Shown: piece by piece, positions 1-64,000 of the stretch | Numbering within the stretch: the first letter of the stretch is position 1 | How the letters are laid out: each line of letters starts with the position of its first letter | DNA from: Primulina eburnea | Lineage: Eukaryota; Streptophyta; Magnoliopsida; Lamiales; Gesneriaceae | Length of the DNA: 64,000 bases | NCBI RefSeq assembly: GCF_022965805.1 | Contig: NC_133114.1 | Span: forward strand, 9,816,261 to 9,880,260 | Direction: 5' to 3' | Made by a program: the position numbers and the translations under genes | The notes under the pieces: generated by a model | What the model was told of the DNA's origin: nothing | What the model saw: only the letters and a program-made list of their open reading frames with translations | Databases searched by the model: none

Positions 1-528
1 ACTCATGCATTTATTTAAATTGTTAAATTATTTATTTAAGTTTAGAATGATTTTTAACGATGTATGATTTATGAATTGACATTATTTTCAATTATTTATA
101 TTTACGTGATGCATGTTAAAAAAATGTTTTTTTGAGTTTCATGTTTCAGACGATTATTTGATGCGGGATCAGGGAAATGAGGCCGACGACGATTTGGGCG
201 ATTTGTAAAATGTAGTATTTTATTTCAAATCAAGAAAGTGGCATTTTAAATGATTTATTAAATTTTTAGCATATTTTTTTTAAATCCTAATTTAATTTAT
301 TAGGTGATTTTAAGGTTTAAACTTTTAAAGTTTATATCAATTGTGTATTTTTTTTTAATTAGGGGATTTTTGGTAAATTAGTGTGGAATAACATTTAATT
401 AGCTTGTTAATTATTAATTAAGCAAATTTTATTCCCCAAATTAACTAAAAAACACGCACACACACTTCTGCACACACACACACGTCTCTTGCACCCTTTC
501 ATTTTCTTTTTGGAGAGAATTTGTTAGG
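1..528. other. AT-rich left flank, possibly part of the E2 LTR
   Basis: No coding potential is visible. The stretch is AT-rich and ends in a CT-rich tract, with a CA-rich simple repeat at 451-484. Because E1 (534-8921) is an insertion with a clean target duplication, this sequence and the sequence from 8927 onward were once continuous. Read together they look like the promoter and CT-rich leader of an LTR, probably that of E2, but I cannot see an LTR start here. The assignment is inference. Confidence 0.4.
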
Positions 529-533
529 GTTCT
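529..533. repeat. E1 target-site duplication, left copy (GTTCT)
   Basis: GTTCT directly precedes the terminal TG of the E1 LTR and recurs at 8922-8926 directly after the terminal CA of the other LTR. Five bases is the usual duplication for Ty3/gypsy integrases, so E1 is a complete, unrearranged insertion. Confidence 0.9.
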
Positions 534-2324
534 TGTGGGGCCCTTAGCTCCTAATCGTTATGACAACACAATTTGATTAGGGTTAAGTAATCACAGCGGA
601 AAACGGGTTTAAAATTTCTTTACAATGAGCCCAAAATATCTCTTCTGATATTTAAATACTAAAAATAATATCTAAATTCAAATCATAAAACACGCCCACA
701 CATAATCAAAACCAATCACATACAAACAACTCATATCCTCGGGACATGCCCCGGTATATAGATACATATACATATATACTGGGAACAACATATAAAACCT
801 CAACTCAACCGTGGCTCCCTCCAAAAGTACCCTCTCCGGTCTCCTGATATCCTGGAGTACCTGCCATTGTCCACACACAAAGACAACAACAGCCCCCCTT
901 GGGGGTGAGCAAAGCTCCGTATGGAACAACCAATCATATATACCACAGATATCTAAACAATGATATATGGTATGCAATGCATGTATGTCGTGGAGGTATC
1001 AGGTCAAATGCCCATCCACTGAGCACATGTCAGAATCAATCGAATCGCTATCAAATCAAATCAATGATCGAGCTGGCACACCGGCCGATATGGGAATACA
1101 CGTATGATAGCGTCGACGAAGCGCCATCAATCCCACATCTCATATCCAATCATATGGGGCCACAATTGTCTATACTTTACGGGTCATATAATACCGGCAT
1201 AGCGATTGTGTTCACAAACCCCGGAATCCAATCCAATCATATCAGGGTATCCAAGGATCATAGCTCAACGTGCATGTCATGTATCGATGTATGCATAAAA
1301 TGATGTGTGTTAACAAAACATTTATTTTGTACATCGATACTCAAATCTCAATGTCATGTATGCCACATCAAATCATCAAATAGGCACATAGACACGTATT
1401 CCAATCCAATCAATCCAATCAAACCGACATATATCATATAATACAGATACCTGTCGTATGTTATCCGGTCGCAACATACCTCAGTTCTTCGTTCCAATTG
1501 ATGTAGCCTCAAGATATTGATATAACGCTTTATCTACATCAATAACATACTCATTCCAATCAATAACATGGTCCAAAATCAATAATATGAGTTTCAAATA
1601 TCATTTGAAACTTCAATAATTCATATCAAATTCAAATCATATCATAATTCAATTCCGACTTCGAATATACGTTTATTGTCGGTTATTCTACTACATATCA
1701 GAAATTCAACTTCAAATACATGCTATTCCAGCACTTTGATATTTAAGCTGCTGAAATCAGAAGAAAATTACCTCAGTCTGAAGCCCTCTACGCGACGATT
1801 ACAAATATATAATTTGTTTCGCGTTTGGACAGCGTTTCGAAGTCGAATCGGAAGAAAGAAAAATCGAATTCTCTCGAAGTCCCTCGAAGAGTGGCGAAGA
1901 AATAAAGAAGAAAGAGAGAGAAAGCTCGTTCTTATCATTCCACCGCTCTCGCGCTCGGGCGGTAGAATTCTCGCGCCCGAGCGCGAGACATTCTGCCCCC
2001 GAGAAACATTTGCACCGCGCTCGAGCGGTCAAAAACTACCGCTCGGGCGCGGCATGTTCTGCTCGAGAACACGCTTCATAAGCCCTGGCGCTCGGGCGGT
2101 AATTTTCTACCGCCCGGGCGCCACTCGTACTGTACATATGTTTTATTTTTGTACTATTTTTGGCGTCCGGCCTCCAATTGAGCTCTTACAACGTCAATTC
2201 ATATCCAATATTCATTCTCAATTTCCATTGTCACGATATACATCAAATACCTAATCCATGACAATTTCATTAATTATCGATAATCAACATCAGATTTACG
2301 ATAATACGATACACGGTCCTTACA
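534..2324 (-). repeat. E1 3' LTR
   Basis: Begins TGTGGGGCCC and ends CCTTACA on the plus strand, which is the LTR end and start in element orientation. It is 1,791 bp, the same length as its partner at 7131-8921. A GC-rich three-hairpin array sits at 1947-2123, 201-377 bp from the element-oriented LTR start, followed in element direction by a CT-rich leader. Long open frames inside (for example 1676-2254) are identical in both LTRs and match no known protein, so I do not call them genes. Confidence 0.95.
1947..2123. repeat. Three GC-rich inverted-repeat doublets in E1 3' LTR
   Basis: Three successive inverted pairs: 1947-1961 with 1974-1988 (15/15 paired), 2015-2029 with 2038-2052 (14/15), and 2086-2101 with 2108-2123 (15/16). 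Each pair is built on an 11-mer of the type GCGCTCGGGCG. In the common 11-bp register all three pairs have centre-to-centre spacing of exactly 23 bp (1956/1979, 2022/2045, 2093/2116). The copy in the other LTR is at 8544-8720. The function is not known to me; the position fits a promoter-proximal element or an RNA hairpin. Confidence 0.85.
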
Positions 2325-2338
2325 TTTCTCCCCCTCTT
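2325..2338 (-). other. E1 polypurine tract
   Basis: On the minus strand AAGAGGGGGAGAAA lies directly before the 3' LTR start TGTAAGG. This is the plus-strand primer for reverse transcription. The same tract, with a similar upstream stretch, precedes the 3' LTR of E9 (60396-60409). Confidence 0.9.
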
Positions 2339-2402
2339 AAAAGATTTCGTCCTCGAAATCTCAAACATCACTATATACATAACATTGGTAAACATAAACA
2401 TG

Positions 2403-5099
2403 TCACCAGTTATAGTACATATCAAAGCTAAAGTCAGAATAAGGATCAGAATACATCGAATACAATGGAATAGATGTTGTAGAATCAAACAAATGCGGAT
2501 ACGAATCTCGCATCTTGCTCTCCAATTCCCACGTTGATTCTTCAACACCATGTCGTGTCCATTGCACTCGTACCAGAGGAATCGACTTATTTCTCAATAT
2601 CTTCTCCTTTCGATCCATAATGCGAACAGGTTGTTCAACATAGGAAAGAGAAGGATCCAATTCAACCTCATCAGGTGCAAGCACATGTGATGGATCTGGT
2701 TCATATTTCCTCAGCATAGAAACATGAAACACATCGTGAATGGCAGATAGAGCTGGTGGCAATGCCAATCGATACGCAAGATCACCAACTCGATCCAAAA
2801 TCTCATATGGACCAACATATCGAGGAGATAACTTCCCTCGCATGTCGAATCGAACAGTGCCTCTAAAGGGAGATATTTTCAAAAACACTCTGTCACCTTT
2901 CTGGAATTCTAAGGGTCGTCTTCGTTTATTCGCATAACTCGTTTGACGATCCTGAGCAGCTTTCATCTGCTGCCGAATTAACTGAACCTTATCGTTCATT
3001 TCCTGTATCATTTCAGGTCCAGTCAATTGTCTCTCACCAATCTCATCCCAGAATAACGGTGATCTACATCGTCTCCTATATAGAGCTTCAAACGGTGCCA
3101 TACCGATACTCGTTTGAAAGCTATTATTATACGAAAATTCAACCAATGGTAAGGCATCTTGCCATCCCATTCTGAAGTCCATCACAATCGCACGTAGCAT
3201 ATCCTCTAGAGTCTGAATCGTACGCTCAGTCTGGCCATCAGTTTGAGGATGATAAGCAGTACTCATAGCCAAACGCGTACCCATCGCTTCCTGAACACTA
3301 CCCCAGAATTTAGAAGCAAATCTGGGATCACGATCAGATACAATCGAGACTGGCACACCGTGCAGTCTCAAAACATTCTCAATGTATAAACGGGCCATTC
3401 TCTTATAAGGATAAGTCCGCTCATACGGAATGAAATGCGCAGATTTCGAAAGCCGATCAATAATCACCCAAATAGCATCACAGCCCTTGGGCGAACGAGG
3501 TAAATGAGTCACGAAATCCATAGCAATATGTTCCCAATTCCATTTCGGGATTTCAAGACTATGGAGAAATCCTCCCGGTTTCATTCTCTCGGCTTTCACT
3601 TGCTGGCAGACAAGACATTTAGAAATAAACTCAGCAATGTCCTTCTTCATACGTCTCCACCAGAATTGAGGTCTCAATGTCAAATACATCTTCCGACCTC
3701 CAGGGTGAATACTGTATTTGCTACAATGTGCTTCTCGAAGAAGGGTAGATCTCAAATCAGAGTCATCAGGAACTACCAGCCGACCATTAAGTCGTAAAGA
3801 ACCATCAGAAGAAATCTGAAATCCAGACTGATGTCCTGCAGATACAAGTTCTTTCGACTTTAGGATCTGAGCATCGCTTCGTTGGGCCTTTCGTATTTTC
3901 GATATCAAATTCGGCTCAATTTGCAATGCTGAAACAGTGACAGAATTCCAATTCGAGTGAAAAGTCCAACCAGAAGTACATATATCCTCATGTACCTTGG
4001 CGACACTGACAGAAGCTAGAACAGAATCATGAACTTTACGGCTCAGGGCATCTGCAGTAACATTCACCGATCCCGGGTGATATTGAATCTCACAATCAAA
4101 ATCTTTCAGGAGATCCATCCACCTGCGTTGCCTCATATTCAAATCAGATTGAGAAAAGAGATATTTCAGACTTTTATGGTCCGAATAGATAACAAACTTT
4201 TCTCCATACAAGTAATGACGCCAAATCTTCAAAGCAAACACAATGGCAGCCAATTCAAGATCATGAACAGGATAACGTGTTTCATGAAATTTTAATTGAC
4301 GAGACGCATAAGCAACCACTTTGCCATGTTGCATCAGAACACAGCCCAAACCTTTACCAGACGCATCTGTACACACCACAAATCCTCCGGTACCTGAGGG
4401 AATAGTAAGCACAGGTGCTGTGGTCAATCTCGTCTTCAATTCAAGAAAACTAGCTTCACATTCATCTGACCAAATGAATCGCTGATTCTTCTGTGTCAGT
4501 TGAGTAATAGGTTTAGCTATCTTCGAAAATCCTTCAATAAAACGACGATAATATCCAGCTAAACCCATGAAGCTACGGATCTCAGGAACATTCGTAGGTC
4601 TCGGCCAATTCAATACAGCTTCGACCTTCGTAGGATCAACAGATATGCCATGTCTCGAAATGACGTGGCCCAGAAATACCACTTTGTCCATCCAGAATTC
4701 ACATTTGGACAACTTGGCATACAAATGACTAGTACGAAGAGTTTTAAGTACCAGTCTCAGATGTTCAGCATGCTCCTTCTTCGATTTCGAATACACAAGA
4801 ATATCATCAATAAACACAATAACGAATCGGTCTAGATAATCTCGAAAGACCCGATTCATTAAATCCATAAAAATAGCAGGAGCATTCATAAGACCAAAAG
4901 GCATAACCAGGAATTCATAGTGGCCATACCTCGTACGAAAAGCAGTTTTGGGCACATCTTCGTCTCGAACTCGTACTTGATGATACCCAGAACGAAGATC
5001 AATCTTCGAGTAAACAGAAGTACCCTGAAGCTGATCAAACAAATCATCAATACGCGGAAGTGGGTACTTATTTTTCACAGTAGCCCGATTCAGTTGCCT
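2403..5099 (-). CDS. E1 Pol, downstream part: RT core, RNase H, integrase, chromo-like tail
   Basis: Same frame as the Gag-PR frame upstream, separated from it only by TAA at 5100-5102. Counting from a GTG at 5078, it encodes 891 residues: RT with the catalytic FIDD box (about 89-92), RNase H beginning at TDAS (237-240) and closing near ADALSR (342-347), the integrase zinc-binding H2C2 (about 451-492), the integrase core with the DDE triad near 522, 582 and 619, a GPY/F module (about 750-770), and a chromo-like tail ending about 30 residues before the stop. All catalytic residues I can identify are present. No initiation signal fits a separate protein, so this part would be made only by stop-codon readthrough and is best read as the second half of a broken polyprotein. 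Confidence 0.9.
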
Positions 5100-6920
5100 T
5101 TAGTCGATACACATTCGCATCGTACCATCTTTCTTTCGAACAAATAAAACTGGAGCTCCCCAAGGTGATACACTCGGTCGAATATATCCCTTATCGAGAA
5201 GATCCTGTAATTGTTCTTTCAATTCTTTCAATTCCAATGGTGCCATGCGATAAGGAGCTTTAGAAATAGGCGCAGTCCCCGGCACAAGATCAATACCTAA
5301 CTCAACTTCTCGATGAGGAGGAAAATCAGGAATCTCATCGGGAAATACATCTGGAAACTCTTTCGCAACAGGAATCTCAGACAAGGAAGACTCCTTCTTC
5401 GACATATCAATAGCGTAGATAAGATAACCCTCATCTCCGCTAGTCAACAATCGAGACATTTCCAAGGAAGATACCAATGAAATTTTGGCTTGGGAACCCT
5501 TACCATAAAAATTCCACTTGGGTCCATCAATCGGTCTAAATCGAACCACTCCATGACAACAATCAACAGTAGCTCGATTCGTCATCAAGATATCCATGCC
5601 AACAATACAATCAAAGTCGTGCATAGGGAGGACAATCAGATTCAGAAATACCACATTATCCTCATATATCAATACACAATTATGCACAACTTTCTCAGAC
5701 AAAATAATCTTCCCTGCTGGCGTGGCTATCGACAAAGTATCATACAACGGGGCACACTCAATATCGTGAGATGCAACAAATGCATTAGATATGAATGAAT
5801 GAGAAGCTCCTGTATCAAATAAAACACGTGCAGGATAATCGCAAAGCGTGCAAATACCTGCAATCACACCACCAGGAGCTTCTCTCGCCTGATCCTCAGT
5901 CATGGCATACACTCTAACCTGTTGAGGGCCTTGGGCAGTCTGACCACCAGGTCCTCGAGCTCTTGGTACATTCGACTGCTGAAAAGATGGAGCAGGAACA
6001 GCAGGTCTCATCATACTAGGGCCACCTCTAAATCCTGGCTGGGGTTGAGCAGAAGTCGTACCCCTGTTCGGACATACTCGAGAGAAATGGCCTTCCTGCC
6101 CACATTGATAACAAGTACCAAACATACCTCGACACTGCTCGATAGTATGTTTGCCTCCACAATGGCTACAATAGGGAGCAATCACAGGACTCCCTCTATG
6201 GGATCCACTAGAACTCGAAGAAGACGAAGAAGCAGAGCCAGTCTTCTTAAACTTTTTACCTCTCGGCCTCAAAGTAGGCTGCTGAGCTGACACTGGTGGT
6301 GGAGGAGTATACTGGGGACCTCCCCGCCTAAGTCCAGCCTCGTCTGCCTTAGCTCGTTCAACTGCCTCTGCGTAGCTGGTAGGCAATCCAGAAACAACAT
6401 AGGTATACAAAGCAGGATGTAAACCATTTACAAACCTGTTATATTTTGCCCTCGCATTCCCAGCTACGTGAGGTGCATACTTCAGTAACGTAGAAAACTT
6501 CGAAGCATACTCCGCAACAGACATCGTTCCCTGCTGCAGATTATTGAATTCATTCTCCTGAGCAGTATAATACGAAGGAGGGGAATACTGCTCCAAAAAC
6601 TGGGCCTTGAAGACATCCCAGGTGACTTCAGTCCCGGCCTCTTTCAGTCCAATCTCAGCGGCTTCCCACCAAGGTTTAGCTCGGTCCTTCAACTGATACA
6701 AAGCAAGTTTCAGTCTCCGAGCCTTGGAATACTCAACAATATTAAACAAGTGCTCGATGTCCTTCAACCAGGCCTCAGCTCGTTCAGCACTCTCAGTGCC
6801 AAAGAACCTTGGTGGTTTCAGATCCTGGAATCGAGCCATCACAACATCCATGGACAATCCTTCAAATTGCCCAACAATCCTCTCAGTACTGCTACTCGCA
6901 GTTTCATTTGTGTGATCCAT
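5100..6920 (-). CDS. E1 Gag-protease-RT N-terminus (606 aa before a nonsense codon)
   Basis: Starts at ATG 6920 after a leader downstream of the PBS. Residues about 25-200 are the Retrotrans_gag region (FGTESAERAEAWL, then WW near 84). Two zinc knuckles follow, CSHCGGKHTIEQC (251-263) and CYQCGQEGHFSRVC (270-283). The aspartic protease has FDTGASHSFIS at 368-378 and the VGMD flap-side motif. The RT N-terminus follows with [13 protein letters not shown], then RMCID and the stop. In related elements the next residue is the conserved Tyr of the YREL/YRQL motif, so the TAA is a nonsense change inside RT and not a natural gag/pol boundary. A Ser-rich linker lies at 230-240. Confidence 0.92.
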   Translation of the reverse strand: MDHTNETASSSTERIVGQFEGLSMDVVMARFQDLKPPRFFGTESAERAEAWLKDIEHLFNIVEYSKARRLKLALYQLKDRAKPWWEAAEIGLKEAGTEVTWDVFKAQFLEQYSPPSYYTAQENEFNNLQQGTMSVAEYASKFSTLLKYAPHVAGNARAKYNRFVNGLHPALYTYVVSGLPTSYAEAVERAKADEAGLRRGGPQYTPPPPVSAQQPTLRPRGKKFKKTGSASSSSSSSSGSHRGSPVIAPYCSHCGGKHTIEQCRGMFGTCYQCGQEGHFSRVCPNRGTTSAQPQPGFRGGPSMMRPAVPAPSFQQSNVPRARGPGGQTAQGPQQVRVYAMTEDQAREAPGGVIAGICTLCDYPARVLFDTGASHSFISNAFVASHDIECAPLYDTLSIATPAGKIILSEKVVHNCVLIYEDNVVFLNLIVLPMHDFDCIVGMDILMTNRATVDCCHGVVRFRPIDGPKWNFYGKGSQAKISLVSSLEMSRLLTSGDEGYLIYAIDMSKKESSLSEIPVAKEFPDVFPDEIPDFPPHREVELGIDLVPGTAPISKAPYRMAPLELKELKEQLQDLLDKGYIRPSVSPWGAPVLFVRKKDGTMRMCID

Positions 6921-7113
6921 CTACAAATCAAAAGATGAATATCACAATTTCATATCAATTCATAATCTCATCGTCTCATATCATCATCTCATCAGATACT
7001 TACTCAAATCAAATCACATAAGAGCAAGTAATACAAATAAATCAAACACATATGCACAATTCATTTGTGCCTATTCAAGTGTACACAAGACTCAATAGAG
7101 CATTCCCAGCTAT
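6921..7113 (-). other. E1 untranslated leader between PBS and gag
   Basis: About 190 bp, AT-rich, with no other frame worth calling. It separates the tRNA-primer site from the gag ATG at 6920. Confidence 0.7.
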
Positions 7114-7125
7114 GCTCTGATACCA
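7114..7125 (-). other. E1 primer-binding site (initiator Met tRNA)
   Basis: The minus strand reads TGGTATCAGAGC five bases after the LTR end. This complements the 3' end of plant initiator methionine tRNA and is the minus-strand primer site of plant chromoviruses. Confidence 0.95.
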
Positions 7126-7130
7126 CTCTG

Positions 7131-8921
7131 TGTGGGGCCCTTAGCTCCTAATCGTTATTACAACACAATTTGATTAGGGTTAAGTAATCACAGCGGAAAA
7201 CGGGTTTAAAATTTCTTTACAATGAGCCCAAAATATCTCTTCTGATATTTAAATACTAAAAATAGTATCTAAATTCAAATCATAAAACACGCCCACACAT
7301 AATCAAAACCAATCACATACAAACAACTCATATCCTCGGGACATGCCCCGGTATATAGATACATATACATATATACTGGGAACAACATATAAAACCTCAA
7401 CTCAACAGTGGCTCCCTCCAGAAGTACCCTCTCCGGTCTCCTGATATCCTGGAGTACCTGCCATTGTCCACACACAAAGACAACAACAGCCCCCCTTGGG
7501 GGTGAGCAAAGCTCCGTATGGAACAACCAATCATATATACCACAGATATCTAAACAATGATATATGGTATGCAATGCATGTATGTCGTGGAGGTATCAGG
7601 TCAAATGCCCATCCACTGAGCACATGTCAGAATCAATCGAATCGCTATCAAATCAAATCAATGCTCGAGCTGGCACACCGGCCGATATGGGAATACACGT
7701 ATGATAGCATCGACGAAGCGCCATCAATCCCACATCTCATATCCAATCATATGGGGCCAAAATTGTCTATACTTTACGGGTCATATAATACCGGCATAGC
7801 GATTGTGTTCACAAACCCCGGAATCCAATCCAATCATATCAGGGTATCCAAGGATCATAGCTCAACGTGCATGTCATGTATCGATGTATGCATAAAATGA
7901 TGTGTGTTAACAAAACATTTATTTTGTACATCGATACTCAAATCTCAATGTCATGTATGCCACATCAAATCATCAAATAGGCACATAGACACGTATTCCA
8001 ATCCGATCAATCCAATCAAACCGACATATATCATATAATACAGATACCTGTCGTATGTTACCCGGTCGCAACATACCTCAGTTCTTCGTTCCAATTGATG
8101 TAGCCTGAAGATATTGATATAACGCTTTATCTACATCAATAACATACTCATTCCAATCAATAACATGGTCCAAAATCAATAATATGAGTTTCAAATATCA
8201 TTTGAAACTTCAATAATTCATATCAAATTCAAATCATATCATAATTCAATTCCGACTTCGAATATACGTTTATTGTCGGTTATTCTACTACATATCAGAA
8301 ATTCAACTTCAAATACATGCTATTCCAGCACTTTGATATTTAAGCTGCTGAAATCAGAAGAAAATTACCTCAGTCTGAAGCCCTCTACGCGACGATTACA
8401 AATATATAATTTGTTTCGCGTTTGGACAGCGTTTCGAAGTCGAATCGGAAGAAAGAAAAATCGAATTCTCTCGAAGTCCCTCGAAGAGTGGCGAAGAAAT
8501 AAAGAAGAAAGAGAGAGAAAGCTCGTTCTTATCATTCCACCGCTCTCGCGCTCGGGCGGTAGAATTCTCGCGCCCGAGCGCGAGACATTCTGCCCCCGAG
8601 AAACATTTGCACCGCGCTCGAGCGGTCAAAAACTACCGCTCGGGCGCGGCATGTTCTGCCCGAGAACACGCTTCATAAGCCCTGGCGCTCGGGCGGTAAT
8701 TTTCTACCGCCCGGGCGCCACTCGTACTGTACAAATGTTTTATTTTTGTACTATTTTTGGCGTCCGGCCTCCAATCGAGCTCTTACAACGTCAATTCATA
8801 TCCAATATTCATTCTCAATTTCCATTGTCACGATATACATCAAATACCTAATCCATGACAATTTCATTAATTATCGATAATCAACATAAGATTTACGATA
8901 ATACGATACACGGTCCTTACA
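7131..8921 (-). repeat. E1 5' LTR
   Basis: 1,791 bp, TG...CA ends, about 99 percent identical to 534-2324. It carries the same GC-rich three-hairpin array at 8544-8720. In element orientation the array is followed by a CT-rich leader. The next bases, 8922-8926, are the right target duplication. Confidence 0.95.
8544..8720. repeat. Three GC-rich inverted-repeat doublets in E1 5' LTR
   Basis: Second copy of the array at 1947-2123, with the same 23-bp doublet spacing; one base differs in the text between hairpins two and three (position 8660 in this copy). CpG density is far above that of the surrounding AT-rich LTR. Confidence 0.85.
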
Positions 8922-8926
8922 GTTCT
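8922..8926. repeat. E1 target-site duplication, right copy (GTTCT)
   Basis: Matches 529-533 and directly follows the CA end of the E1 LTR. Confidence 0.9.
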
Positions 8927-10943
8927 TAGTTCTTTTTCCACCAGCCACCCTCTCCTTCAAATTATTTCAGCATCCACATGTTGATTTTAGCAGCAAAATC
9001 GTGCCTCAAGTCGCCCGGATCGCTTCCCGCACCGCGTTGCTTCGTTATTCGCCGTATCATGAGTTTTAAAGATCAAAGACATGTATATTCTTTCGTTTTT
9101 ACATCAATCTTGTCATAGTATATGTTTTGATAATTATTGTTCGTAAAAATCCATGTTTGTTATACAAAAGTTTGAGCAAAACCGTTTGAAACGATTCTTG
9201 AAAGTCTTTAGATCTCAAAACCGAATGTTGCTGTCATTTCGTGTACTGTACTTTTTGGTCGATTTTCTAGAAACGTTTTCAACATATAAAACGTAGTACT
9301 TTTCGATTCCTATGATTTGGCAGTAAATTCGTATTTTTTTGACAAGAAACGAGTGAGTTATGATCATTTTCGTGGGAATGTTCAAACTGTGACGTTTTTA
9401 AAATATGTTCTTCACGTGTCCTTGAGAATTCTTTGTTGAAGGCTTCGTTGGGAACCGCCGGGTGATCAATGTTGTGTTTAGGTATATTGTGTTTGCTGTT
9501 CAGATATATTTTGGTGTTTCGTTTTCTGTCGTTAAGCACTTGGTTGTATTAGAAGTCGTAGGAAGCATTTTGCGTCAGAAATTCGTGTTTATGGGTTGTG
9601 TTGCATTGCATGTTGTGCGTCGTTGTTTTGGGGCATTTGTGTGAGTTTGAATCATTGTCATAGCCTCCTAGGATGGGTCTCGAGGTGTTGGCTCGAGTCT
9701 ATTGGGCGTGGCATAGTGTTTGCATCAAATTTTGTTCTTTGGGGACGAGTTTGCGCATAGTTGACGCTGCAACGCTCGGCTTTCGCAAGCTTAGCGCCGC
9801 TGCCCTTGTAGCGCCGCCGCACAACAATGTCCAGCGCCTAGGCGCTTGTCCATGATTTTTAAACCACTATTCTGGGTTCATGTCTTCCATGTTTGGGGAA
9901 ATTTTCACACTTCATATAGAGATTGTTCGGGGTTCGATGTCATGGTTTAATATGATGATTAAACGATGTCAAGTCCCAGAGTGATTTAGAACATCATAAG
10001 TCAATTGTTTAATTCGGTGGTGAGCACGGCTATTATATCTAAGTTATGGAAATTAAGTGCTTGAAATTGTGTTAGTATGGGGAGCAGTGGCCCCAGGCGA
10101 GATCTAACGAATCCCTCAACGCCATGTAAGGATGTTCGACGTGCAAAAAAAAATTGTTTACGTTTTTTAGGTATGCGAAATGTCTTGTGACCAATTATGA
10201 ACGGGTTTGGAAGCCGGTGAACGTAGCCGAGGACCTCTCCACCCCGGTAAAGCATTACCGGGTTTAAATCAGGATTAGAAAGCAGTAAAGCATGACCAGG
10301 GACCAATCCACCCGTTAAAACATGACCGGGAATCTCATGTATGTGGTAGTGGACATCCCTGCAGCCCAGTACTGTGGTTTAGTCTGATAAGGCGCATTTA
10401 TGCATGGGTCACTTGCTTTGAAACATATCTCTACGCAAAATGATGATGTTTATGTATGCTCAAGTATGTTTATGAAAAATTTTATGAAACGATGACACGT
10501 CTATGTTTATGTATGTACGTTCAAGTTTAAGTATGTATGGTCTACTTTAAAATGCACGTGGCTTTATTATGTATTACTTGTTATTCTCAGTTTATACATG
10601 TTGAGTCTTTAGACTCACTAGATTTGATCGATGCAGGTGAGGACGAGTACGAAGAGACGAGAGGTGGAGATCAGTGAGTTGGCTCGGACTGCGCGGAGGC
10701 TAAACCCGAGGACCGCTTACGTTTTAAGAAATTTTTATGCACGTATCAAATACTCTGATTTTCATGGGATTACTTCACGATGTTTAAACAAGTGTTTTTG
10801 CAAACTTTGATTGTAGTTGTTTCATTTCAAATATTTTAGACGAGCAGATTATTTTAATCGCAATTTGAAAGTTTATTATTTATTTAAGAAAAAATTTTAT
10901 TTTCCGCAAATTTTAAGTATCTTTAAAATTACGGTACGTTACA
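8927..10943 (+). repeat. E2 5' LTR (right part)
   Basis: Ends ACGGTACGTTACA directly before a PBS-like sequence, so the right boundary is good. The left boundary is unknown because E1 interrupts the region. It holds a GC-rich cluster at about 9773-9846 including a perfect 14-bp palindrome AGCGCCTAGGCGCT (9833-9846). No gene is visible; short open frames such as 9462-9644 and 10001-10306 have no recognisable domain. Confidence 0.7.
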
Positions 10944-10945
10944 GT

Positions 10946-10959
10946 TGGTATTAGAGCGG
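10946..10959 (+). other. E2 primer-binding site, mutated
   Basis: TGGTATTAGAGCGG lies two bases after the LTR end. It differs by one base from TGGTATCAGAGC over the 12-base core (C to T). Confidence 0.8.
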
Positions 10960-11175
10960 TGTTCTTGTAAAGGGTTATGCCTACTACCGGTTGCGAGAAG
11001 CTCACAAAGTCACACCTCAAGTCTGTAAATTTTAAAGTTTTAAATTCTTTCATGTAGTAAACATCAAGTCATGATTTCCGCATGTACATGTTTTAAGTTC
11101 AAATTACGTGTATATTATGATATTGATATTATGTTATTGCAAGTTGGTTTACGTGCGAGTAAATTTTAGAACAAT

Positions 11176-12150
11176 ATGCCTCCTAGACGTAGGATTGTGC
11201 ATGGAGTAGATGATGAGGATAGAGAGGCTCAGGATGGGGAGAGGGCCACTCCTCCTCGTCCACGCCCAGATATGCAGGCCCAGATGCTCGCAGGAAATGA
11301 CTCAGTTCTTCGCACAGTTTGCGGGGAACAATGCTAGAGTTGATGCAGGGCCGAGGCCCAGGCCAAAGGCTGTGTATGAGAGGTTCAGGAGGATGGACTC
11401 GAAGGACCCGATGATAGCTGAGGGATGAATTAAGTCCATCGAGGTAATTTTTGCTTTCATGGAGCTGCATGATGCAGACTGGGTCAGGTGTGCCACTTTC
11501 CTGCTGACAGGAGACGCCAGACTGTGGTGGAAGAGCGCATCTGTGTCCGTGAATTTGCGAACACTGACTTGAGATGGTTTTAATGAGGTCTTCTACTCCA
11601 AGTACTTCACTGAAGAAGTACGCTCCCGCCTGACCAGGGAGTTCATGACGTTGCGACAAGGAGACAGTTTGAGAGGATTTGTCACTTCATAATGATGCTC
11701 GGGAGAAGCTGAGGCATTTTATTGATGGTTTGTGATCGATCTTGCGCCGTGATGGGAAAGTTGCTGGTCATACCACCTATGCTATCGCCGTGTCGAGAGC
11801 CTTGGCGGCAGAGCAGGATCAGAAAGACATTGAGAATGACAGACAGGCAAGAGGCCCTATCAGACACCTCAGCAGCAACAGTTTAAGAGGCTTTTCCAGG
11901 GACAGCAGGTGAAGAGGCCGTTTCAAGGACCGCCAAAAGGCAAGAGTCCTATTCCGCAGAAGAAGGCTCTTCAAAGGCCTGGTGAGTACCCGGTGTGCCC
12001 GAAGTGCAACCGCTAGCATATGGGACCGGGTTTACGGGATCGGACAAATGCGTCAAGTGTGGAGCCAGTGATCATATGCTAAAGGACTGTCCGCAATGGA
12101 GGCAGCCGACCCAAGGGAGAGTGTTCACCACGCAGGCTTAGTAGGAGAAC
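11176..12150 (+). pseudogene. E2 gag pseudogene
   Basis: Starts MPPRRRIVHG at 11176, the usual start of this Gag group. The Gag core is recognisable (VYERFRRMDSKDP, then a WW-containing stretch near 11525), but it is broken by a stop at about 11426 (TGG to TGA in the EEW motif region), by another after SVNLRTLT, and by at least one frameshift before 11690. A CCHC zinc knuckle CVKCGASDHMLKDC is intact at 12049-12090. It cannot make full-length Gag. Confidence 0.8.
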
Positions 12151-12364
12151 CCAGGCCCGACTCTTCTGACTGGTAACCTATTTAATTCAGCACCGTATTA
12201 TTTTTTTGCTATGCATGTTTCGAATTTGTTTTGGGATTATTAGTGTACTGTATTGTATTTTTGGTGACTTGGGATAGAAATTTCCAACTATGCATGAGGT
12301 TAAGATTTGTATTTGGGATACAAGTTTTTGTGTGTTGTGCTAATGCCTCTCAGGAAATATCTTC

Positions 12365-13337
12365 ATAAAGAGAGTCGTCACGAAGGCCTTGATAGACTCC
12401 GGGGCCACTCACTCTTTTATCTCGGAGACATTCGCTAATCATCTGGATGTCAAGTCCATTGGACTCGAGGTGAACTATTCAGCGACAGTCCCATCAGGGG
12501 AAGAGTTATTAGCTACTAGCGTGGTCAGAGACATTGATCTTGAACTGCAGGGCCACCTAGTGTATGCCAATTTGATTGTAATGCCGATGCCAAGTTTGAT
12601 ATCATCTTGGGAATAGACTGGCTGACAAAGAACAGAGTTCTGATTGACTTTCAGAAAATGTCAGTGTTGGTAAGACCGTTAAGCATAGAGCAGTTTCTTT
12701 TTGGAGCCAGACAGATGGAGAAGTATCTCTCACACGATCTCTTGTATGCAGGAGCAGAGACTTATTCACAAGGGGTGTCGGGCTTTCTTGGCCAGTATTA
12801 TTTCCGCACCTAACGTACCTACTCCGTCAATATCTGATGTACCAGTAGTCAGAGATTTTCCTGACGTTTTCCCTAATGGTCACAGGCCTTCCACCAGAGA
12901 GAGAGGTGGAGATTGTCATTGACCTTGTGCCAAGCACTATGCCAATCTCTAAGGCATTGTACCATTTGGCCCCAGCAGAGATGTTAGAGCTCAAGCAGCA
13001 AATCCAGGAACTCCTAGACAAAGAATTCATCCGCCCTAGTTTCTCACCATGGGGCGCACCAGTGCTCTTCGTAAAGAAGAAAGATGGGAGCATGAGGTTG
13101 TGTATCGATTACCGAGAACTGAACAAGGTACCGATCAAGAACAAATACCTACTACCATGGACCAAGGACTTGTTCGATCAGTTGCATGGAGCTACAATGT
13201 TCTCTAAGATAGATCTATGATCTGGGTATCATCAATTGAAAGTAAAAGATGCAAATGTTCATAAGACAACCTTCAGAACCAGATATAGGCATTACGAGTT
13301 CTTAGTGATGCCGTTTGGACTGACGAATGCTCCAGCG
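12365..13337 (+). pseudogene. E2 protease-RT fragment, truncated
   Basis: The aspartic protease is recognisable from DSGATHSFIS (about 12393). A frameshift near 12605 splits it before the GIDW motif. RT resumes near 12876 with [21 protein letters not shown] and YRELNK, has a TGA at about 13218 in the DLRSGYHQ motif, continues through MPFGLTNAP and is cut at about 13337 by the E3 LTR. The catalytic FIDD box, RNase H and integrase are absent. Confidence 0.8.
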
Positions 13338-13348
13338 ATTCGTTTACA

Positions 13349-14139
13349 TGGGAGATTTTGGGATATGAATTTAATAAAATACTAACTTAGATTTATCCAA
13401 AAAAATAAAACAATAAATTTAAATGACAATTAATCAACTAGAATAAAGTGAAGAATCTAATATGAGAAAGATCTGATTCAAGAGAGTTCTAATATTTAAT
13501 TATATCACTGTTCATCGGCTAAAAAATAATTTACTCAAGTTGTTCCAAGCAATTAAGCTTAGAATTATAGGAATAGCCGCTAAAATTCTTGTTTTTTCTT
13601 AATTAATTGACCGTACCCAACATCCCGTCAAAACTTATCAATAACTAACTGGACACGATAGTGTTCCATATTAATTAAAAATAGCATTTTCGTTTTGTGA
13701 AAACAGTTAATCATAAAATCTAACAACCGAGATAGCTGCAATTGATAGATCGAGTTTTTTTGATTTATTTAGATTAAGTATGCTACGATAGCACAACACA
13801 CCTAATCTATCGTTACTCATGTACCAATCGTTCATTACAATTACGGATCGCTGAATTTATGGATAACAGTAGAAAGTTTCTATATCGAATTAAATTGTCA
13901 GATTAATCGATATACAATATTCATGTAATTAAATCATAAATCGACAAAAACTTAGACGAACAAGAATATTAAATCTAAGCACAAATACCTCACAATGATA
14001 AATTAAAAAGTAAAAACAACCTTTAAATCAGAGTAGAAAATTAGCTAAGCATGGCTCGGTTTACAATCTCCATAAAAAATAAATAAAGATAGGGAAAGTA
14101 GATATGATAATAAAAATGCAAACTATTATGAGACTATCA
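13349..14139 (-). repeat. E3 LTR (3' LTR in element orientation)
   Basis: On the minus strand the LTR starts TGATAGTCTC at 14139, directly after a polypurine-like GGTGTGGGTGAT, and runs to about 13349 where RT sequence of E2 begins. It is AT-rich and lacks the GC-rich doublets found in the other LTRs here. The lower boundary is uncertain by about ten bases, and no target duplication could be read because the other end of the element is missing. Confidence 0.6.
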
Positions 14140-15764
14140 AATCACCCACACCTAAACCATACTTGTCTTCAAGCATAAAATAGCTCAATTCATTATCTCA
14201 ACTCATTAGCATCTTTCTGCTTCATTTTACTTATCCGTAAAATATTTTTTTCATGCACCAAAGCAATTTAATTGTTGAGCATCTAACATATCAACATTAA
14301 GAACAACTGCTTCCATCCGAATGTGTAGAAATAAAAATGTATAGGGTCCAAACACTCCTCACAGGATTCGCTCATTTCACTCGTAAGTGTCTAGGTATGT
14401 ATCAAGGAGCTCTCATGTCAAAACACTGAATTTTTTTTACCATAACCTTGCAAATATATCACATCCTCCACCAAATGAATGAATTAAAATGCACAAACAA
14501 GTGCTGTAAATGGGTTGTACCGTGGCTAGAGGTCAGGTAGGAAAAAAAAGCACAATAGGTTTACGGAATTGAAGAAATCATATGCACTTTTCACAAAGAC
14601 AATTGCATCCGAATAATATCTTCAATCTAATTATAACATTCAAGAGCATTTTTTTCTTCGTTGCTCTTATTTTCCTTCTCATTCCGCCTTTTCATTTTCT
14701 CTTAGTGATTTTCTCTCTCTTTTTTTTATATCTTTTTTTCTATTTATTTTCTTATTTCTTTTTCATACGAAGTTTTTTTTGAAACGACGACTTCGAGCAT
14801 TAATCACTCGATCACAACAATTTGCACTTTCTTGGCTCAAAGTGATGCTAAATGCGGAAAGTTTGTATGATTCTCCAATTCAGGGTTCAAATAGAGGAAT
14901 AACCACCAAAAAGGATTTATCATGGCTTGTAATGTGGCTATTTTCTAAAAAATAGGTTCAGGCTCGAACTTGGCTCACTAAAAGGTAAATGAATTAGGGT
15001 AGGCTCAAAAGAACGGCGCTGATGATGCAAAAGAAAACGGTTTGAACCTAACGCCCTTTACTTTTGTTTGTGCACCTACTCCATCAAAAGGTGTCAACAA
15101 AGACATGTATAACAATCGAAGTTCTAGAAAAATCAACAATGCATGACCAACACACAATCAAATAAAATGGAGCATGATATAATGTTTGCTCATAGGCTCA
15201 AAGCTCACCAAAGAAAACTGTATGTCTGCTAGACCCCATACACTTTTCATTTCCACACATCATCAAGAGCAACTTCCCATAAATGTAACAGTAAGAATGC
15301 AAAATCAGTTGCACACAAAGAAAACATCATTTTTTTTTCATAGGCTCGCATCAGAGGCATTCAAGATTCAAATGAGAGAGATAACGAATAAACACTAAAT
15401 GCTTTATGGATCAAACGACTTCAATTTGCCGTACTCTCTCTTCTTTTTTTTTATTTTCTTTTTTTCGAATAAACATGCAAAAAAATGGAAAAAACTGAAG
15501 TCGAAACTAGAAATAAGGCTATACACCCCCTCCCACACCTAGACGTGGTAATGTCCTCAATGTCACAAAAATTAGATGCACAATGCAGACAGAAAAAACG
15601 CAAGTGAAATTAGAGGACTCCCTTGAAATTGTGGGGCATCGTAGAACAAGGCGTCCTATTGCTGTGGCGGGGGGAATGGTGGATTGAATCTCATGTGTTT
15701 GTAAAACGCCAACTGATTTTGTCCCATACGGTTTAAACGCTACGTCATTTCATCAAGCTCCATG
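14140..15764 (-). other. E3 3' untranslated region
   Basis: About 1.6 kb between the env-like stop and the LTR, low-complexity in places (T-rich 14640-14780, A-rich near 15470). On the minus strand TTGAGGACATTAC at about 15550 is followed by a G-rich tract (15515-15535). The same arrangement follows the env-like gene in both E4 copies. No coding region is supported. Confidence 0.6.
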
Positions 15765-16586
15765 TCAAAAAGTCGGTGAGGGGGTTGTGGACGAAAAGAG
15801 TGGAGGCTCACGTGAATCCAAAGGCCCGGGCGAGTCATCCGATTCATAATGGGTATGGCTGGAACGTGCCACTGCAGTACCTGGTGGACAAAAAGAGAAG
15901 ACTCCATGAAATTGTTCTATTAGTCCCATGTTTTCTAAACAACGCGAATCCAAAGGCTCCATAGAACAAGCGAGATGAAGATCATTATTAATGAGATCAA
16001 TCAAATTTATGTTAACAGCAAGTGCCGTGATCAAAGAACCAAGAATCAGATGACGTTTATGCGCGACCACACCAACGAATTGGGAAACTAACCAATATCC
16101 AAGATTCACTTTAATTCGGTTTTGCATACACCATAGGAAAACGAATTCAGCTTTCGTCAACTCACCCGCAGAATACTTACGACCCGAAAAAGTGAAAGCA
16201 AATAACCTGTGAATATATTTCCATGCTGGATTATGCAGATGATAATCTTTGGATTTACTTGGATCGTAGTCATTTTGTGTGGAACAAGCGCGATAGAAAG
16301 CAATGGGATTGAATTGATCATGAAAATCGCATGCACTAGTCAAATACTCGTCAGTGTGTGCAAAGTCCTCGGTAATAAAAGCAAAAACAATATTAAGTTC
16401 AGTGATTGAGAATTTGATAGTGCTACCCATTAACTTAAATCGGACTATCACTGGGCTGGAGAGCGTGAAGTTGTCGGGTTTTATGAATTCGAACATTGCA
16501 TAAAACTCACGCACAAGTTCAATATAGGCAGGGCAAGTGATTGAAAAGTAAGGCGCCCACCCAATATTGTGGATTAACTCAAACAC
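15765..16586 (-). CDS. E3 env-like / plant transposon protein (PF20167-like), 273 aa
   Basis: An open frame of 273 residues from an ATG at 16586. The frame is open for some way upstream, to a TAA near 16698, so the N-terminus is uncertain. The sequence has the layout seen in the uncharacterised third ORF of Athila elements: SITCPAYIELVREFYAMF near the start, a conserved middle (FDLT/DSGREF-like region replaced here by FHDQFNPIAFYRAC), then WLVSQFVGVVAHKRHLILGSLITALA with hydrophobic character, and a Ser/Pro-rich acidic tail. Function is unknown; the env-like name reflects position, not shown activity. It is the least damaged of four such copies in the window. Confidence 0.6.
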   Translation of the reverse strand: MFELIHNIGWAPYFSITCPAYIELVREFYAMFEFIKPDNFTLSSPVIVRFKLMGSTIKFSITELNIVFAFITEDFAHTDEYLTSACDFHDQFNPIAFYRACSTQNDYDPSKSKDYHLHNPAWKYIHRLFAFTFSGRKYSAGELTKAEFVFLWCMQNRIKVNLGYWLVSQFVGVVAHKRHLILGSLITALAVNINLIDLINNDLHLACSMEPLDSRCLENMGLIEQFHGVFSFCPPGTAVARSSHTHYESDDSPGPLDSREPPLFSSTTPSPTF

Positions 16587-16589
16587 CTC

Positions 16590-17514
16590 TGTTGGAATAT
16601 TTAAAAAACTTCCAAGATCGGGTGATGAATATATTTGCAGGGATGATTTGATTTTGACATAGTGCTTTATACCTATTCTTTTCGGTTTTCCTATTGAAGG
16701 TTAAATGTCCGTGCAAATCCTAATCGACAGGTGGTAGGGCGTTCATCCCCTTTCCCATTCTAGCCCTTTTTCGCCCCGAGGAAGGTGTGTTGGAATGATC
16801 GTGAGCTGACCCCGGCGAAGAACTTGTGGTGCCGACTTTCTTATGCGATGCTTGAGAACCCCGATGCATTCTATCAACAAATTATACTACTCCACACGAT
16901 TATCCCATAACCAACAACAGATATGTGTCGCAAACAAGAATACAACAAGTAATAATATGCGCACACAGCGATATCCAATTGCTAGTGGAAAGAATAATGG
17001 AACAAGGCACTATATAAACACCAATAATCGAAATATGAGAGGGGTAGGAACGATATCACCTATAGTGGCGTGGCGGCTGTGCGAGATGCAGCGGTGTATG
17101 CTAACGGTGGTTGAGCGATAAGATGGCCATACAAAGGTGGGAGATGCGGTCAGTGTTATGTGCAGTGTTGTGGAACGGAGCTGCGAGATGGTGTGGTGAA
17201 GAGATGGTGTTGAGCGAAGTGGGCTGGTGAGAAGACGAAAGTGCTGCGCCGTGTCCTGGTGTGCAGAACCGAGAGATGGAGGTCGATGGAGGAGAAGAGA
17301 CAGCCTGTGAGAATTTGAGAAGGGGGAACAATAATAGGGTAAGGAAAGTGTCCACTCTCGTTCAATTCTATTTTAATTCAATGACATAAATTTTATTTGT
17401 TTAATTGATATTTGCTAACACTTTTGTATTGTGTGATAACAGAAGAGGTATTTGGGTAGGGCGTGATCACGCCTTACCCAAAGACATCTGCTGTGATTTG
17501 GCCCCCCGTCTCCC
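16590..17514. other. E3 central spacer between inverted copies
   Basis: 16590-16950 is the left inverted arm upstream of the env-like ATG, matching about 17515-17890 on the other strand. 16950-17515 is unique, with a GA/GT-rich stretch (17050-17340) and a near-perfect 32-bp palindrome at 17451-17482. Open frames here have no recognisable domain and change frame between the two arms. Confidence 0.5.
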
Positions 17515-18383
17515 ATTTTTTTGTTGTATTTGTGTTTGTGACTCATATCTGTTGTTGGTTGTGGGATATTCGTGTGGAGCAATATAATTTGTTGATAGAA
17601 TGCTTCGGGGTTCTCAAGCATCGCATAAGAAAGTCGGCACCACAAGTTCTTCGCCGGGGTCAGCTCACGATCATTCCAACACACCTTCCTCGGGGAGAAA
17701 AAGGGCTAGAATGGGAAAGGGGATGAACGCCCTACCACCTGTCGATTAGGATTTGCACGGACATTTAACCTTCAATAGGAAAACCGAAAAGAATAGGTAT
17801 AAAGCACTATGTCAAAAACAAATCATCCCTGCAAATATATTCATCACCCGATCTTGGAAGTTTTTTAAATATTCCAACAGAGGTGTTTGAGTTAATCCAC
17901 AATATTGGGTGGGCGCCTTACTTTTCAATCACTTGCCCTGCCTATATTGAACTTGTGCGTGAGTTTTATGCAACGTTCGAATCATAAAACCTGACAACTT
18001 CACGCTCTCCAGCCCAGGGGTAGTCCGATATAGGTTAATGGGTAACACTTTCAAATTTCGATCATTGAATTTAATATTGCTTTTGGTTTTATCACCGAGG
18101 ATTTTGCACACACTTACGAGTATTTGACTAGTGCATTTGATTTTCATGATCAAATTTAATCTCATTGCTTTCTATCGCGCTTGTTCCACACAAAACGACT
18201 ACGACCCAAGTAAATCCAAAGATTATCATCTAAATAATCCGGCATGGAAATATATTCACAGGTTATTTGCTTTCACTTTTTCGAGTCGTAAGTATTCTGC
18301 GGGTGTGTTGACGAAAGCTGAATTTGTTTTCCTGTGGTGTATGCAAAACCGAATTAAAGTGAATCTTGGCTATTGGTTAGTTT
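17515..18383 (+). pseudogene. E3 env-like gene, second inverted copy, truncated
   Basis: Plus-strand copy of the region 15990-16950 (minus). It contains the same motifs FYRACSTQNDYDPSKSKDYH and WKYIHRLFAFTFSSRKYSAG, but is frameshifted upstream (for example near 17970 and 18045) and ends at LGYWLV where the E4 LTR begins at 18384. Comparison with 15765-16586 shows that about a third of the gene is missing. Confidence 0.7.
18379..18383. repeat. E4 target-site duplication, left copy (AGTTT)
   Basis: AGTTT before the TG of the left LTR also follows the CA of the right LTR at 27837-27841. The first bases after Athila LTRs are normally AGTTT as well, so the match could be coincidence. The bases after the right copy (AGTTTCC) agree with the uninterrupted E3 arm for seven bases, which supports a true duplication. 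Confidence 0.65.
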
Positions 18384-19691
18384 TGATAAGTGCATTTTGT
18401 GCAATAAAATTATTTTTACAATTCATATAGATTGTTAGTTTTCTTGAGCGGAATTATGCGTTTTTGTTATTTTTAGTGTGAAAAGGAGTGAAAATGGCGC
18501 TTAGAAGAAATTTGTGCGCATCCCCCAGCGTAGAGGCAGAAAGACCCACGCATATGCGTGAGTCATGGGCGTGCATATGCACGCAAGACAGGAAATCAGA
18601 TGCATAAACCAGAGAGTCTCGCGCATAAGCGCGGAGCTTGGGCGCGCAGCTCCGCGCATATGTGCGAGAGAAGCTCATACACAGAAGGACTCACGCATAT
18701 GCGCGAATTTCGGGCGCGCATATACGCGCGACGCGATATCCAGATTTCTTAGGTTACTTCGTGGACTTTGAGTAGAAAAGAATTAAGGGACGAAAGGGGA
18801 GCCAGCCGACACAAGATAATAAAGGAGAGAAAAAGTGAGAGCGGAGGACGGAACGCAAAGAACGGAGACAGAAGACGCTGAATCCGGACACGGAGACGCA
18901 TTTTCATATCTCTTTAACGCGTTTCTAATTCGGTTCTTTACTTTTACGTTTTTAATGATCACAAATAGGTTTTGTATTGATTTAGATTCAAGTATGAACT
19001 AATTTTATTTTCTAGAGATTGACGTAGTCGTGGTCGACCCTATGTTATTGACGTTTTGAATTTTCATTGGATTAATTCATCGTGTTTATTTGTGATTTGT
19101 TGTCGTTAATGCTTTTGGATTACTGGAAATAATTCAATTGATCAAATAATTAAGATCTAACACTCGAGAGAGGGGAATGAAATTAGGACAGAGGAAATTA
19201 CATCGTCAGTTGTTTATAACATGCAAAAGAAGTATAACTCTGGTGAATCCATAAAAAGAACATTGTTTGCATATATTATATGTTACGTGATTTTGAATAG
19301 ACATACTAAAATCATTAATAGATAATACAGTTCTATTTATCACTTTAAAAAGTGAATAGGAAAATTGCGAGTTCTTAGTTAGTAAATATAATGCAATTTA
19401 ATAATATGTTATTCAATTTTAATTTAGCATAGAGGAGACCAGACGAAATCATATCTCGATATTGATCTACTCATTGAATTTTAACTGCGTGCTGAGAATT
19501 ACTAGGATTCGTTATTTGTCTTGAATTGACTATAAACTATCTCTTTAATTTTTCTAAATAAAGTTGAACTATGTCACTTACGGTACTTGATATACAGTTT
19601 TAATTAATTACTCCTCGTGGGATCGATATTTGTACTCAAACCAGTATTAAAACTTGACACCATACACTTATGGTAGTGAAAATACGCAACA
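18384..19691 (+). repeat. E4 5' LTR
   Basis: 1,308 bp, starting TGATAAGTGC and ending GCAACA directly before the PBS region. Relative to the right LTR it lacks about 37 bp after position 18480 and has a 10-bp insertion near 18650. A palindrome cluster lies at 18547-18728. Short frames inside (for example 18558-18771) are not genes. Confidence 0.85.
18547..18728. repeat. GC-rich CATATG-centred palindrome doublets, E4 5' LTR
   Basis: Palindromes CACGCATATGCGTG (18547-18560) and GCGTGCATATGCACGC (18569-18584) have centres 23 bp apart. A last pair is centred at 18698.5 and 18721.5, again 23 bp. The middle pair (18626.5 and 18659.5) is spread to 33 bp by a 10-bp insertion. Confidence 0.8.
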
Positions 19692-19697
19692 AGTTTT

Positions 19698-19717
19698 TGG
19701 TGAGGCGTTGCCGGGGA
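19698..19717 (+). other. E4 primer-binding site, degenerate (Athila type)
   Basis: TGGTGAGGCGTTGCCGGGGA lies six bases after the LTR end. Athila and Tat elements typically have TGGCGCCGTTGCCGGGGA here. The CGCCG portion has changed, so priming would be poor today. Confidence 0.75.
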
Positions 19718-19855
19718 GTAAATTATTTAATTGCATATTAATATCGTTACTAAGTAGTTTTCACTTTAATTTAGACTTTACTATATTTATTTGTTAATTT
19801 ATAATCTTTTCTGTTTTCCAGTGCATGCGAAAATATCAAAATCCCGACCTGCAGA
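19718..19855 (+). other. E4 leader remnant up to the inversion junction
   Basis: About 140 bp of plus-oriented leader ending near CGACCTGCAGA. The next bases belong to the inverted segment. No gag start can be identified on the plus strand. Confidence 0.5.
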
Positions 19856-19970
19856 TACCTAGATTCCTGCAAGCACACCAAAAATAACAAAAACGCATAA
19901 TTCCGCTCAAGAAAACTAACAATCTATATGAATTATAAGGATAATTTAAGTGCACAAAATGCACTTATCA
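19856..19970 (-). repeat. 115-bp inverted E4-family LTR start
   Basis: The reverse complement begins TGATAAGTGCATTTTGTGCA and matches 26524-26638 closely. Only the first 115 bases of an LTR are present. It marks the 3' end of the inverted segment. Confidence 0.85.
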
Positions 19971-21322
19971 AATCCCTCAACTTGAGAAATCCCTCAACTT
20001 GAACTTTTGCTAGTCTCGAGCAAAAATAACAATAAAAATAAGCTTCACGGAAGAATTAACGCTAACAACTAAAGTCATTGATATGCAAAAATGATATTGG
20101 CCTCTGACTCATCTATTTTCATGTAATTCACGATTACTCAAGAGTCACGTGCATGTGTGCTATGTCAATGCTCATTTACCCAATCAACTGCTCAAATAGA
20201 TCCACAACACTTACTAGCCTTATAAACTCAAGAGATCTTCAGTTCAGTATACCCACACTTCGTTGACATACAGATTTACTTGCACAGATCCCAAAAGACT
20301 TTAGTGGTGATTATTCGGCTCATTAAGTATTCAACATATGTATACCAAAGATGAAATCACACAATGAGATGCTTGCATGCAAATGATTAAAGTCTATACT
20401 CGTTAACCATGTTTATCAGGTATCCATAAGCTTGACTTGAACAACTTTTCTCCACTAGTATATTGGATAAATGTGACAAGGTTAATAGGTTTTGTAGGCT
20501 TGTAACGTTAGGCTACGGCTCATGGCTATAATAGAAGGTATGAAAATCAAAATTTGAGAGAAATAATCGAATTTTCATCATCTCCACTTTCATTTATTCA
20601 CCATCACTTTATTGTTTTCTTCCCAATCATATCCGTTGTTTCTTATATTATTTTTTTTTTCCTTTTAACCACTTTTTGATTCCTTCCTTTTAATGTTTTT
20701 CTTCATTTTGTCTCTTTTTTGAACTCTTTTTTGCACATTCAATTTTTTTCTTTTTCTTTTAAAGGATTATTTGAATCATTACAACACCAATGAACTTATT
20801 TATATCAAAATTTAGGTAGGACACTAAGTGTATAGACTTCATTAGGTAGTTGTTGTGAGATGTAGAATAGATACAAGTGGGGGCTAACTGTATGTCATCG
20901 GCACACACCACTTGATTTTAGCAGACTCAAAATGGGACACTAGGGATATTTCATGTTGATTTGGTAGGCTCAAACGATTCCAAAGATTGCCTAAATCATT
21001 CCTATGTCACATATTATCCGTATTTCGCCTCGAAAAGTGTTCAAGCAAGTTCTACATTTCCGTCAATCCATTAGTCAACTCGTACAAACCAAAGTTATCA
21101 TGAATACATATATGCATTAAAACCACGATTTCATTTTCATCATTGCCCACACAACGATGTATCCATGACTTTTCCTATCAATTCTAGCATGCAATATAAA
21201 AAATAAAGCTACTGTGCAGAAAATAACTAACAACAAATTAAAACCCCCCAAACGTACAGTATGCATTGTCCTCAATGTATAAACAGGAAAGAACGGAACA
21301 ATCATACCTCCCACGACGAGCG
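19971..21322 (-). other. Inverted Athila 3' untranslated region with duplicated polypurine tract
   Basis: Matches 24880-26523 in reverse complement. Next to the LTR fragment the polypurine area is tandemly duplicated: on the minus strand CAAGTTGAGGGATT occurs twice in about 32 bp, and the usual TTTGGGGAGA is changed. Near 21245-21280 the minus strand has TTGAGGACAATGCATACTG followed by TTTGGGGGG. The T-rich run at 20650-20760 corresponds to the A-rich run at 25770-25880. Confidence 0.65.
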
Positions 21323-22444
21323 TCAGTGCTCGCCGTCACTATCGTCGTCATCCTCATCCATGTGCTGTGGTGGGGCCTGTGAAGAAGCTCCGGGGTACTG
21401 GGGTGGCTGGGGAAACATCGGATCCTCTGGACCTATAGGCAGAAACCGCTGAGCGAGTACGGAAGTGAAGTCCATCATATATCCCATAAAATGGTCGGTG
21501 CGGAACTGAAGAGAATCCAGCACCTGGCGCTGCTCAACCAGTAACGTCCTCTGGTCCTGCATCTCATTTTCTAGCCGCCGAAATCTGCGCCCCTACTCTG
21601 TCTGGCTGTTGCAGGTGGTGGTGGAAACTGTGGGATCTCCTCTTCGGCCGAAAACTCATGGGGAACATAGGAGGCGGCTCCAAAGAAGGCAACAATGGCG
21701 GCATTCGGCTTTAGCACTGGTTCATCAGGGGCCCATGATACGCCGACCTGTAGGCAGAGCCCGGTAACGATATGTGGACATGGAAGAGCAACCGTGGCTA
21801 ACCCTGCGCCGGCTCTCATGTTTGATTTTCCCCAAATCAACAGATTTTCCCATCAGAATAGCATAGACCAGGGCAGCTTTGTCTTTGGTCACATCGTAAT
21901 AGTGCGAGGACGGGAGAATCCGGGCCAATACAAAGGATGTCCAAGTACTTGCATTAGGGCCCATGTTGGATTTCTTTAAAGAAATAGACCCGCTCGAGCT
22001 CATTTTCCATGCAGTGCCGGCTTGACATATGGTCCGGATGACCTCTGTATAACCAACACCCGCTTCGAGAAATTCACTGTACTCGTCATGGTCGAGGCTG
22101 GACATCTGATATATCATATTGATCGTTCGAGAGTTGAACGACACCAATTTACCTCGCATTAAGACTTTAGACTCGTCATGACGTATCCGGAGATTTGCAT
22201 AGAATTCTCGCACAACCGAGATTACGGCATCCAAAGGGTGTTGTGCAAATTCAACCCATCCTCGGCGTTCCAGTTCCTCTATTATAACACCACGTGGAAT
22301 TGACAAATTGAATCCCCGTTCCGGGATGATGGACCGTGTCATAGAGCTCTTATATACTTGTTGGGCCTCCTCATTCCAGAACCTATGAGAATCAAAACTT
22401 GACGAGGAAGAGGCACCCTTTTTCGATTTCTTTTTCGGCGCCAT
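21323..22444 (-). pseudogene. Inverted Athila env-like gene (PF20167-like), frameshifted
   Basis: Starts MAPKKKSKKGASSS at 22444 with a Lys-rich possible nuclear signal, then the conserved core IPRGVIIEELERRGWVEF, VREFYANL and VRGK-like MRGKLVSF. The first frame runs to YAILMGKSVDLGKI (about 21840), where a one-base shift moves the protein to the frame 21840-21571 (MRAGAGLATVALPCPHIV). A second shift near 21565 leads to 21562-21323, which ends in an acidic DEDDDD tail. The first frameshift is also present in the plus-strand copy at 23755-24879, so it predates their separation. Function is unknown. Confidence 0.75.
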
Positions 22445-22499
22445 GTAATTAAGAATCCAAAGCTCACACCCACTCACTAAATTCAAATAATCGAGTAGC

Positions 22500-23355
22500 A
22501 GAGCAAAGATAAACCTCGTCAAACTCCAAGATCCTATAAATAGAAAAAAACATTAAATTAATACTGGCACCTAAATCACATAAAGCTCTATTTACTCTAG
22601 AACCACCAATAACACAAGGAATAGTAAAACTCCCTGGATCTTGAGTTTTTGTGGTAGCTTCTTTTGGAGTATGGCACTGCACTCTTCGGTCAGCTTAACA
22701 GTCTCAAATTCTTGAAGTTTCCTCTTCTTGGACATCACATCCTTGATGAACTTAGCGTAATTGGGCATTTGTTCCAATGCATCGGCAAATGGGATGGTAA
22801 TGTGTATTTTCTTGAAGATTTCTAGGAACTTCGCAAACTGATCATCTAACCCTTTCTTCTTGAACCTCTGTGGATATGGAAGATTTACCTTTGGTAAAGG
22901 CTGCTGTTCAAGCACTTTCTTGGATTCCTCTACTTTCTCTTTCCCAACACGTACACCCTTTCCATCATCTTCCTCAACAAGAATTTCCACATTCTCTTCA
23001 GTAGGATCTGGGATTCCAATTTCCTTGCCACTCTTCAGTGTGATAGCTTTGCATCGCTCCCTAGGATTTACCTCCGTATTGTTTGGGAACTGTCCTCTAT
23101 TCTGATCTTTCAAAGCATTGGCTAGTTGCCCAATCTGTGTTTCCAAAGATTTCATCGTGGCACCCATATTCCCCATGTGGGTCTCAATGCTATCAAGACG
23201 AGACTCAGTTCTCGCCATTCTTTTCCCAAACTCAGCTACAAACGTTCCAACGAGATCCTCAAAAGACGGATTTCCTTCACCCTTCTGTGTAATGAATCCC
23301 GACGGAGGATTCAACACGTTCTTGTTGTTTGCATAAGAGAAATTCTCGAACCCTT
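22500..23355 (-). pseudogene. Athila gag C-terminus and protease fragment, inverted
   Basis: On the minus strand: NKNVLNPPSGF, a coiled-coil-like stretch (RLDSIETHMGNMGATMKSLE), QLANAL, then LPYPQRFKKKGLDDQFAKFLEIFKK, all typical of Athila Gag. A frameshift near 22650 leads into PGSFTIPCVIGG and the protease active site CDLGASINLM. Immediately after, the sequence jumps to the env-like region, so RT, RNase H and integrase were lost by deletion near 22500. The gag N-terminus is cut at 23355 where orientation reverses. Confidence 0.8.
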
Positions 23356-23754
23356 AACAGACATAAAACACAGCAGCCGCCTCCCCCTTCTCCATCCACA
23401 CCGCGCCCCTCTTCAGCACAGCCGACCGCCGCTGTACCTCGCCGACAGCTGAACACCAAAGTTCCGACCACAGCCCCGATTCCGACCACACTCCGTTTGC
23501 CATCACTATCTGGTACAAGTATGGGTTTTATTCAGATTTTGTTCAAATCTTCAGAATCGTTAGAATTTGTGTTGATCTATTTGGGGGACTTTGGGTATTG
23601 TGAATTGGGTACTTCAATTTGTTCTAAAGCATTTCGTGCCTTGGTTGTACGTTGCGTTGCTAACTGGATTTGTTGGTGTGGTTAGATTTTTTTTGCTCCG
23701 CTACTCGATTATTTGAATTTAGTGAGTGGATGTGAGCTTCGGATTATTAATTAC
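23356..23754 (+). other. Athila spacer upstream of env-like gene, plus orientation
   Basis: About 400 bp, C-rich at first (23370-23500) then T-rich. This is the region normally between integrase and the third ORF. From about 23694 it aligns with the inverted copy (22465-22510). No domain is recognised in its open frames. Confidence 0.5.
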
Positions 23755-24879
23755 ATGGCGACGAAAAAGAAATCGAAAAAGGGTGGCTTTTCCTCGTCAA
23801 TTTTTGACTCTCATAGGTTCTTGAATGAGGAGTCCCAACAAGTATATGAGAGCTCTATGACACAATCCATCATCCCGGAATGGGGATTCAATTTGTCAAT
23901 TTCACGTGGTGTTATAACAGAGGAACTGGAACACCGAGGATGAGTTGAATTTGCACACCCTTTGGATGTCGTAATCTCGGTTGTGCGAGAGTTTTATGCA
24001 AATCTCCGGATACGTCATGACGAGTCTAAAGTCTTGGTGTGAGGTAAATTGGTGTCGTTCGACTCTCGAACGATCAATATGATATATCAGATGCCCAGCC
24101 TAGACCATGACGAGTACAATGAATTTCTCGAAGCGGGTGTTATTTAAACAGAGGTCATCCGGACCATATGTCAAGCCGGCGCTGCATGGAAAATGAGCTC
24201 GAGCGATCTATTTCTTTAAAGAAATCCAACATGGGCCATAATACAAGTGCTTGGACATCTTTTGTATTGGCCCAGATTCTCCCGTCTTCGCACTATTACG
24301 ATGTGACCAAAGACAAAGCTGCCCTGGTCTATGCTATTCTGATGGGAAAATCTGTTGATTTGGGGAAAATCAATTATGAGAGCCGGCGCAGGGTTAGCCA
24401 TGGTTTTTCTTCCATGTCCTCATATCGTTACCGAGCTATGCCTACAGGCCGGCGTATCATGGGCCCCTGATGAACCAATGCTAAAGCCGAAGGCCCCCAT
24501 TGTTGCCTTCTTTGGAGCCGCCTCCTATGTTCCCCATGAGTTTTCAGCCGAAGAGGAGATCCCACAGCTTCCACCACCACCTGCAACAGCCAGACAGAGT
24601 AGGGGCGACAGATTTCGGCGGCTAGAAAACGAGATGCAGGACCATAAGAGGTTACTGGTTGAGCAGCGCTAGGTGCTGGATTCCCTTCAGTTCCGCATCG
24701 ATCATTTTATGGTATATATGATGGACTTCCGTGCTCGCTCAGCGGTTTCCGCCTATAGGTCCAGAGGATCCAATGTTTCCCCAGCCACCTGTATGGCCAC
24801 CCAGTACCCCGGAACTTCTTCACAGGCCTCACCCCAGCACATGGATGAGGATGACGACGATGGTGACGGCGAGCACTGA
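23755..24879 (+). pseudogene. Athila env-like gene (PF20167-like), plus copy, several stops
   Basis: Starts MATKKKSKKGGFSS at 23755. Core motifs match the inverted copy (ISRGVITEELEHRG, VREFYANL, KLVSFDSRTINMIYQM). Stops occur at about 23941 (Trp codon to TGA), 24041 and 24146, and the shared frameshift occurs after VDLGKI near 24370. A stop at about 24670 interrupts LLVEQR-VLDSLQF. The C-terminus is the same acidic DEDDDDGDGEH with stop 24877-24879. Not functional. Confidence 0.8.
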
Positions 24880-26508
24880 CGCTCATCGTGGGAGGTATGA
24901 TTGTTCCGTTCTTTCCTGTTTATACATTGAGGACAATGCATACTGTACGTTTGGGGGGGGGGAGTCAATTTTCTTGATTGTTGAGTTTTTAATTCGTTGT
25001 TAGTTATTTTCTGCACAATAGTTTTTTTTTATTGCATGCTAGAATTTTTAAGAAAAGTCATTGATAAGTCGTGTGGTCAATGATGAAAACGAAATCATGG
25101 TTTTAATGCATATATGTATTCATGATAACTTGGGAGTCACAAATATCTTTGCACGGTCATGTTTTTTGATATTATCAATGCTTCAAGACAATTTACATAC
25201 TTGTGATGTTACATAGACAAGAGAGATCTGAATTTTAATATTTCTCACATGACATTAACCGACACATTTGCAAACACATAGATGACCTAAGCAATCTTTC
25301 TCAATATCTTTGGACATGTTTTCATTGTTATTGTCGTTTGTTAGCCCATTGAGCTTCGAGTAGATTGAGATGCTTGATTTTTCTTTGTGCACCTCTCTTA
25401 TATCCGTTTTATTGAAACATGCATGTGATTGGTTTGTATGAGTTGACTAATGGATTGACGGAAATCTAGAATTTGTTTGAACACTTTTCGAGGCGAAATT
25501 AGGATAATATGTGACATAGGAATGATTTAGGCAATCTTTGGAACCGTCTAGCCTTTGAGCCTACCAAATCAACATGAAATATCCCTAGTGTCTCATTTTG
25601 AGCCTGCTAAAAATCAAATGGTGTGTGTCGATGATATACAGTTAGCCCCCACTTGTATCTATTCTACATCCCACAACAACTACCTAATAAAGCCTATACA
25701 CTTAATGTCCTACCTAAATTTTGTGAGAAATAAGTTCATTGGTGTTATAATGATTCAAATACTCCTTGCAAAAAAAAAAAAAATTGAATGTGCAAAAAAG
25801 AGTTCAAAAAAAAAAAGACAAAAAGAAGAAAAACATTAAAATGAAGGAATCAAAAAGTGGTTAAAAGAAAAAAAAAAAAAAAAAAGAAACAACGGATATG
25901 ATTGGGAAGAAAACAATAAAGTGATGGTGAATAAATGAAAGTAGAGATGATGAAAATTCGATTATTTCTCTCAAATTTTGATTTTCATACCTTCTATTAT
26001 AGCCATGAGCCGTAGCCTAACGTTACAAGCCTACAAGACCTATTAACCTTGTCACATTTATCCAATATACTAGTGGAGGAAAGTTGTTCAAGTCAAGGTT
26101 ATGGATACCTGATAAACATGGTTAATTTGCATGCAAGCATCTCATTGTGTGATTTCATCTTTGGTATACGTATGTTGAATACTTAATGAGCCGAATAATT
26201 ACCACTAAAGTCTTTTGGGAGCTGTGCAAGTAAATCTGTATGTTAATGAAGTGTGGGTTAAACTGAACTGAAGATCTCTTGAGTTTATAAGGCTAGTAAG
26301 TGTTTGAATCTATTTGAGCAGTTGATTGGGTAAATGAGCTTTGGCATAGCACACACGCACGTGACTATTAAGCAATCGTGAGTTACATGAAAATAGATGA
26401 GTCGGAGGCCAATATCACTTTTGCATATCCATCACTTTAGTTGTTAGCGTTAATTCTTCCATGAACCTTATTTTTATTGTTAGTTTTGCTCAGGACTAGC
26501 AAAAGTTC
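24880..26508 (+). other. E4 3' untranslated region
   Basis: Directly after the env-like stop, TTGAGGACAATGCATACTG (24927 on) is followed by TTTGGGGGGGGGG (about 24950-24962), a second polypurine-like tract 1.5 kb before the LTR. An A-rich run lies at 25770-25880. No coding region is supported. Confidence 0.6.
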
Positions 26509-26523
26509 AAGTTTGGGGAGATT
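26509..26523 (+). other. E4 polypurine tract
   Basis: AGTTTGGGGAGATT directly before TGATAAGTGC at 26524, the expected plus-strand primer. Confidence 0.75.
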
Positions 26524-27836
26524 TGATAAGTGCATTTTGTGCACTTAAATTATCCTTATAATTCATATAGATTGTTAGTTTTCTTGAGCGGAATTATGCG
26601 TTTTTGTTATTTTTGGTGTGATTGCAGGAATCTAGGTAAGGCTACTACATGGGCGTGAAAAAGAGTGAAAATGGCGCTTAGAAGAAATTTGTGCGCATGC
26701 CCCAGCGTAGAGGCAGAAAGACTCGCGCATATGCGCGAGTCATGGGCGCGCATATGCGGGCAAGACATGAAATCAGATGCATAAACCAGAGAGTCTCGCG
26801 CATATGCGTGGAGCTTTGGCGCGCATATGCGCGAGAGAAGAAGCTCACACACTCGCGGATATACGCGAGTTTAGGGCGCGCATGTCTAGATTTCTTAGGT
26901 TTCGTCATGGGCTTTAAAAGGAAAAGAATTAAGGGACGAAAGGGGAGCCAGCCAACACAAGAGAATAAAGGATAGAAAAAGTGAGAACGGAGGACGGAAC
27001 GCGAAGAACGAAACAGAAGACGATGAATCCGGACACGGAGATGCACTTTCATCTCTCTTCAACACGTTTCTAATTCGGTTCTTTACTTTTACGTTTTTAA
27101 TGATTATAAATAGGTTTTGTACTGATTTAAATTCAAATATGAACTAATTTTATTTTCTAGAGATTGGCGTAGTCGTGGTGGAACCTATGTTATTGACGTT
27201 TTGAATTTTCATTGGAATAATTCATCGTGTTTATTTGTGATTTTTAGTCGTTAATGCTTTTGGAGTACTGACCATAATTCGATTGATCAAATAATTAAGA
27301 TCTAACACTCGAGAGAGGAGATTGAAATTAGGACAAAGAAAATTACATCGTCAATTGTTTATAACGTGTAAAAGACGTATGACTCTGGTGAATCCATAAA
27401 AAGAGCCTTGTTTGCATATATTATATCTTACCTGATTTTGAATAGACATATTAAAATCAGTAATAGATAATATAGTTCTATTTATCATTTGAAAAAGGGA
27501 ATAGGAAAATTGTGAGTTCTTGGTTAGTAAATATAATGCAATTTAATAATATGTTAGTCAATTTTAATTTAGCATAGGGGAGACCAGACGAAATCATATC
27601 TCTAGATTGATCTACTCATTGAATTTTAACTGTGTGCTGAGAATTACTAGGATTCGTTATTTGTCTTGAATTGACTATAAACTATCTCTTTGATTTTTCT
27701 AAATAAAGTTGAACTATGTCACTTATGGTACTTGATATACAGTTTTAATTAATTACTCCTCGTGGGATCGATATCTGTACTCAACCCAGTACTAAAACTT
27801 GACACCGTACACTTGCGGTAGTGAAAATACCCAACA
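26524..27836 (+). repeat. E4 3' LTR
   Basis: 1,313 bp, TGATAAGTGC to CCAACA. It carries the palindrome cluster at 26720-26889, followed by a possible TATA-like TTTAAAAGG at about 26913. AGTTT follows at 27837-27841. Confidence 0.85.
26720..26889. repeat. Six GC-rich palindromes in three 23-bp doublets, E4 3' LTR
   Basis: CATATG-type centres fall at 26730.5 and 26753.5, 26803.5 and 26826.5, 26860.5 and 26883.5: three doublets, each exactly 23 bp. The first palindrome, 26720-26741, is perfect over 22 bp around CGCGCATATGCGCG. Gaps between doublets are 50 and 34 bp. Confidence 0.85.
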
Positions 27837-27841
27837 AGTTT
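27837..27841. repeat. E4 target-site duplication, right copy (AGTTT)
   Basis: See 18379-18383. The E3 env-like arm does not clearly continue beyond AGTTTCC, so a later rearrangement joined E5 here. Confidence 0.6.
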
Positions 27842-27867
27842 CCAACCCGAGAGATACCAAGCCCCGG

Positions 27868-28400
27868 TCAATCTATAAGTCACAGGACCAGCTCCCCGGC
27901 CGAGGGCACCGTACCCTGGTTATTTAATAAGCTCAGGGCTCCGTACCTTGGCTCGGGACTCCGCACCTCGACCATTCCAAGTCTCGGGACCAGCTACCCA
28001 GCCCAGGGCTCCGTACCCTGGTTATTTAATAAGCTCAAGGCTCCGTACCTTGGCTCGGGGATCCGCACCTTGACCACTCCAAGTCCCGAGACCAGTTCCC
28101 CAGCCAGGGCTCCGTACCCTAGTTATTTAATAAGCCTAGGGCTCCATACCCTGGCTAGGGGCTCCGCACCTCGATCATTCCAAGTCCCGGGACCAACTCT
28201 CGGCCCAAGGCTCCGTACCCTGGCTCGAGGCTCCGTACCCTAGCTCGGGGCTCCGCACCTCGACCACCCCAAGTCCCGGGACAAGCTCCCGGGCCCAGGG
28301 CTCCGTACCCTGGCTCGGGGCTCCGCAACTCGACCACTCCAAGTCCCGGGATACACTTTCCGGCACGGGGTTCCGTACCCAGGTAATTTATCAAGTCCTC
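27868..28400 (+). repeat. Degenerate tandem array, about 70-102 bp unit
   Basis: A unit opening CCAAGTCCCGGGACCAGCTC recurs at 27977, 28079, 28180, 28269 and 28339, giving lengths 102, 101, 89 and 70, with an earlier partial unit from about 27868. Shortening reflects loss of the TTATTTAATAAGCTC segment. Inside the unit, GGCTCCGTACC(C/T)TGGCTC repeats as a sub-unit. The open frame 27821-28243 runs through the repeats and is not a gene. 28401-28671 is AT-rich and holds nothing I recognise. Confidence 0.8.
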
Positions 28401-28671
28401 ACACATTTACTAAGTACAGGGATTTATCTCCGGCTTAGGGCTCAACATCACGACTACTTATTTAAATTACCGGCTATGTTAGAACACTTAGAAAATTCAG
28501 AGATTCAACTTTCCCAAGCAGTTTATGAATAAGAAGAATCTAAAGCCGGTTATATTACAAGCACTATCAAATTATAAGGAAGCAAACTGTTAAAGAAGAA
28601 TATTTCATTGATAAAAGCCCGAAGGCAAAAATTACAAGAAAAAGGAAAATATTTACAATCCTATTCTACGT

Positions 28672-30602
28672 CTATGGGACTGGACCCTGACTGCTCTTTT
28701 TGAGCCTCCTCCTCCCCTCTCTGGCATCCTTGGGAAGGGATGCTATGGCCCGCTCAAAATCAAGGAAGTCTTTCCTATCCTCATGCAGGAGCCCGACCTC
28801 TTCAAATTGCTCCCGGCATTTGTCAAAACCGGTCTTGAAAAGAGGATAGGCGCGATCTTCGACTGCCGCCTTGAATTATGGGGACTGGAGGAAAGAGGCC
28901 TGCCACTTGGTTCTATTGTATTCAGCCGCAGCCAGAGAACTCTCAGCTCTTTCTTCCCGAGATTGTTGTAACTCTATCTGCTCGGAGAGAAAATTGTTCC
29001 TCGACTCCAAGACAGATAAAGTCCCTTGCATAATAGCTTCTTCCCGGGCAAGGCCCTCATTGACAACATCTCCGGCCTTCTCCAGATCTGCTTGGGCCGC
29101 TGAAAGTTGCTGATTGGCCCTATCCAAACCAGTGCGGAGACCGGCCACTTCTTCTTCGTGAGTAGATCGGACCCGAGACAATTCTCCTTGGAGTTGCTCG
29201 TGAAGCTCTTGCATGGCCCGGGCTCGATTTCCTTTTACAGTGGCCGTCGCAGCTACCTCCAAAGGCCGAGATCAGCATTTGCACACCTAGTTCTAGAAGT
29301 AGTAAGTTAAAAAAAAAAAAACAGAAGAGAGGGGGATCAGAAAGACTAACGGAGAGGATTCGGTTTGACCACTCGAAAAGATTGGGGGTGGGGCAGGCCT
29401 TTTAGATGCGCCTCCTCAGCGGGAAAGATCATTGGCTTGAAAATTTTGAAGCCAGTTGGAGTGGCTCCCTCCAAGAAGATGTTGGCCCGAAAACAAGTTG
29501 GGCTGCTGGGGCTCGGTGAGGGGCCGATCTTGGGGAGGAAGGTTGGTTTTAGCTGTTTGGGAGGTGCCCTGACCTCCTTCTCTGTTGCTCTCGGGCAGAA
29601 TCAATTCAAGGTTGGTTACAGCCTTTCTTTTCCACTGAACGAGAGGAACATGATCTTCAGATTCATCTTGGGAGTCCGATCGAGTCACCTCCCGTTGCTG
29701 TTGAGATTCTGCCCGAACAGATTCATTCATCCGGGCCTCCTCCTCCTCAGCCAGTCTCTTTTTCTCGGCAGCAGCTCTTCGGGCGGCCAATTTCTTCTCT
29801 TTGACTGCCTTCTCAGCCGCCCACTTTAAGGCGAAGGCCTCTTGCATTTTTGAGTTATCTGCACAAAAAAAAAAGGAAGATTAATTATTTAAGTTACCCG
29901 GGCAGAGAAAATAAAAGTAAGTGCAAAAATTGAAAGTTACCGAGTTGAGCGCCCGAGACATCAACTTCTTCTATAACCCGATCGGTTGGATTTTCTCCCC
30001 GGGCACTCAACCCGTAAGCTACTAGATTCTCCTCAGAAATGAGGGTGGAAGAAGAAAATTTTTTACCCTCTACCAACTCTAGGCTTCGGGTGTATGGCTC
30101 CTCGAATTTGTATGATCGGGGAAGAGTAAGTTGAGTAGAAAGAGATGGGAAAAAGCCGGTTAGACAAGAATGGGGAGCCGGGAGTTGAATATAAAAGTAG
30201 CGTCCTTTCCATCTCTTCTGGGAAGAAGGGATATCATCAAGGCACCGAGATTTGAATCGGGCAGACAAGTAGAAGGCATTATCTCCCAACCGGCAAACGA
30301 AAAGAATAGTGAAGAATGACAGGAGTGATAAGAAGATTGTGCATTTTGAAAAGGATATAGGCCGAGACCATAATCCTGAAAAAATTAATAGGAACACCAA
30401 AGAACTTGGCAACCTCAATATAGAAAGAAGGGGTGGGGAATCAGAGATCATTTTTAACCTAGTCCCGGAAAAAAGTAGTAAAACCAGGTGGAGGGTGGTC
30501 AGCCCTATCAGAGGGACCAGGGATCAGGATTGGAAAAGAAGAAGAAACAGATCCGAGAGTTCTAAGCTCTTCATCCGCTCCCGAGCGCAGCGTGTTGCTC
30601 AT
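28672..30602 (-). pseudogene. Tat antisense ORF: PF04195-like (putative gypsy-type transposon) protein
   Basis: Read on the minus strand from ATG 30602 (MSNTLRSGADEELRTL). The first exon (to about 29933) has PPGFTTFFRD, then TAG where Gln is usual (about 30458), and a frameshifted domain FPTPPF...RLPVG...NAFYLSARFKSR...IPSSQKRWKGRYFY, matching the PF04195 pattern. A likely intron (about 29932-29857, ending TTTTGTGCAG) leads to exon 2 (MQEAFALKWAAEKA, Lys/Ala-rich, ending near 29349). A second intron leads to exon 3, a heptad-rich coiled coil (RVRSTHEEEVAGLRTGLDRA) with a TAA after FLQSP near 28876, then a C-terminal tail to TAG 28672. Exon limits are inferred. The role of this ORF in Tat elements is unknown. 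Confidence 0.65.
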
Positions 30603-30990
30603 TGAAGCGAACCAGGGAGCTCTCGGGGCCTCAGATTGAGGAGGGGAAAAGGCCAGAAGATGAAGGTTTGCATTGTTTGGTTTTGGGTTTTTCATAAGGT
30701 TGAGTAAAAAAGCGTTTTGGGAGAGGAGAAGATGGGGAATCAGAGCGCATCGCAGTGGACTCGCAGCTAGACGAGCCTCGCGCATTCGCTCCAGAGATAG
30801 AGGAAGTAAAGTTCGATATTTATGAAAAGAGATGAAGACGAGACTTACGAAGATGAGGGGACGAATGAATTGCGAAATACTGGTGGTTGGAATCGCCGGA
30901 GTGGAGGAGTGCCATACATCGGAGAAGGCGAATGTCAACTTGGAAGAAAATTTCGAATTTACAAAAGTGGTAAATGAAGGAGGTTCACCG

Positions 30991-31000
30991 TTTTATATAG
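30991..31000 (-). promoter_or_regulatory. TATA-like box for the antisense ORF
   Basis: CTATATAAAA on the minus strand, about 390 bp upstream of the ATG at 30602 in the same direction. It suggests the antisense gene had its own promoter near the LTR edge. Position-based inference. Confidence 0.45.
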
Positions 31001-31004
31001 GCGA

Positions 31005-32050
31005 GAGTAGAATGATCTCAACCGTTGATCTAAAGGTGAATCGGACGGATACGATGCGTCTTTGAAATTGTGCGGGCATATGAAAAGACGTGCACAAAAA
31101 TCGAGGTATGTCGGACCGATCGCATGCTCGGAATACGAAACGTTTCGGACCATTCAAATTCCAGGGCACACGTCATCAGGACATCATCCATACTACCCGA
31201 GAATAATAAACGACAAAATATTCTCAAGTCCGGGAGACATGAGGCCCCGTCATCTTATCTTAAGTCCGGGAGACATGAGGCCACGGCACCCCATCCCATC
31301 TCTGGGAGGCATGAAGCCCCATGTGTTTTTATAGCCCAAATTGATCATCTTTCTGTTGAAGTCCACGCATGACTGATCGGGACAGCGAGTATGATTCTAG
31401 CCCGACTATTTAAGGGATGGGTGGTGATACCCCATAAGAGCCCGGTCATGGTCCATCAGCAGGATGAATTTTTCAGAAGCCGGGCAAGTGGATGCTTGGG
31501 ACATCTTCTTCTCGAGTTACCAGAACCCCAGGCTCTCATACAAACAACCGGGAGGCGTTCTACCCGGGCTACCTCGAAAACAGCACTTCACTCGAGTGCA
31601 TCAGTATGGAAGGCCTTATTCTTTGCAATAATTACTGTCAGAAATACAAGGGTTGGCGTGTCAGAGAAGTTATCAGAGTTAAAGCATAGGCAGCCACCTT
31701 ACCCTAATTAGCAGGTGGGCGCTGAAAACAAGGTAATCATACTATAAATAGCAGATATATATTTCATTTGAAAGATTCTGGTTCTTTGAACATTCACGTA
31801 TATTCATCATATATACAGTTTTCTTCTTCATCCTTCACATGCTGATTTAAGCATCGCCATCGGAGTGGCCACGCCGGACATTCCTCTGGCGCCCATCCAC
31901 TAGTTCATCTTCTTGTTTGCAGGTTACAATTGAAGCCATTTCCCTCGCTGAATTTTCCCTTAACAAAACTCCTATCAGATCCGGTGCATTGCCCCGACTC
32001 AACACACAATTCGCTTGGATCGCATCAATCGTTTTCACAAAAAGATGGGG
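31005..32050 (+). repeat. E5 LTR (Tat type), boundaries approximate
   Basis: Plus-oriented LTR features: three short GC-rich repeats around CCGGGAGACATGAGGCC (31231, 31266 and a diverged third near 31301), a TATA box CTATAAATA at 31742-31750, a T-rich leader, then the phrase CGGAGTGGCCACGCCGGACA (about 31861-31880) followed by TGGCGCCCAT, characteristic of Tat-lineage LTR ends. The LTR start is not identified. GC doublets of the 23-bp kind are absent. Confidence 0.55.
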
Positions 32051-32084
32051 GGAATAATAGAAATTTATCGCATAAAATATAAGT

Positions 32085-32620
32085 ATGATGGTTGAAGTAG
32101 AAGAGTGAATCTAACATTCTGTGTGACGTAAGATACCCTGAAATTCAAAGGGAAGTTTTATGGAACAATTGTTAGGTCTGGTATGTTATATTGGATCCGA
32201 ATTTTGGACATTAAAGCAGGCACATGAACAAAAGATTAAAGTCACATAGATGAGGATGTTAAGGTAGATGTACGGACATACAAAAATAGATGGCTTAAGA
32301 AATTACTATATTAAAGAAAAAGTTGGGGTGCGTCTATCGAAGAAAATTAAGGGAGACACATGTGAGATGGAATGGACACGTGCCAAGGAGACCGATAAAG
32401 ATAATAGTTAGGAGATGCAAGACCATGACTAACACGCATATCAATAGACAAAGAGGAAGACCAAAAAGACTTGGATAATAATAAGATGATACGCATTATC
32501 TAAATATAGATGATGATATAATAGATGATAAAGCACAATTGGCGTAGGAGAATTCAAATGACCGTCCCCACTTAGTGTAATAAAAACTTGTGTGTTGTTG
32601 TATTGTTAAGATTTATATAG
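32085..32620 (+). mobile_element. RTE-type LINE 3' relic
   Basis: Translations in mixed plus-strand frames give the C-terminal hallmark of plant RTE reverse transcriptases: a GKFY-like stretch near 32150, MRMLR/WMCGHT-like residues near 32250-32285, IKEKVGV, LRETHLRWNGHV (about 32345) and RQRGRPKRLG (about 32448), followed by a degraded GVGEFK/WPSP end. Many stops and frameshifts are present. The end near GTTGTTGTATTGTT resembles RTE tails. Only about 0.5 kb of the element's 3' end remains. Confidence 0.7.
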
Positions 32621-34440
32621 CTTAATCGAATTTATTCAAATATTATCACTAGTTATCTACTAAAATAACTCTAATCTTAATGATATTGAAATTACGGGTA
32701 TTTCATAACTCTGAGGAGTTATCTTTTAGGACTATGCAATTTACATGCTGTAGGGTATACAAATTTGAGAGAGGGGCATACTCCAACAAACCCAGGAGAG
32801 AGAACTATACACCAGCTATAAAAAGAACTCGAAGCATGAAACCATGTAAAGTTACAATGCAGTTACTTTTATTGATGCTCTTCGACATTTTGGCGGTGTT
32901 GCATCTCAACCAAGATCTGGCAGTATAATATAATCTCTATTATTGTGAGCGCACAGTTTAGTACTTCTAGGTATAGTTTCTTTGAACCCAAACAACGGAA
33001 CAAAATCCAAAAAGTTCATTATCTTTCTACCAAGGACAGTCCCCTAATAGCTGTTTCCCAGGATAATCTTCACCCTGGATCACCGAGAGTCATTTTAACC
33101 CTTACTTTCCATGGTCACAATTGCATTTGATTCCTACAAATTCAAATCAGCAATGACGTTTCCAATTAAGCGTGCGCTGATATCTAACAAAAAGGAAATT
33201 ATATGATTACCAGAAAATCTTTTGAAATGCCAGAGATGTTATTGGTCAACTAAAGAGATTGCTTTTCCCCAACATGAGATTAGTGACTTGCTGAAGAGCT
33301 TTCAAACATAATATGCTTGAGATTCGTAACGTGAGATTCCACCACAACAACAAAAGAATCCTAAGAACGCAATAGCACCTTTTCTAGTCAATATCATCAC
33401 CACGAAAAGAAGACTCCAGAGAGATTAACTGAAAGAACAATCGAACAATTTATAGCAAAATAAAAGGTACACTTTAATATTTCAAAACTACTAAATATAT
33501 AGTAACATATCCAAAATTGGTTTTATTTTTCAAGAGGAGAAAAATCCTAACTTTAGTTCCAGGGCACATTCATCACAAACATATAAATTAAGACCTTTTC
33601 TCTTGTTAGTAAGTCATGTTTTGTAATTACAGATGAAAATTTTCTCTTCAAGATCTGAACTGTGATGAACTCATGAAACAGTGACAAAGCAAATAGTGGA
33701 TGACTAACACGCATTACGGATTTTCTTGAAAAGAGAAGTCATAATAGTATGCCAAGATAGGCTACATTCATTATCGCAATGTAATGTTGGTTCACCTATG
33801 CTCACACCTGCCCACAGAGTCAAGGTTAGTTAAACGCAATCAGATAAATGTACAAGGGAAATGGATTGGTGTAGGAGATCGAGACTCAACAACCGCAAGT
33901 TACCAGTCATAACAGAAGTATGGGTTTGAACGTGAAGACTTGGATGGATGACATATTCACCTACACACATATAAGTATATAGTTGGCAGGTGATAAGAAG
34001 ATTAGTTTTGATCCTTCGTGTATTCCTTCTTGTGTGAGAGTAGCAGTCTAGAAGCTATTATTGAGTAGAACATCTCCAGTGTAATCTTGTATATTTTACT
34101 CTTGAGTGTGTGTGGTGGTTTGGGGAAAAACAACCTGTAACTTTCTCTTCGGATCGGTGATAGTGCAACGATCTAAGGGTCGAAGTGGATGTAGGCTATT
34201 GTGTTATCCTGTGATTTCTTGTGTGAGTTGTTCATTATATTCACTACACACAGCATCACAAGGTCTGCTAAGCAGTAAAGAAGCTGAAGAATGCTTTTAA
34301 ATTATATGATACAGTTTCACAAAATATATGGGCACATATGCGTATCTAATCATAACAAGTAATGAAACCTCAAAAAAATAGATGACATACTGAAAACTGA
34401 GACTTTATAATAACGGTGAGATGGATACAAATAAACTTAC
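32621..34440. other. Unassigned spacer
   Basis: About 1.8 kb, AT-rich. I looked for gene fragments because pseudogenes lie to the right, but found no domain or consistent splice pattern. 33880-34300 has an LTR-tail look (TGTAATCTTGTATATTTTAC at 34080 on) without recognisable ends. Open frames 32680-32928, 32945-33130 and 34106-34300 are not supported as genes. Confidence 0.5.
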
Positions 34441-36032
34441 ATGGACAACTGCAAATCAGCAGCTGCTAAATTAGCATAGACCTTTATACGATCAGCACTA
34501 GATGCCACAGCAACTTTAAGTCCACGGTCTTTACACTGTTGTTCATCATACAATTACTTAGAAATTCAAAGAAAACAGCAACCAACGTATTTGTTGATCA
34601 TAATACCTGTATTAGAAGTTCATAGGCACCCGGAAAACCTATGCCAGAATTTGGCTTTGTATACTGTAAAAAAGGGAACAACTTTATGAACTACATTGGA
34701 TTTTACAAAAAACATAAATAGGAATCATGCAAAGTTATTGGTTGATACCTTATCCAGGTATATCTAAAAAAAATCTCTTCTTTGCCATCTCAGGATTAAA
34801 TCCCTTCACACTCTTCACAGAAGCAACACCTCCTAAGAAGTTGGCTTCACCTGAGTGTTATTTGAGAAATCATGCAATCATATATGCAGAAATATACAAG
34901 GAAGGGGGAGAGAAATAAAGAATATGATAGAGGATGAAAAATAAAAGTAAGAAAAAAAAAAGGGAAAGGTAAAGGTAGACCAATAACCCCCCAATAATCA
35001 ATTCTGATTATTTCATGGATAATGCAGATCAGGTAGAACCTGATACAGTTTGAACTACGGCCTCAACATTGCTATAGCTCCCATGGGTGTGGCAGTCGAG
35101 TCACGAGTGATACTCAAATCACACAATTTTCAATTTTTAGCTGGTAATTATTTGAAAAATGATAGTTTTAGTCATGATAGTTTTAGTCTGAAAATACAAA
35201 TTAAATCATCACCAATCCCCAGTCACATAACTGTTCCCCCGTTCACCCTCAAACCAAGTTCACCCCCAAAGTCAATGCAGGAGACAATGAACGACAGAGA
35301 AAGGAAGCTCAATCAGTAAAGTTAACCAGAAATTCAATCTCATATCCCATTCATACGTTCTGAAAAAACATCAACATTAAAACCTGCCAAACCAACCCTC
35401 CTTAACAAAAATTAGGAAACACACAATATCCTCTGCGATTCAAACCGTAACATCTTCAGAGTGATAACTATATTCTATCGTGTGTAAAGTGATAGTACCA
35501 CAATGTAGCAAGAACCAAAACCAAAATTTAGAATACGGGAAGCTAAATTCTGTCAAGCTAAGGACAATGTTGACCAAAATTGCACACTAAGAATAATCAT
35601 TGGCCTTAAAAGATAAATATACCTGTGCCAATGAAAGGCACGAAATCTTGAACCGTGACTTGAACTCCCATTTCTGCGAAAACATCAACCGCAGCCAATC
35701 TGTATAGCTCTTCACTATTGCATAGCACTCCGTCCCTATCAAACAGCACAACCGAAACCTTCCCCCATTCGCTCCTCGTTTCCGGAACATTCTTCTCTTC
35801 CAATGTGACGCACGCTTTCACCGTTTGTTTCCGGAACATTCTTCTCTTCCAATGTGACGCACGCTTTCACCATTTCTCCGATTCTCTTCCTTCCTGAACA
35901 ACTCAAGGCGTTGGCTTTCCACGGCCAGTGATTACTAAGAAAACTCGATTTGGAGCTCAGTATGAACGAGTTCCTGTAATGGGTTTTTGAATATCAAGAA
36001 GAAAACGTAGATTGAACCTGTATCAACGCCAT
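34441..36032 (-). pseudogene. SOQ1: SOQ1-like pseudogene (N-terminal HAD domain)
   Basis: Four exons can be followed on the minus strand with GT/AG borders: 36032-35624, 34850-34749, 34663-34607, 34535-34441. They encode a Ser-rich transit-peptide-like N-terminus, the HAD motif VVLFDRDGVLCNSEEL, VDVFAEMGVQVTVQDFVPF, GEANFLGGVASVKSVKGF, SGIGFPGAYELL and GLKVAVASSADRIKVYANL. This matches the N-terminal HAD part of plant SUPPRESSOR OF QUENCHING 1, a thylakoid protein that in Arabidopsis also has thioredoxin-like and NHL domains; those exons are absent. Lesions: TGA at codon 13, a 49-bp duplication in exon 1, a frameshift in the T-run of exon 2, and the catalytic DxDG reads DRDG. Family recognition is strong; the orthologue call is moderate. 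Confidence 0.8.
35778..35871 (-). repeat. 49-bp-period tandem duplication inside SOQ1-like exon 1
   Basis: The 45 bp 35778-35822 recur at 35827-35871. A 49-base step is not a multiple of three, so the reading frame from the upstream transit peptide cannot enter the HAD domain. It is one of three independent disabling lesions. Confidence 0.9.
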
Positions 36033-37635
36033 TTTGCGCGAGACCGAGGTGGAAGTCAGGCGGATGGTCTGGCTGTGTGGCGTCAAAATCAGACACCATC
36101 CACAGTTTTGACTCAGTTCAATCCAGAAAAAATTATGTTTAAGTTTAAGATTTGTAGGATAAATGATCCAAAAAAATATCGAGTTAGATTGGGTTCAGAT
36201 CAGTCCGAATGGATCCAAATTGACCTGAAAATTTTAATTTTTTTTTAAAAATAATTAATAAATATTGTCTATATTTTTATATATTATATATCTGAAAAAT
36301 TATTTATTATATATTTATATCATATATTTTCATAATAATATTTATTTTGAATATTTTTTTATTTTTTAAGCAATTGTTTATTTGATATTTTGATTTAGTA
36401 AATATACCTTATTTTTCTATAATTATATTTTTAAATTTAAATCAAATATATGACGCAAATTTTGTTATTATGTGTTTAAATTAAAATATTATTTTTAAAA
36501 TTTTATTCTTTAAAAAAAATTCAAAATCGGGTTGATCGAGTTGAGTCGGGTTTGGTTTGGGTTGGCAGTTTTCAGGTTGGCTCGAGTTCGGGTTGGACAA
36601 TTTTTGAATAGTACTATTACTTAACTAAACCCAACCCAACTCACTCAACACACCCAAATTGACACCCTTATGACTCGCTGTGATTGAGCTAAGCTTCGTA
36701 TCGTTTTGAGTGGCGGAGAAAAACAGGTGTTTCTTGAGACCGTTTTACCTTTCGCTTTTCTCGTCCTTTTCATTTTAACCACATGGTCGGAGGGGTGTTC
36801 TCGAAATATTTATTATTATATATTTGCACAATATTGATATTTGCGGGCGTGTCAGGTGCAAAGATGCACCGATTTGTGTTAAAATGATAAAAATCTAAGT
36901 TCTAAAAACAAGGGAAAGTAAATCCTAAATTTGACCGTTGGTTGTAATATCCTAAAACAACTAATAACGCCAAAAGAAAACTATTGGAATTTGAGGAATA
37001 AACCCCAGACATTGTTTATATTTTCAATAAACTGTAGGAATTTATAAGACATAAAAATATAACATATAAAGCTGTTGAATTCTAAAGCGATAAGACCTAT
37101 AATACTAGAAATTATACTGCAATGATTGAAAACTAGTGTTTGAATATTGAAATTAAGTAGAGAGTATTTGCAAATTTGTCTGTGTAGAGTTGTGTGTCTT
37201 TTCCGTAGCCGATTCCTTCATTTTCTACATTGTGCGGTGCGGTTTCTTCTCCACTCCCCTATGATCTCTTCCTATACGCTCCACGATGTCCTCCTGTATG
37301 CACGCCCTTTGACTTACTCAAATCAATTTAAATTACTAATGGGTTTTTTTTTACGTTTGGGCTTGGGTATGTTTATTCTTGGGCCTAATTAAAATATTGT
37401 CTCAACAAATGCCCCCCGCAAGCATTGGCCCATTGGGCCAAAATGCTTGTATATGAGCCCAATTTTAATCCACTTCATAACAGCCCCAATTGATTTTTGT
37501 GAATTGGCCACTTGTTATGGGCCAAGAATGTACGCAACCCATTTTCCCACTATTTTATTTCAAATTTCAAGTGCCCGCTCTTTCTCATCACTCCTGGACC
37601 TTCTCCTTTCTTTGTCGTCCTCCTCATTAGATCCC
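36033..37635. other. AT-rich spacer with a promoter-like GGCCCA cluster
   Basis: 36240-36530 is almost pure A/T. 36530-36680 has GGGTT/AACCC-rich inverted stretches ending TTGACACCCTTA, reminiscent of short non-autonomous DNA elements, but I could not find both ends. 37378-37523 contains four GGCCCA/TGGGCC (site II-like) motifs, two as the inverted pair TTGGCCCA-T-TGGGCCAA at 37425-37441, followed by a CT-rich leader (37575-37625). No intact gene follows. Confidence 0.45.
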
Positions 37636-37955
37636 CTTTTCACAGAATAAGGGTATGTCGTTTAGAGTTCTGTTAAATTTCTCCAAGGATGCATTTTTCT
37701 TTTTCACTAGTATCTTCATTTCTTCTTCAGGGTCAATCTTTGATTGAGCAAGGCGACGTTCTCATGGATTCAATTCCAGCTGTTGTTGCTCAGCACAAGG
37801 TGTAATGGCCATATCTCTTCTCTGGTAGAATGTTTTTCTCTTCTTCATAAGCCACTACATCCATGATTGAGATGCCTTCATCGGGTTCACACATTTATCA
37901 GTATCATATTGCCTACTTTCTCATCATCAACGAGAATTTCATATGCAGCCTGGAT
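37636..37955 (-). pseudogene. J-domain (DnaJ family) protein fragment
   Basis: After a likely acceptor at 37956, the minus strand encodes IQAAYEILVDDEK, the helix III/IV end of a J domain, then in shifting frames NPMKAS, a degraded QRRDMAI, AEQQQLELN, RRLAQSKIDPEEEMKIL and KKKNASLEKFNRTL. This order is that of a plant J-domain protein with a basic C-terminal extension. At least two frameshifts and a stop are present. The HPD motif lies upstream and is not visible. Which J protein it derives from is uncertain. Confidence 0.65.
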
Positions 37956-38099
37956 CTTTATAAATCAGTGGACTCCCCCAGTACTGTAGGCTTACTCCCT
38001 TGGTAGCCTTTTCTAGTTCCAGTAAATATAATGGATCTAAGAATAGATATGGAATATTTGCTGCTTTGTATGATTTAAGATAAAAAAAACAAATGGATT

Positions 38100-38694
38100 A
38101 TTTCCAAAGTTAACAGTTATCTCTTCACTTTGCCTTTGAATAGCAACGGTGGGAAACCAAGGACCCTTGACATCTTTATGAACAGTTCCTACTACAGCAT
38201 TGTTCCTTGTGTATCACAGTTTATACCATCTCCCATTGTATCACCAGCTGAGAAAGTTGGGCCAAATGTCTGTCCCTTTCCACCCCCATGATATCCATAA
38301 CTATTTGTTTCCCATCCCGACTGATGACAAAGTTTGAAAGCAGAAGTGGTGAATCCGATGGCAATTTGCCTCTTAGACCTGCATTCTTCACTAAGATCTC
38401 AAAATAATAAACCAGCTGCTTCCTTAGTGCGGTGTGATTCGTTGCACGACTCTGACGTCGTGTCCATGTAAATTAACGCTTGGATACGACACCAAAAGCT
38501 TGTCGGGTCCTACCAATGAAAACCCACTGGAGCTATTTGTTGTATCTACTGTAGTGGGAGCCTCTTCACCATCCTTGTCGAATTCGGATTTACTTTCCGG
38601 GGGTTAGGGAAGTGTTGCGCAAAACCTGGAGAGAGTACGATCCAGTAAAATCATTGGGCGATGACAATTGATTTTGTGAAGTTGTTTCAGACAT
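38100..38694 (-). pseudogene. RanBPM-like SPRY-domain protein fragment
   Basis: Starts MSETTSQNQLSSPND at 38694. In shifted frames follow TTVDTTNSSSGFSLVGPDKL, YPSVNLHGHDVRVVQ, LVYYFEI, VKNAG, RQIAIGFTTSAFKL, GWETNSYGYHG, GKGQTFGPTFSAGDTMGDGIN, VGTVHKDVKG and FPTVAIQRQSEEITVNFG. This is the SPRY core of the plant RanBPM family, where it would bind partner proteins in CTLH-type complexes. No introns are visible across the SPRY part, so a processed copy is possible. There are multiple frameshifts and stops. The LisH/CTLH/CRA C-terminus is absent. Confidence 0.75.
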
Positions 38695-38996
38695 TTTATG
38701 AAGGATGAGTTAAGATTGCCATGGAGGAAATATGAGAATCTTCGATGGAGAAATCAAGAATAAAACTAAATGTGAGGTATCTTGAAGATTAGGGCGAGAA
38801 AAACATTCATTGTTCCTATGTTTTGTATATGTCGTTGGCATGTTTGTTCCTAACAGGTATCACTGGATTAAGAATGGCCATGGGTTGGCCTCAGCTCCCT
38901 GGTGCACTTGACACTTAAGCATTGATGTCATTTGGGGTATCTTGCAACACAGGTAACTCTCAACTCATAGGTGCTCTTACATGTTGCATCCACTCA
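38695..38996. other. Spacer between host relics and E6
   Basis: About 300 bp without recognisable features; E6 begins after AGATG at 38997-39001. Confidence 0.5.
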
Positions 38997-39001
38997 AGAT
39001 G
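38997..39001. repeat. E6 target-site duplication, left copy (AGATG)
   Basis: AGATG precedes the LTR and recurs at 46805-46809. Confidence 0.9.
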
Positions 39002-40616
39002 TGTGATACCTCGACCCAATTTAATAAAATACAGCGGAATTTAAAATTTTTCTTGAAGGTAGGAAGGATTCAAAATACATTTCCATAAAACATTTTCAAT
39101 CAAGAGTATATACATTATCAATCAAATGATTGACAAAAAGACAAAATATCATTCCTATGATCATGCCCAAAATGCCAACAAAATATCTTCTTCCTTCCTT
39201 CTCTATATGCATATGACTCCGGCCCACAATCAACGTCCTGGCCCGTCACTCTGATCTGCATCACATGAATAAACTGAAATGAGTATAAAACTCAGCAAGT
39301 GGAACTCTTACATAGCAATAGACATAGCATACTCTGAAAATCATAGCTTTAAAAATGTAAATACCATCAACTCTGAAATGTGAATATCATAGCATGAATA
39401 ATAATAATGATGGTATTTCTCTTTTCTTTGGTATGGATTGATATCAATAGTATCTCTGTCTCTTACCTATATCCCATCGATATAAATCGACAACTCTGAG
39501 GGATATAAGCCTATGGTCGTTGATCAACTAATTGCATGCAATCTCTGACTATGTATCTATCAATCCATAAATCAATTTGAATTCTCTCTTTGGCATTTAA
39601 ACAAACACTTTGCAAACTCTTTTCTCTTGTATTCCCTTTTTACAATTGAGACATAAAAATGCCTCCAATATACATAATAAGTGAATCAATACATAACCAT
39701 TAATCAAATGAAGGGAATAACACTTTAAAACCATTGAAACACCATACATATATTATCATGTGAGCACAAAGGATGAAATTCCACTTACAACCACTTGAAA
39801 CCTCCAATCTAAACCCTTGGTTGAAATCCTACAACAATAAACCATAAATCACACTATTAACAACTCAATAACCAAGAACCCATGCCAATTAATCCATAAA
39901 ACCAACATATTCAACAAACCCATATCATTTCCCACCCCAAAACCAAGAATAATCATACCAAAAGCTTACCTTAGCTTCCTATCACCAAGAAGAACTTCAA
40001 TCTCAACTCAAATCACCAACTAGAAGCTTGAATCAAAGAAAGGAATTGAAAGAAAATGAGGAAACCCTAGCCCTAAGGAGAGAAATTTCGAAAATGGAGA
40101 GAAAAAAATGAGAGAAATAAGACCAACTCATCTATTTAAGCACTAAAATCGCCAAAACACGCTTTTGTTGTGCACTACCGCGGGTGCGCTCCACCTCCAC
40201 CGCGGGTGCGCTAAGCTCACGGCATCACAACCAAAATTATGAAAATGACGACCGCGGGTGCATTGCCAACCTTACCGCGGGTGCGGTGCCTCTACCGCGG
40301 GTGCGGTGCCCTCTACACCGCGGGTGCGGTGTGTCTACGGCATTTCTACCCAAAATGCTGAAATTAAGACCGCGGGTGCGGTGCTGCAAGGACCGCGGGT
40401 GCGGTGATGTCACGGCCAAAAACAAACTTTAAAGCAACTAAAATCGATTCGAAACGCTGATACAATACAACTACCAACAACGAGCATCAACAATGCCACA
40501 AAATAATGATAACCAACCAAACTATAACCCATAAACACAACTCTAATATCTAAATCAAATATCCCAATAAACATACGAAACTTAAACCGTACCGTACACC
40601 GGGATAGGCTATTACA
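39002..40616 (-). repeat. E6 3' LTR
   Basis: 1,615 bp, TGTGATACCTCGACC to GGCTATTACA on the plus strand. It carries eight copies of ACCGCGGGTGC(G/A) (40177-40403). In element direction these are followed by CTTAAATAG (about 40140-40132) and a CT-rich leader with an AAACCCTAG telo-box-like motif near 40065. Confidence 0.93.
40177..40403 (-). repeat. Eight GC-rich 12-mers in doublets, E6 3' LTR
   Basis: ACCGCGGGTGC(G/A) starts at 40177, 40199, 40251, 40274, 40294, 40317, 40369 and 40392. Steps are 22, 52, 23, 20, 23, 52, 23, i.e. four doublets of 22-23 bp. The copy in the other LTR spans 46365-46591 with a few base changes. Confidence 0.9.
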
Positions 40617-40629
40617 ATCTCCCTTCCTT
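40617..40629 (-). other. E6 polypurine tract
   Basis: AAGGAAGGGAGAT on the minus strand directly before TGTAATAGCC. Confidence 0.85.
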
Positions 40630-40658
40630 AAGGGAATTTCATCCTCGAAAAATTGACG

Positions 40659-41147
40659 TCACTGCACGAACAACTCAGGATACTTCTCTCTCATCTCATC
40701 CTCTGGTTCCCACGTGGCCTCTTCAATCAAATGATTCCTCCAAAGGACTTTAACGATGCCGATCTCTTTGTTCCTCAACACTCTAACTCTGCGATCCAGA
40801 ATCTGGACCGAAATTTCTTGATAGGTCAAATTCGGCGTCAAATCCAATGGCTCATGGTGAAGAACATGGGAAGGATTCGCAATATACTTCCTGAGCATAG
40901 ACACATGAAAAACATTGTGAACTCTGTCAAGATCTGGCGGTAGGGCTAACTTGTAAGCTCGATCACCAACTCTGTCCAAAATCTCAAATGGGCCAATAAA
41001 TCTCGGACTCAACTTGCCCTTCTTGCCAAACCGCATCACATACTTAAGAGGTGCAATCTTCAAGAACACATGGTCACCAACCTCAAACTGCAACGGTCTG
41101 CGACGCACATCTGCATAGCTCTTTTGTCTCGACTGTGCTGTCTTCAT
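40659..41147 (-). pseudogene. E6 Pol C-terminus: integrase GPY/F module and chromo-like tail
   Basis: 162 residues open. Near the start is YADVRRRPLQFEVGDHVFLKI, then the GPF-type motif [32 protein letters not shown], and the tail VRVLRNKEIGIVKVLWRNHLIEEATWE, which is chromo-like. The frame is separated from the integrase core by a TAA (about 41184, Gln codon in LVQQTA). The natural stop is at 40659. Confidence 0.85.
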
Positions 41148-41183
41148 CCTCTCTCGAATAACAGCAACAACATCAGCCGTCTG

Positions 41184-41738
41184 TTAGACCAACTCTGGAC
41201 CCAACATCTTCCTCTCGCCAACCTCATCCCAATATAAGGGAGATCTACTGTTCCTGCCATAAAGTGCTTCATACGGTGCCATGCCAATCGTCGCTTGGTA
41301 GCTATTGTTGTACGTGAACTCAACCAAAGGCAACTTGGAGTCCCATTTACCAGGATAATCGATAGTACAAGCTCTGAGCATATCCTCAAGAATCTGAATA
41401 ACTCTCTCTGATTGACCGTCACTCTGGAGATGATAAGCTGTACTGAATGCTAACCGTGAACCCATAGCTCTGTGCAAACTCTTCCAAAACTCTGAAGTAA
41501 ATCTAGGGTCACGATCAGACACGATCGACACAGGAACACCATGAAGTATAACAATCTCTGCTATGTACTCCTCGGCATACTGGTTCATGGAGTACGTCGT
41601 CTTGACTGGAAGAAAGTGCGCTGACTTGGTCAATCGATCGACAATAACCCAAATAGAGTTAAAACCCTTATGCGTTCTGGGAAGACCAGTCACGAAATCC
41701 ATCGTAATATGCTCCCACTTCCATTGAAGAATCGGCAA
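41184..41738 (-). pseudogene. E6 integrase core fragment
   Basis: 184 residues with the first Asp in ITMDFVTGLP, the second in SDRDPRF and the Glu in SDGQSERVIQ, so the DDE triad is intact. The frame opens after a TAG at about 41741 (Gln codon in AGTLQSL) and closes at the TAA near 41184. Confidence 0.85.
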
Positions 41739-41840
41739 TGACTATAATGTCCCAGCAGGTCTCTGGTGCTCAATCTTCACCTGCTGACAAGTTAGGCACT
41801 GAGAAATAAACATAGCAATATCTTTCTTCATACCTGGCCA

Positions 41841-42143
41841 TCAATAGAGTCTACGAAGATCCTGATACATCTTGGTGTTGCCTGGATGTATCGAATATGG
41901 CGCGGTATGAGCCTCAGTCAAAATGTCTCGCCGAATATCATCACCAACAGGAACACAAATACGGCCTCTGAAAGTCATCAAACCATCACCATTCACTCCA
42001 AACTCTGAATTACCTCTCTCCTCTGCTCTAGCTCTCATCTCTGCCAACTGAACATCAATGGCCTGCTCTCTACGGATCCTATCCGTCAATGTAGCTCGAA
42101 TAACCAACGCTGAAAAGCGAGCAATGGTCCCCGGAACTACCAA
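41841..42143 (-). pseudogene. E6 RNase H-integrase linker and H2C2 start
   Basis: 100 residues: a linker rich in Arg/Glu, then DIRRDILTEAHTAPYSIHPGN, the first half of the integrase zinc-binding motif. It ends at TGA (about 41840), where RRLYWWPG normally follows. Connected to the upstream RNase H by a frameshift near 42150. Confidence 0.8.
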
Positions 42144-42738
42144 AGCTCTCCTCTCTCTGTAAGTCTAAAAACAACGGCTGCTGAATCATCGAACTCAAAG
42201 AAGAACTCGACTTACGGCTCAAAGCATCCGCTACAACATTCGCTTTACCTGGGTGGTAATTGATCGCCACATCATAATCTTTGACAAGCTCTGACCACCT
42301 CCTCTGTCGCATATTGAGCTCTTTCTGAGAGAACAAATACTTCAAACTCTTGTGGTCCGTGAAAATTTCACACTTTTCGCCATACAAATAATGTCTCCAA
42401 ATCTTTAAGGCGAAAACCACAGCTGCCAGCTCCAAATCGTGCGTAGGATAATTCTTCTCATATTCCTTCAACTGGCGAGAAGCATAGGCGATTACCTTTC
42501 CACATTGCATCAGCACTGCACCAAGACCCTTCTTAGATGCATCGGTATCAACGACAAAGTCCTCAGAACCACTGGGTAATGCAAGAACAGGAGCTGTCGT
42601 CAACTTATCCTTCAACTCTTGAAATCCACTCTGGCAATCATTGGACCACTCGAACTTCACAGTCTTACTCGTCAGATTGGTTAACGGCAGGGCAATCTTG
42701 GAGAAATCTGAAATAAAACGACAATTGTAACCCGCCAA
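42079..42738 (-). pseudogene. E6 RT thumb/connection and RNase H fragment
   Basis: 219 residues: [18 protein letters not shown], then RNase H from [45 protein letters not shown] and [10 protein letters not shown]. Upstream, TAG near 42760 and TGA near 42868 separate it from the RT palm. It reads out of frame after the RNase H end. Confidence 0.85.
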
Positions 42739-42867
42739 ACCAAGAAAACTGCGTACCTATGATACAGTGGTAGGGATAAGCCATTTCTGAATCGCCTCAA
42801 TCTTCACGGGATCAACAGATATGCCATCCTTCGAAACAACATGGCCTAGAAAAGAAATCCGCTCCAA

Positions 42868-44217
42868 TCAAAACTCACACATCTTCAACTTAGCATACAA
42901 CCTCTTCTCTCTCAACAACTGAAGAACAACTCTGAGGTGCTCTGCATGAAGCTCTCTGGTCTTGGAATAAATCAGAATGTCGTCGATGAAAACAATGAGA
43001 AAGCTATCCAAATACGACTTGAACACACGGTTCATCAGATCCATGACCGAAGGAGCATTGGTCAGACCAAAAGACATCACAAGAAATTCATAATGACCGT
43101 ACCTGGTCCGGAACGACGTCTTAGGGATATCAGACTCCCTAACCTTCAACTGATAATAGCCAGATCGTAGATCAATCTTTGAAAACACGGTAGCCCCCGG
43201 CAACTGATGAAACAAATCATCTATCCGTGGCAACGGATATTTATTCTTGATCGTCACTTTGTTGAGCTCTCTGTGATCAATACACAGCCACAACGACCCG
43301 TCTTTCTTCTTGACGAAAAGAACCGGAGCTCCCCAAGGCGAAGAACTCGGTCGAATGAAACCTTTATCCAAAAGATCCTGCAACTGCGTCTTCAGCTCCT
43401 TCATCTCTGTAGGGGCCATTCTGTACGGAGCCTTGGAAATAGGAACCGTACCTGGAACTAGATCAATCACAAACTCCACATCTCTGTCCGGCGGCAAACC
43501 CGTCACATCATCCTCAAAAACATCAGAGAACTCTCTCACAACATCAATATCATCAATATTCAACTTCACAATCTTATCCACATCCACAATAGAAGCCAAG
43601 GACCCATCACATCCTCTACAAAACAACTTCTTAGCCTCAAGACAAGAAATAAATGGAAGGACCAGCGAAGTACCTGCACTGGCGAGCAAACCTTCCCTAT
43701 TGCCATCATCTGCAAATGACACTGTCTTAGGAACGCAATCAATCACTGCACGATAAGTCGATAGCCAATCCATGCCAAGAATAATATCAAATGCAACCAT
43801 AGGGATAACAATCAGATCAACATAAAACCACTCGTTCATCGATTTGAACAGAGCACGCATACACAATAGATGTCGGGCACAACACATCTCCCGAAGGCAA
43901 AACAACATTGAACTGGAGGGGAAGAACAGAAGGACTATACCCAAAGATCTCAAAAACAATTCAGACATAAAAGAATGAGTAGCACCTGTATCAATCAATG
44001 TCGTAGCTACTCTGCCTGAAATTAAAATAGTACTAGAGATCACAGAAGAATCATGGTTTATACCTTCCTTCGTCATGGTAAAGATGCGACCCTGAACCTT
44101 CTCTTTACTCGCTCCTCTTGGACAGTCTTTGGCAATATGGCCTGCAGTGCCACAACGATAACAAGTATGAGTGCCAAATCTGCACTCTCCTCTAGATGAC
44201 GACTGCACTTGGGACAC
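42868..44217 (-). pseudogene. E6 zinc knuckle-protease-RT segment (449 aa open)
   Basis: Begins with [21 protein letters not shown] (two knuckle-like Cys groups), protease [28 protein letters not shown], then RT with [19 protein letters not shown] (Tyr to His), [17 protein letters not shown] and [10 protein letters not shown]. Between the protease active site and GMDW about 30 residues are out of frame. One Phe codon is missing in NAPSVFMDL. It ends at TGA (Trp codon in CEFW). Comparison with E8 shows what is altered. Confidence 0.88.
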
Positions 44218-45053
44218 AAAGGCTTCTCGGAATCAAATGGGACTGCCGGTGGTTTAGGACTCGGCTCTATCTTGCCTTTCCCCTTGAAACGATCTTTACC
44301 TCGCTGACTCGAACCCTGACCCCTCTAAGCAATGGCCTGCTGTCTCTCTTGCCTCTCCCTGGCAATGTCTTTCTCGTCTTGCTCAGCCAACAATGCCTTA
44401 GACACAATCTCCTTTAATGTCACAGCCTTCGACATGTTGATATCTCTTCTGATCTCCGCTCGAAGACCTCTGATGAAATGAGCACCTTGTCCTTGTCGTT
44501 GGAAGCAATATACGGGGCAAACAGATAGCCCTCCTCGAACTTCAAGATGTACTCATCAACGTTCATGCCTCCCTGACGAAGCTCCAAGAACTCAGTCACA
44601 TTCCTAGCTCGTAGTGCATCTGGGAAGTACTTGTCATAGAAAAGATCGGTGAACTCTTGCCACTTCAAAGCCGGTAGATCAACACTAACCTTGGTCGCAT
44701 TCCACCAAATACATGCAGCCTTGACTAGCATGAACACTGTCCTCGTATTGGAGATGATCAAAGATAGCCTCGAGTGCCTTGATCCACTCTACGGCCACTA
44801 ACGAATCAGTGCTACCTGCAAACTCCGGTGGATCCATCCTCTTGAAAGCAGTAAAGATGCCATCAGTACCAACTGCTTGAGCTACTTAGTCTCTCACTTG
44901 ACCTCTGCCTTGGCCTGTACCTTGCATACGAAGCAACTGCTGGATCTGCTCACTATGGACCTTGGCTTGCTCTTTCAACAACTTGCCGAACTCATCGACA
45001 ACTCTAGAGGAAGAACTATCCTCACCCTCTACAGCTTTCCTCTTAGGAGGCAT
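44218..45053 (-). pseudogene. E6 gag pseudogene
   Basis: Starts MPPKRKAVEGEDSSS at 45053, the same start as E8. A TAA at about 44888-44886 (Gln codon in RGQVAQ), a deletion of about 30 bp near 44750 after IFDHL, and a TAG near 44327 disrupt it. The frame 44761-44420 keeps the Gag core (WWNATKVSVDLPALKWQEF, ELRQGGMNVDEYILKFEEG). Confidence 0.85.
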
Positions 45054-45171
45054 ACTCTACAATGTGCTCACAAAATACAAATCAATAAATAGCAATGAAT
45101 AGATGTAGAAGAAGACATACCCCGGACAGTTGAAAGTAGACGAAGTCATATGCATTGGTCCGAAGAACGGT

Positions 45172-45183
45172 GCTCTGATACCA
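45172..45183 (-). other. E6 primer-binding site (initiator Met tRNA)
   Basis: TGGTATCAGAGC on the minus strand, five bases after the LTR end (ACA). Confidence 0.93.
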
Positions 45184-45188
45184 ATAAA

Positions 45189-46804
45189 TGTGACACCTCG
45201 ACCCAATTTAATAAAATACAGCGGAATTTAAAATTTTTCTTGAAGGTAGGAAGGATTCAAAATACATTTCCATAAAACATTTTCAATCAAGAGTATATAC
45301 ATTATCAATCAAATGATATGACAAAAAGACAAAATATCATTCCTATGATCATGCCCGAAATGCCAACAAAATATCTTCTTCCTTCCTTCTCTATATGCAT
45401 ATGACTCCGGCCCACAATCAACGTCCTGGCCCGTCACTCTGATCTGCATCACATGAATAAACTGAAATGAGTATAAAACTCAGCAAGTGGAACTCTTACA
45501 TAGCAATAGACATAGCATACTCTGAAAATCATAGCTTTAAAAACGTAAATACCATCAACTCTGAAATGTGAATATCATAGCATGAATAATAATAATGATC
45601 GTATTTCTCTTTTCTCTGGTATGGATTGATATCAATAGTATCTCTGTCTCTTACCTATATTCCATCGATATAAATCGACAACTCTGAGGCATATAAGCCT
45701 ATGGTCGTTGATCAACTAATTGCATGCAATTTCTGACTATGTATCTATCAATCCATAAATCAATTTGAATTCTCTCTTTGGCATTTAAACAAACACTTTG
45801 CAAACTCTTTTCTCTTGTATTCCCTTTTTACAATTGAGACATAAAAATGCCTCCAATATACATAATAAGTGAATCAATACATAACCATTAATCAAATGAA
45901 GGGAATAACACTTTAAAACCATTGAAACACCATACATATATTATCATGTGAGCACAAAGGATGAAATTCCACTTACAACCACTTGAAACCTCCAATCTAA
46001 ACCCTTGGTTGAAATCCTACAACAATAAACCATAAATCACACTATTAACAACTCAATAACCAAGAACCCATGCCAATTAATCCATAAAACCAACATATTC
46101 AACAAACCCATATCATTTCCCACCCCAAAACCAAGAATAATCATACCAAAAGCTTACCTTAGCTTCCTATCACCAAGAAGAACTTCAATCTCAACTCAAA
46201 TCACCAACTAGAAGCTTGAATCAAAGAAATGAATTGAAAGAAAATGAGGAAACCCTAGCCCTAAGGAGAGAAATTTCGAAAATGGAGAGAAAGAAATGAG
46301 AGAAATAAGACCAACTCATCTATTTAAGCACTAAAATCGCCAAAACACGCTTTTGCTGTGCACTACCGCGGGTGCGCTCCACCTCCACCGCGGGTGCGCT
46401 AAGCTCACGGCATCACAACCAAAATTCTGAAAATGACGACCGCGGGTGCGGTGCCAACCTTACCGTGGGTGCGGTGCCTCTACCGCGTGTGCGGTGCCCT
46501 CTACACCGCGGGTGTGGTGTGTCTACGGCATTTCTACCCAAAATGCTGAAATTAAGACCGCGGGTGCGGTGCTGCAAGGACCGCGGGTGCGGTGATGTCA
46601 CGGCCAAAAACAAACTTTAAAGCAACTAAAATCGAACCGAAACGCTGATACAATACAACTACCAACAACGAGCATCAACAATGCCACAAAATAATGATAA
46701 CCAACCAAACTATAACCCATAAACACAACTCTAATATCTAAATCAAATATCCCAATAAACATACGAAACTTAAACCGTACCGTACACCGGGATAGGCTAT
46801 TACA
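45189..46804 (-). repeat. E6 5' LTR
   Basis: 1,616 bp, near-identical to 39002-40616. It carries the GC-rich doublets at 46365-46591, in which three of the eight 12-mers have point changes relative to the other LTR. Confidence 0.93.
46365..46591 (-). repeat. GC-rich 12-mer doublets, E6 5' LTR
   Basis: Same eight sites as 40177-40403, shifted by 6188. Differences are single bases (for example ACCGTGGGTGCG near 46462 and ACCGCGTGTGCG near 46482); spacing is unchanged. Confidence 0.88.
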
Positions 46805-46809
46805 AGATG
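46805..46809. repeat. E6 target-site duplication, right copy (AGATG)
   Basis: Matches 38997-39001. 46810-46858 is about 50 bp of the original flank before E7. Confidence 0.9.
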
Positions 46810-46858
46810 ACTCCCTCGTCCCTAGCATTTATCCATTGCACTTCAGTCGGACCCCTTT

Positions 46859-48823
46859 TGTAATGCCCCGGTTACTCGTACAAATGATAATAAGGCATTT
46901 ATGTCATTTAATGTAACTTATTTAACTCATTATGTTTTACATGTTGATCGAGGTATCGATATTGAGATTAAATATGATTTTTAGATGGTCCATGGTGTAT
47001 TGAGAATGAATATGTGTTTAAATAGTGATAATAAGATGTGTAGGTAGAAGTAGTGTAATAAAGTTGGTAGGAAATAAGATGAAAATATGGTAGTTCTTAC
47101 GAGTTTTAGCATAATCATTTGAATAAGGATTCAAATTGTGTGAGGCCATAACCGTTAGAAAGCTAAGATATAATGCTACAACTTTCATGTTTTGGGTTAT
47201 GTCCAAATCATTGCGGAAGACACGCCAAAAGTACCCTGAATTGTGTCCTGTATACCGTCATTCCATCACTGATACATGTTAGGAGAATAAGCATAACATT
47301 TTACTCAGACCTCCAAATGACATGAAACCAGTTGGAGATTCAAGCCAAGCCATATAGATACAACTTTCATGTTTACCACCTTTTCAAATTATGAAGGGAA
47401 GAGCTGTTTCTGGAGCGATCTTTTATGAAGCAGTGCTCAGAGGCAGAACATGTGGCGCCCGAGCAGTAGAAAATGACCGCCCGAGCACCAGTGCACTACA
47501 AGCCTAGTCTTTACAGAACATTCCGTACCCGGGAGGTAGAAAATGACTGCCTGAGTGCCACCATTTTCACCATTTCTCAATCCTTAAACGACAAGACTCG
47601 AGAGAAAACCTAGGAATCTTCCTCCAAATGCTTTCTTTTTCATTCCTTTCATCATTTTGAAGTTATAACTTAGTTCTCCATCTCAAGAACTTCCTAAGGA
47701 TGTAATTTTTCTTCTCTTTTAGTTGTTCTACATGTAAAGGAGTAGCTTTCACATACTAGAGACATAGTGATTGGACTATTGGTTTATTGACAGCATAGGA
47801 CTGGAAAACATCGTCTCAAACCAGTGTTCTTACTTGACTGTAAGTTGGCATGTTCTTGAAGTAATACATGAGTAACATTATGATTTCAGATACTTCCCAT
47901 TGATTATTGCTATATATACATTGTTAGTATGTTTATTGATGAAATCATAGCACCATATTCCATTGTTATATATTAAATATGAAAGGAACTCATGAATATT
48001 GAAGAGGGGTGCTATGTCATGAACATGAACATGAACATGAAAGGAAAAGGACTGATTTTATATGATATAGAGCTCGTTGACATCATGGGTGAGTTTAAGT
48101 CCACCAAACCTGTTGGCCAATATATGTTCATGGGGCGCGGGGTTGCCAAAGGTTTCTCCCTGACCTCCAACACAGTAGTAGCTATATAATAAAGCAAGCA
48201 CGGTATTACAGGTCAACTAATGAGGCTCAAGTACAAAAATGAACATGAATATATGCTATGGTCTGACATGGTTTAAAGATTCATTGTTGATCACGACCTC
48301 ATATGTATGTTCCTTCTACGTATATTAATATATATAAGTGCCAACTTATTGAGTTTTATAAACTCACGTAGCTCATGTATTATAGGATCAGGTAATGAAG
48401 TTACATAGGATGTTGGTTCGTCAATGGATGCTTGTGACGTGCCTCACCTCGACAAGAACGGAGACTTCTTATTGTATAGCTTCCGCATATGTATTATAAT
48501 GAATTTAATCTCATGGTTTGAAACAAGTTTTAAAATGTGTATGTCTATGGGTATAATGATACATAATATGTTTGTATAGAAGGAAATGATTATATGTACA
48601 TATTGTATTGTTGCTTGAGGGTTAGTGTATTACATATTTTTATTATTGCTTGAGTGTTGGTGTATTGAAATTTAGGGATATCATGCCAAAATTTTTACAA
48701 ACTGTCAAAATGATGCTCCTTGATTTGAATTGCTTCATTAATATAGATATATCATTTAAACACTATTTTTATTACAATTATAAGTATCATTAGTCATGTC
48801 AAGTATATAGTAAGGCTGTGACA
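46859..48823 (+). repeat. E7 5' LTR
   Basis: About 1,965 bp, from TGTAATGCCCCGG to GGCTGTGACA. It has GC-rich doublets at 47453-47561, a short ATGAAC-type repeat near 48017-48042 and no supported gene (the frame 47992-48189 lies inside the LTR). Confidence 0.85.
47453..47561. repeat. Two GC-rich doublets, E7 LTR
   Basis: GCGCCCGAGCA (47455-47465) and CGCCCGAGCAC (47478-47488) have centres 23 bp apart. A decayed second pair, GTACCCGGGAG (47525-47535) and TGCCTGAGTGC (47548-47558), is also 23 bp apart. The first 38 bp (47453-47490) match E1 hairpin three (reverse complement of 2086-2123) at 34 of 38 positions. Confidence 0.85.
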
Positions 48824-48830
48824 TTTTAGT

Positions 48831-48844
48831 TGGTATCAGAGCCC
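48831..48844 (+). other. E7 primer-binding site
   Basis: TGGTATCAGAGCCC, seven bases after the LTR end; a full match to the plant initiator-Met primer. Confidence 0.93.
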
Positions 48845-48979
48845 ATGGTTCTTCGACAGGGAAGACACTGCACTTCATTCACACATGGGGAACTCGGCAA
48901 GTAATTATCTTTGTATTCCATAGTTTATGCTAATTTGTGTGTTTCTATGTGACCTATATTTGGGTTAAGATAAAAGACC

Positions 48980-49995
48980 ATGCCACCTAAACGGAAGATA
49001 CATGAAGGAGAGTCATCTAAGGGCAAGACCCCAGTAGTCGAAGGTGAGGGCACGCCACGACCTATAGATGACTTTGCTCAGCTGCTCCAACAATAAGCAA
49101 AAGTTCATAGGGATCAAATACAACAATTACTTGAAATGCAGCGAACAACACATGAGCAGGCAGAAGTACAAGCCATGCTACCCAGACAAGGGCCTGTTCA
49201 GACAGATGTATATGATCGTTTTCGACGTCTGAATCCTCCTGAATTCATGGGAAGCACTGATCCGACAGTAGCAGAAGAATGGATTAAGTCATTGGAGTCC
49301 ATCTTCTCCTATCTAGACATGGAAGATGCTGACAAAGTAACTTGTGCCATATTTTTGTTAACAAAACATGCAAGGATATGTAGGAGAGTTCAAGGGTGGT
49401 ATTACCTACGATACCATTGACGTGGGATACATTTAAATCCATGTTTTACAACAAATATTTTAGCAAAGATGTACGAGCCAAGAAAGCCAGTGATTTCCTT
49501 AATCTGAAACAAGGAACCATGTCAATGACTGAGTATATACAGCAATTCAAGGCTGGAGTCCAATATGTACCATATATTGCACAAGATGACACCAGTAAGG
49601 GCGAACACTTTATGCAGGACTTCGCTCTGAAATTAAAAGAGATGTACGAATGTCGAAAGTTGCTACATACGGGGAGATAGTAGAAAGAGCACATATGGCA
49701 GAACAAGATGAACAACATATTGACAGAAACAGACAAAGCGAAGGCAACAATACTTTCAAAAGAGCCAAACAACAGGACAAGGCAAAAATACTGATAGTAA
49801 ATGTATTCGACCAGAGGAACCCCGTGGTAAGGGTCCCCCTCCACGAAAGGAACAGGACAGACCACCTTGTCCTAAATGTGGGAAACTCCATGGTGGTGAA
49901 TGTATGCAAGGTTCCATTGTTTGTTATCGTTGCAAAAAATCAGGGCATCTCGCCAGAAATTGTTCTGGAAGTTCTGAGAAGGTATAAGGACTCCT
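48980..49995 (+). pseudogene. E7 gag pseudogene
   Basis: Starts MPPKRKIHEGESSKGK at 48980. TAA at about 49094 follows LLQQ. The core VYDRFRRLNPPEFMGSTDP (from about 49209) runs to a frameshift near 49390, resumes at WDTFKSMFYNKYF and LKQGTMSMTEYIQQF, and shifts again near 49640. Two zinc-knuckle Cys groups, CPKCGKLHGGEC (about 49868) and CYRCKKSGHLARNC (about 49922-49963), follow in a third frame. Confidence 0.85.
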
Positions 49996-50002
49996 TTTCT
50001 CG

Positions 50003-50420
50003 ATGACCAAAGAGGAAGTGGATGCGGATACATCGATGATCACTGGTATGTTCTTGATTTTTAGTATTACTGCTATTGTTTTAGTAGATTCAAGAGCCAC
50101 ACATTCCTTTATTTCGGAATCGTTTGTAATGAGACTGGGCATTACAACAAGTACAACAGATACACAACTCGCCATCGCCTTACCTTTCGGGTAAGAATTA
50201 CAGACAGATCAGATTGTGAGAGGGTGTCCAATATATGTCCAAGGCCATCAGATGTATGCCAATTTGATAGTTCTGAACATGACTGATTTTGATGTGATAC
50301 TGGGAATGGATTGGCTTTCTAAGTACAGAGTTACTATTGACTGTGGCAAGAAAATGATCAAGTTTGTGCCAATAGGAGCTGAACCTTCACAGTAGCAAGT
50401 GCAACTATATCCTTACCTCT
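50003..50420 (+). pseudogene. E7 protease fragment
   Basis: The active-site region reads VDSRATHSFISESF (50084 on): the catalytic triplet D-S/T-G has become DSR, so the protease is dead. The flap-side GMDWLSKYRVTIDC is present but after stops near 50195 and a further stop near 50395. Confidence 0.8.
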
Positions 50421-50436
50421 TCGGATAATCTCTTGT

Positions 50437-52119
50437 ATGAAGGCTTGTAAATTACTACAGAAGGGGTGTCATGGATATTTAGCATCTGTGTTAACTATTG
50501 ACTCACATGTTCGTGAATTAAGAGATACAGATATTGTTTGTGAGTTTCCAGAGGTATTTCCCGATGATGTTACATGCTTACCCCCAGATAGAGAGATCAA
50601 ATTTGTAATTGATGTTGTGGCTGGAACTCATCCGATCTCAAAAGCTCCTTATCGATTAGCTCCTACAGAAATGAAGGAATTGAAAGAACAGTTTCAGGAG
50701 TTACTTGATAAAGGATTTATTAGACAGAGCTTTTCACCGTGGGGTGCACATGTTTTATTTATGAAAAAGAAAGACGGTACCCTTCGTCTATGTATTGATT
50801 ATTGGGAGTTGAACAAGGTGGCAATTAAAAACAGATACACTCTCTAGAATTGATGATTTGTTTGATCAATTATAAGGAGCTGCTATCTTTTCGAAAATTG
50901 ATTTACGATCAGCCTATCATCAACTAAAAGTAAAGTCAGATGATATTTCAAAGACTGCCTTCTGAACGAGGTATGGGCATTATGAATTTCTTGTAATGCC
51001 ATTTGGACTAACAAATGCACCAGCAGCTTTTATGGATTTAATGAATAGAATTTTCAAGTCATTTCTAGAAAAGTTCGTGATTGTGTTTATAGATGATATT
51101 CTCATCTACTCACGAACTGTAGAGGAGTATCGAGAACATCTGAACCTAGTTTTGCAGACTTTGAAAGATCAACATTTGTATGCTAAATGGAAGAAATGTG
51201 AATTTTGGCTTCAACAAGTAGCATTCTTGGGCGATATCATCTCAAATGAAGGCATATATGTGGATCCAAGTAAGATTGAAGCTGTTAATAACTGGCTACG
51301 ACCAACTATTGTTACTGAGGTACGCAGTTTTCTCAGGTTAGCTGGTTATTACCATCGTTTTATAGCGAGATTTTCCAAGATAGTATTGCCTTTGACTGCG
51401 TTAACATGAAAGAATTCAAATTTGCACGGAACGAAGCATGTGATCGTAGTTTCCAATAGTTAAAAACAAAAATGACGTCAACACCGGTCCTTGCTATACC
51501 AGAAAGACTAGGAGATTTTGTGGTATACAGTGATGCTTCGAAACAAGGTTTAGGAGCAGTGTTAATGCAGCACGGGAAGGTCATTGCTTATGCATCAAGA
51601 CAATTCAAAGAATATGAAAAGAACTATCCCACACATGATTTAGAACTGGCAGCAGTGGTATTTGCATTGAAAATATGGCGCCATTATCTGTATGGCGAAT
51701 GGTGTAAAATATACATGGACCACAAGAGTTAGAAATATTTATTCACGCAAAAAGAACTGAATATGCGACAATGACGTTGGTTGGAATTGGTGAAAGATTA
51801 TGATTGTGTTATTTATTATCATCCAGGTAAAGCCAATATTGTTGTCGACGCGTTAAGTCGAAAATCTAGTTCTATTTCCGCAATACAAGTACAAGAACAA
51901 ATTTTATGGGATTTACAGAATTTGAAGATTGATGTTATTACAAAAGGAGCTACAATCCAGTTATCATCTCTCATGGTTCGACCAACACTCGCAGACATGA
52001 TTATGGCCGAACAAAGTACAGATAATGAATTACGACAACTGAGGCAGCAAGATGAGGAAAAAAGAAATGTGAACTTTAAATTGAATGGAGAAGGAATGTG
52101 GACATATCGAGGTAGATTG
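50437..52119 (+). pseudogene. E7 RT-RNase H-integrase N-terminus, truncated
   Basis: RT from [14 protein letters not shown] and [13 protein letters not shown] to a frameshift near 50847. TAA in DQL-GA (about 50873) and TGA in AF-TRYG (about 50963) follow. The palm is intact at [14 protein letters not shown] and FIDDILIYS (50996-51409). TGA after LTALT, then RNase H 51472-51732 ([15 protein letters not shown]), TAG at DHKS-KYL, TGA at RQ-RWLEL, then ADALSRK-like VDALSRKSS. It ends at the E8 junction. Confidence 0.88.
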
Positions 52120-53681
52120 TGTAATAGCCGAACCCGGTGTACGGTACGATTTAAGTTTCGTATGTTCATTTGAGTTATTTGATTAGAGGTTTAGAGTTGT
52201 GTTTATGGGCTATAGTATGTTTAGTATATTGTTCTTGAGGTGTTAGTTGTTGTTGGTTGTTCGTTTCAGAGTTCCGGATCGATTTTAGTTGCATTGGAGG
52301 TGATCTTGGCCGTGACCATAGTGCACCCGCGGTAGTGCAAGGAGTGCACCCGCGGTCGACTGTTCCAGTTTTTGTGTTGGAGGGCCGTAGCATCACCGCA
52401 CCCGCGGTGATGCAGGGACCGCACCCGCGGTGTCTGTGGTTCAGGAATTTTGTGGACTGCCGAGAGCTCAGCGCACCCGCGGCCTTTGTGTTGGCGCACC
52501 CGCGGTGATGTACAGTAGAGGTATGGTCGAGATTTATAGTACCTTTTTGATCGATTTGACTTCATTCTTTCCTCTTTTCATTTCGAAATCCTCTCATTTC
52601 TTAGGGTTTTCTTCATTTCTTTCACTTCCTATCTTCGATTCAAGCGTTTATTTGGCGATTCGACTTGAGATCAACGTTCTCCGTGGTGCTAGGAAGCTTA
52701 GGTAAGTTTTTGGTGCGATTCTTTTAAGGTTTCGAGTTGAGAGTTGTGTTGGGTTTGTTATTCTTGTGGATTTATGGATTATTAGCTTGGTTTCTTGGAT
52801 TTGGAGTTGATATTGGTGTTATATTTGGATTATTGTTGTAGGTGGTGATCAAGAACTAAGTTTGTGGTGTTCTTGTGGGTTGTAAGTGGAATTCCTCCCT
52901 TTTTGCTCACATGAGGTTATATGTATTGTGTTTAAAAGGTTTTATGTGATATTCCCTTCCATTTGAACCATTGTATGTATTGATTCAATTGTTATATTTA
53001 TTGGGGCATTTGTTGTCTCATATATATTGAAAAAGGGAATACAAGAGAAAAATAGAGTTTCAAAGTTCATGTTTAAATGTCAGAGAATTCAAATGTTTCC
53101 GGATTGATAAATACATAGTCAGAGATTGCATGCAATATTAGTTGATCAACGCCCATAGGCTTTTATCCCTCAGAGTTATCGGTATTTATATCGATTTGGG
53201 ATACGAGCAACCCACAGACAGAGATACTATTGATATCAATCCCCATAGTAACGATAAATACCATCTCATTGCTATTGCTATTGCTATTGATATGATATTC
53301 ATGTTCAGAATTTAAAGTCCAGAGTTGATGGTATTTATGATTTCAAAGCTATGTTTTACAGATTTTATTGTTCATTGCTATGTAAGAGTTCCACTTGCTG
53401 AGATTTATTCTCATTTCAGTTATTCCATGTGATGCAGATCAGAGTGGTGGCCCGGGACGTTGACTGCGAGACAGGGGTCATATGCATACACCGATGGAAG
53501 GATGATTTTGATGGCATGATCATAGGAATGATGTTTTGTTTTTGTTATGTCATTTAAATGATCATGTATTTATTTTGATGTAAATTTTTAAAGAAGTGTA
53601 TTTTGAAACTCCTTCCATATTTAAAGTAAAATTTTTAATTTCCGCTGCGTATTTTTAATGTTACGGGCTAGAGGTGTCACA
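52120..53681 (+). repeat. E8 5' LTR
   Basis: About 1,562 bp, from TGTAATAGCCGAACCC to GAGGTGTCACA. Homologous to the E6 LTRs in opposite orientation, more diverged than the E6 pair. GC-rich doublets at 52323-52506, TTATAG at about 52533-52538, CT-rich leader after. Confidence 0.9.
52323..52506 (+). repeat. Six GC-rich 11-mers with a 75-bp doublet period, E8 LTR
   Basis: GCACCCGCGG(T/C) starts at 52323, 52346, 52398, 52421, 52473 and 52496: steps 23, 52, 23, 52, 23. Spacers are related but strongly diverged, while the 11-mers are almost invariant. Confidence 0.92.
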
Positions 53682-53686
53682 TTTAG

Positions 53687-53700
53687 TGGTATCAGAGCAC
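53687..53700 (+). other. E8 primer-binding site
   Basis: TGGTATCAGAGCAC, five bases after the LTR end. Confidence 0.93.
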
Positions 53701-53819
53701 CCGTTCTTCGGACCAATGCATATGACTTCGTCTACTATCAACTGTCCGGGTATGTTTTCTTGCATCTATCCATTGTTATATATATTGATATGTATCTTGT
53801 GAGCTATTGTAGAGTAGAG

Positions 53820-54475
53820 ATGCCACCTAAGAGGAAAGCTGTAGAGGGTGAGGATAGTTCTTCCTCCCGAGTTGTCGACGAGTTCGGCAAGTTGCTTAAG
53901 GAGCAGGCCAAGGTTCATAGTGAGCAGATCCAGCAGTTGCTCCGATTGCAGGGAGCAGGTCAGGGTAGAGGGCAAGTGAGAGGTCAAGTTGCTCAGGCTG
54001 TTGGCACTGATGCCATATTTTCTGCGTTCAAGAGAATGGATCCACCAGAGTTTTCAGGTAGCACTGATCCGTTAGTTGCGGTCGAGTGGGTCAAGGCTTT
54101 AGAGGCGATCTTCGATCATCTCAGTTATTCAGACAGAGACCGTATCAGCTGTGCTGTATTCATGTTGGTTAAAGCTGCTCGCATTTGGTGGAATGCGACC
54201 AAAGTTGGAGTTGATGTCTCTACTTTGAAGTGGTCTGAGTTTACCGATCTTTTCTATGACAAGTACTTCCCTGACGCACTTCGAGCGAGGAAGGTGACAG
54301 AGTTCTTGGAGCTTCGACAGGGGAGCTTGGATGTTGGCGAGTACATTCTGAAGTTCGAGGAGGGTTGCCTATTTGCTCCTTACATCGCATCCAATGACAG
54401 AGATAAAGGCGCTCATTTCATACGAGGCCTTAGAGCAGAGATTCGACGAGATATCAATATGTCCAAGGCTATTAC
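53820..54475 (+). CDS. E8 Gag N-terminal part, cut by E9
   Basis: Start at 53820 (MPPKRKAVEGEDSSSSRV) is chosen because this start is shared with E6 and E7; the frame is open further upstream into the LTR. A coiled-coil-like KEQAKVHSEQIQQLLRLQ, then the Gag core FKRMDPPEFSGSTDPLVAVEW, IWWNATKVGVDVSTLKW and LRQGSLDVGEYILKFEEG, up to MSKAI at the E9 junction. Gag forms the particle that packages the RNA. No lesion other than the E9 insertion. Confidence 0.9.
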
Positions 54476-56551
54476 TGTAATGCCCGAGAATTTAATTATT
54501 GTAATCTGATATGATTTACTGATTATGAATTGATGTAATTATAGGCGGGCCAGTTCGAGATAAGATTTGAGCAAGTATATGAAATTATACAATTTGGGCC
54601 GAAGGTATAGCGCCCGGGCGAAAATGTTTGTCCGCCCGAGCGCCATTGAGTGTTGGTAGAAAGCCGAGAGTCCTTCGCCTGGGCGGAACTTTTTGTTCGC
54701 CCGAGCGCGCATGAATAATGGATGAGGGCCGAGAGTTCTTCGCCCGAGCGGCAACTTTTGTCCGCTCGAGCGAGCGACGTGCAACACCAAGATATATGCC
54801 ACGTTTCAGATGTGCATGCGGTATATATATATGTTTAAGCATGAAATTCTTCATATTTCAGCCGAGGGAAACGAGAAAAGCTTAAGGAGAAAGCTTTAAG
54901 TTTCTTCGAAGACTATTATTGTGATTTTGTGTAATCCGTCTGTCTGATTTTAAATCCGACTACAGTACTGTGTTCCTCTCGACACGAGCTACACAAGGAC
55001 GTAAGTTTTGTTACGTTTAGACAAGATTTGAATTTATGATATTGTTAGAATTGAATATGATTCAGATATAGTGTTTCTGCTACCGTAGATATTGTAGAAT
55101 TGAAGTCAGATTAAAGAACAGACCGTTTCTGTAATTGTTATGATTTTTGAAACATATTGACTGAGATTCTATATCAGAATTGTGTTAATATTCAGAGTAT
55201 GAATTATGTTGACACAGATTATGAGTGCCAGTATTATATATGTGATGTTCAGATTGACGGGGTTATTCAAATTGTATTATTATGCCGTCGAAACATCAGT
55301 TGAATTAGATTGATCAGATTCAGATATGATTTCGATTTGATTGTGATATTATTGATAAGACTCAGATTGTATCTTGTTCAGATATTGATCAGATTGTATA
55401 CTGAATTGGGTATTGATCAGAACAGATTGTGTATTGAGTTAGTCACTGACACAGTGTATTCGATATTGTCATTTCAGATTTGATATGGACAGAGTTGAAT
55501 ACCAGACTTCGTCTTCGTCAGACAGGGACGACAAAGGTATAATTCATGTGATATTCGGGAAGCATAACTCAAATTAGATTAATTTGAGTTTCCCAATAAA
55601 ATCACATACTAGATTATTGTTTATATTGTTACCTGATTATGCTTTGATTATAGAATTGTATTCAAGCAGGTAAGATAATTGAGATATTCAGTTATAAATA
55701 TGATTATGCTTTGTTTACAGATTCTTATTCATTGCATCTAAGATAGGAGAGTCTTTGACAGGCATTGTCAAATAGCTAGACGTTTCGGTGTATCTCAGCA
55801 TAGGAGTAGGTATTACTCTTATTGCCGCCGTTGATACAGCTCAGACCGAAGTCTAGGAATGAGACGTACATTACCCCGATTGGAGGGTAGGTAGTGACGT
55901 CTTATTCACCCCGGGATCCCTAGGGTTATAGATCGAGTCAAGTCTAGACATGATTTGATTAGGACTTTATGCTTATATGGATGTGGTTCCTAGATCATGG
56001 GACCCATCGTTATTGCTTCCAGTTGTGCTAGCATGTTTTAAGATGTAGAGCGTTTATATGCATGTTTATCTGATTTGAGTTACATGCTTATTTGATTAAT
56101 TTCATAGATTATGAAATATATTGTGTTTATACATGATCGCATGGTTTATGAATTAGTTTGTTTACATACATGCTTACCATGTTTTATACTGGGATTTATT
56201 CTCACCGGAGTTATCCGGCTGTTGTCTTGTTTTGTATGTGTGCATGACAACAGGTGGGGCTGGATCAGGGTCAAGATGACGATGAGAGAAGATGAGTTAG
56301 CGTGGTGATTCCGGACTTGTAGCAGACTTGGTTTATTACTTGAATTTAGTACTTGAACCTTAGACTTAGGTTGTACAGTATTGTACTTTTCTACTGAACT
56401 GTAGTTTTTATACAGAAATGTATATTGTTTAGATTCCATTACCTTCCGCAGTTACATTTTAAAAAGAAAAATTTTTAGACCCTGTTTTATCGTAATTGAT
56501 AATTCAATCCCAACGATGATTAAGAAGATGATTAGCGTCCGGGTCCCCACA
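54476..56551 (+). repeat. E9 5' LTR
   Basis: TGTAATGCCCGAG to CCCCACA. GC-rich doublets at 54610-54773, then a strong TATA stretch GTATATATATAT (54821-54832). The frames 54539-54854 (minus) and 56111-56308 (plus) recur in the other LTR and are not genes. Confidence 0.93.
54610..54773. repeat. Three GC-rich doublets, E9 5' LTR
   Basis: 11-mers GCGCCCGGGCG (54610-54620) and CGCCCGAGCGC (54633-54643); TCGCCTGGGCG (54675-54685) and CGCCCGAGCGC (54698-54708); TCGCCCGAGCG (54740-54750) and CGCTCGAGCGA (54763-54773). Centres are 23 bp apart in all three, and the doublets repeat every 65 bp. Arms of the first doublet are identical to those of E1 hairpin three; the 12-base loops differ. Confidence 0.9.
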
Positions 56552-56556
56552 ACAGG

Positions 56557-56570
56557 TGGTATCAGAGCTG
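56557..56570 (+). other. E9 primer-binding site
   Basis: TGGTATCAGAGCTG, five bases after the LTR end. Confidence 0.93.
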
Positions 56571-56914
56571 ATAGTTCCTTTAGACTTAGATTATCAGAGC
56601 GATAGATCCTTTAGATTGAGATAGTACGAGTTGATAGATTCTTCAGACTGAGATAGCAGAGAATGAGCGGGGTAGATTGAATTGTTTGTCCTTGCATGTG
56701 ATTGCTAGCATGAGATTTATTTCAATGTTGACTACATTGTGTGTGCTAGCATGATTTATTGCTTTCCCTATTACATGTTGCTTGTTATCTGAGTTGTTTG
56801 CAGCATGTAATTACTAAGCCTGGATCAGAACCGAGTCTGAATCAGAGGTATATGATCGGAGGAGGGCTGAGACAGATTGTATAGATGGTGTACTAATCTG
56901 TTTGATATTCAGAT

Positions 56915-57814
56915 ATACCGCCTCGAAGAATTTCAGAAAAGGGCAGTACTTCGTCTGAACAGAGAGATGTATCAGAAACTCAGTTAGAAGAAAAGATGAA
57001 GGAATTTGAGTTATTACAGCCGCCGGTTCTGAATGGTACCGAGACATCTGAAGATTGTCAGAATTGGTTTGATGATATAGAAATCTTGTTCGATTTACTT
57101 GACTGTACAGATGAACAGAGGGTTCAAATGGTGCCTTATCAGTTACGAGAAGCCGCCAGGAGTTGGTGGATTACCAGTAGAAGAATGTGGGCACAGAGAG
57201 GTACAGTGAAGTCGTGGGAAATATTCAGAACTGAATTCTATCGAAGATTTTTCTCAGCTTCTTACCGAGAGGACAAGAAATTAGAGTTTGAGAATTTGAG
57301 CCAAGGGCCGCTGAATATTGACCAATATATTGCTAAATTCTCTACTCTACTGCATTTTGCTCCTCATTTAGCTGGAAATGATGAAGCTATAGTAAATCAG
57401 TTCATCAGAGGGTTGAACTCAGAGGTAGTTGCATTTATGAATTTGCAGCGATCTTACCATTTTGCTGACATCCTGAGTAGAGCAAAGAGAGCTGAGGCGA
57501 GTCTGATTAGACAATTGACAAGGTTGTGTGTGAAGCCACTTCAGACATAGCAATCCCCGCTTCGATATGATCACGGCAGTACGAGTGGGAAGCAAGATGT
57601 GCTGAAAGCTCGGAAGAAGCCATTCAAGAAGTTGGGAAGTGGTTCCTCTAGCTCAAGTGGTTCCAGTCCAAGCCATACCGATGTCTATTGTAGGACTTAC
57701 GGAGGGAGACATTCCTCAGAACAATGCAAAGGAGTGCTTGGTAGATGCAATATATGTAAACAGCTGGGGCATTTTGCTAAAGTTTGTCCCCAGAGACGGT
57801 CCCGAAGATCTTAG
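56915..57814 (+). pseudogene. E9 gag pseudogene
   Basis: The frame begins IPPRRISEKGSTSS at 56915; relatives start MPPRR, so the ATG seems to have become ATA. The open frame from 56996 has the Gag core (FELLQPPVLNGTETSEDCQNW, RSWWITSRRMW, LSQGPLNIDQYIAKFSTLLHFAP). A TAG at 57548-57550 stands where Gln is likely, after which the same frame continues through a Ser-rich linker to the knuckles CRTYGGRHSSEQC (one Cys changed to Tyr) and CNICKQLGHFAKVC. The stop is at about 57812. It is most similar to the E1 Gag in layout. Confidence 0.8.
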
Positions 57815-60395
57815 GGAACAGTGTTAAGTGAGAAACAGATCCAGAATTCACAACAGGTACTATTCTTTACGATTCTATTGCATATGTATTGATATATACT
57901 AATGCATCTGTTAAGAATATCTTTGACTGAGTTGCATGGAGATATGCTGTATATGTTGGGTCTGTGTATACGGTAGTATTGATTACTTGGTTGTTGAGGA
58001 ATATGTTGATATCAGAGATTTCTGTGACATGTTATATACTACAGTGAAATGAACCCGAGATTGGGTTAGATTATGATGTACTGGTGTTATATGATTTCGA
58101 TTTCATTATTGACATATAATGCTAAACAAGTACAAAAATATTGTGGAATGTGTTCCAGAAATGGTAAGATTAAGATCAGATCTAGTTGAGAAATGAGGAT
58201 TCTAGATCCAGAATTCCTTAGATCATTGTACTGTTATGACTCGATTATCACAGAAAGGAACAGATGGTATCCTTATGTGTTTGGTAGATATACTGAAATC
58301 GAGTCTAACGGTGATAGATTTTCCAGTAATAGATGAGTTGACGGATGTTTGTCAGATAAGATTTTAGATTTTCTTTATATCCGAAAGATAGATTTCAGAA
58401 TTGAATCTAGAGTTGATACTGAATGTTGTTTTAGAATTCAGTACAGAATGATATTGAAGATTAATAGAAGGGTACAGATTGCTAACTCTTAGATTCAGAG
58501 ATATTCTGATGATTGTATGCTTGTTATATCCATGATATTTGATATGTTAACATCATCTGATTGATTAAATGGAATATTTGAAGATTTTATTGAATATTTA
58601 GAGAACCGTGATTATTGTATACAGAAATTAAGCCGGTATGAATCATAATTGAAACAGATTGTATTCAGAATATGTGATATCTGCAGTTTGTATACCGAAT
58701 TATTTGCACAGTTGAGACAGAAATCAGCAACTGTAAACGACACAGATAACAGATATATCAGAATTAGTAGAAATGTCAGAAAGTCAGAATTTCTGAGTTT
58801 TACAGATTTCCTTATTCTCTTATTCCCTTATTATGTTATATCTACTTGCGTATTGTGATTGATCTAAATCAGTATTTGAGACATCTTATATTGTTTGGGA
58901 GCATAGTCTATTTGCAGATGAGATATAGCAGATGATTTGGGCACTGTGAAGATTGATCAGTAGTCAGAATTATCAGTATTGCCAAGCAATTGTTGTTTAT
59001 GAGTTTTCTTAAACTCACTAGATCTGTATAGGTTGTTTGTATTTTGAATCTGATTGATATTACTGTGGTTTACATGTATGTTTGATACAGATTAGTGTAA
59101 ACAGTCAGATATGTGATCAGAATGTTCAGAATTTGTTTGTAATAATCAGAACAGAGTATCAGTCAGAATAACAGATATTTGATTTTGTGTTATATGGGAC
59201 TGATTATGCTATGATATCAGAATGTTTCAGAATTGGTTACAGATTTTGATATTGATAGTCAGAGCCGAATACCAGGTAGGTATTTCTTCTTTAATTTATG
59301 ATTATTTACTGATTGTTTATGTAGAATCGTTCGAATCTGAAATCGCAGATAATGTCAGAAATACACAGTTGTGGATTCAGTTTTCATTCTTCTGATCGAG
59401 AATGTATGATATTTGAACAGACAGTATTGATATAGACAGATTAAATCAGTTGTGGCAGAAATTATACCGAAACGTTAGCAGAAGTTGTACTGATATGTAT
59501 GAATCGCTAACAGAATAGACCGAAAGATAGAAATCAGAAGATCATTACAGATTTTTTATATCTATGAATAGAAATGGGAGTGCATTTCTATGGCTTTCGT
59601 CATGAAAGTACCGTCATTTTATCCAGATTGAGATATAATATGATTATGATTGACAGATTGTTCAATCTATATCAATTAGTTTGTACCAGATAACGTACAA
59701 ACAGAACTAGATGACACAGATTGATGTCAGAAGAATGATCAGAATCAATAGAATGTCAAGATAGAGTATATCAGAAGGTGATTGTCTGGTTGATTTTGTA
59801 CTTGTGATAGATTATATCATGAGTTTCTTCTTAGATTGTGTTACAATTGGCAGACAGTCAGAACGTATTGTCTAGATATTGGAAGATTTTGGTAGAGCTA
59901 TATAGTGCTGGATGTTAGCACTAATTGATATGACCTAATATCACTATGTGACAATACCTATCAGCTTATCAGATTGATAATGAGATAGTATACACAAGAC
60001 AGTATACGAAGAGTAATACAGATTTCTTTTGAAGATAATTCGAAGAAAAATGCAGATAGTTCAGAATGGACAGATTTAAGAAACCAACGTCGGATGATGA
60101 CGATTGGTAGTTGAAGCTAAAGATTGTTTATGTCTTTGTTTGAGGTAAACAAATTTGTTAACAGCTGATGATACTGATATGTGATAAGCTATAGATTGGT
60201 TTATACGGATGTTGTATAGCCAGTATGATGAGATTGTTGTTGTCAGAACTAGTTTAAGGGGTGTTATGACATTATACATCGTGAATTCTTATTCCAGACT
60301 GGAATCAGATATTTGAGTTTTGGTTTAAACTCTGTACGCATTTCTTCTCATATATCTGAATTGATTGTTGTGAGTTCGAGGACGAACTCAGATCT
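57815..60395 (+). other. E9 decayed pol region, C-depleted
   Basis: About 2.6 kb without a long frame. Faint pol traces: 58293-58350 reads SLTVIDFPVIDELTDV, like the segment before RT, and 59640-59700 aligns loosely with the integrase region around the first catalytic Asp (MIMIDRL). RT and RNase H motifs were not found. The text is rich in CAGATT/TGATAT and poor in C, as expected after long cytosine deamination. 58649-58858 is not a supported gene. Confidence 0.65.
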
Positions 60396-60409
60396 AAGAG
60401 GGGGAGAAA
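60396..60409 (+). other. E9 polypurine tract
   Basis: AAGAGGGGGAGAAA directly before TGTAATGCCC; identical to the E1 tract. The upstream TTCGAGGACGAA is also shared with E1. Confidence 0.9.
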
Positions 60410-62485
60410 TGTAATGCCCGAGAATTTAATTATTGTAATATGATATGATTTACTGATTATGAATTGATGTAATTATAGGCGGGCCAGTTCGAGATAAGAT
60501 TTGAGCAAGTATATGAAATTATACAATTTGGGCCGAAGGTATAGCCCCCGGGCGAAAATGTTTGTCCGCCCGAGCGCCATTGAGTGTTGGTAGAAAGCCG
60601 AGAGTCCTTCGCCCGGGCGGAACTTTTTGTTCGCCCGAGCGCGAATGAATAATGGATGAGGGCCGAGAGTTCTTCGCCCGAGCGGCAACTTTTGTCTGCT
60701 CGAGCGAGCGACGTGCAACACCAAGATATATGCCACGTTTCAGATGTGCATGCGGTATATATATATATGTTTAAGCATGAAATTCTTCATATTTCAGCCG
60801 AGGGAAACGAGAAAAGCTTAAGGAGAAAGCTTTAAGTTTCTTCGAAGACTATTATTGTGATTTTGTGTAATCCGTCTGTCTGATTTTAAATCCGACTACA
60901 GTACTGTGTTCCTCTCGACACGAGCTACACAAGGACGTAAGTTTTGTTACGTTTAGACAAGATTTGAATTTATGATATTGTCAGAATTGAATATGATTCA
61001 GATATAGTGTTTCTGCTACCGTAGATATTGTAGAATTGAAGTCAGATTAAAGAACAGACCGTTTCTGTAATTGTTATGATTTTTGAAACATATTGAATGA
61101 GATTCTATATCAGAATTGTGTTAATATTCAGAGTATGAATTATGTTGACAGATTATGAGTGCCAGTATTATATATGTGATGTTCAGATTGACGGGGTTAT
61201 TCAGATTGTATTAGTATGCCGTCGAAACATCAGTTGAATTAGATTGATCAGATTCAGATATGATTTCGATTTGATTGTGATATTATTGATAAGACTCAGA
61301 TTGTATCTTGTTCAGATATTGATCAGATTGTATACTGAATTGGGTATTGATCAGAACAGATTGTGTATTGAGTTAGTCACTGACACAGTGTATTCGATAT
61401 TGTCATTTCAGATTTGATATGGACAGAGTTGAATACCAGACTTCGTCTTCGTCAGACAGGGACGACAAAGGTATAATTCATGTGATATTCGGGAAGCATA
61501 ACTCAAATTAGATTAATTTGAGTTTCCCAATAAAATCACATACTAGATTATTGTTTATATTGTTACCTGATTATGCTTTGATTATAGAATTGTATTCAAG
61601 CAGGTAAGATAATTGAGATATTCAGTTATGAATATGATTATGCTTTGTTTACAGATTCTTATTCATTGCATCTAAGATAGGAGAGTCTTTGACAGGCATT
61701 GTCAAATAGCTAGACGTTTCGGTGTATCTCAGCATAGGAGTAGGTATTACTCTTATTGCCGCCGTTGATACAGCTCAGACCGAAGTCTAGGAATGAGACG
61801 TACATTACCCCGATTGGAGGGTAGGTAGTGACGTCTTATTCACCCCGGGATCCCTAGGGTTATAGATCGAGTCAAGTCTAGACATGATTTGATTAGGACT
61901 TTATGCTTATATGGATGTGGTTCCTAGATCATGGGACCCATCGTTATTGCTTCCAGTTGTGCTAGCATGTTTTAAGATGTAGAGCGTTTATATACATGTT
62001 TATCTGATTTGAGTTAGATGCTTATTTGATTAATTTCATAGATTATGAAATATATTGTGTTTATACATGATCGCATGGTTTATGAATTAGTTTGTTTACA
62101 TACATGCTTACCATGTTTTATACTGGGATTTATTCTCACCGGAGTTATCCGGCTGTTGTCTTGTTTTGTATGTGTGCATGACAACAGGTGGGGCTGGATC
62201 AGGGTCAAGATGACGATGAGAGAAGACGAGTTAGCGTGGTGATTCCGGACTTGTAGCAGACTTGGTTTATTACTTGAATTTAGTACTTGAACCTTAGACT
62301 TAGGTTGTACAGTATTGTACTTTTATACTGAACTATAGTTTTTATACAGAAATGTATATTGTTTAGATTCCATTACCTTCCGCAGTTACATTTTAAAAAG
62401 AAAAATTTTTAGACCCTGTTTTATCGTAATTGATAATTCAATCCCAACGATGATTAAGAAGATGATTAGCGTCCGGGTCCCCACA
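60410..62485 (+). repeat. E9 3' LTR
   Basis: 2,076 bp, about 99 percent identical to 54476-56551. The GC-rich doublets are at 60544-60707, with several single-base differences and unchanged spacing. It ends CCCCACA before host sequence ACTTTCAAGG. Confidence 0.93.
60544..60707. repeat. Three GC-rich doublets, E9 3' LTR
   Basis: Counterpart of 54610-54773. Changes relative to that copy: the first arm reads CCGCCCGGGCG-like CCCCCGGGCG, the second doublet's first arm is CGCCCGGGCG, and the last arm begins CTGCTCGAGCG. The 23-bp spacing is retained. Confidence 0.85.
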
Positions 62486-64000
62486 ACTTTCAAGGAGATC
62501 GTGTCCAAGGCATTGTTGGCTGAGCAGGACGAGAAGGACATTGCCCGGGAGAGGCAAGCGAGACATCAGGTCTTTGCTGATTTGATTGTCATCCCGATGG
62601 TTGCCTTTGATGTTATTCTTGGCATGGATTGGCTATCGACTTATCGTGCAGTGATTGATTGCGTTGCTAAGACGGTGACTTTTGCAGATGATAGCCGGAG
62701 GGGAGGTATGCTCGCCAGTGCAGGTACTTCGCTGGTCCTTCCTTTTATTTCATGTCTTGAGGCTGAGAGATTATTGTGTAGAGGTTGCGATGGGTTTCTT
62801 GCTTCTATTGTGGATGTGGATGGTATGGTTAAGTTGAATATTGATGATATTGATGTTGTGAGGGAGTTTGCCAATGTGTTTGAGGATGATGTTCCGGGTT
62901 TGCCGCCGGACAGAGATGTAGAGTTCGTTATTGATCTAGCTCCAGGTACGGTTCCTATTTCTAAGGCTCCGTACAGGATGGCCCCTACCGAGATGAAAGA
63001 GTTGAAGACGCAGTTGCAGGATCTTTTGGATAAGGGTTTTATTCGTCCGAGTTCTTCGCCTTGGGGAGCTCTGGTTCTATTTGTTAAGAAGAAGGATGGG
63101 TCGTTGCGGCTGTGTATCGACTACAGGGAGCTTAACAAAGTGACTGTCAAGAACAAGTATCCGTTGCCACGGATAGATGATCTGTTTGATCAGCTTCATG
63201 GTGCTACAGTATTTTCGAAGATTGATCTTCGGTCTGGCTATTATCAGTTGAAGGTTAGGGAGTCTGATATCCCTAAGACGGCGTTCAGGACCAGGTATGG
63301 TCACTATGAGTTTCTCGTGATGTCTTTTGGTCTGACCAATGCCCCTTCAGTTTTCATGGATCTGATGAACCGAGTGTTCAAGCCATATTTGGATAGTTTC
63401 GTCATTGTTTTCATCGATGATATCCTGATATATTCCAAGACCAGAGAGCTTCATTCAGAGCATCTCAGAGTTGTGCTTCAGTTGTTGAGAGAGAGGAGGC
63501 TATTTGCTAAGTTGAAGAAGTGTGAGTTTTGGTTGGATCAGATTTCTTTTCTAGGCCATGTCGTTTCGAAGGATGGTATTGCTGTTGATCCAGTGAAGAT
63601 TGAGGCGATTCAGAAGTGGCCTATTCCTACTACTGTTTCAGAGGTTCGCAGTTTCTTTGGTTTGGCAGGTTACTATCGTCGTTTCATCTCAGATTTTTCC
63701 AAGATTGCCCTGCCATTGTCCAATCTGACGAGGAAGACTGTGAAGTTCGAGTGGTCCATTGATTGCCAGAGTGCATTTAAGGAGTTGAAGGATAGATTGA
63801 CGACAGCTCCTATTCTTTCATTGCCCAGTGGTTCAGAGGATTTTGTCGTCTTTACCGATGCGTCGAAGAAGGGTCTTGGTGCAGTGCTGATGCAGCGAGG
63901 CAAGGTCATTGCCTATGCTTCTCGCCAGTTGAAGGATTACGAGAGGAATTATCCGACGCATGATTTAGAGCTGGCAGCTGTGGTTTTCGCCCTGAAGATT
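62486..64000 (+). CDS. E8 Gag-Pol continuation: Gag end, protease remnant, RT, RNase H start (open at window end)
   Basis: Open for all 505 codons from 62486 to the window edge, in the frame of 53820-54475. It starts [21 protein letters not shown] (Gag C-terminal side), then near 62570 jumps in frame to [19 protein letters not shown], so the zinc knuckle and the protease active site D-T-G are missing compared with E6. RT follows complete: [65 protein letters not shown]. RNase H begins [15 protein letters not shown] and runs to [13 protein letters not shown] and RNase H look functional; processing would need protease from another element. Confidence 0.9.

What the first reader, a model, noticed from the sequence alone, without database searches (positions are those of the whole stretch)
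54610..54773. A GC-rich doublet module with fixed 23-bp spacing recurs in five different LTR families
In E1 (1956/1979, 2022/2045, 2093/2116), E9 (54615/54638, 54680/54703, 54745/54768), E7 (47460/47483, 47530/47553), E8 (52323/52346 and two more) and the Athila element E4 (26730.5/26753.5, 26803.5/26826.5, 26860.5/26883.5), self-complementary or nearly self-complementary GC-rich motifs of about 11 bp come in pairs whose centres are 23 bp apart (11-mer, 12-bp spacer, 11-mer). In E6 three of four pairs fit, one is 22. The motifs differ (CGCCCGGGCG, GCACCCGCGG, CGCGCATATGCGCG) and orientation differs (inverted in E1/E9, direct in E6/E8, palindromic in E4), but spacing, copy number (2-4 doublets) and position (mostly 130-440 bp into the LTR, near 600 in E7, before a TATA-like box or leader) agree. 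The LTRs are otherwise largely unalignable by eye. Possible roles: paired sites on one DNA face for a dimeric factor, CpG-methylation sensors, or RNA hairpins. I know of no description of this module. The E3 and Tat LTRs lack it.
Basis: seen in the sequence. Interest (0 to 1): 0.9.

Follow-up and report, generated by a model that had tools for sequence, protein, structure and literature searches.

The report
Shared switch-like module in retrotransposon promoters
Several unrelated kinds of "jumping genes" in one plant carry the same strictly spaced set of short DNA motifs in front of their start signal; it looks like a docking site for plant proteins that switch them on, and its inner letters differ between otherwise similar elements as if swapped like a cassette.

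Summary
The GC-rich motifs reduce to one unit, CGC-N4-GCG, in strictly spaced pairs. Genome-wide, generic pairs number 51,139 at 22 bp, 1,137 at 21 and 2,939 at 24. A third part, C(A/C)GA(A/G), starts exactly 12 bp before the first unit in 105 of 166 doublets, against about 2 at any other offset. Doublets repeat at distances near multiples of 10.5 bp, usually upstream of a TATA-like box (downstream box in 34 of 49 clusters, upstream in 9 of 49). The module occurs in Ty3 elements and in a Ty1/Copia element. LTRs with 81-87% identical bodies carry different cores. Core bases do not co-vary as in an RNA hairpin. Best explanation: an exchangeable, double-stranded-DNA, promoter-proximal enhancer cassette read by host dimeric proteins. 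The factor, its effect and occurrence in other species are untested.

The parts
54599..54772 (+). E9 5' LTR module: three composites, units at 54611/54633, 54676/54698, 54741/54763 (YCGR-type core, spacing 22), CCGAR at -12 of each first unit
60533..60706 (+). E9 3' LTR module, units at 60545/60567, 60610/60632, 60675/60697; three units differ by one base each from the 5' LTR
54822..54830 (+). E9 TATA-like box, 49 bp after the last unit
54476..56553 (+). E9 5' LTR (pair at 60410-62487, 99% identical); primer site TGGTATCAGAGC at 56557
1952..2120 (-). E1 LTR module: three doublets, spacing 22, YCGR core; CAGAA at -12 of two of the three first units on the sense strand
8549..8717 (-). E1 second LTR, same module, no unit differences between the two LTRs
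18549..18726 (+). E4 (Athila-like) left LTR module, ATAT core, partly decayed
26714..26890 (+). E4 right LTR module, ATAT core, units 26726/26749 and 26799/26822 (spacing 23) plus a decayed doublet seen by eye; CAGAA/CAGAG at -12
40179..40403 (-). E6 LTR module, ACCC core on the sense strand, spacings 23, 23, 23, 22
46367..46591 (-). E6 second LTR module, ACCC core
47444..47557 (+). E7 LTR module: CAGAA 47444, doublet 47456/47478; CAGAA 47514, decayed doublet 47526/47548
52322..52504 (+). E8 LTR module, ACCC core, three doublets at spacing 23

Best explanation
The module is a promoter-proximal enhancer cassette in the U3 part of the LTR. Each composite is C(A/C)GA(A/G) - N7 - [CGC-N4-GCG] - N10, N12 or N13 - [CGC-N4-GCG]; typically two to five composites sit side by side, usually upstream of a TATA-like box. 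I infer that a sequence-specific host protein binds each CGC-N4-GCG unit as a dimer, that two dimers pair across about two helical turns, that a partner binds C(A/C)GA(A/G), and that stacked composites on one DNA face activate LTR transcription. Core bases and pair spacing go together (YCGR 22, ACCC mostly 23, ATAT 22/23, variable core 20), suggesting several related factors or complexes. Cassettes are replaced, or converge, across element lineages while the LTR body stays. Shown here: the grammar, its abundance, its position, its presence in Ty3 and Ty1 elements, and different cores in otherwise similar LTRs. Inferred: protein binding, the host origin of the factor, and activation as the effect.
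For: Abundance and spacing: exact YCGR pairs with a free gap of 0-30 bp 26,957 (control 2), 47 of the 50 listed places spaced 22; ATAT pairs 21,350 (control 0), the 50 listed places spaced 22 (18), 23 (20), 31 (10), 20 (2); ACCC pairs 19,099+18,384 (controls 1 and 1), of 100 listed rows 71 spaced 23, 6 at 22, 7 at 24, 16 elsewhere from 17 to 40. Generic pairs 51,139 at 22 bp (control 651) against 1,137 at 21 (54) and 2,939 at 24 (304). Third part: C(A/C)GA(A/G) at -12 in 105 of 166 doublets, mean 1.9 at other offsets; CAGAA-N7-unit 15,140+14,718 against controls 360+314. Anchored on the -12 part and unit 1 only, unit 2 is exact in 63 of 68. Helical phasing: best period 10.55 bp, R 0.53, n=109. 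TATAWAW downstream in 34 of 49 clusters, upstream in 9 of 49 (Fisher). Breadth: Ty3 coding next to YCGR and ATAT module LTRs, Copia coding next to variable-core LTRs and probably next to a YCGR-type LTR (L024), Athila-like LTRs. Different cores in LTRs with 81-87% identical bodies. Units of LTR pairs diverge 15/269 against 135/6469 elsewhere: single inserted copies are not protected, so cross-family constancy must arise in transposing lineages.
Against: No binding, expression or methylation data. The -12 part is found in only 2 of 10 ACCC23, 11 of 24 ATAT23 and 12 of 29 ATAT22 doublets. 15 of 49 clusters have no TATAWAW within 250 bp downstream; in a separate look E7, E8 and E4 left have no TATA-like match within 260 bp, and E1's is 140 bp away. 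The phasing test loses significance if neighbouring distances count as single events (P = 0.10). Most fetched loci were picked by a doublet or unit pattern on contig C1 and many are related, so counts within them are not independent. Spread by recombination of an ancestral cassette could explain much of the sharing without separate selection.
Confidence: 0.6

Rival explanations
1. Anti-silencing or methylation-reading array: CpG-dense units recruit a factor that removes or withstands DNA methylation, like VANC targets in Arabidopsis VANDAL elements or (recalled) the MBD7/ROS1 route.
For: Arrays of short motifs in non-coding DNA whose letters change together within a family resemble the VANC targets described in PMC5735166 (passages). 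Every unit holds two fixed CpG. Core classes differ between close relatives, as expected in an arms race.
Against: Strict pair spacing and the position before TATA-like boxes fit an enhancer better. A factor encoded by the element itself is unlikely to be common to Ty1 and Ty3. Non-CpG bases of unit 2 are as constant as its CpG bases (ascertainment caveat).
Confidence: 0.15
2. Hitchhiking cassette: an old LTR segment spread between families by template switching, with strict spacing kept by recent copying rather than by function.
For: Composites share letters outside the units across lineages (CAGAA at -12; class-20 spacer letters shared by Athila-like and Copia LTRs). Homology between E6 and L037 starts about 5 bp after the last unit of E6, like a recombination joint.
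Against: Units decay faster than the rest after insertion (15/269 against 135/6469, Fisher P = 0.0009), yet stay near-exact across LTRs that otherwise do not align; spacing differs by class, and 21 bp is rare genome-wide (1,137 against 51,139 at 22).
Confidence: 0.13
3. RNA hairpins: the doublet folds in the LTR transcript and acts in packaging, 3' processing or translation.
For: In the YCGR class the flanks of the two units can pair (outer TGGCGC...GCGCCA, inner GCGGTA...TACCGC, consensus).
Against: Core complementarity is below shuffled (0.24 against 0.34; 2000 shuffles, n=68); doublets of the ACCC class are direct, so unit1 and unit2 cores cannot pair; the module usually precedes a TATA-like box; no Rfam family at gathering score in the window.
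Confidence: 0.05
4. Host surveillance site: a host protein reads the motif to silence the elements, which keep it only because they need the same site.
For: The module is dense in the genome and would be an efficient address.
Against: A purely harmful site should be lost; it is instead kept in Ty3 and Ty1 elements.
Confidence: 0.07

Closest known systems
BII boxes in the LTR promoter of Tnt1, and the 13-bp element of Tto1 (tobacco Copia retrotransposons)
   Same: Short motifs in the LTR promoter; the BII boxes are said to bind defence-induced factors (PMC3316501, passages; Tto1 from a reference title there)
   Different: Known within single families as far as seen; here one grammar appears in Ty1 and Ty3 elements, with strict pair spacing and interchangeable cores
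Heat element of ONSEN/ATCOPIA78 and W-boxes of EVADE
   Same: LTR recruits a host transcription factor (PMC12786077, passages)
   Different: Those are sites of known plant factors; I know of no factor for CGC-N4-GCG pairs
VANC target arrays of Arabidopsis VANDAL DNA transposons
   Same: Dense arrays of a short motif in non-coding DNA, letters changing together within a family, variants in close relatives (PMC5735166, passages)
   Different: VANC is encoded by the element and VANC21 reads YAGTATTAY; here unrelated retrotransposons share the site, and the two E1 ORFs show only gag-pol domains in Pfam
Animal NRF1 sites (recalled)
   Same: GC-rich palindrome with half-sites around a short centre
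   Different: Different gap; as far as I recall no plant NRF1; resemblance only

Membership tests
Tandem cis-regulatory repeats in LTR U3 (Tnt1 BII type) | Lies in the LTR upstream of the TATA box | tested here: met
   34 of 49 clusters with TATAWAW within 250 bp downstream against 9 of 49 upstream; 15 of 49 have none downstream; TSS not mapped
Tandem cis-regulatory repeats in LTR U3 (Tnt1 BII type) | Repeated short motif | tested here: met
   one to five complete doublets per cluster, typically two to four
Tandem cis-regulatory repeats in LTR U3 (Tnt1 BII type) | Bound by nuclear factors and needed for transcription | not testable with these tools
   needs binding and reporter assays
VANC-type anti-silencing target | Array of one short motif in non-coding DNA | tested here: met
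VANC-type anti-silencing target | Anti-silencing protein encoded by the same element | tested here: not met
   the two long E1 ORFs hold only gag, protease, RT, RNase H and integrase-type domains; the Copia element was read in part, with the same kind of result; other elements not scanned fully
VANC-type anti-silencing target | Loss of methylation caused by the binding protein | not testable with these tools
   no methylation data
Structured RNA element | Compensatory changes across the stem | tested here: not met
   pairing at variable core bases 0.24 against 0.34 shuffled, n=68 YCGR doublets
Structured RNA element | Match to a known RNA family | tested here: not met
   0 Rfam matches in the window at gathering score
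Ty3 elements as carriers (E1, E6, E7, E8, E9, L034, L057, L059) | Ty3-type coding linked to the module-bearing LTR | tested here: met
   E1 and E6 gag-pol, E7 gag to RT, E8 gag, E9 gag match only, no RT match; E1-like pol ends just before the module LTRs of L034 (YCGR), L057 and L059 (ATAT). The name Tekay rests on recall; no Chromo domain reached the Pfam threshold
Ty3 Athila (E4 and E4-like L050, L061, L062, L065; L069-L071) | Athila ORF and primer site | tested here: inconclusive
   Transposase_32 at 21725-22552 inside E4, but the ATHILA Pfam hit is in a neighbouring ORF; the primer-site-like GTTGCCGGGGA also follows L024, which has Copia-type domains; L069-L071 share only the LTR start with E4
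Ty1/Copia as carrier (L067/L074/L068) | RVT_2 and copia-type gag between the LTRs | tested here: met
   PF07727 E 5.4e-78, PF14223 E 1.4e-25
Ty1/Copia as carrier (L024, L015) | Copia-type domains downstream of the LTR on the same strand | tested here: inconclusive
   in L024 SH3_retrovirus above cut-off, gag_pre-integrs and rve below theirs; a nested element is not excluded; L015 only by similarity to L024

The most novel reading that the evidence does not exclude
A genome-wide regulatory code shared by Ty1 and Ty3 retrotransposons: one composite enhancer grammar whose four-base cores and pair spacing form discrete, interchangeable classes that elements swap as cassettes, each class matched to its own member of a host DNA-binding protein family, in a running arms race over LTR activation.
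Probability: 0.3. Interest if true: 0.92.

Novelty: new variant of a known kind. Interest (0 to 1): 0.82.

Why it matters
LTR promoters are usually thought to evolve family by family. Here Ty3 and Ty1 retrotransposons in one plant carry the same strictly spaced three-part site tens of thousands of times, with different cassettes in LTRs whose bodies are alike. That gives a clear handle for finding a host factor that many elements may depend on, and a natural experiment on how pair spacing and helical phase matter in a plant enhancer.

Tried and rejected
Rejected: a fixed 23-bp spacing; a simply inverted doublet; RNA hairpin. CAMTA, E2F, FAR1, LBD and NRF1 sites were considered from memory only; none seemed to fit a CGC-N4-GCG unit in all classes, and no motif library was available. 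Led nowhere: translating the module to look for relatives in other plants (136 and 299 candidates, none reaching E 0.01 and 0.1; uninformative, since it depends on annotated ORFs); the doublet in viral contigs (0); the ATAT unit as text in papers (13 papers, by title and abstract unrelated); literature for the module (nothing describing it in the listings). Mended: I first called L024 and L015 Athila because of a primer-site-like sequence; one search found Copia-type domains downstream of the L024 LTR, so the two Athila YCGR rows should read probable Copia. E9 was first called Ty3 without a coding test; one search shows a gag match but no RT match. Orientation was wrong for E7 and the loci derived from it (L029, L039) and probably for L042 and L043; later counts orient by the -12 part. 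Five TCGG/TCGG doublets of the 68 may be antisense. Rows dropped: L005 (overlaps L004); near-identical segments collapsed; loci without a lineage label dropped. Generic counts at spacings 20, 23 and 25 were asked and never answered.

Full report
What was checked. The window lies in contig C14 of an 812-Mb genome. Eleven of the twelve contig lengths seen reappear as contigs of Primulina eburnea proteins (C4 does not appear in that list), so the plant is Primulina eburnea (Gesneriaceae by recall). E4 and E8 have 23; E6 has 23, 23, 23 and 22. In the window 48 of 49 exact CGC-N4-GCG units lie in the module clusters.

More than chance. An unbiased scan of the window gave sharp direct peaks at 22 and 23 bp (64 and 55 pairs of overlapping 10-mer positions), nothing at 21, 24 or 25, and about 0.01 per distance in 20 shuffles. 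In 20 stretches of 10 kb at round-number positions on 12 contigs (200 kb), CGC-gap-GCG was commonest at gap 4 of gaps 0-11 (31, next 25 at gap 1; 5 for GCG-N4-CGC), with pairs at 22 and 23 bp; the 13 doublets listed have the core types known from the window. Genome-wide, exact YCGR pairs with a free 0-30 bp gap number 26,957 against 2 for the reversed pattern; of the 50 listed places 47 are spaced 22, one 21 and two 40. ATAT pairs number 21,350 against 0; the 50 listed places are spaced 22 (18), 23 (20), 31 (10) and 20 (2). ACCC pairs number 19,099 + 18,384 against 1 + 1; of 100 listed rows 71 are spaced 23, 6 at 22, 7 at 24 and 16 elsewhere between 17 and 40. These counts include pairs that bridge two doublets. 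With all cores allowed, pairs number 51,139 at spacing 22 (control 651), 1,137 at 21 (control 54) and 2,939 at 24 (control 304). Spacings 20, 23 and 25 were asked but did not complete.

A third part. C(A/C)GA(A/G) starts exactly 12 bp before the first unit in 105 of 166 non-identical doublets; other offsets average 1.9. By class: YCGR22 64 of 75, variable-core 20 9 of 12, ATAT23 11 of 24, ATAT22 12 of 29, ACCC23 2 of 10. CAGAA-N7-CGC-N4-GCG occurs 15,140 + 14,718 times against 360 + 314 for the reversed pattern; that search revealed the variable-core class. Anchored on the -12 part and unit 1 only, unit 2 at +22 is exact in 63 of 68 and within one mismatch in 67 of 68; most loci had been chosen by a doublet pattern, so this is only partly free of selection.

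Arrangement. Doublets stand in clusters such as 22-50-22-50-22. Non-redundant distances between neighbouring exact units fall at 18-23 (none at 21), 31, 40-46, 48-54, 61-66, 70-75, 84-85 and 106, with strays at 37 and 79. For the 109 distances of 27 bp or more the best period between 8 and 14 bp is 10.55 bp (R 0.53). None of 5,000 sets with each distance jittered reached the observed value at 10.5; if contiguous distances are moved together as single events, P = 0.10. So helical phasing is likely but not proven. TATAWAW is found within 250 bp downstream in 34 of 49 clusters (15 of the 34 at 48-60 bp after the last unit) and within 250 bp upstream in 9 of 49. In one search E7, E8 and E4 left show no TATA-like match within 260 bp.

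Which elements carry it. E1 and E6 have Ty3-type gag-pol, E7 Ty3-type gag to RT downstream, E8 a Ty3-type gag; E9 has a gag match but no RT match and may be non-autonomous. E1-like pol ends just before module LTRs of L034 (YCGR) and of L057 and L059 (ATAT). Tekay is my label for this lineage from recall. E4 has an LTR start and primer site that I recall as Athila-like, and Transposase_32 inside; L050, L061, L062 and L065 are E4-like with ATAT cores; L069-L071 share the LTR start and have variable cores with spacing 20. L067 and L068 flank a stretch (L074) coding for RVT_2 and a copia-type gag, so a Ty1/Copia element has it, at spacing 20 with CAGAA at -12. L024 and its relative L015 have YCGR-type cores at spacing 22; I first took them for Athila, but Copia-type domains lie downstream of the L024 LTR, so they are probably Copia. 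Spacing thus follows core class rather than lineage (table, where L015 and L024 still bear the old label): YCGR 22 in Ty3 and probable Copia LTRs, ATAT 22/23 in Tekay-like and Athila-like LTRs, variable core 20 in Athila-like and Copia LTRs. The class-20 spacer letters are alike in the last two.

Cassette swaps. L032 (YCGR) and L053 (ATAT) have LTR bodies 86.8% identical over 494 bp downstream of the module but different cores; E9 (YCGR) and L060 (ATAT) 81.5% over 449 bp; E6 (ACCC) and L037 (YCGR) 81.1% over 692 bp, with homology beginning about 5 bp after the last unit of E6. The module behaves as a replaceable part of the U3; recombination and rapid change in place are not told apart.

Selection. 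In four LTR pairs, unit positions differ at 15 of 269 sites and the rest at 135 of 6,469 (Fisher P = 0.0009). Eight of the 15 come from the old E4 pair, 4 from E6, 3 from E9 and none from E1. After insertion the units are therefore not protected, yet they are near-exact across LTRs that do not otherwise align. The simplest reading is that transposing lineages need them.

DNA or RNA. In 68 non-redundant sense YCGR doublets the variable core bases of unit 1 and unit 2 could pair in 24% of cases, against 34% after shuffling partners (32% against 37% with wobble pairs). ACCC doublets are direct. Rfam has no match in the window. With the position before TATA-like boxes and the near-10.5-bp distances this favours double-stranded DNA.

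Mechanism. Best supported: a promoter-proximal enhancer cassette bound by host dimeric DNA-binding proteins, two dimers per doublet plus a partner at C(A/C)GA(A/G). Binding, factor and effect are inferred. Anti-silencing, hitchhiking, RNA and surveillance readings are given as rivals.

Known work. Tnt1 BII boxes are said to bind defence-induced factors (PMC3316501, passages). ONSEN and EVADE LTRs recruit heat-shock and WRKY factors (PMC12786077, passages). VANC proteins read short motif arrays in Arabidopsis VANDAL elements, and those arrays evolve by tandem repeat formation (PMC5735166, passages; PMC10398659, abstract). The listings of the paper searches showed no description of this module; that covers only open papers and those terms.

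Limits. No other plant's DNA could be searched; the P. huaijiensis protein 94% identical to the E1 gag-protease ORF shows only that this family is shared. Apart from the 20 stretches, fetched loci come from the first 29 Mb of C1. Absence from E3 and Tat LTRs was not tested.

Noticed in passing
window 9833-9846; G000 C1:17523997, 17527806, 17531452, 18398790/18403850, 23159468/23165161: A possible fifth core class (CTAG, CGCG and similar, flanked AGCGC...GCGCT) paired at spacing 21, with copies 5.1 and 5.7 kb apart as LTR pairs would be; the one window unit outside the clusters is of this type.
   Followed up: no
G000 C1:20806181, 23377746, 23806699: GC-rich arrays CGCGCTAGCGCAGGCGTCGGACGCCTGCGCG with overlapping 21-bp steps, of unknown element.
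   Followed up: no
L066 (G000 C1:4451950-4452750, sense on the minus strand): One doublet is followed by TTCTG 7 bp after unit 2, the mirror of the CAGAA part, making a symmetric composite (seen by eye).
   Followed up: partly
window 56554-60409: The E9 interior matches Ty3-type gag but none of the RT queries used, so E9 may be a non-autonomous element with nearly identical LTRs.
   Followed up: partly
window 15765-28300: Inverted and direct repeats around E4 (18478-22507 against 23692-27841) suggest nested or rearranged copies.
   Followed up: no
L013 6748-6881, L021 1184-1274, L027 838-973, L005 1233-1315: Short repeats shared between stretches and matching on both strands.
   Followed up: no
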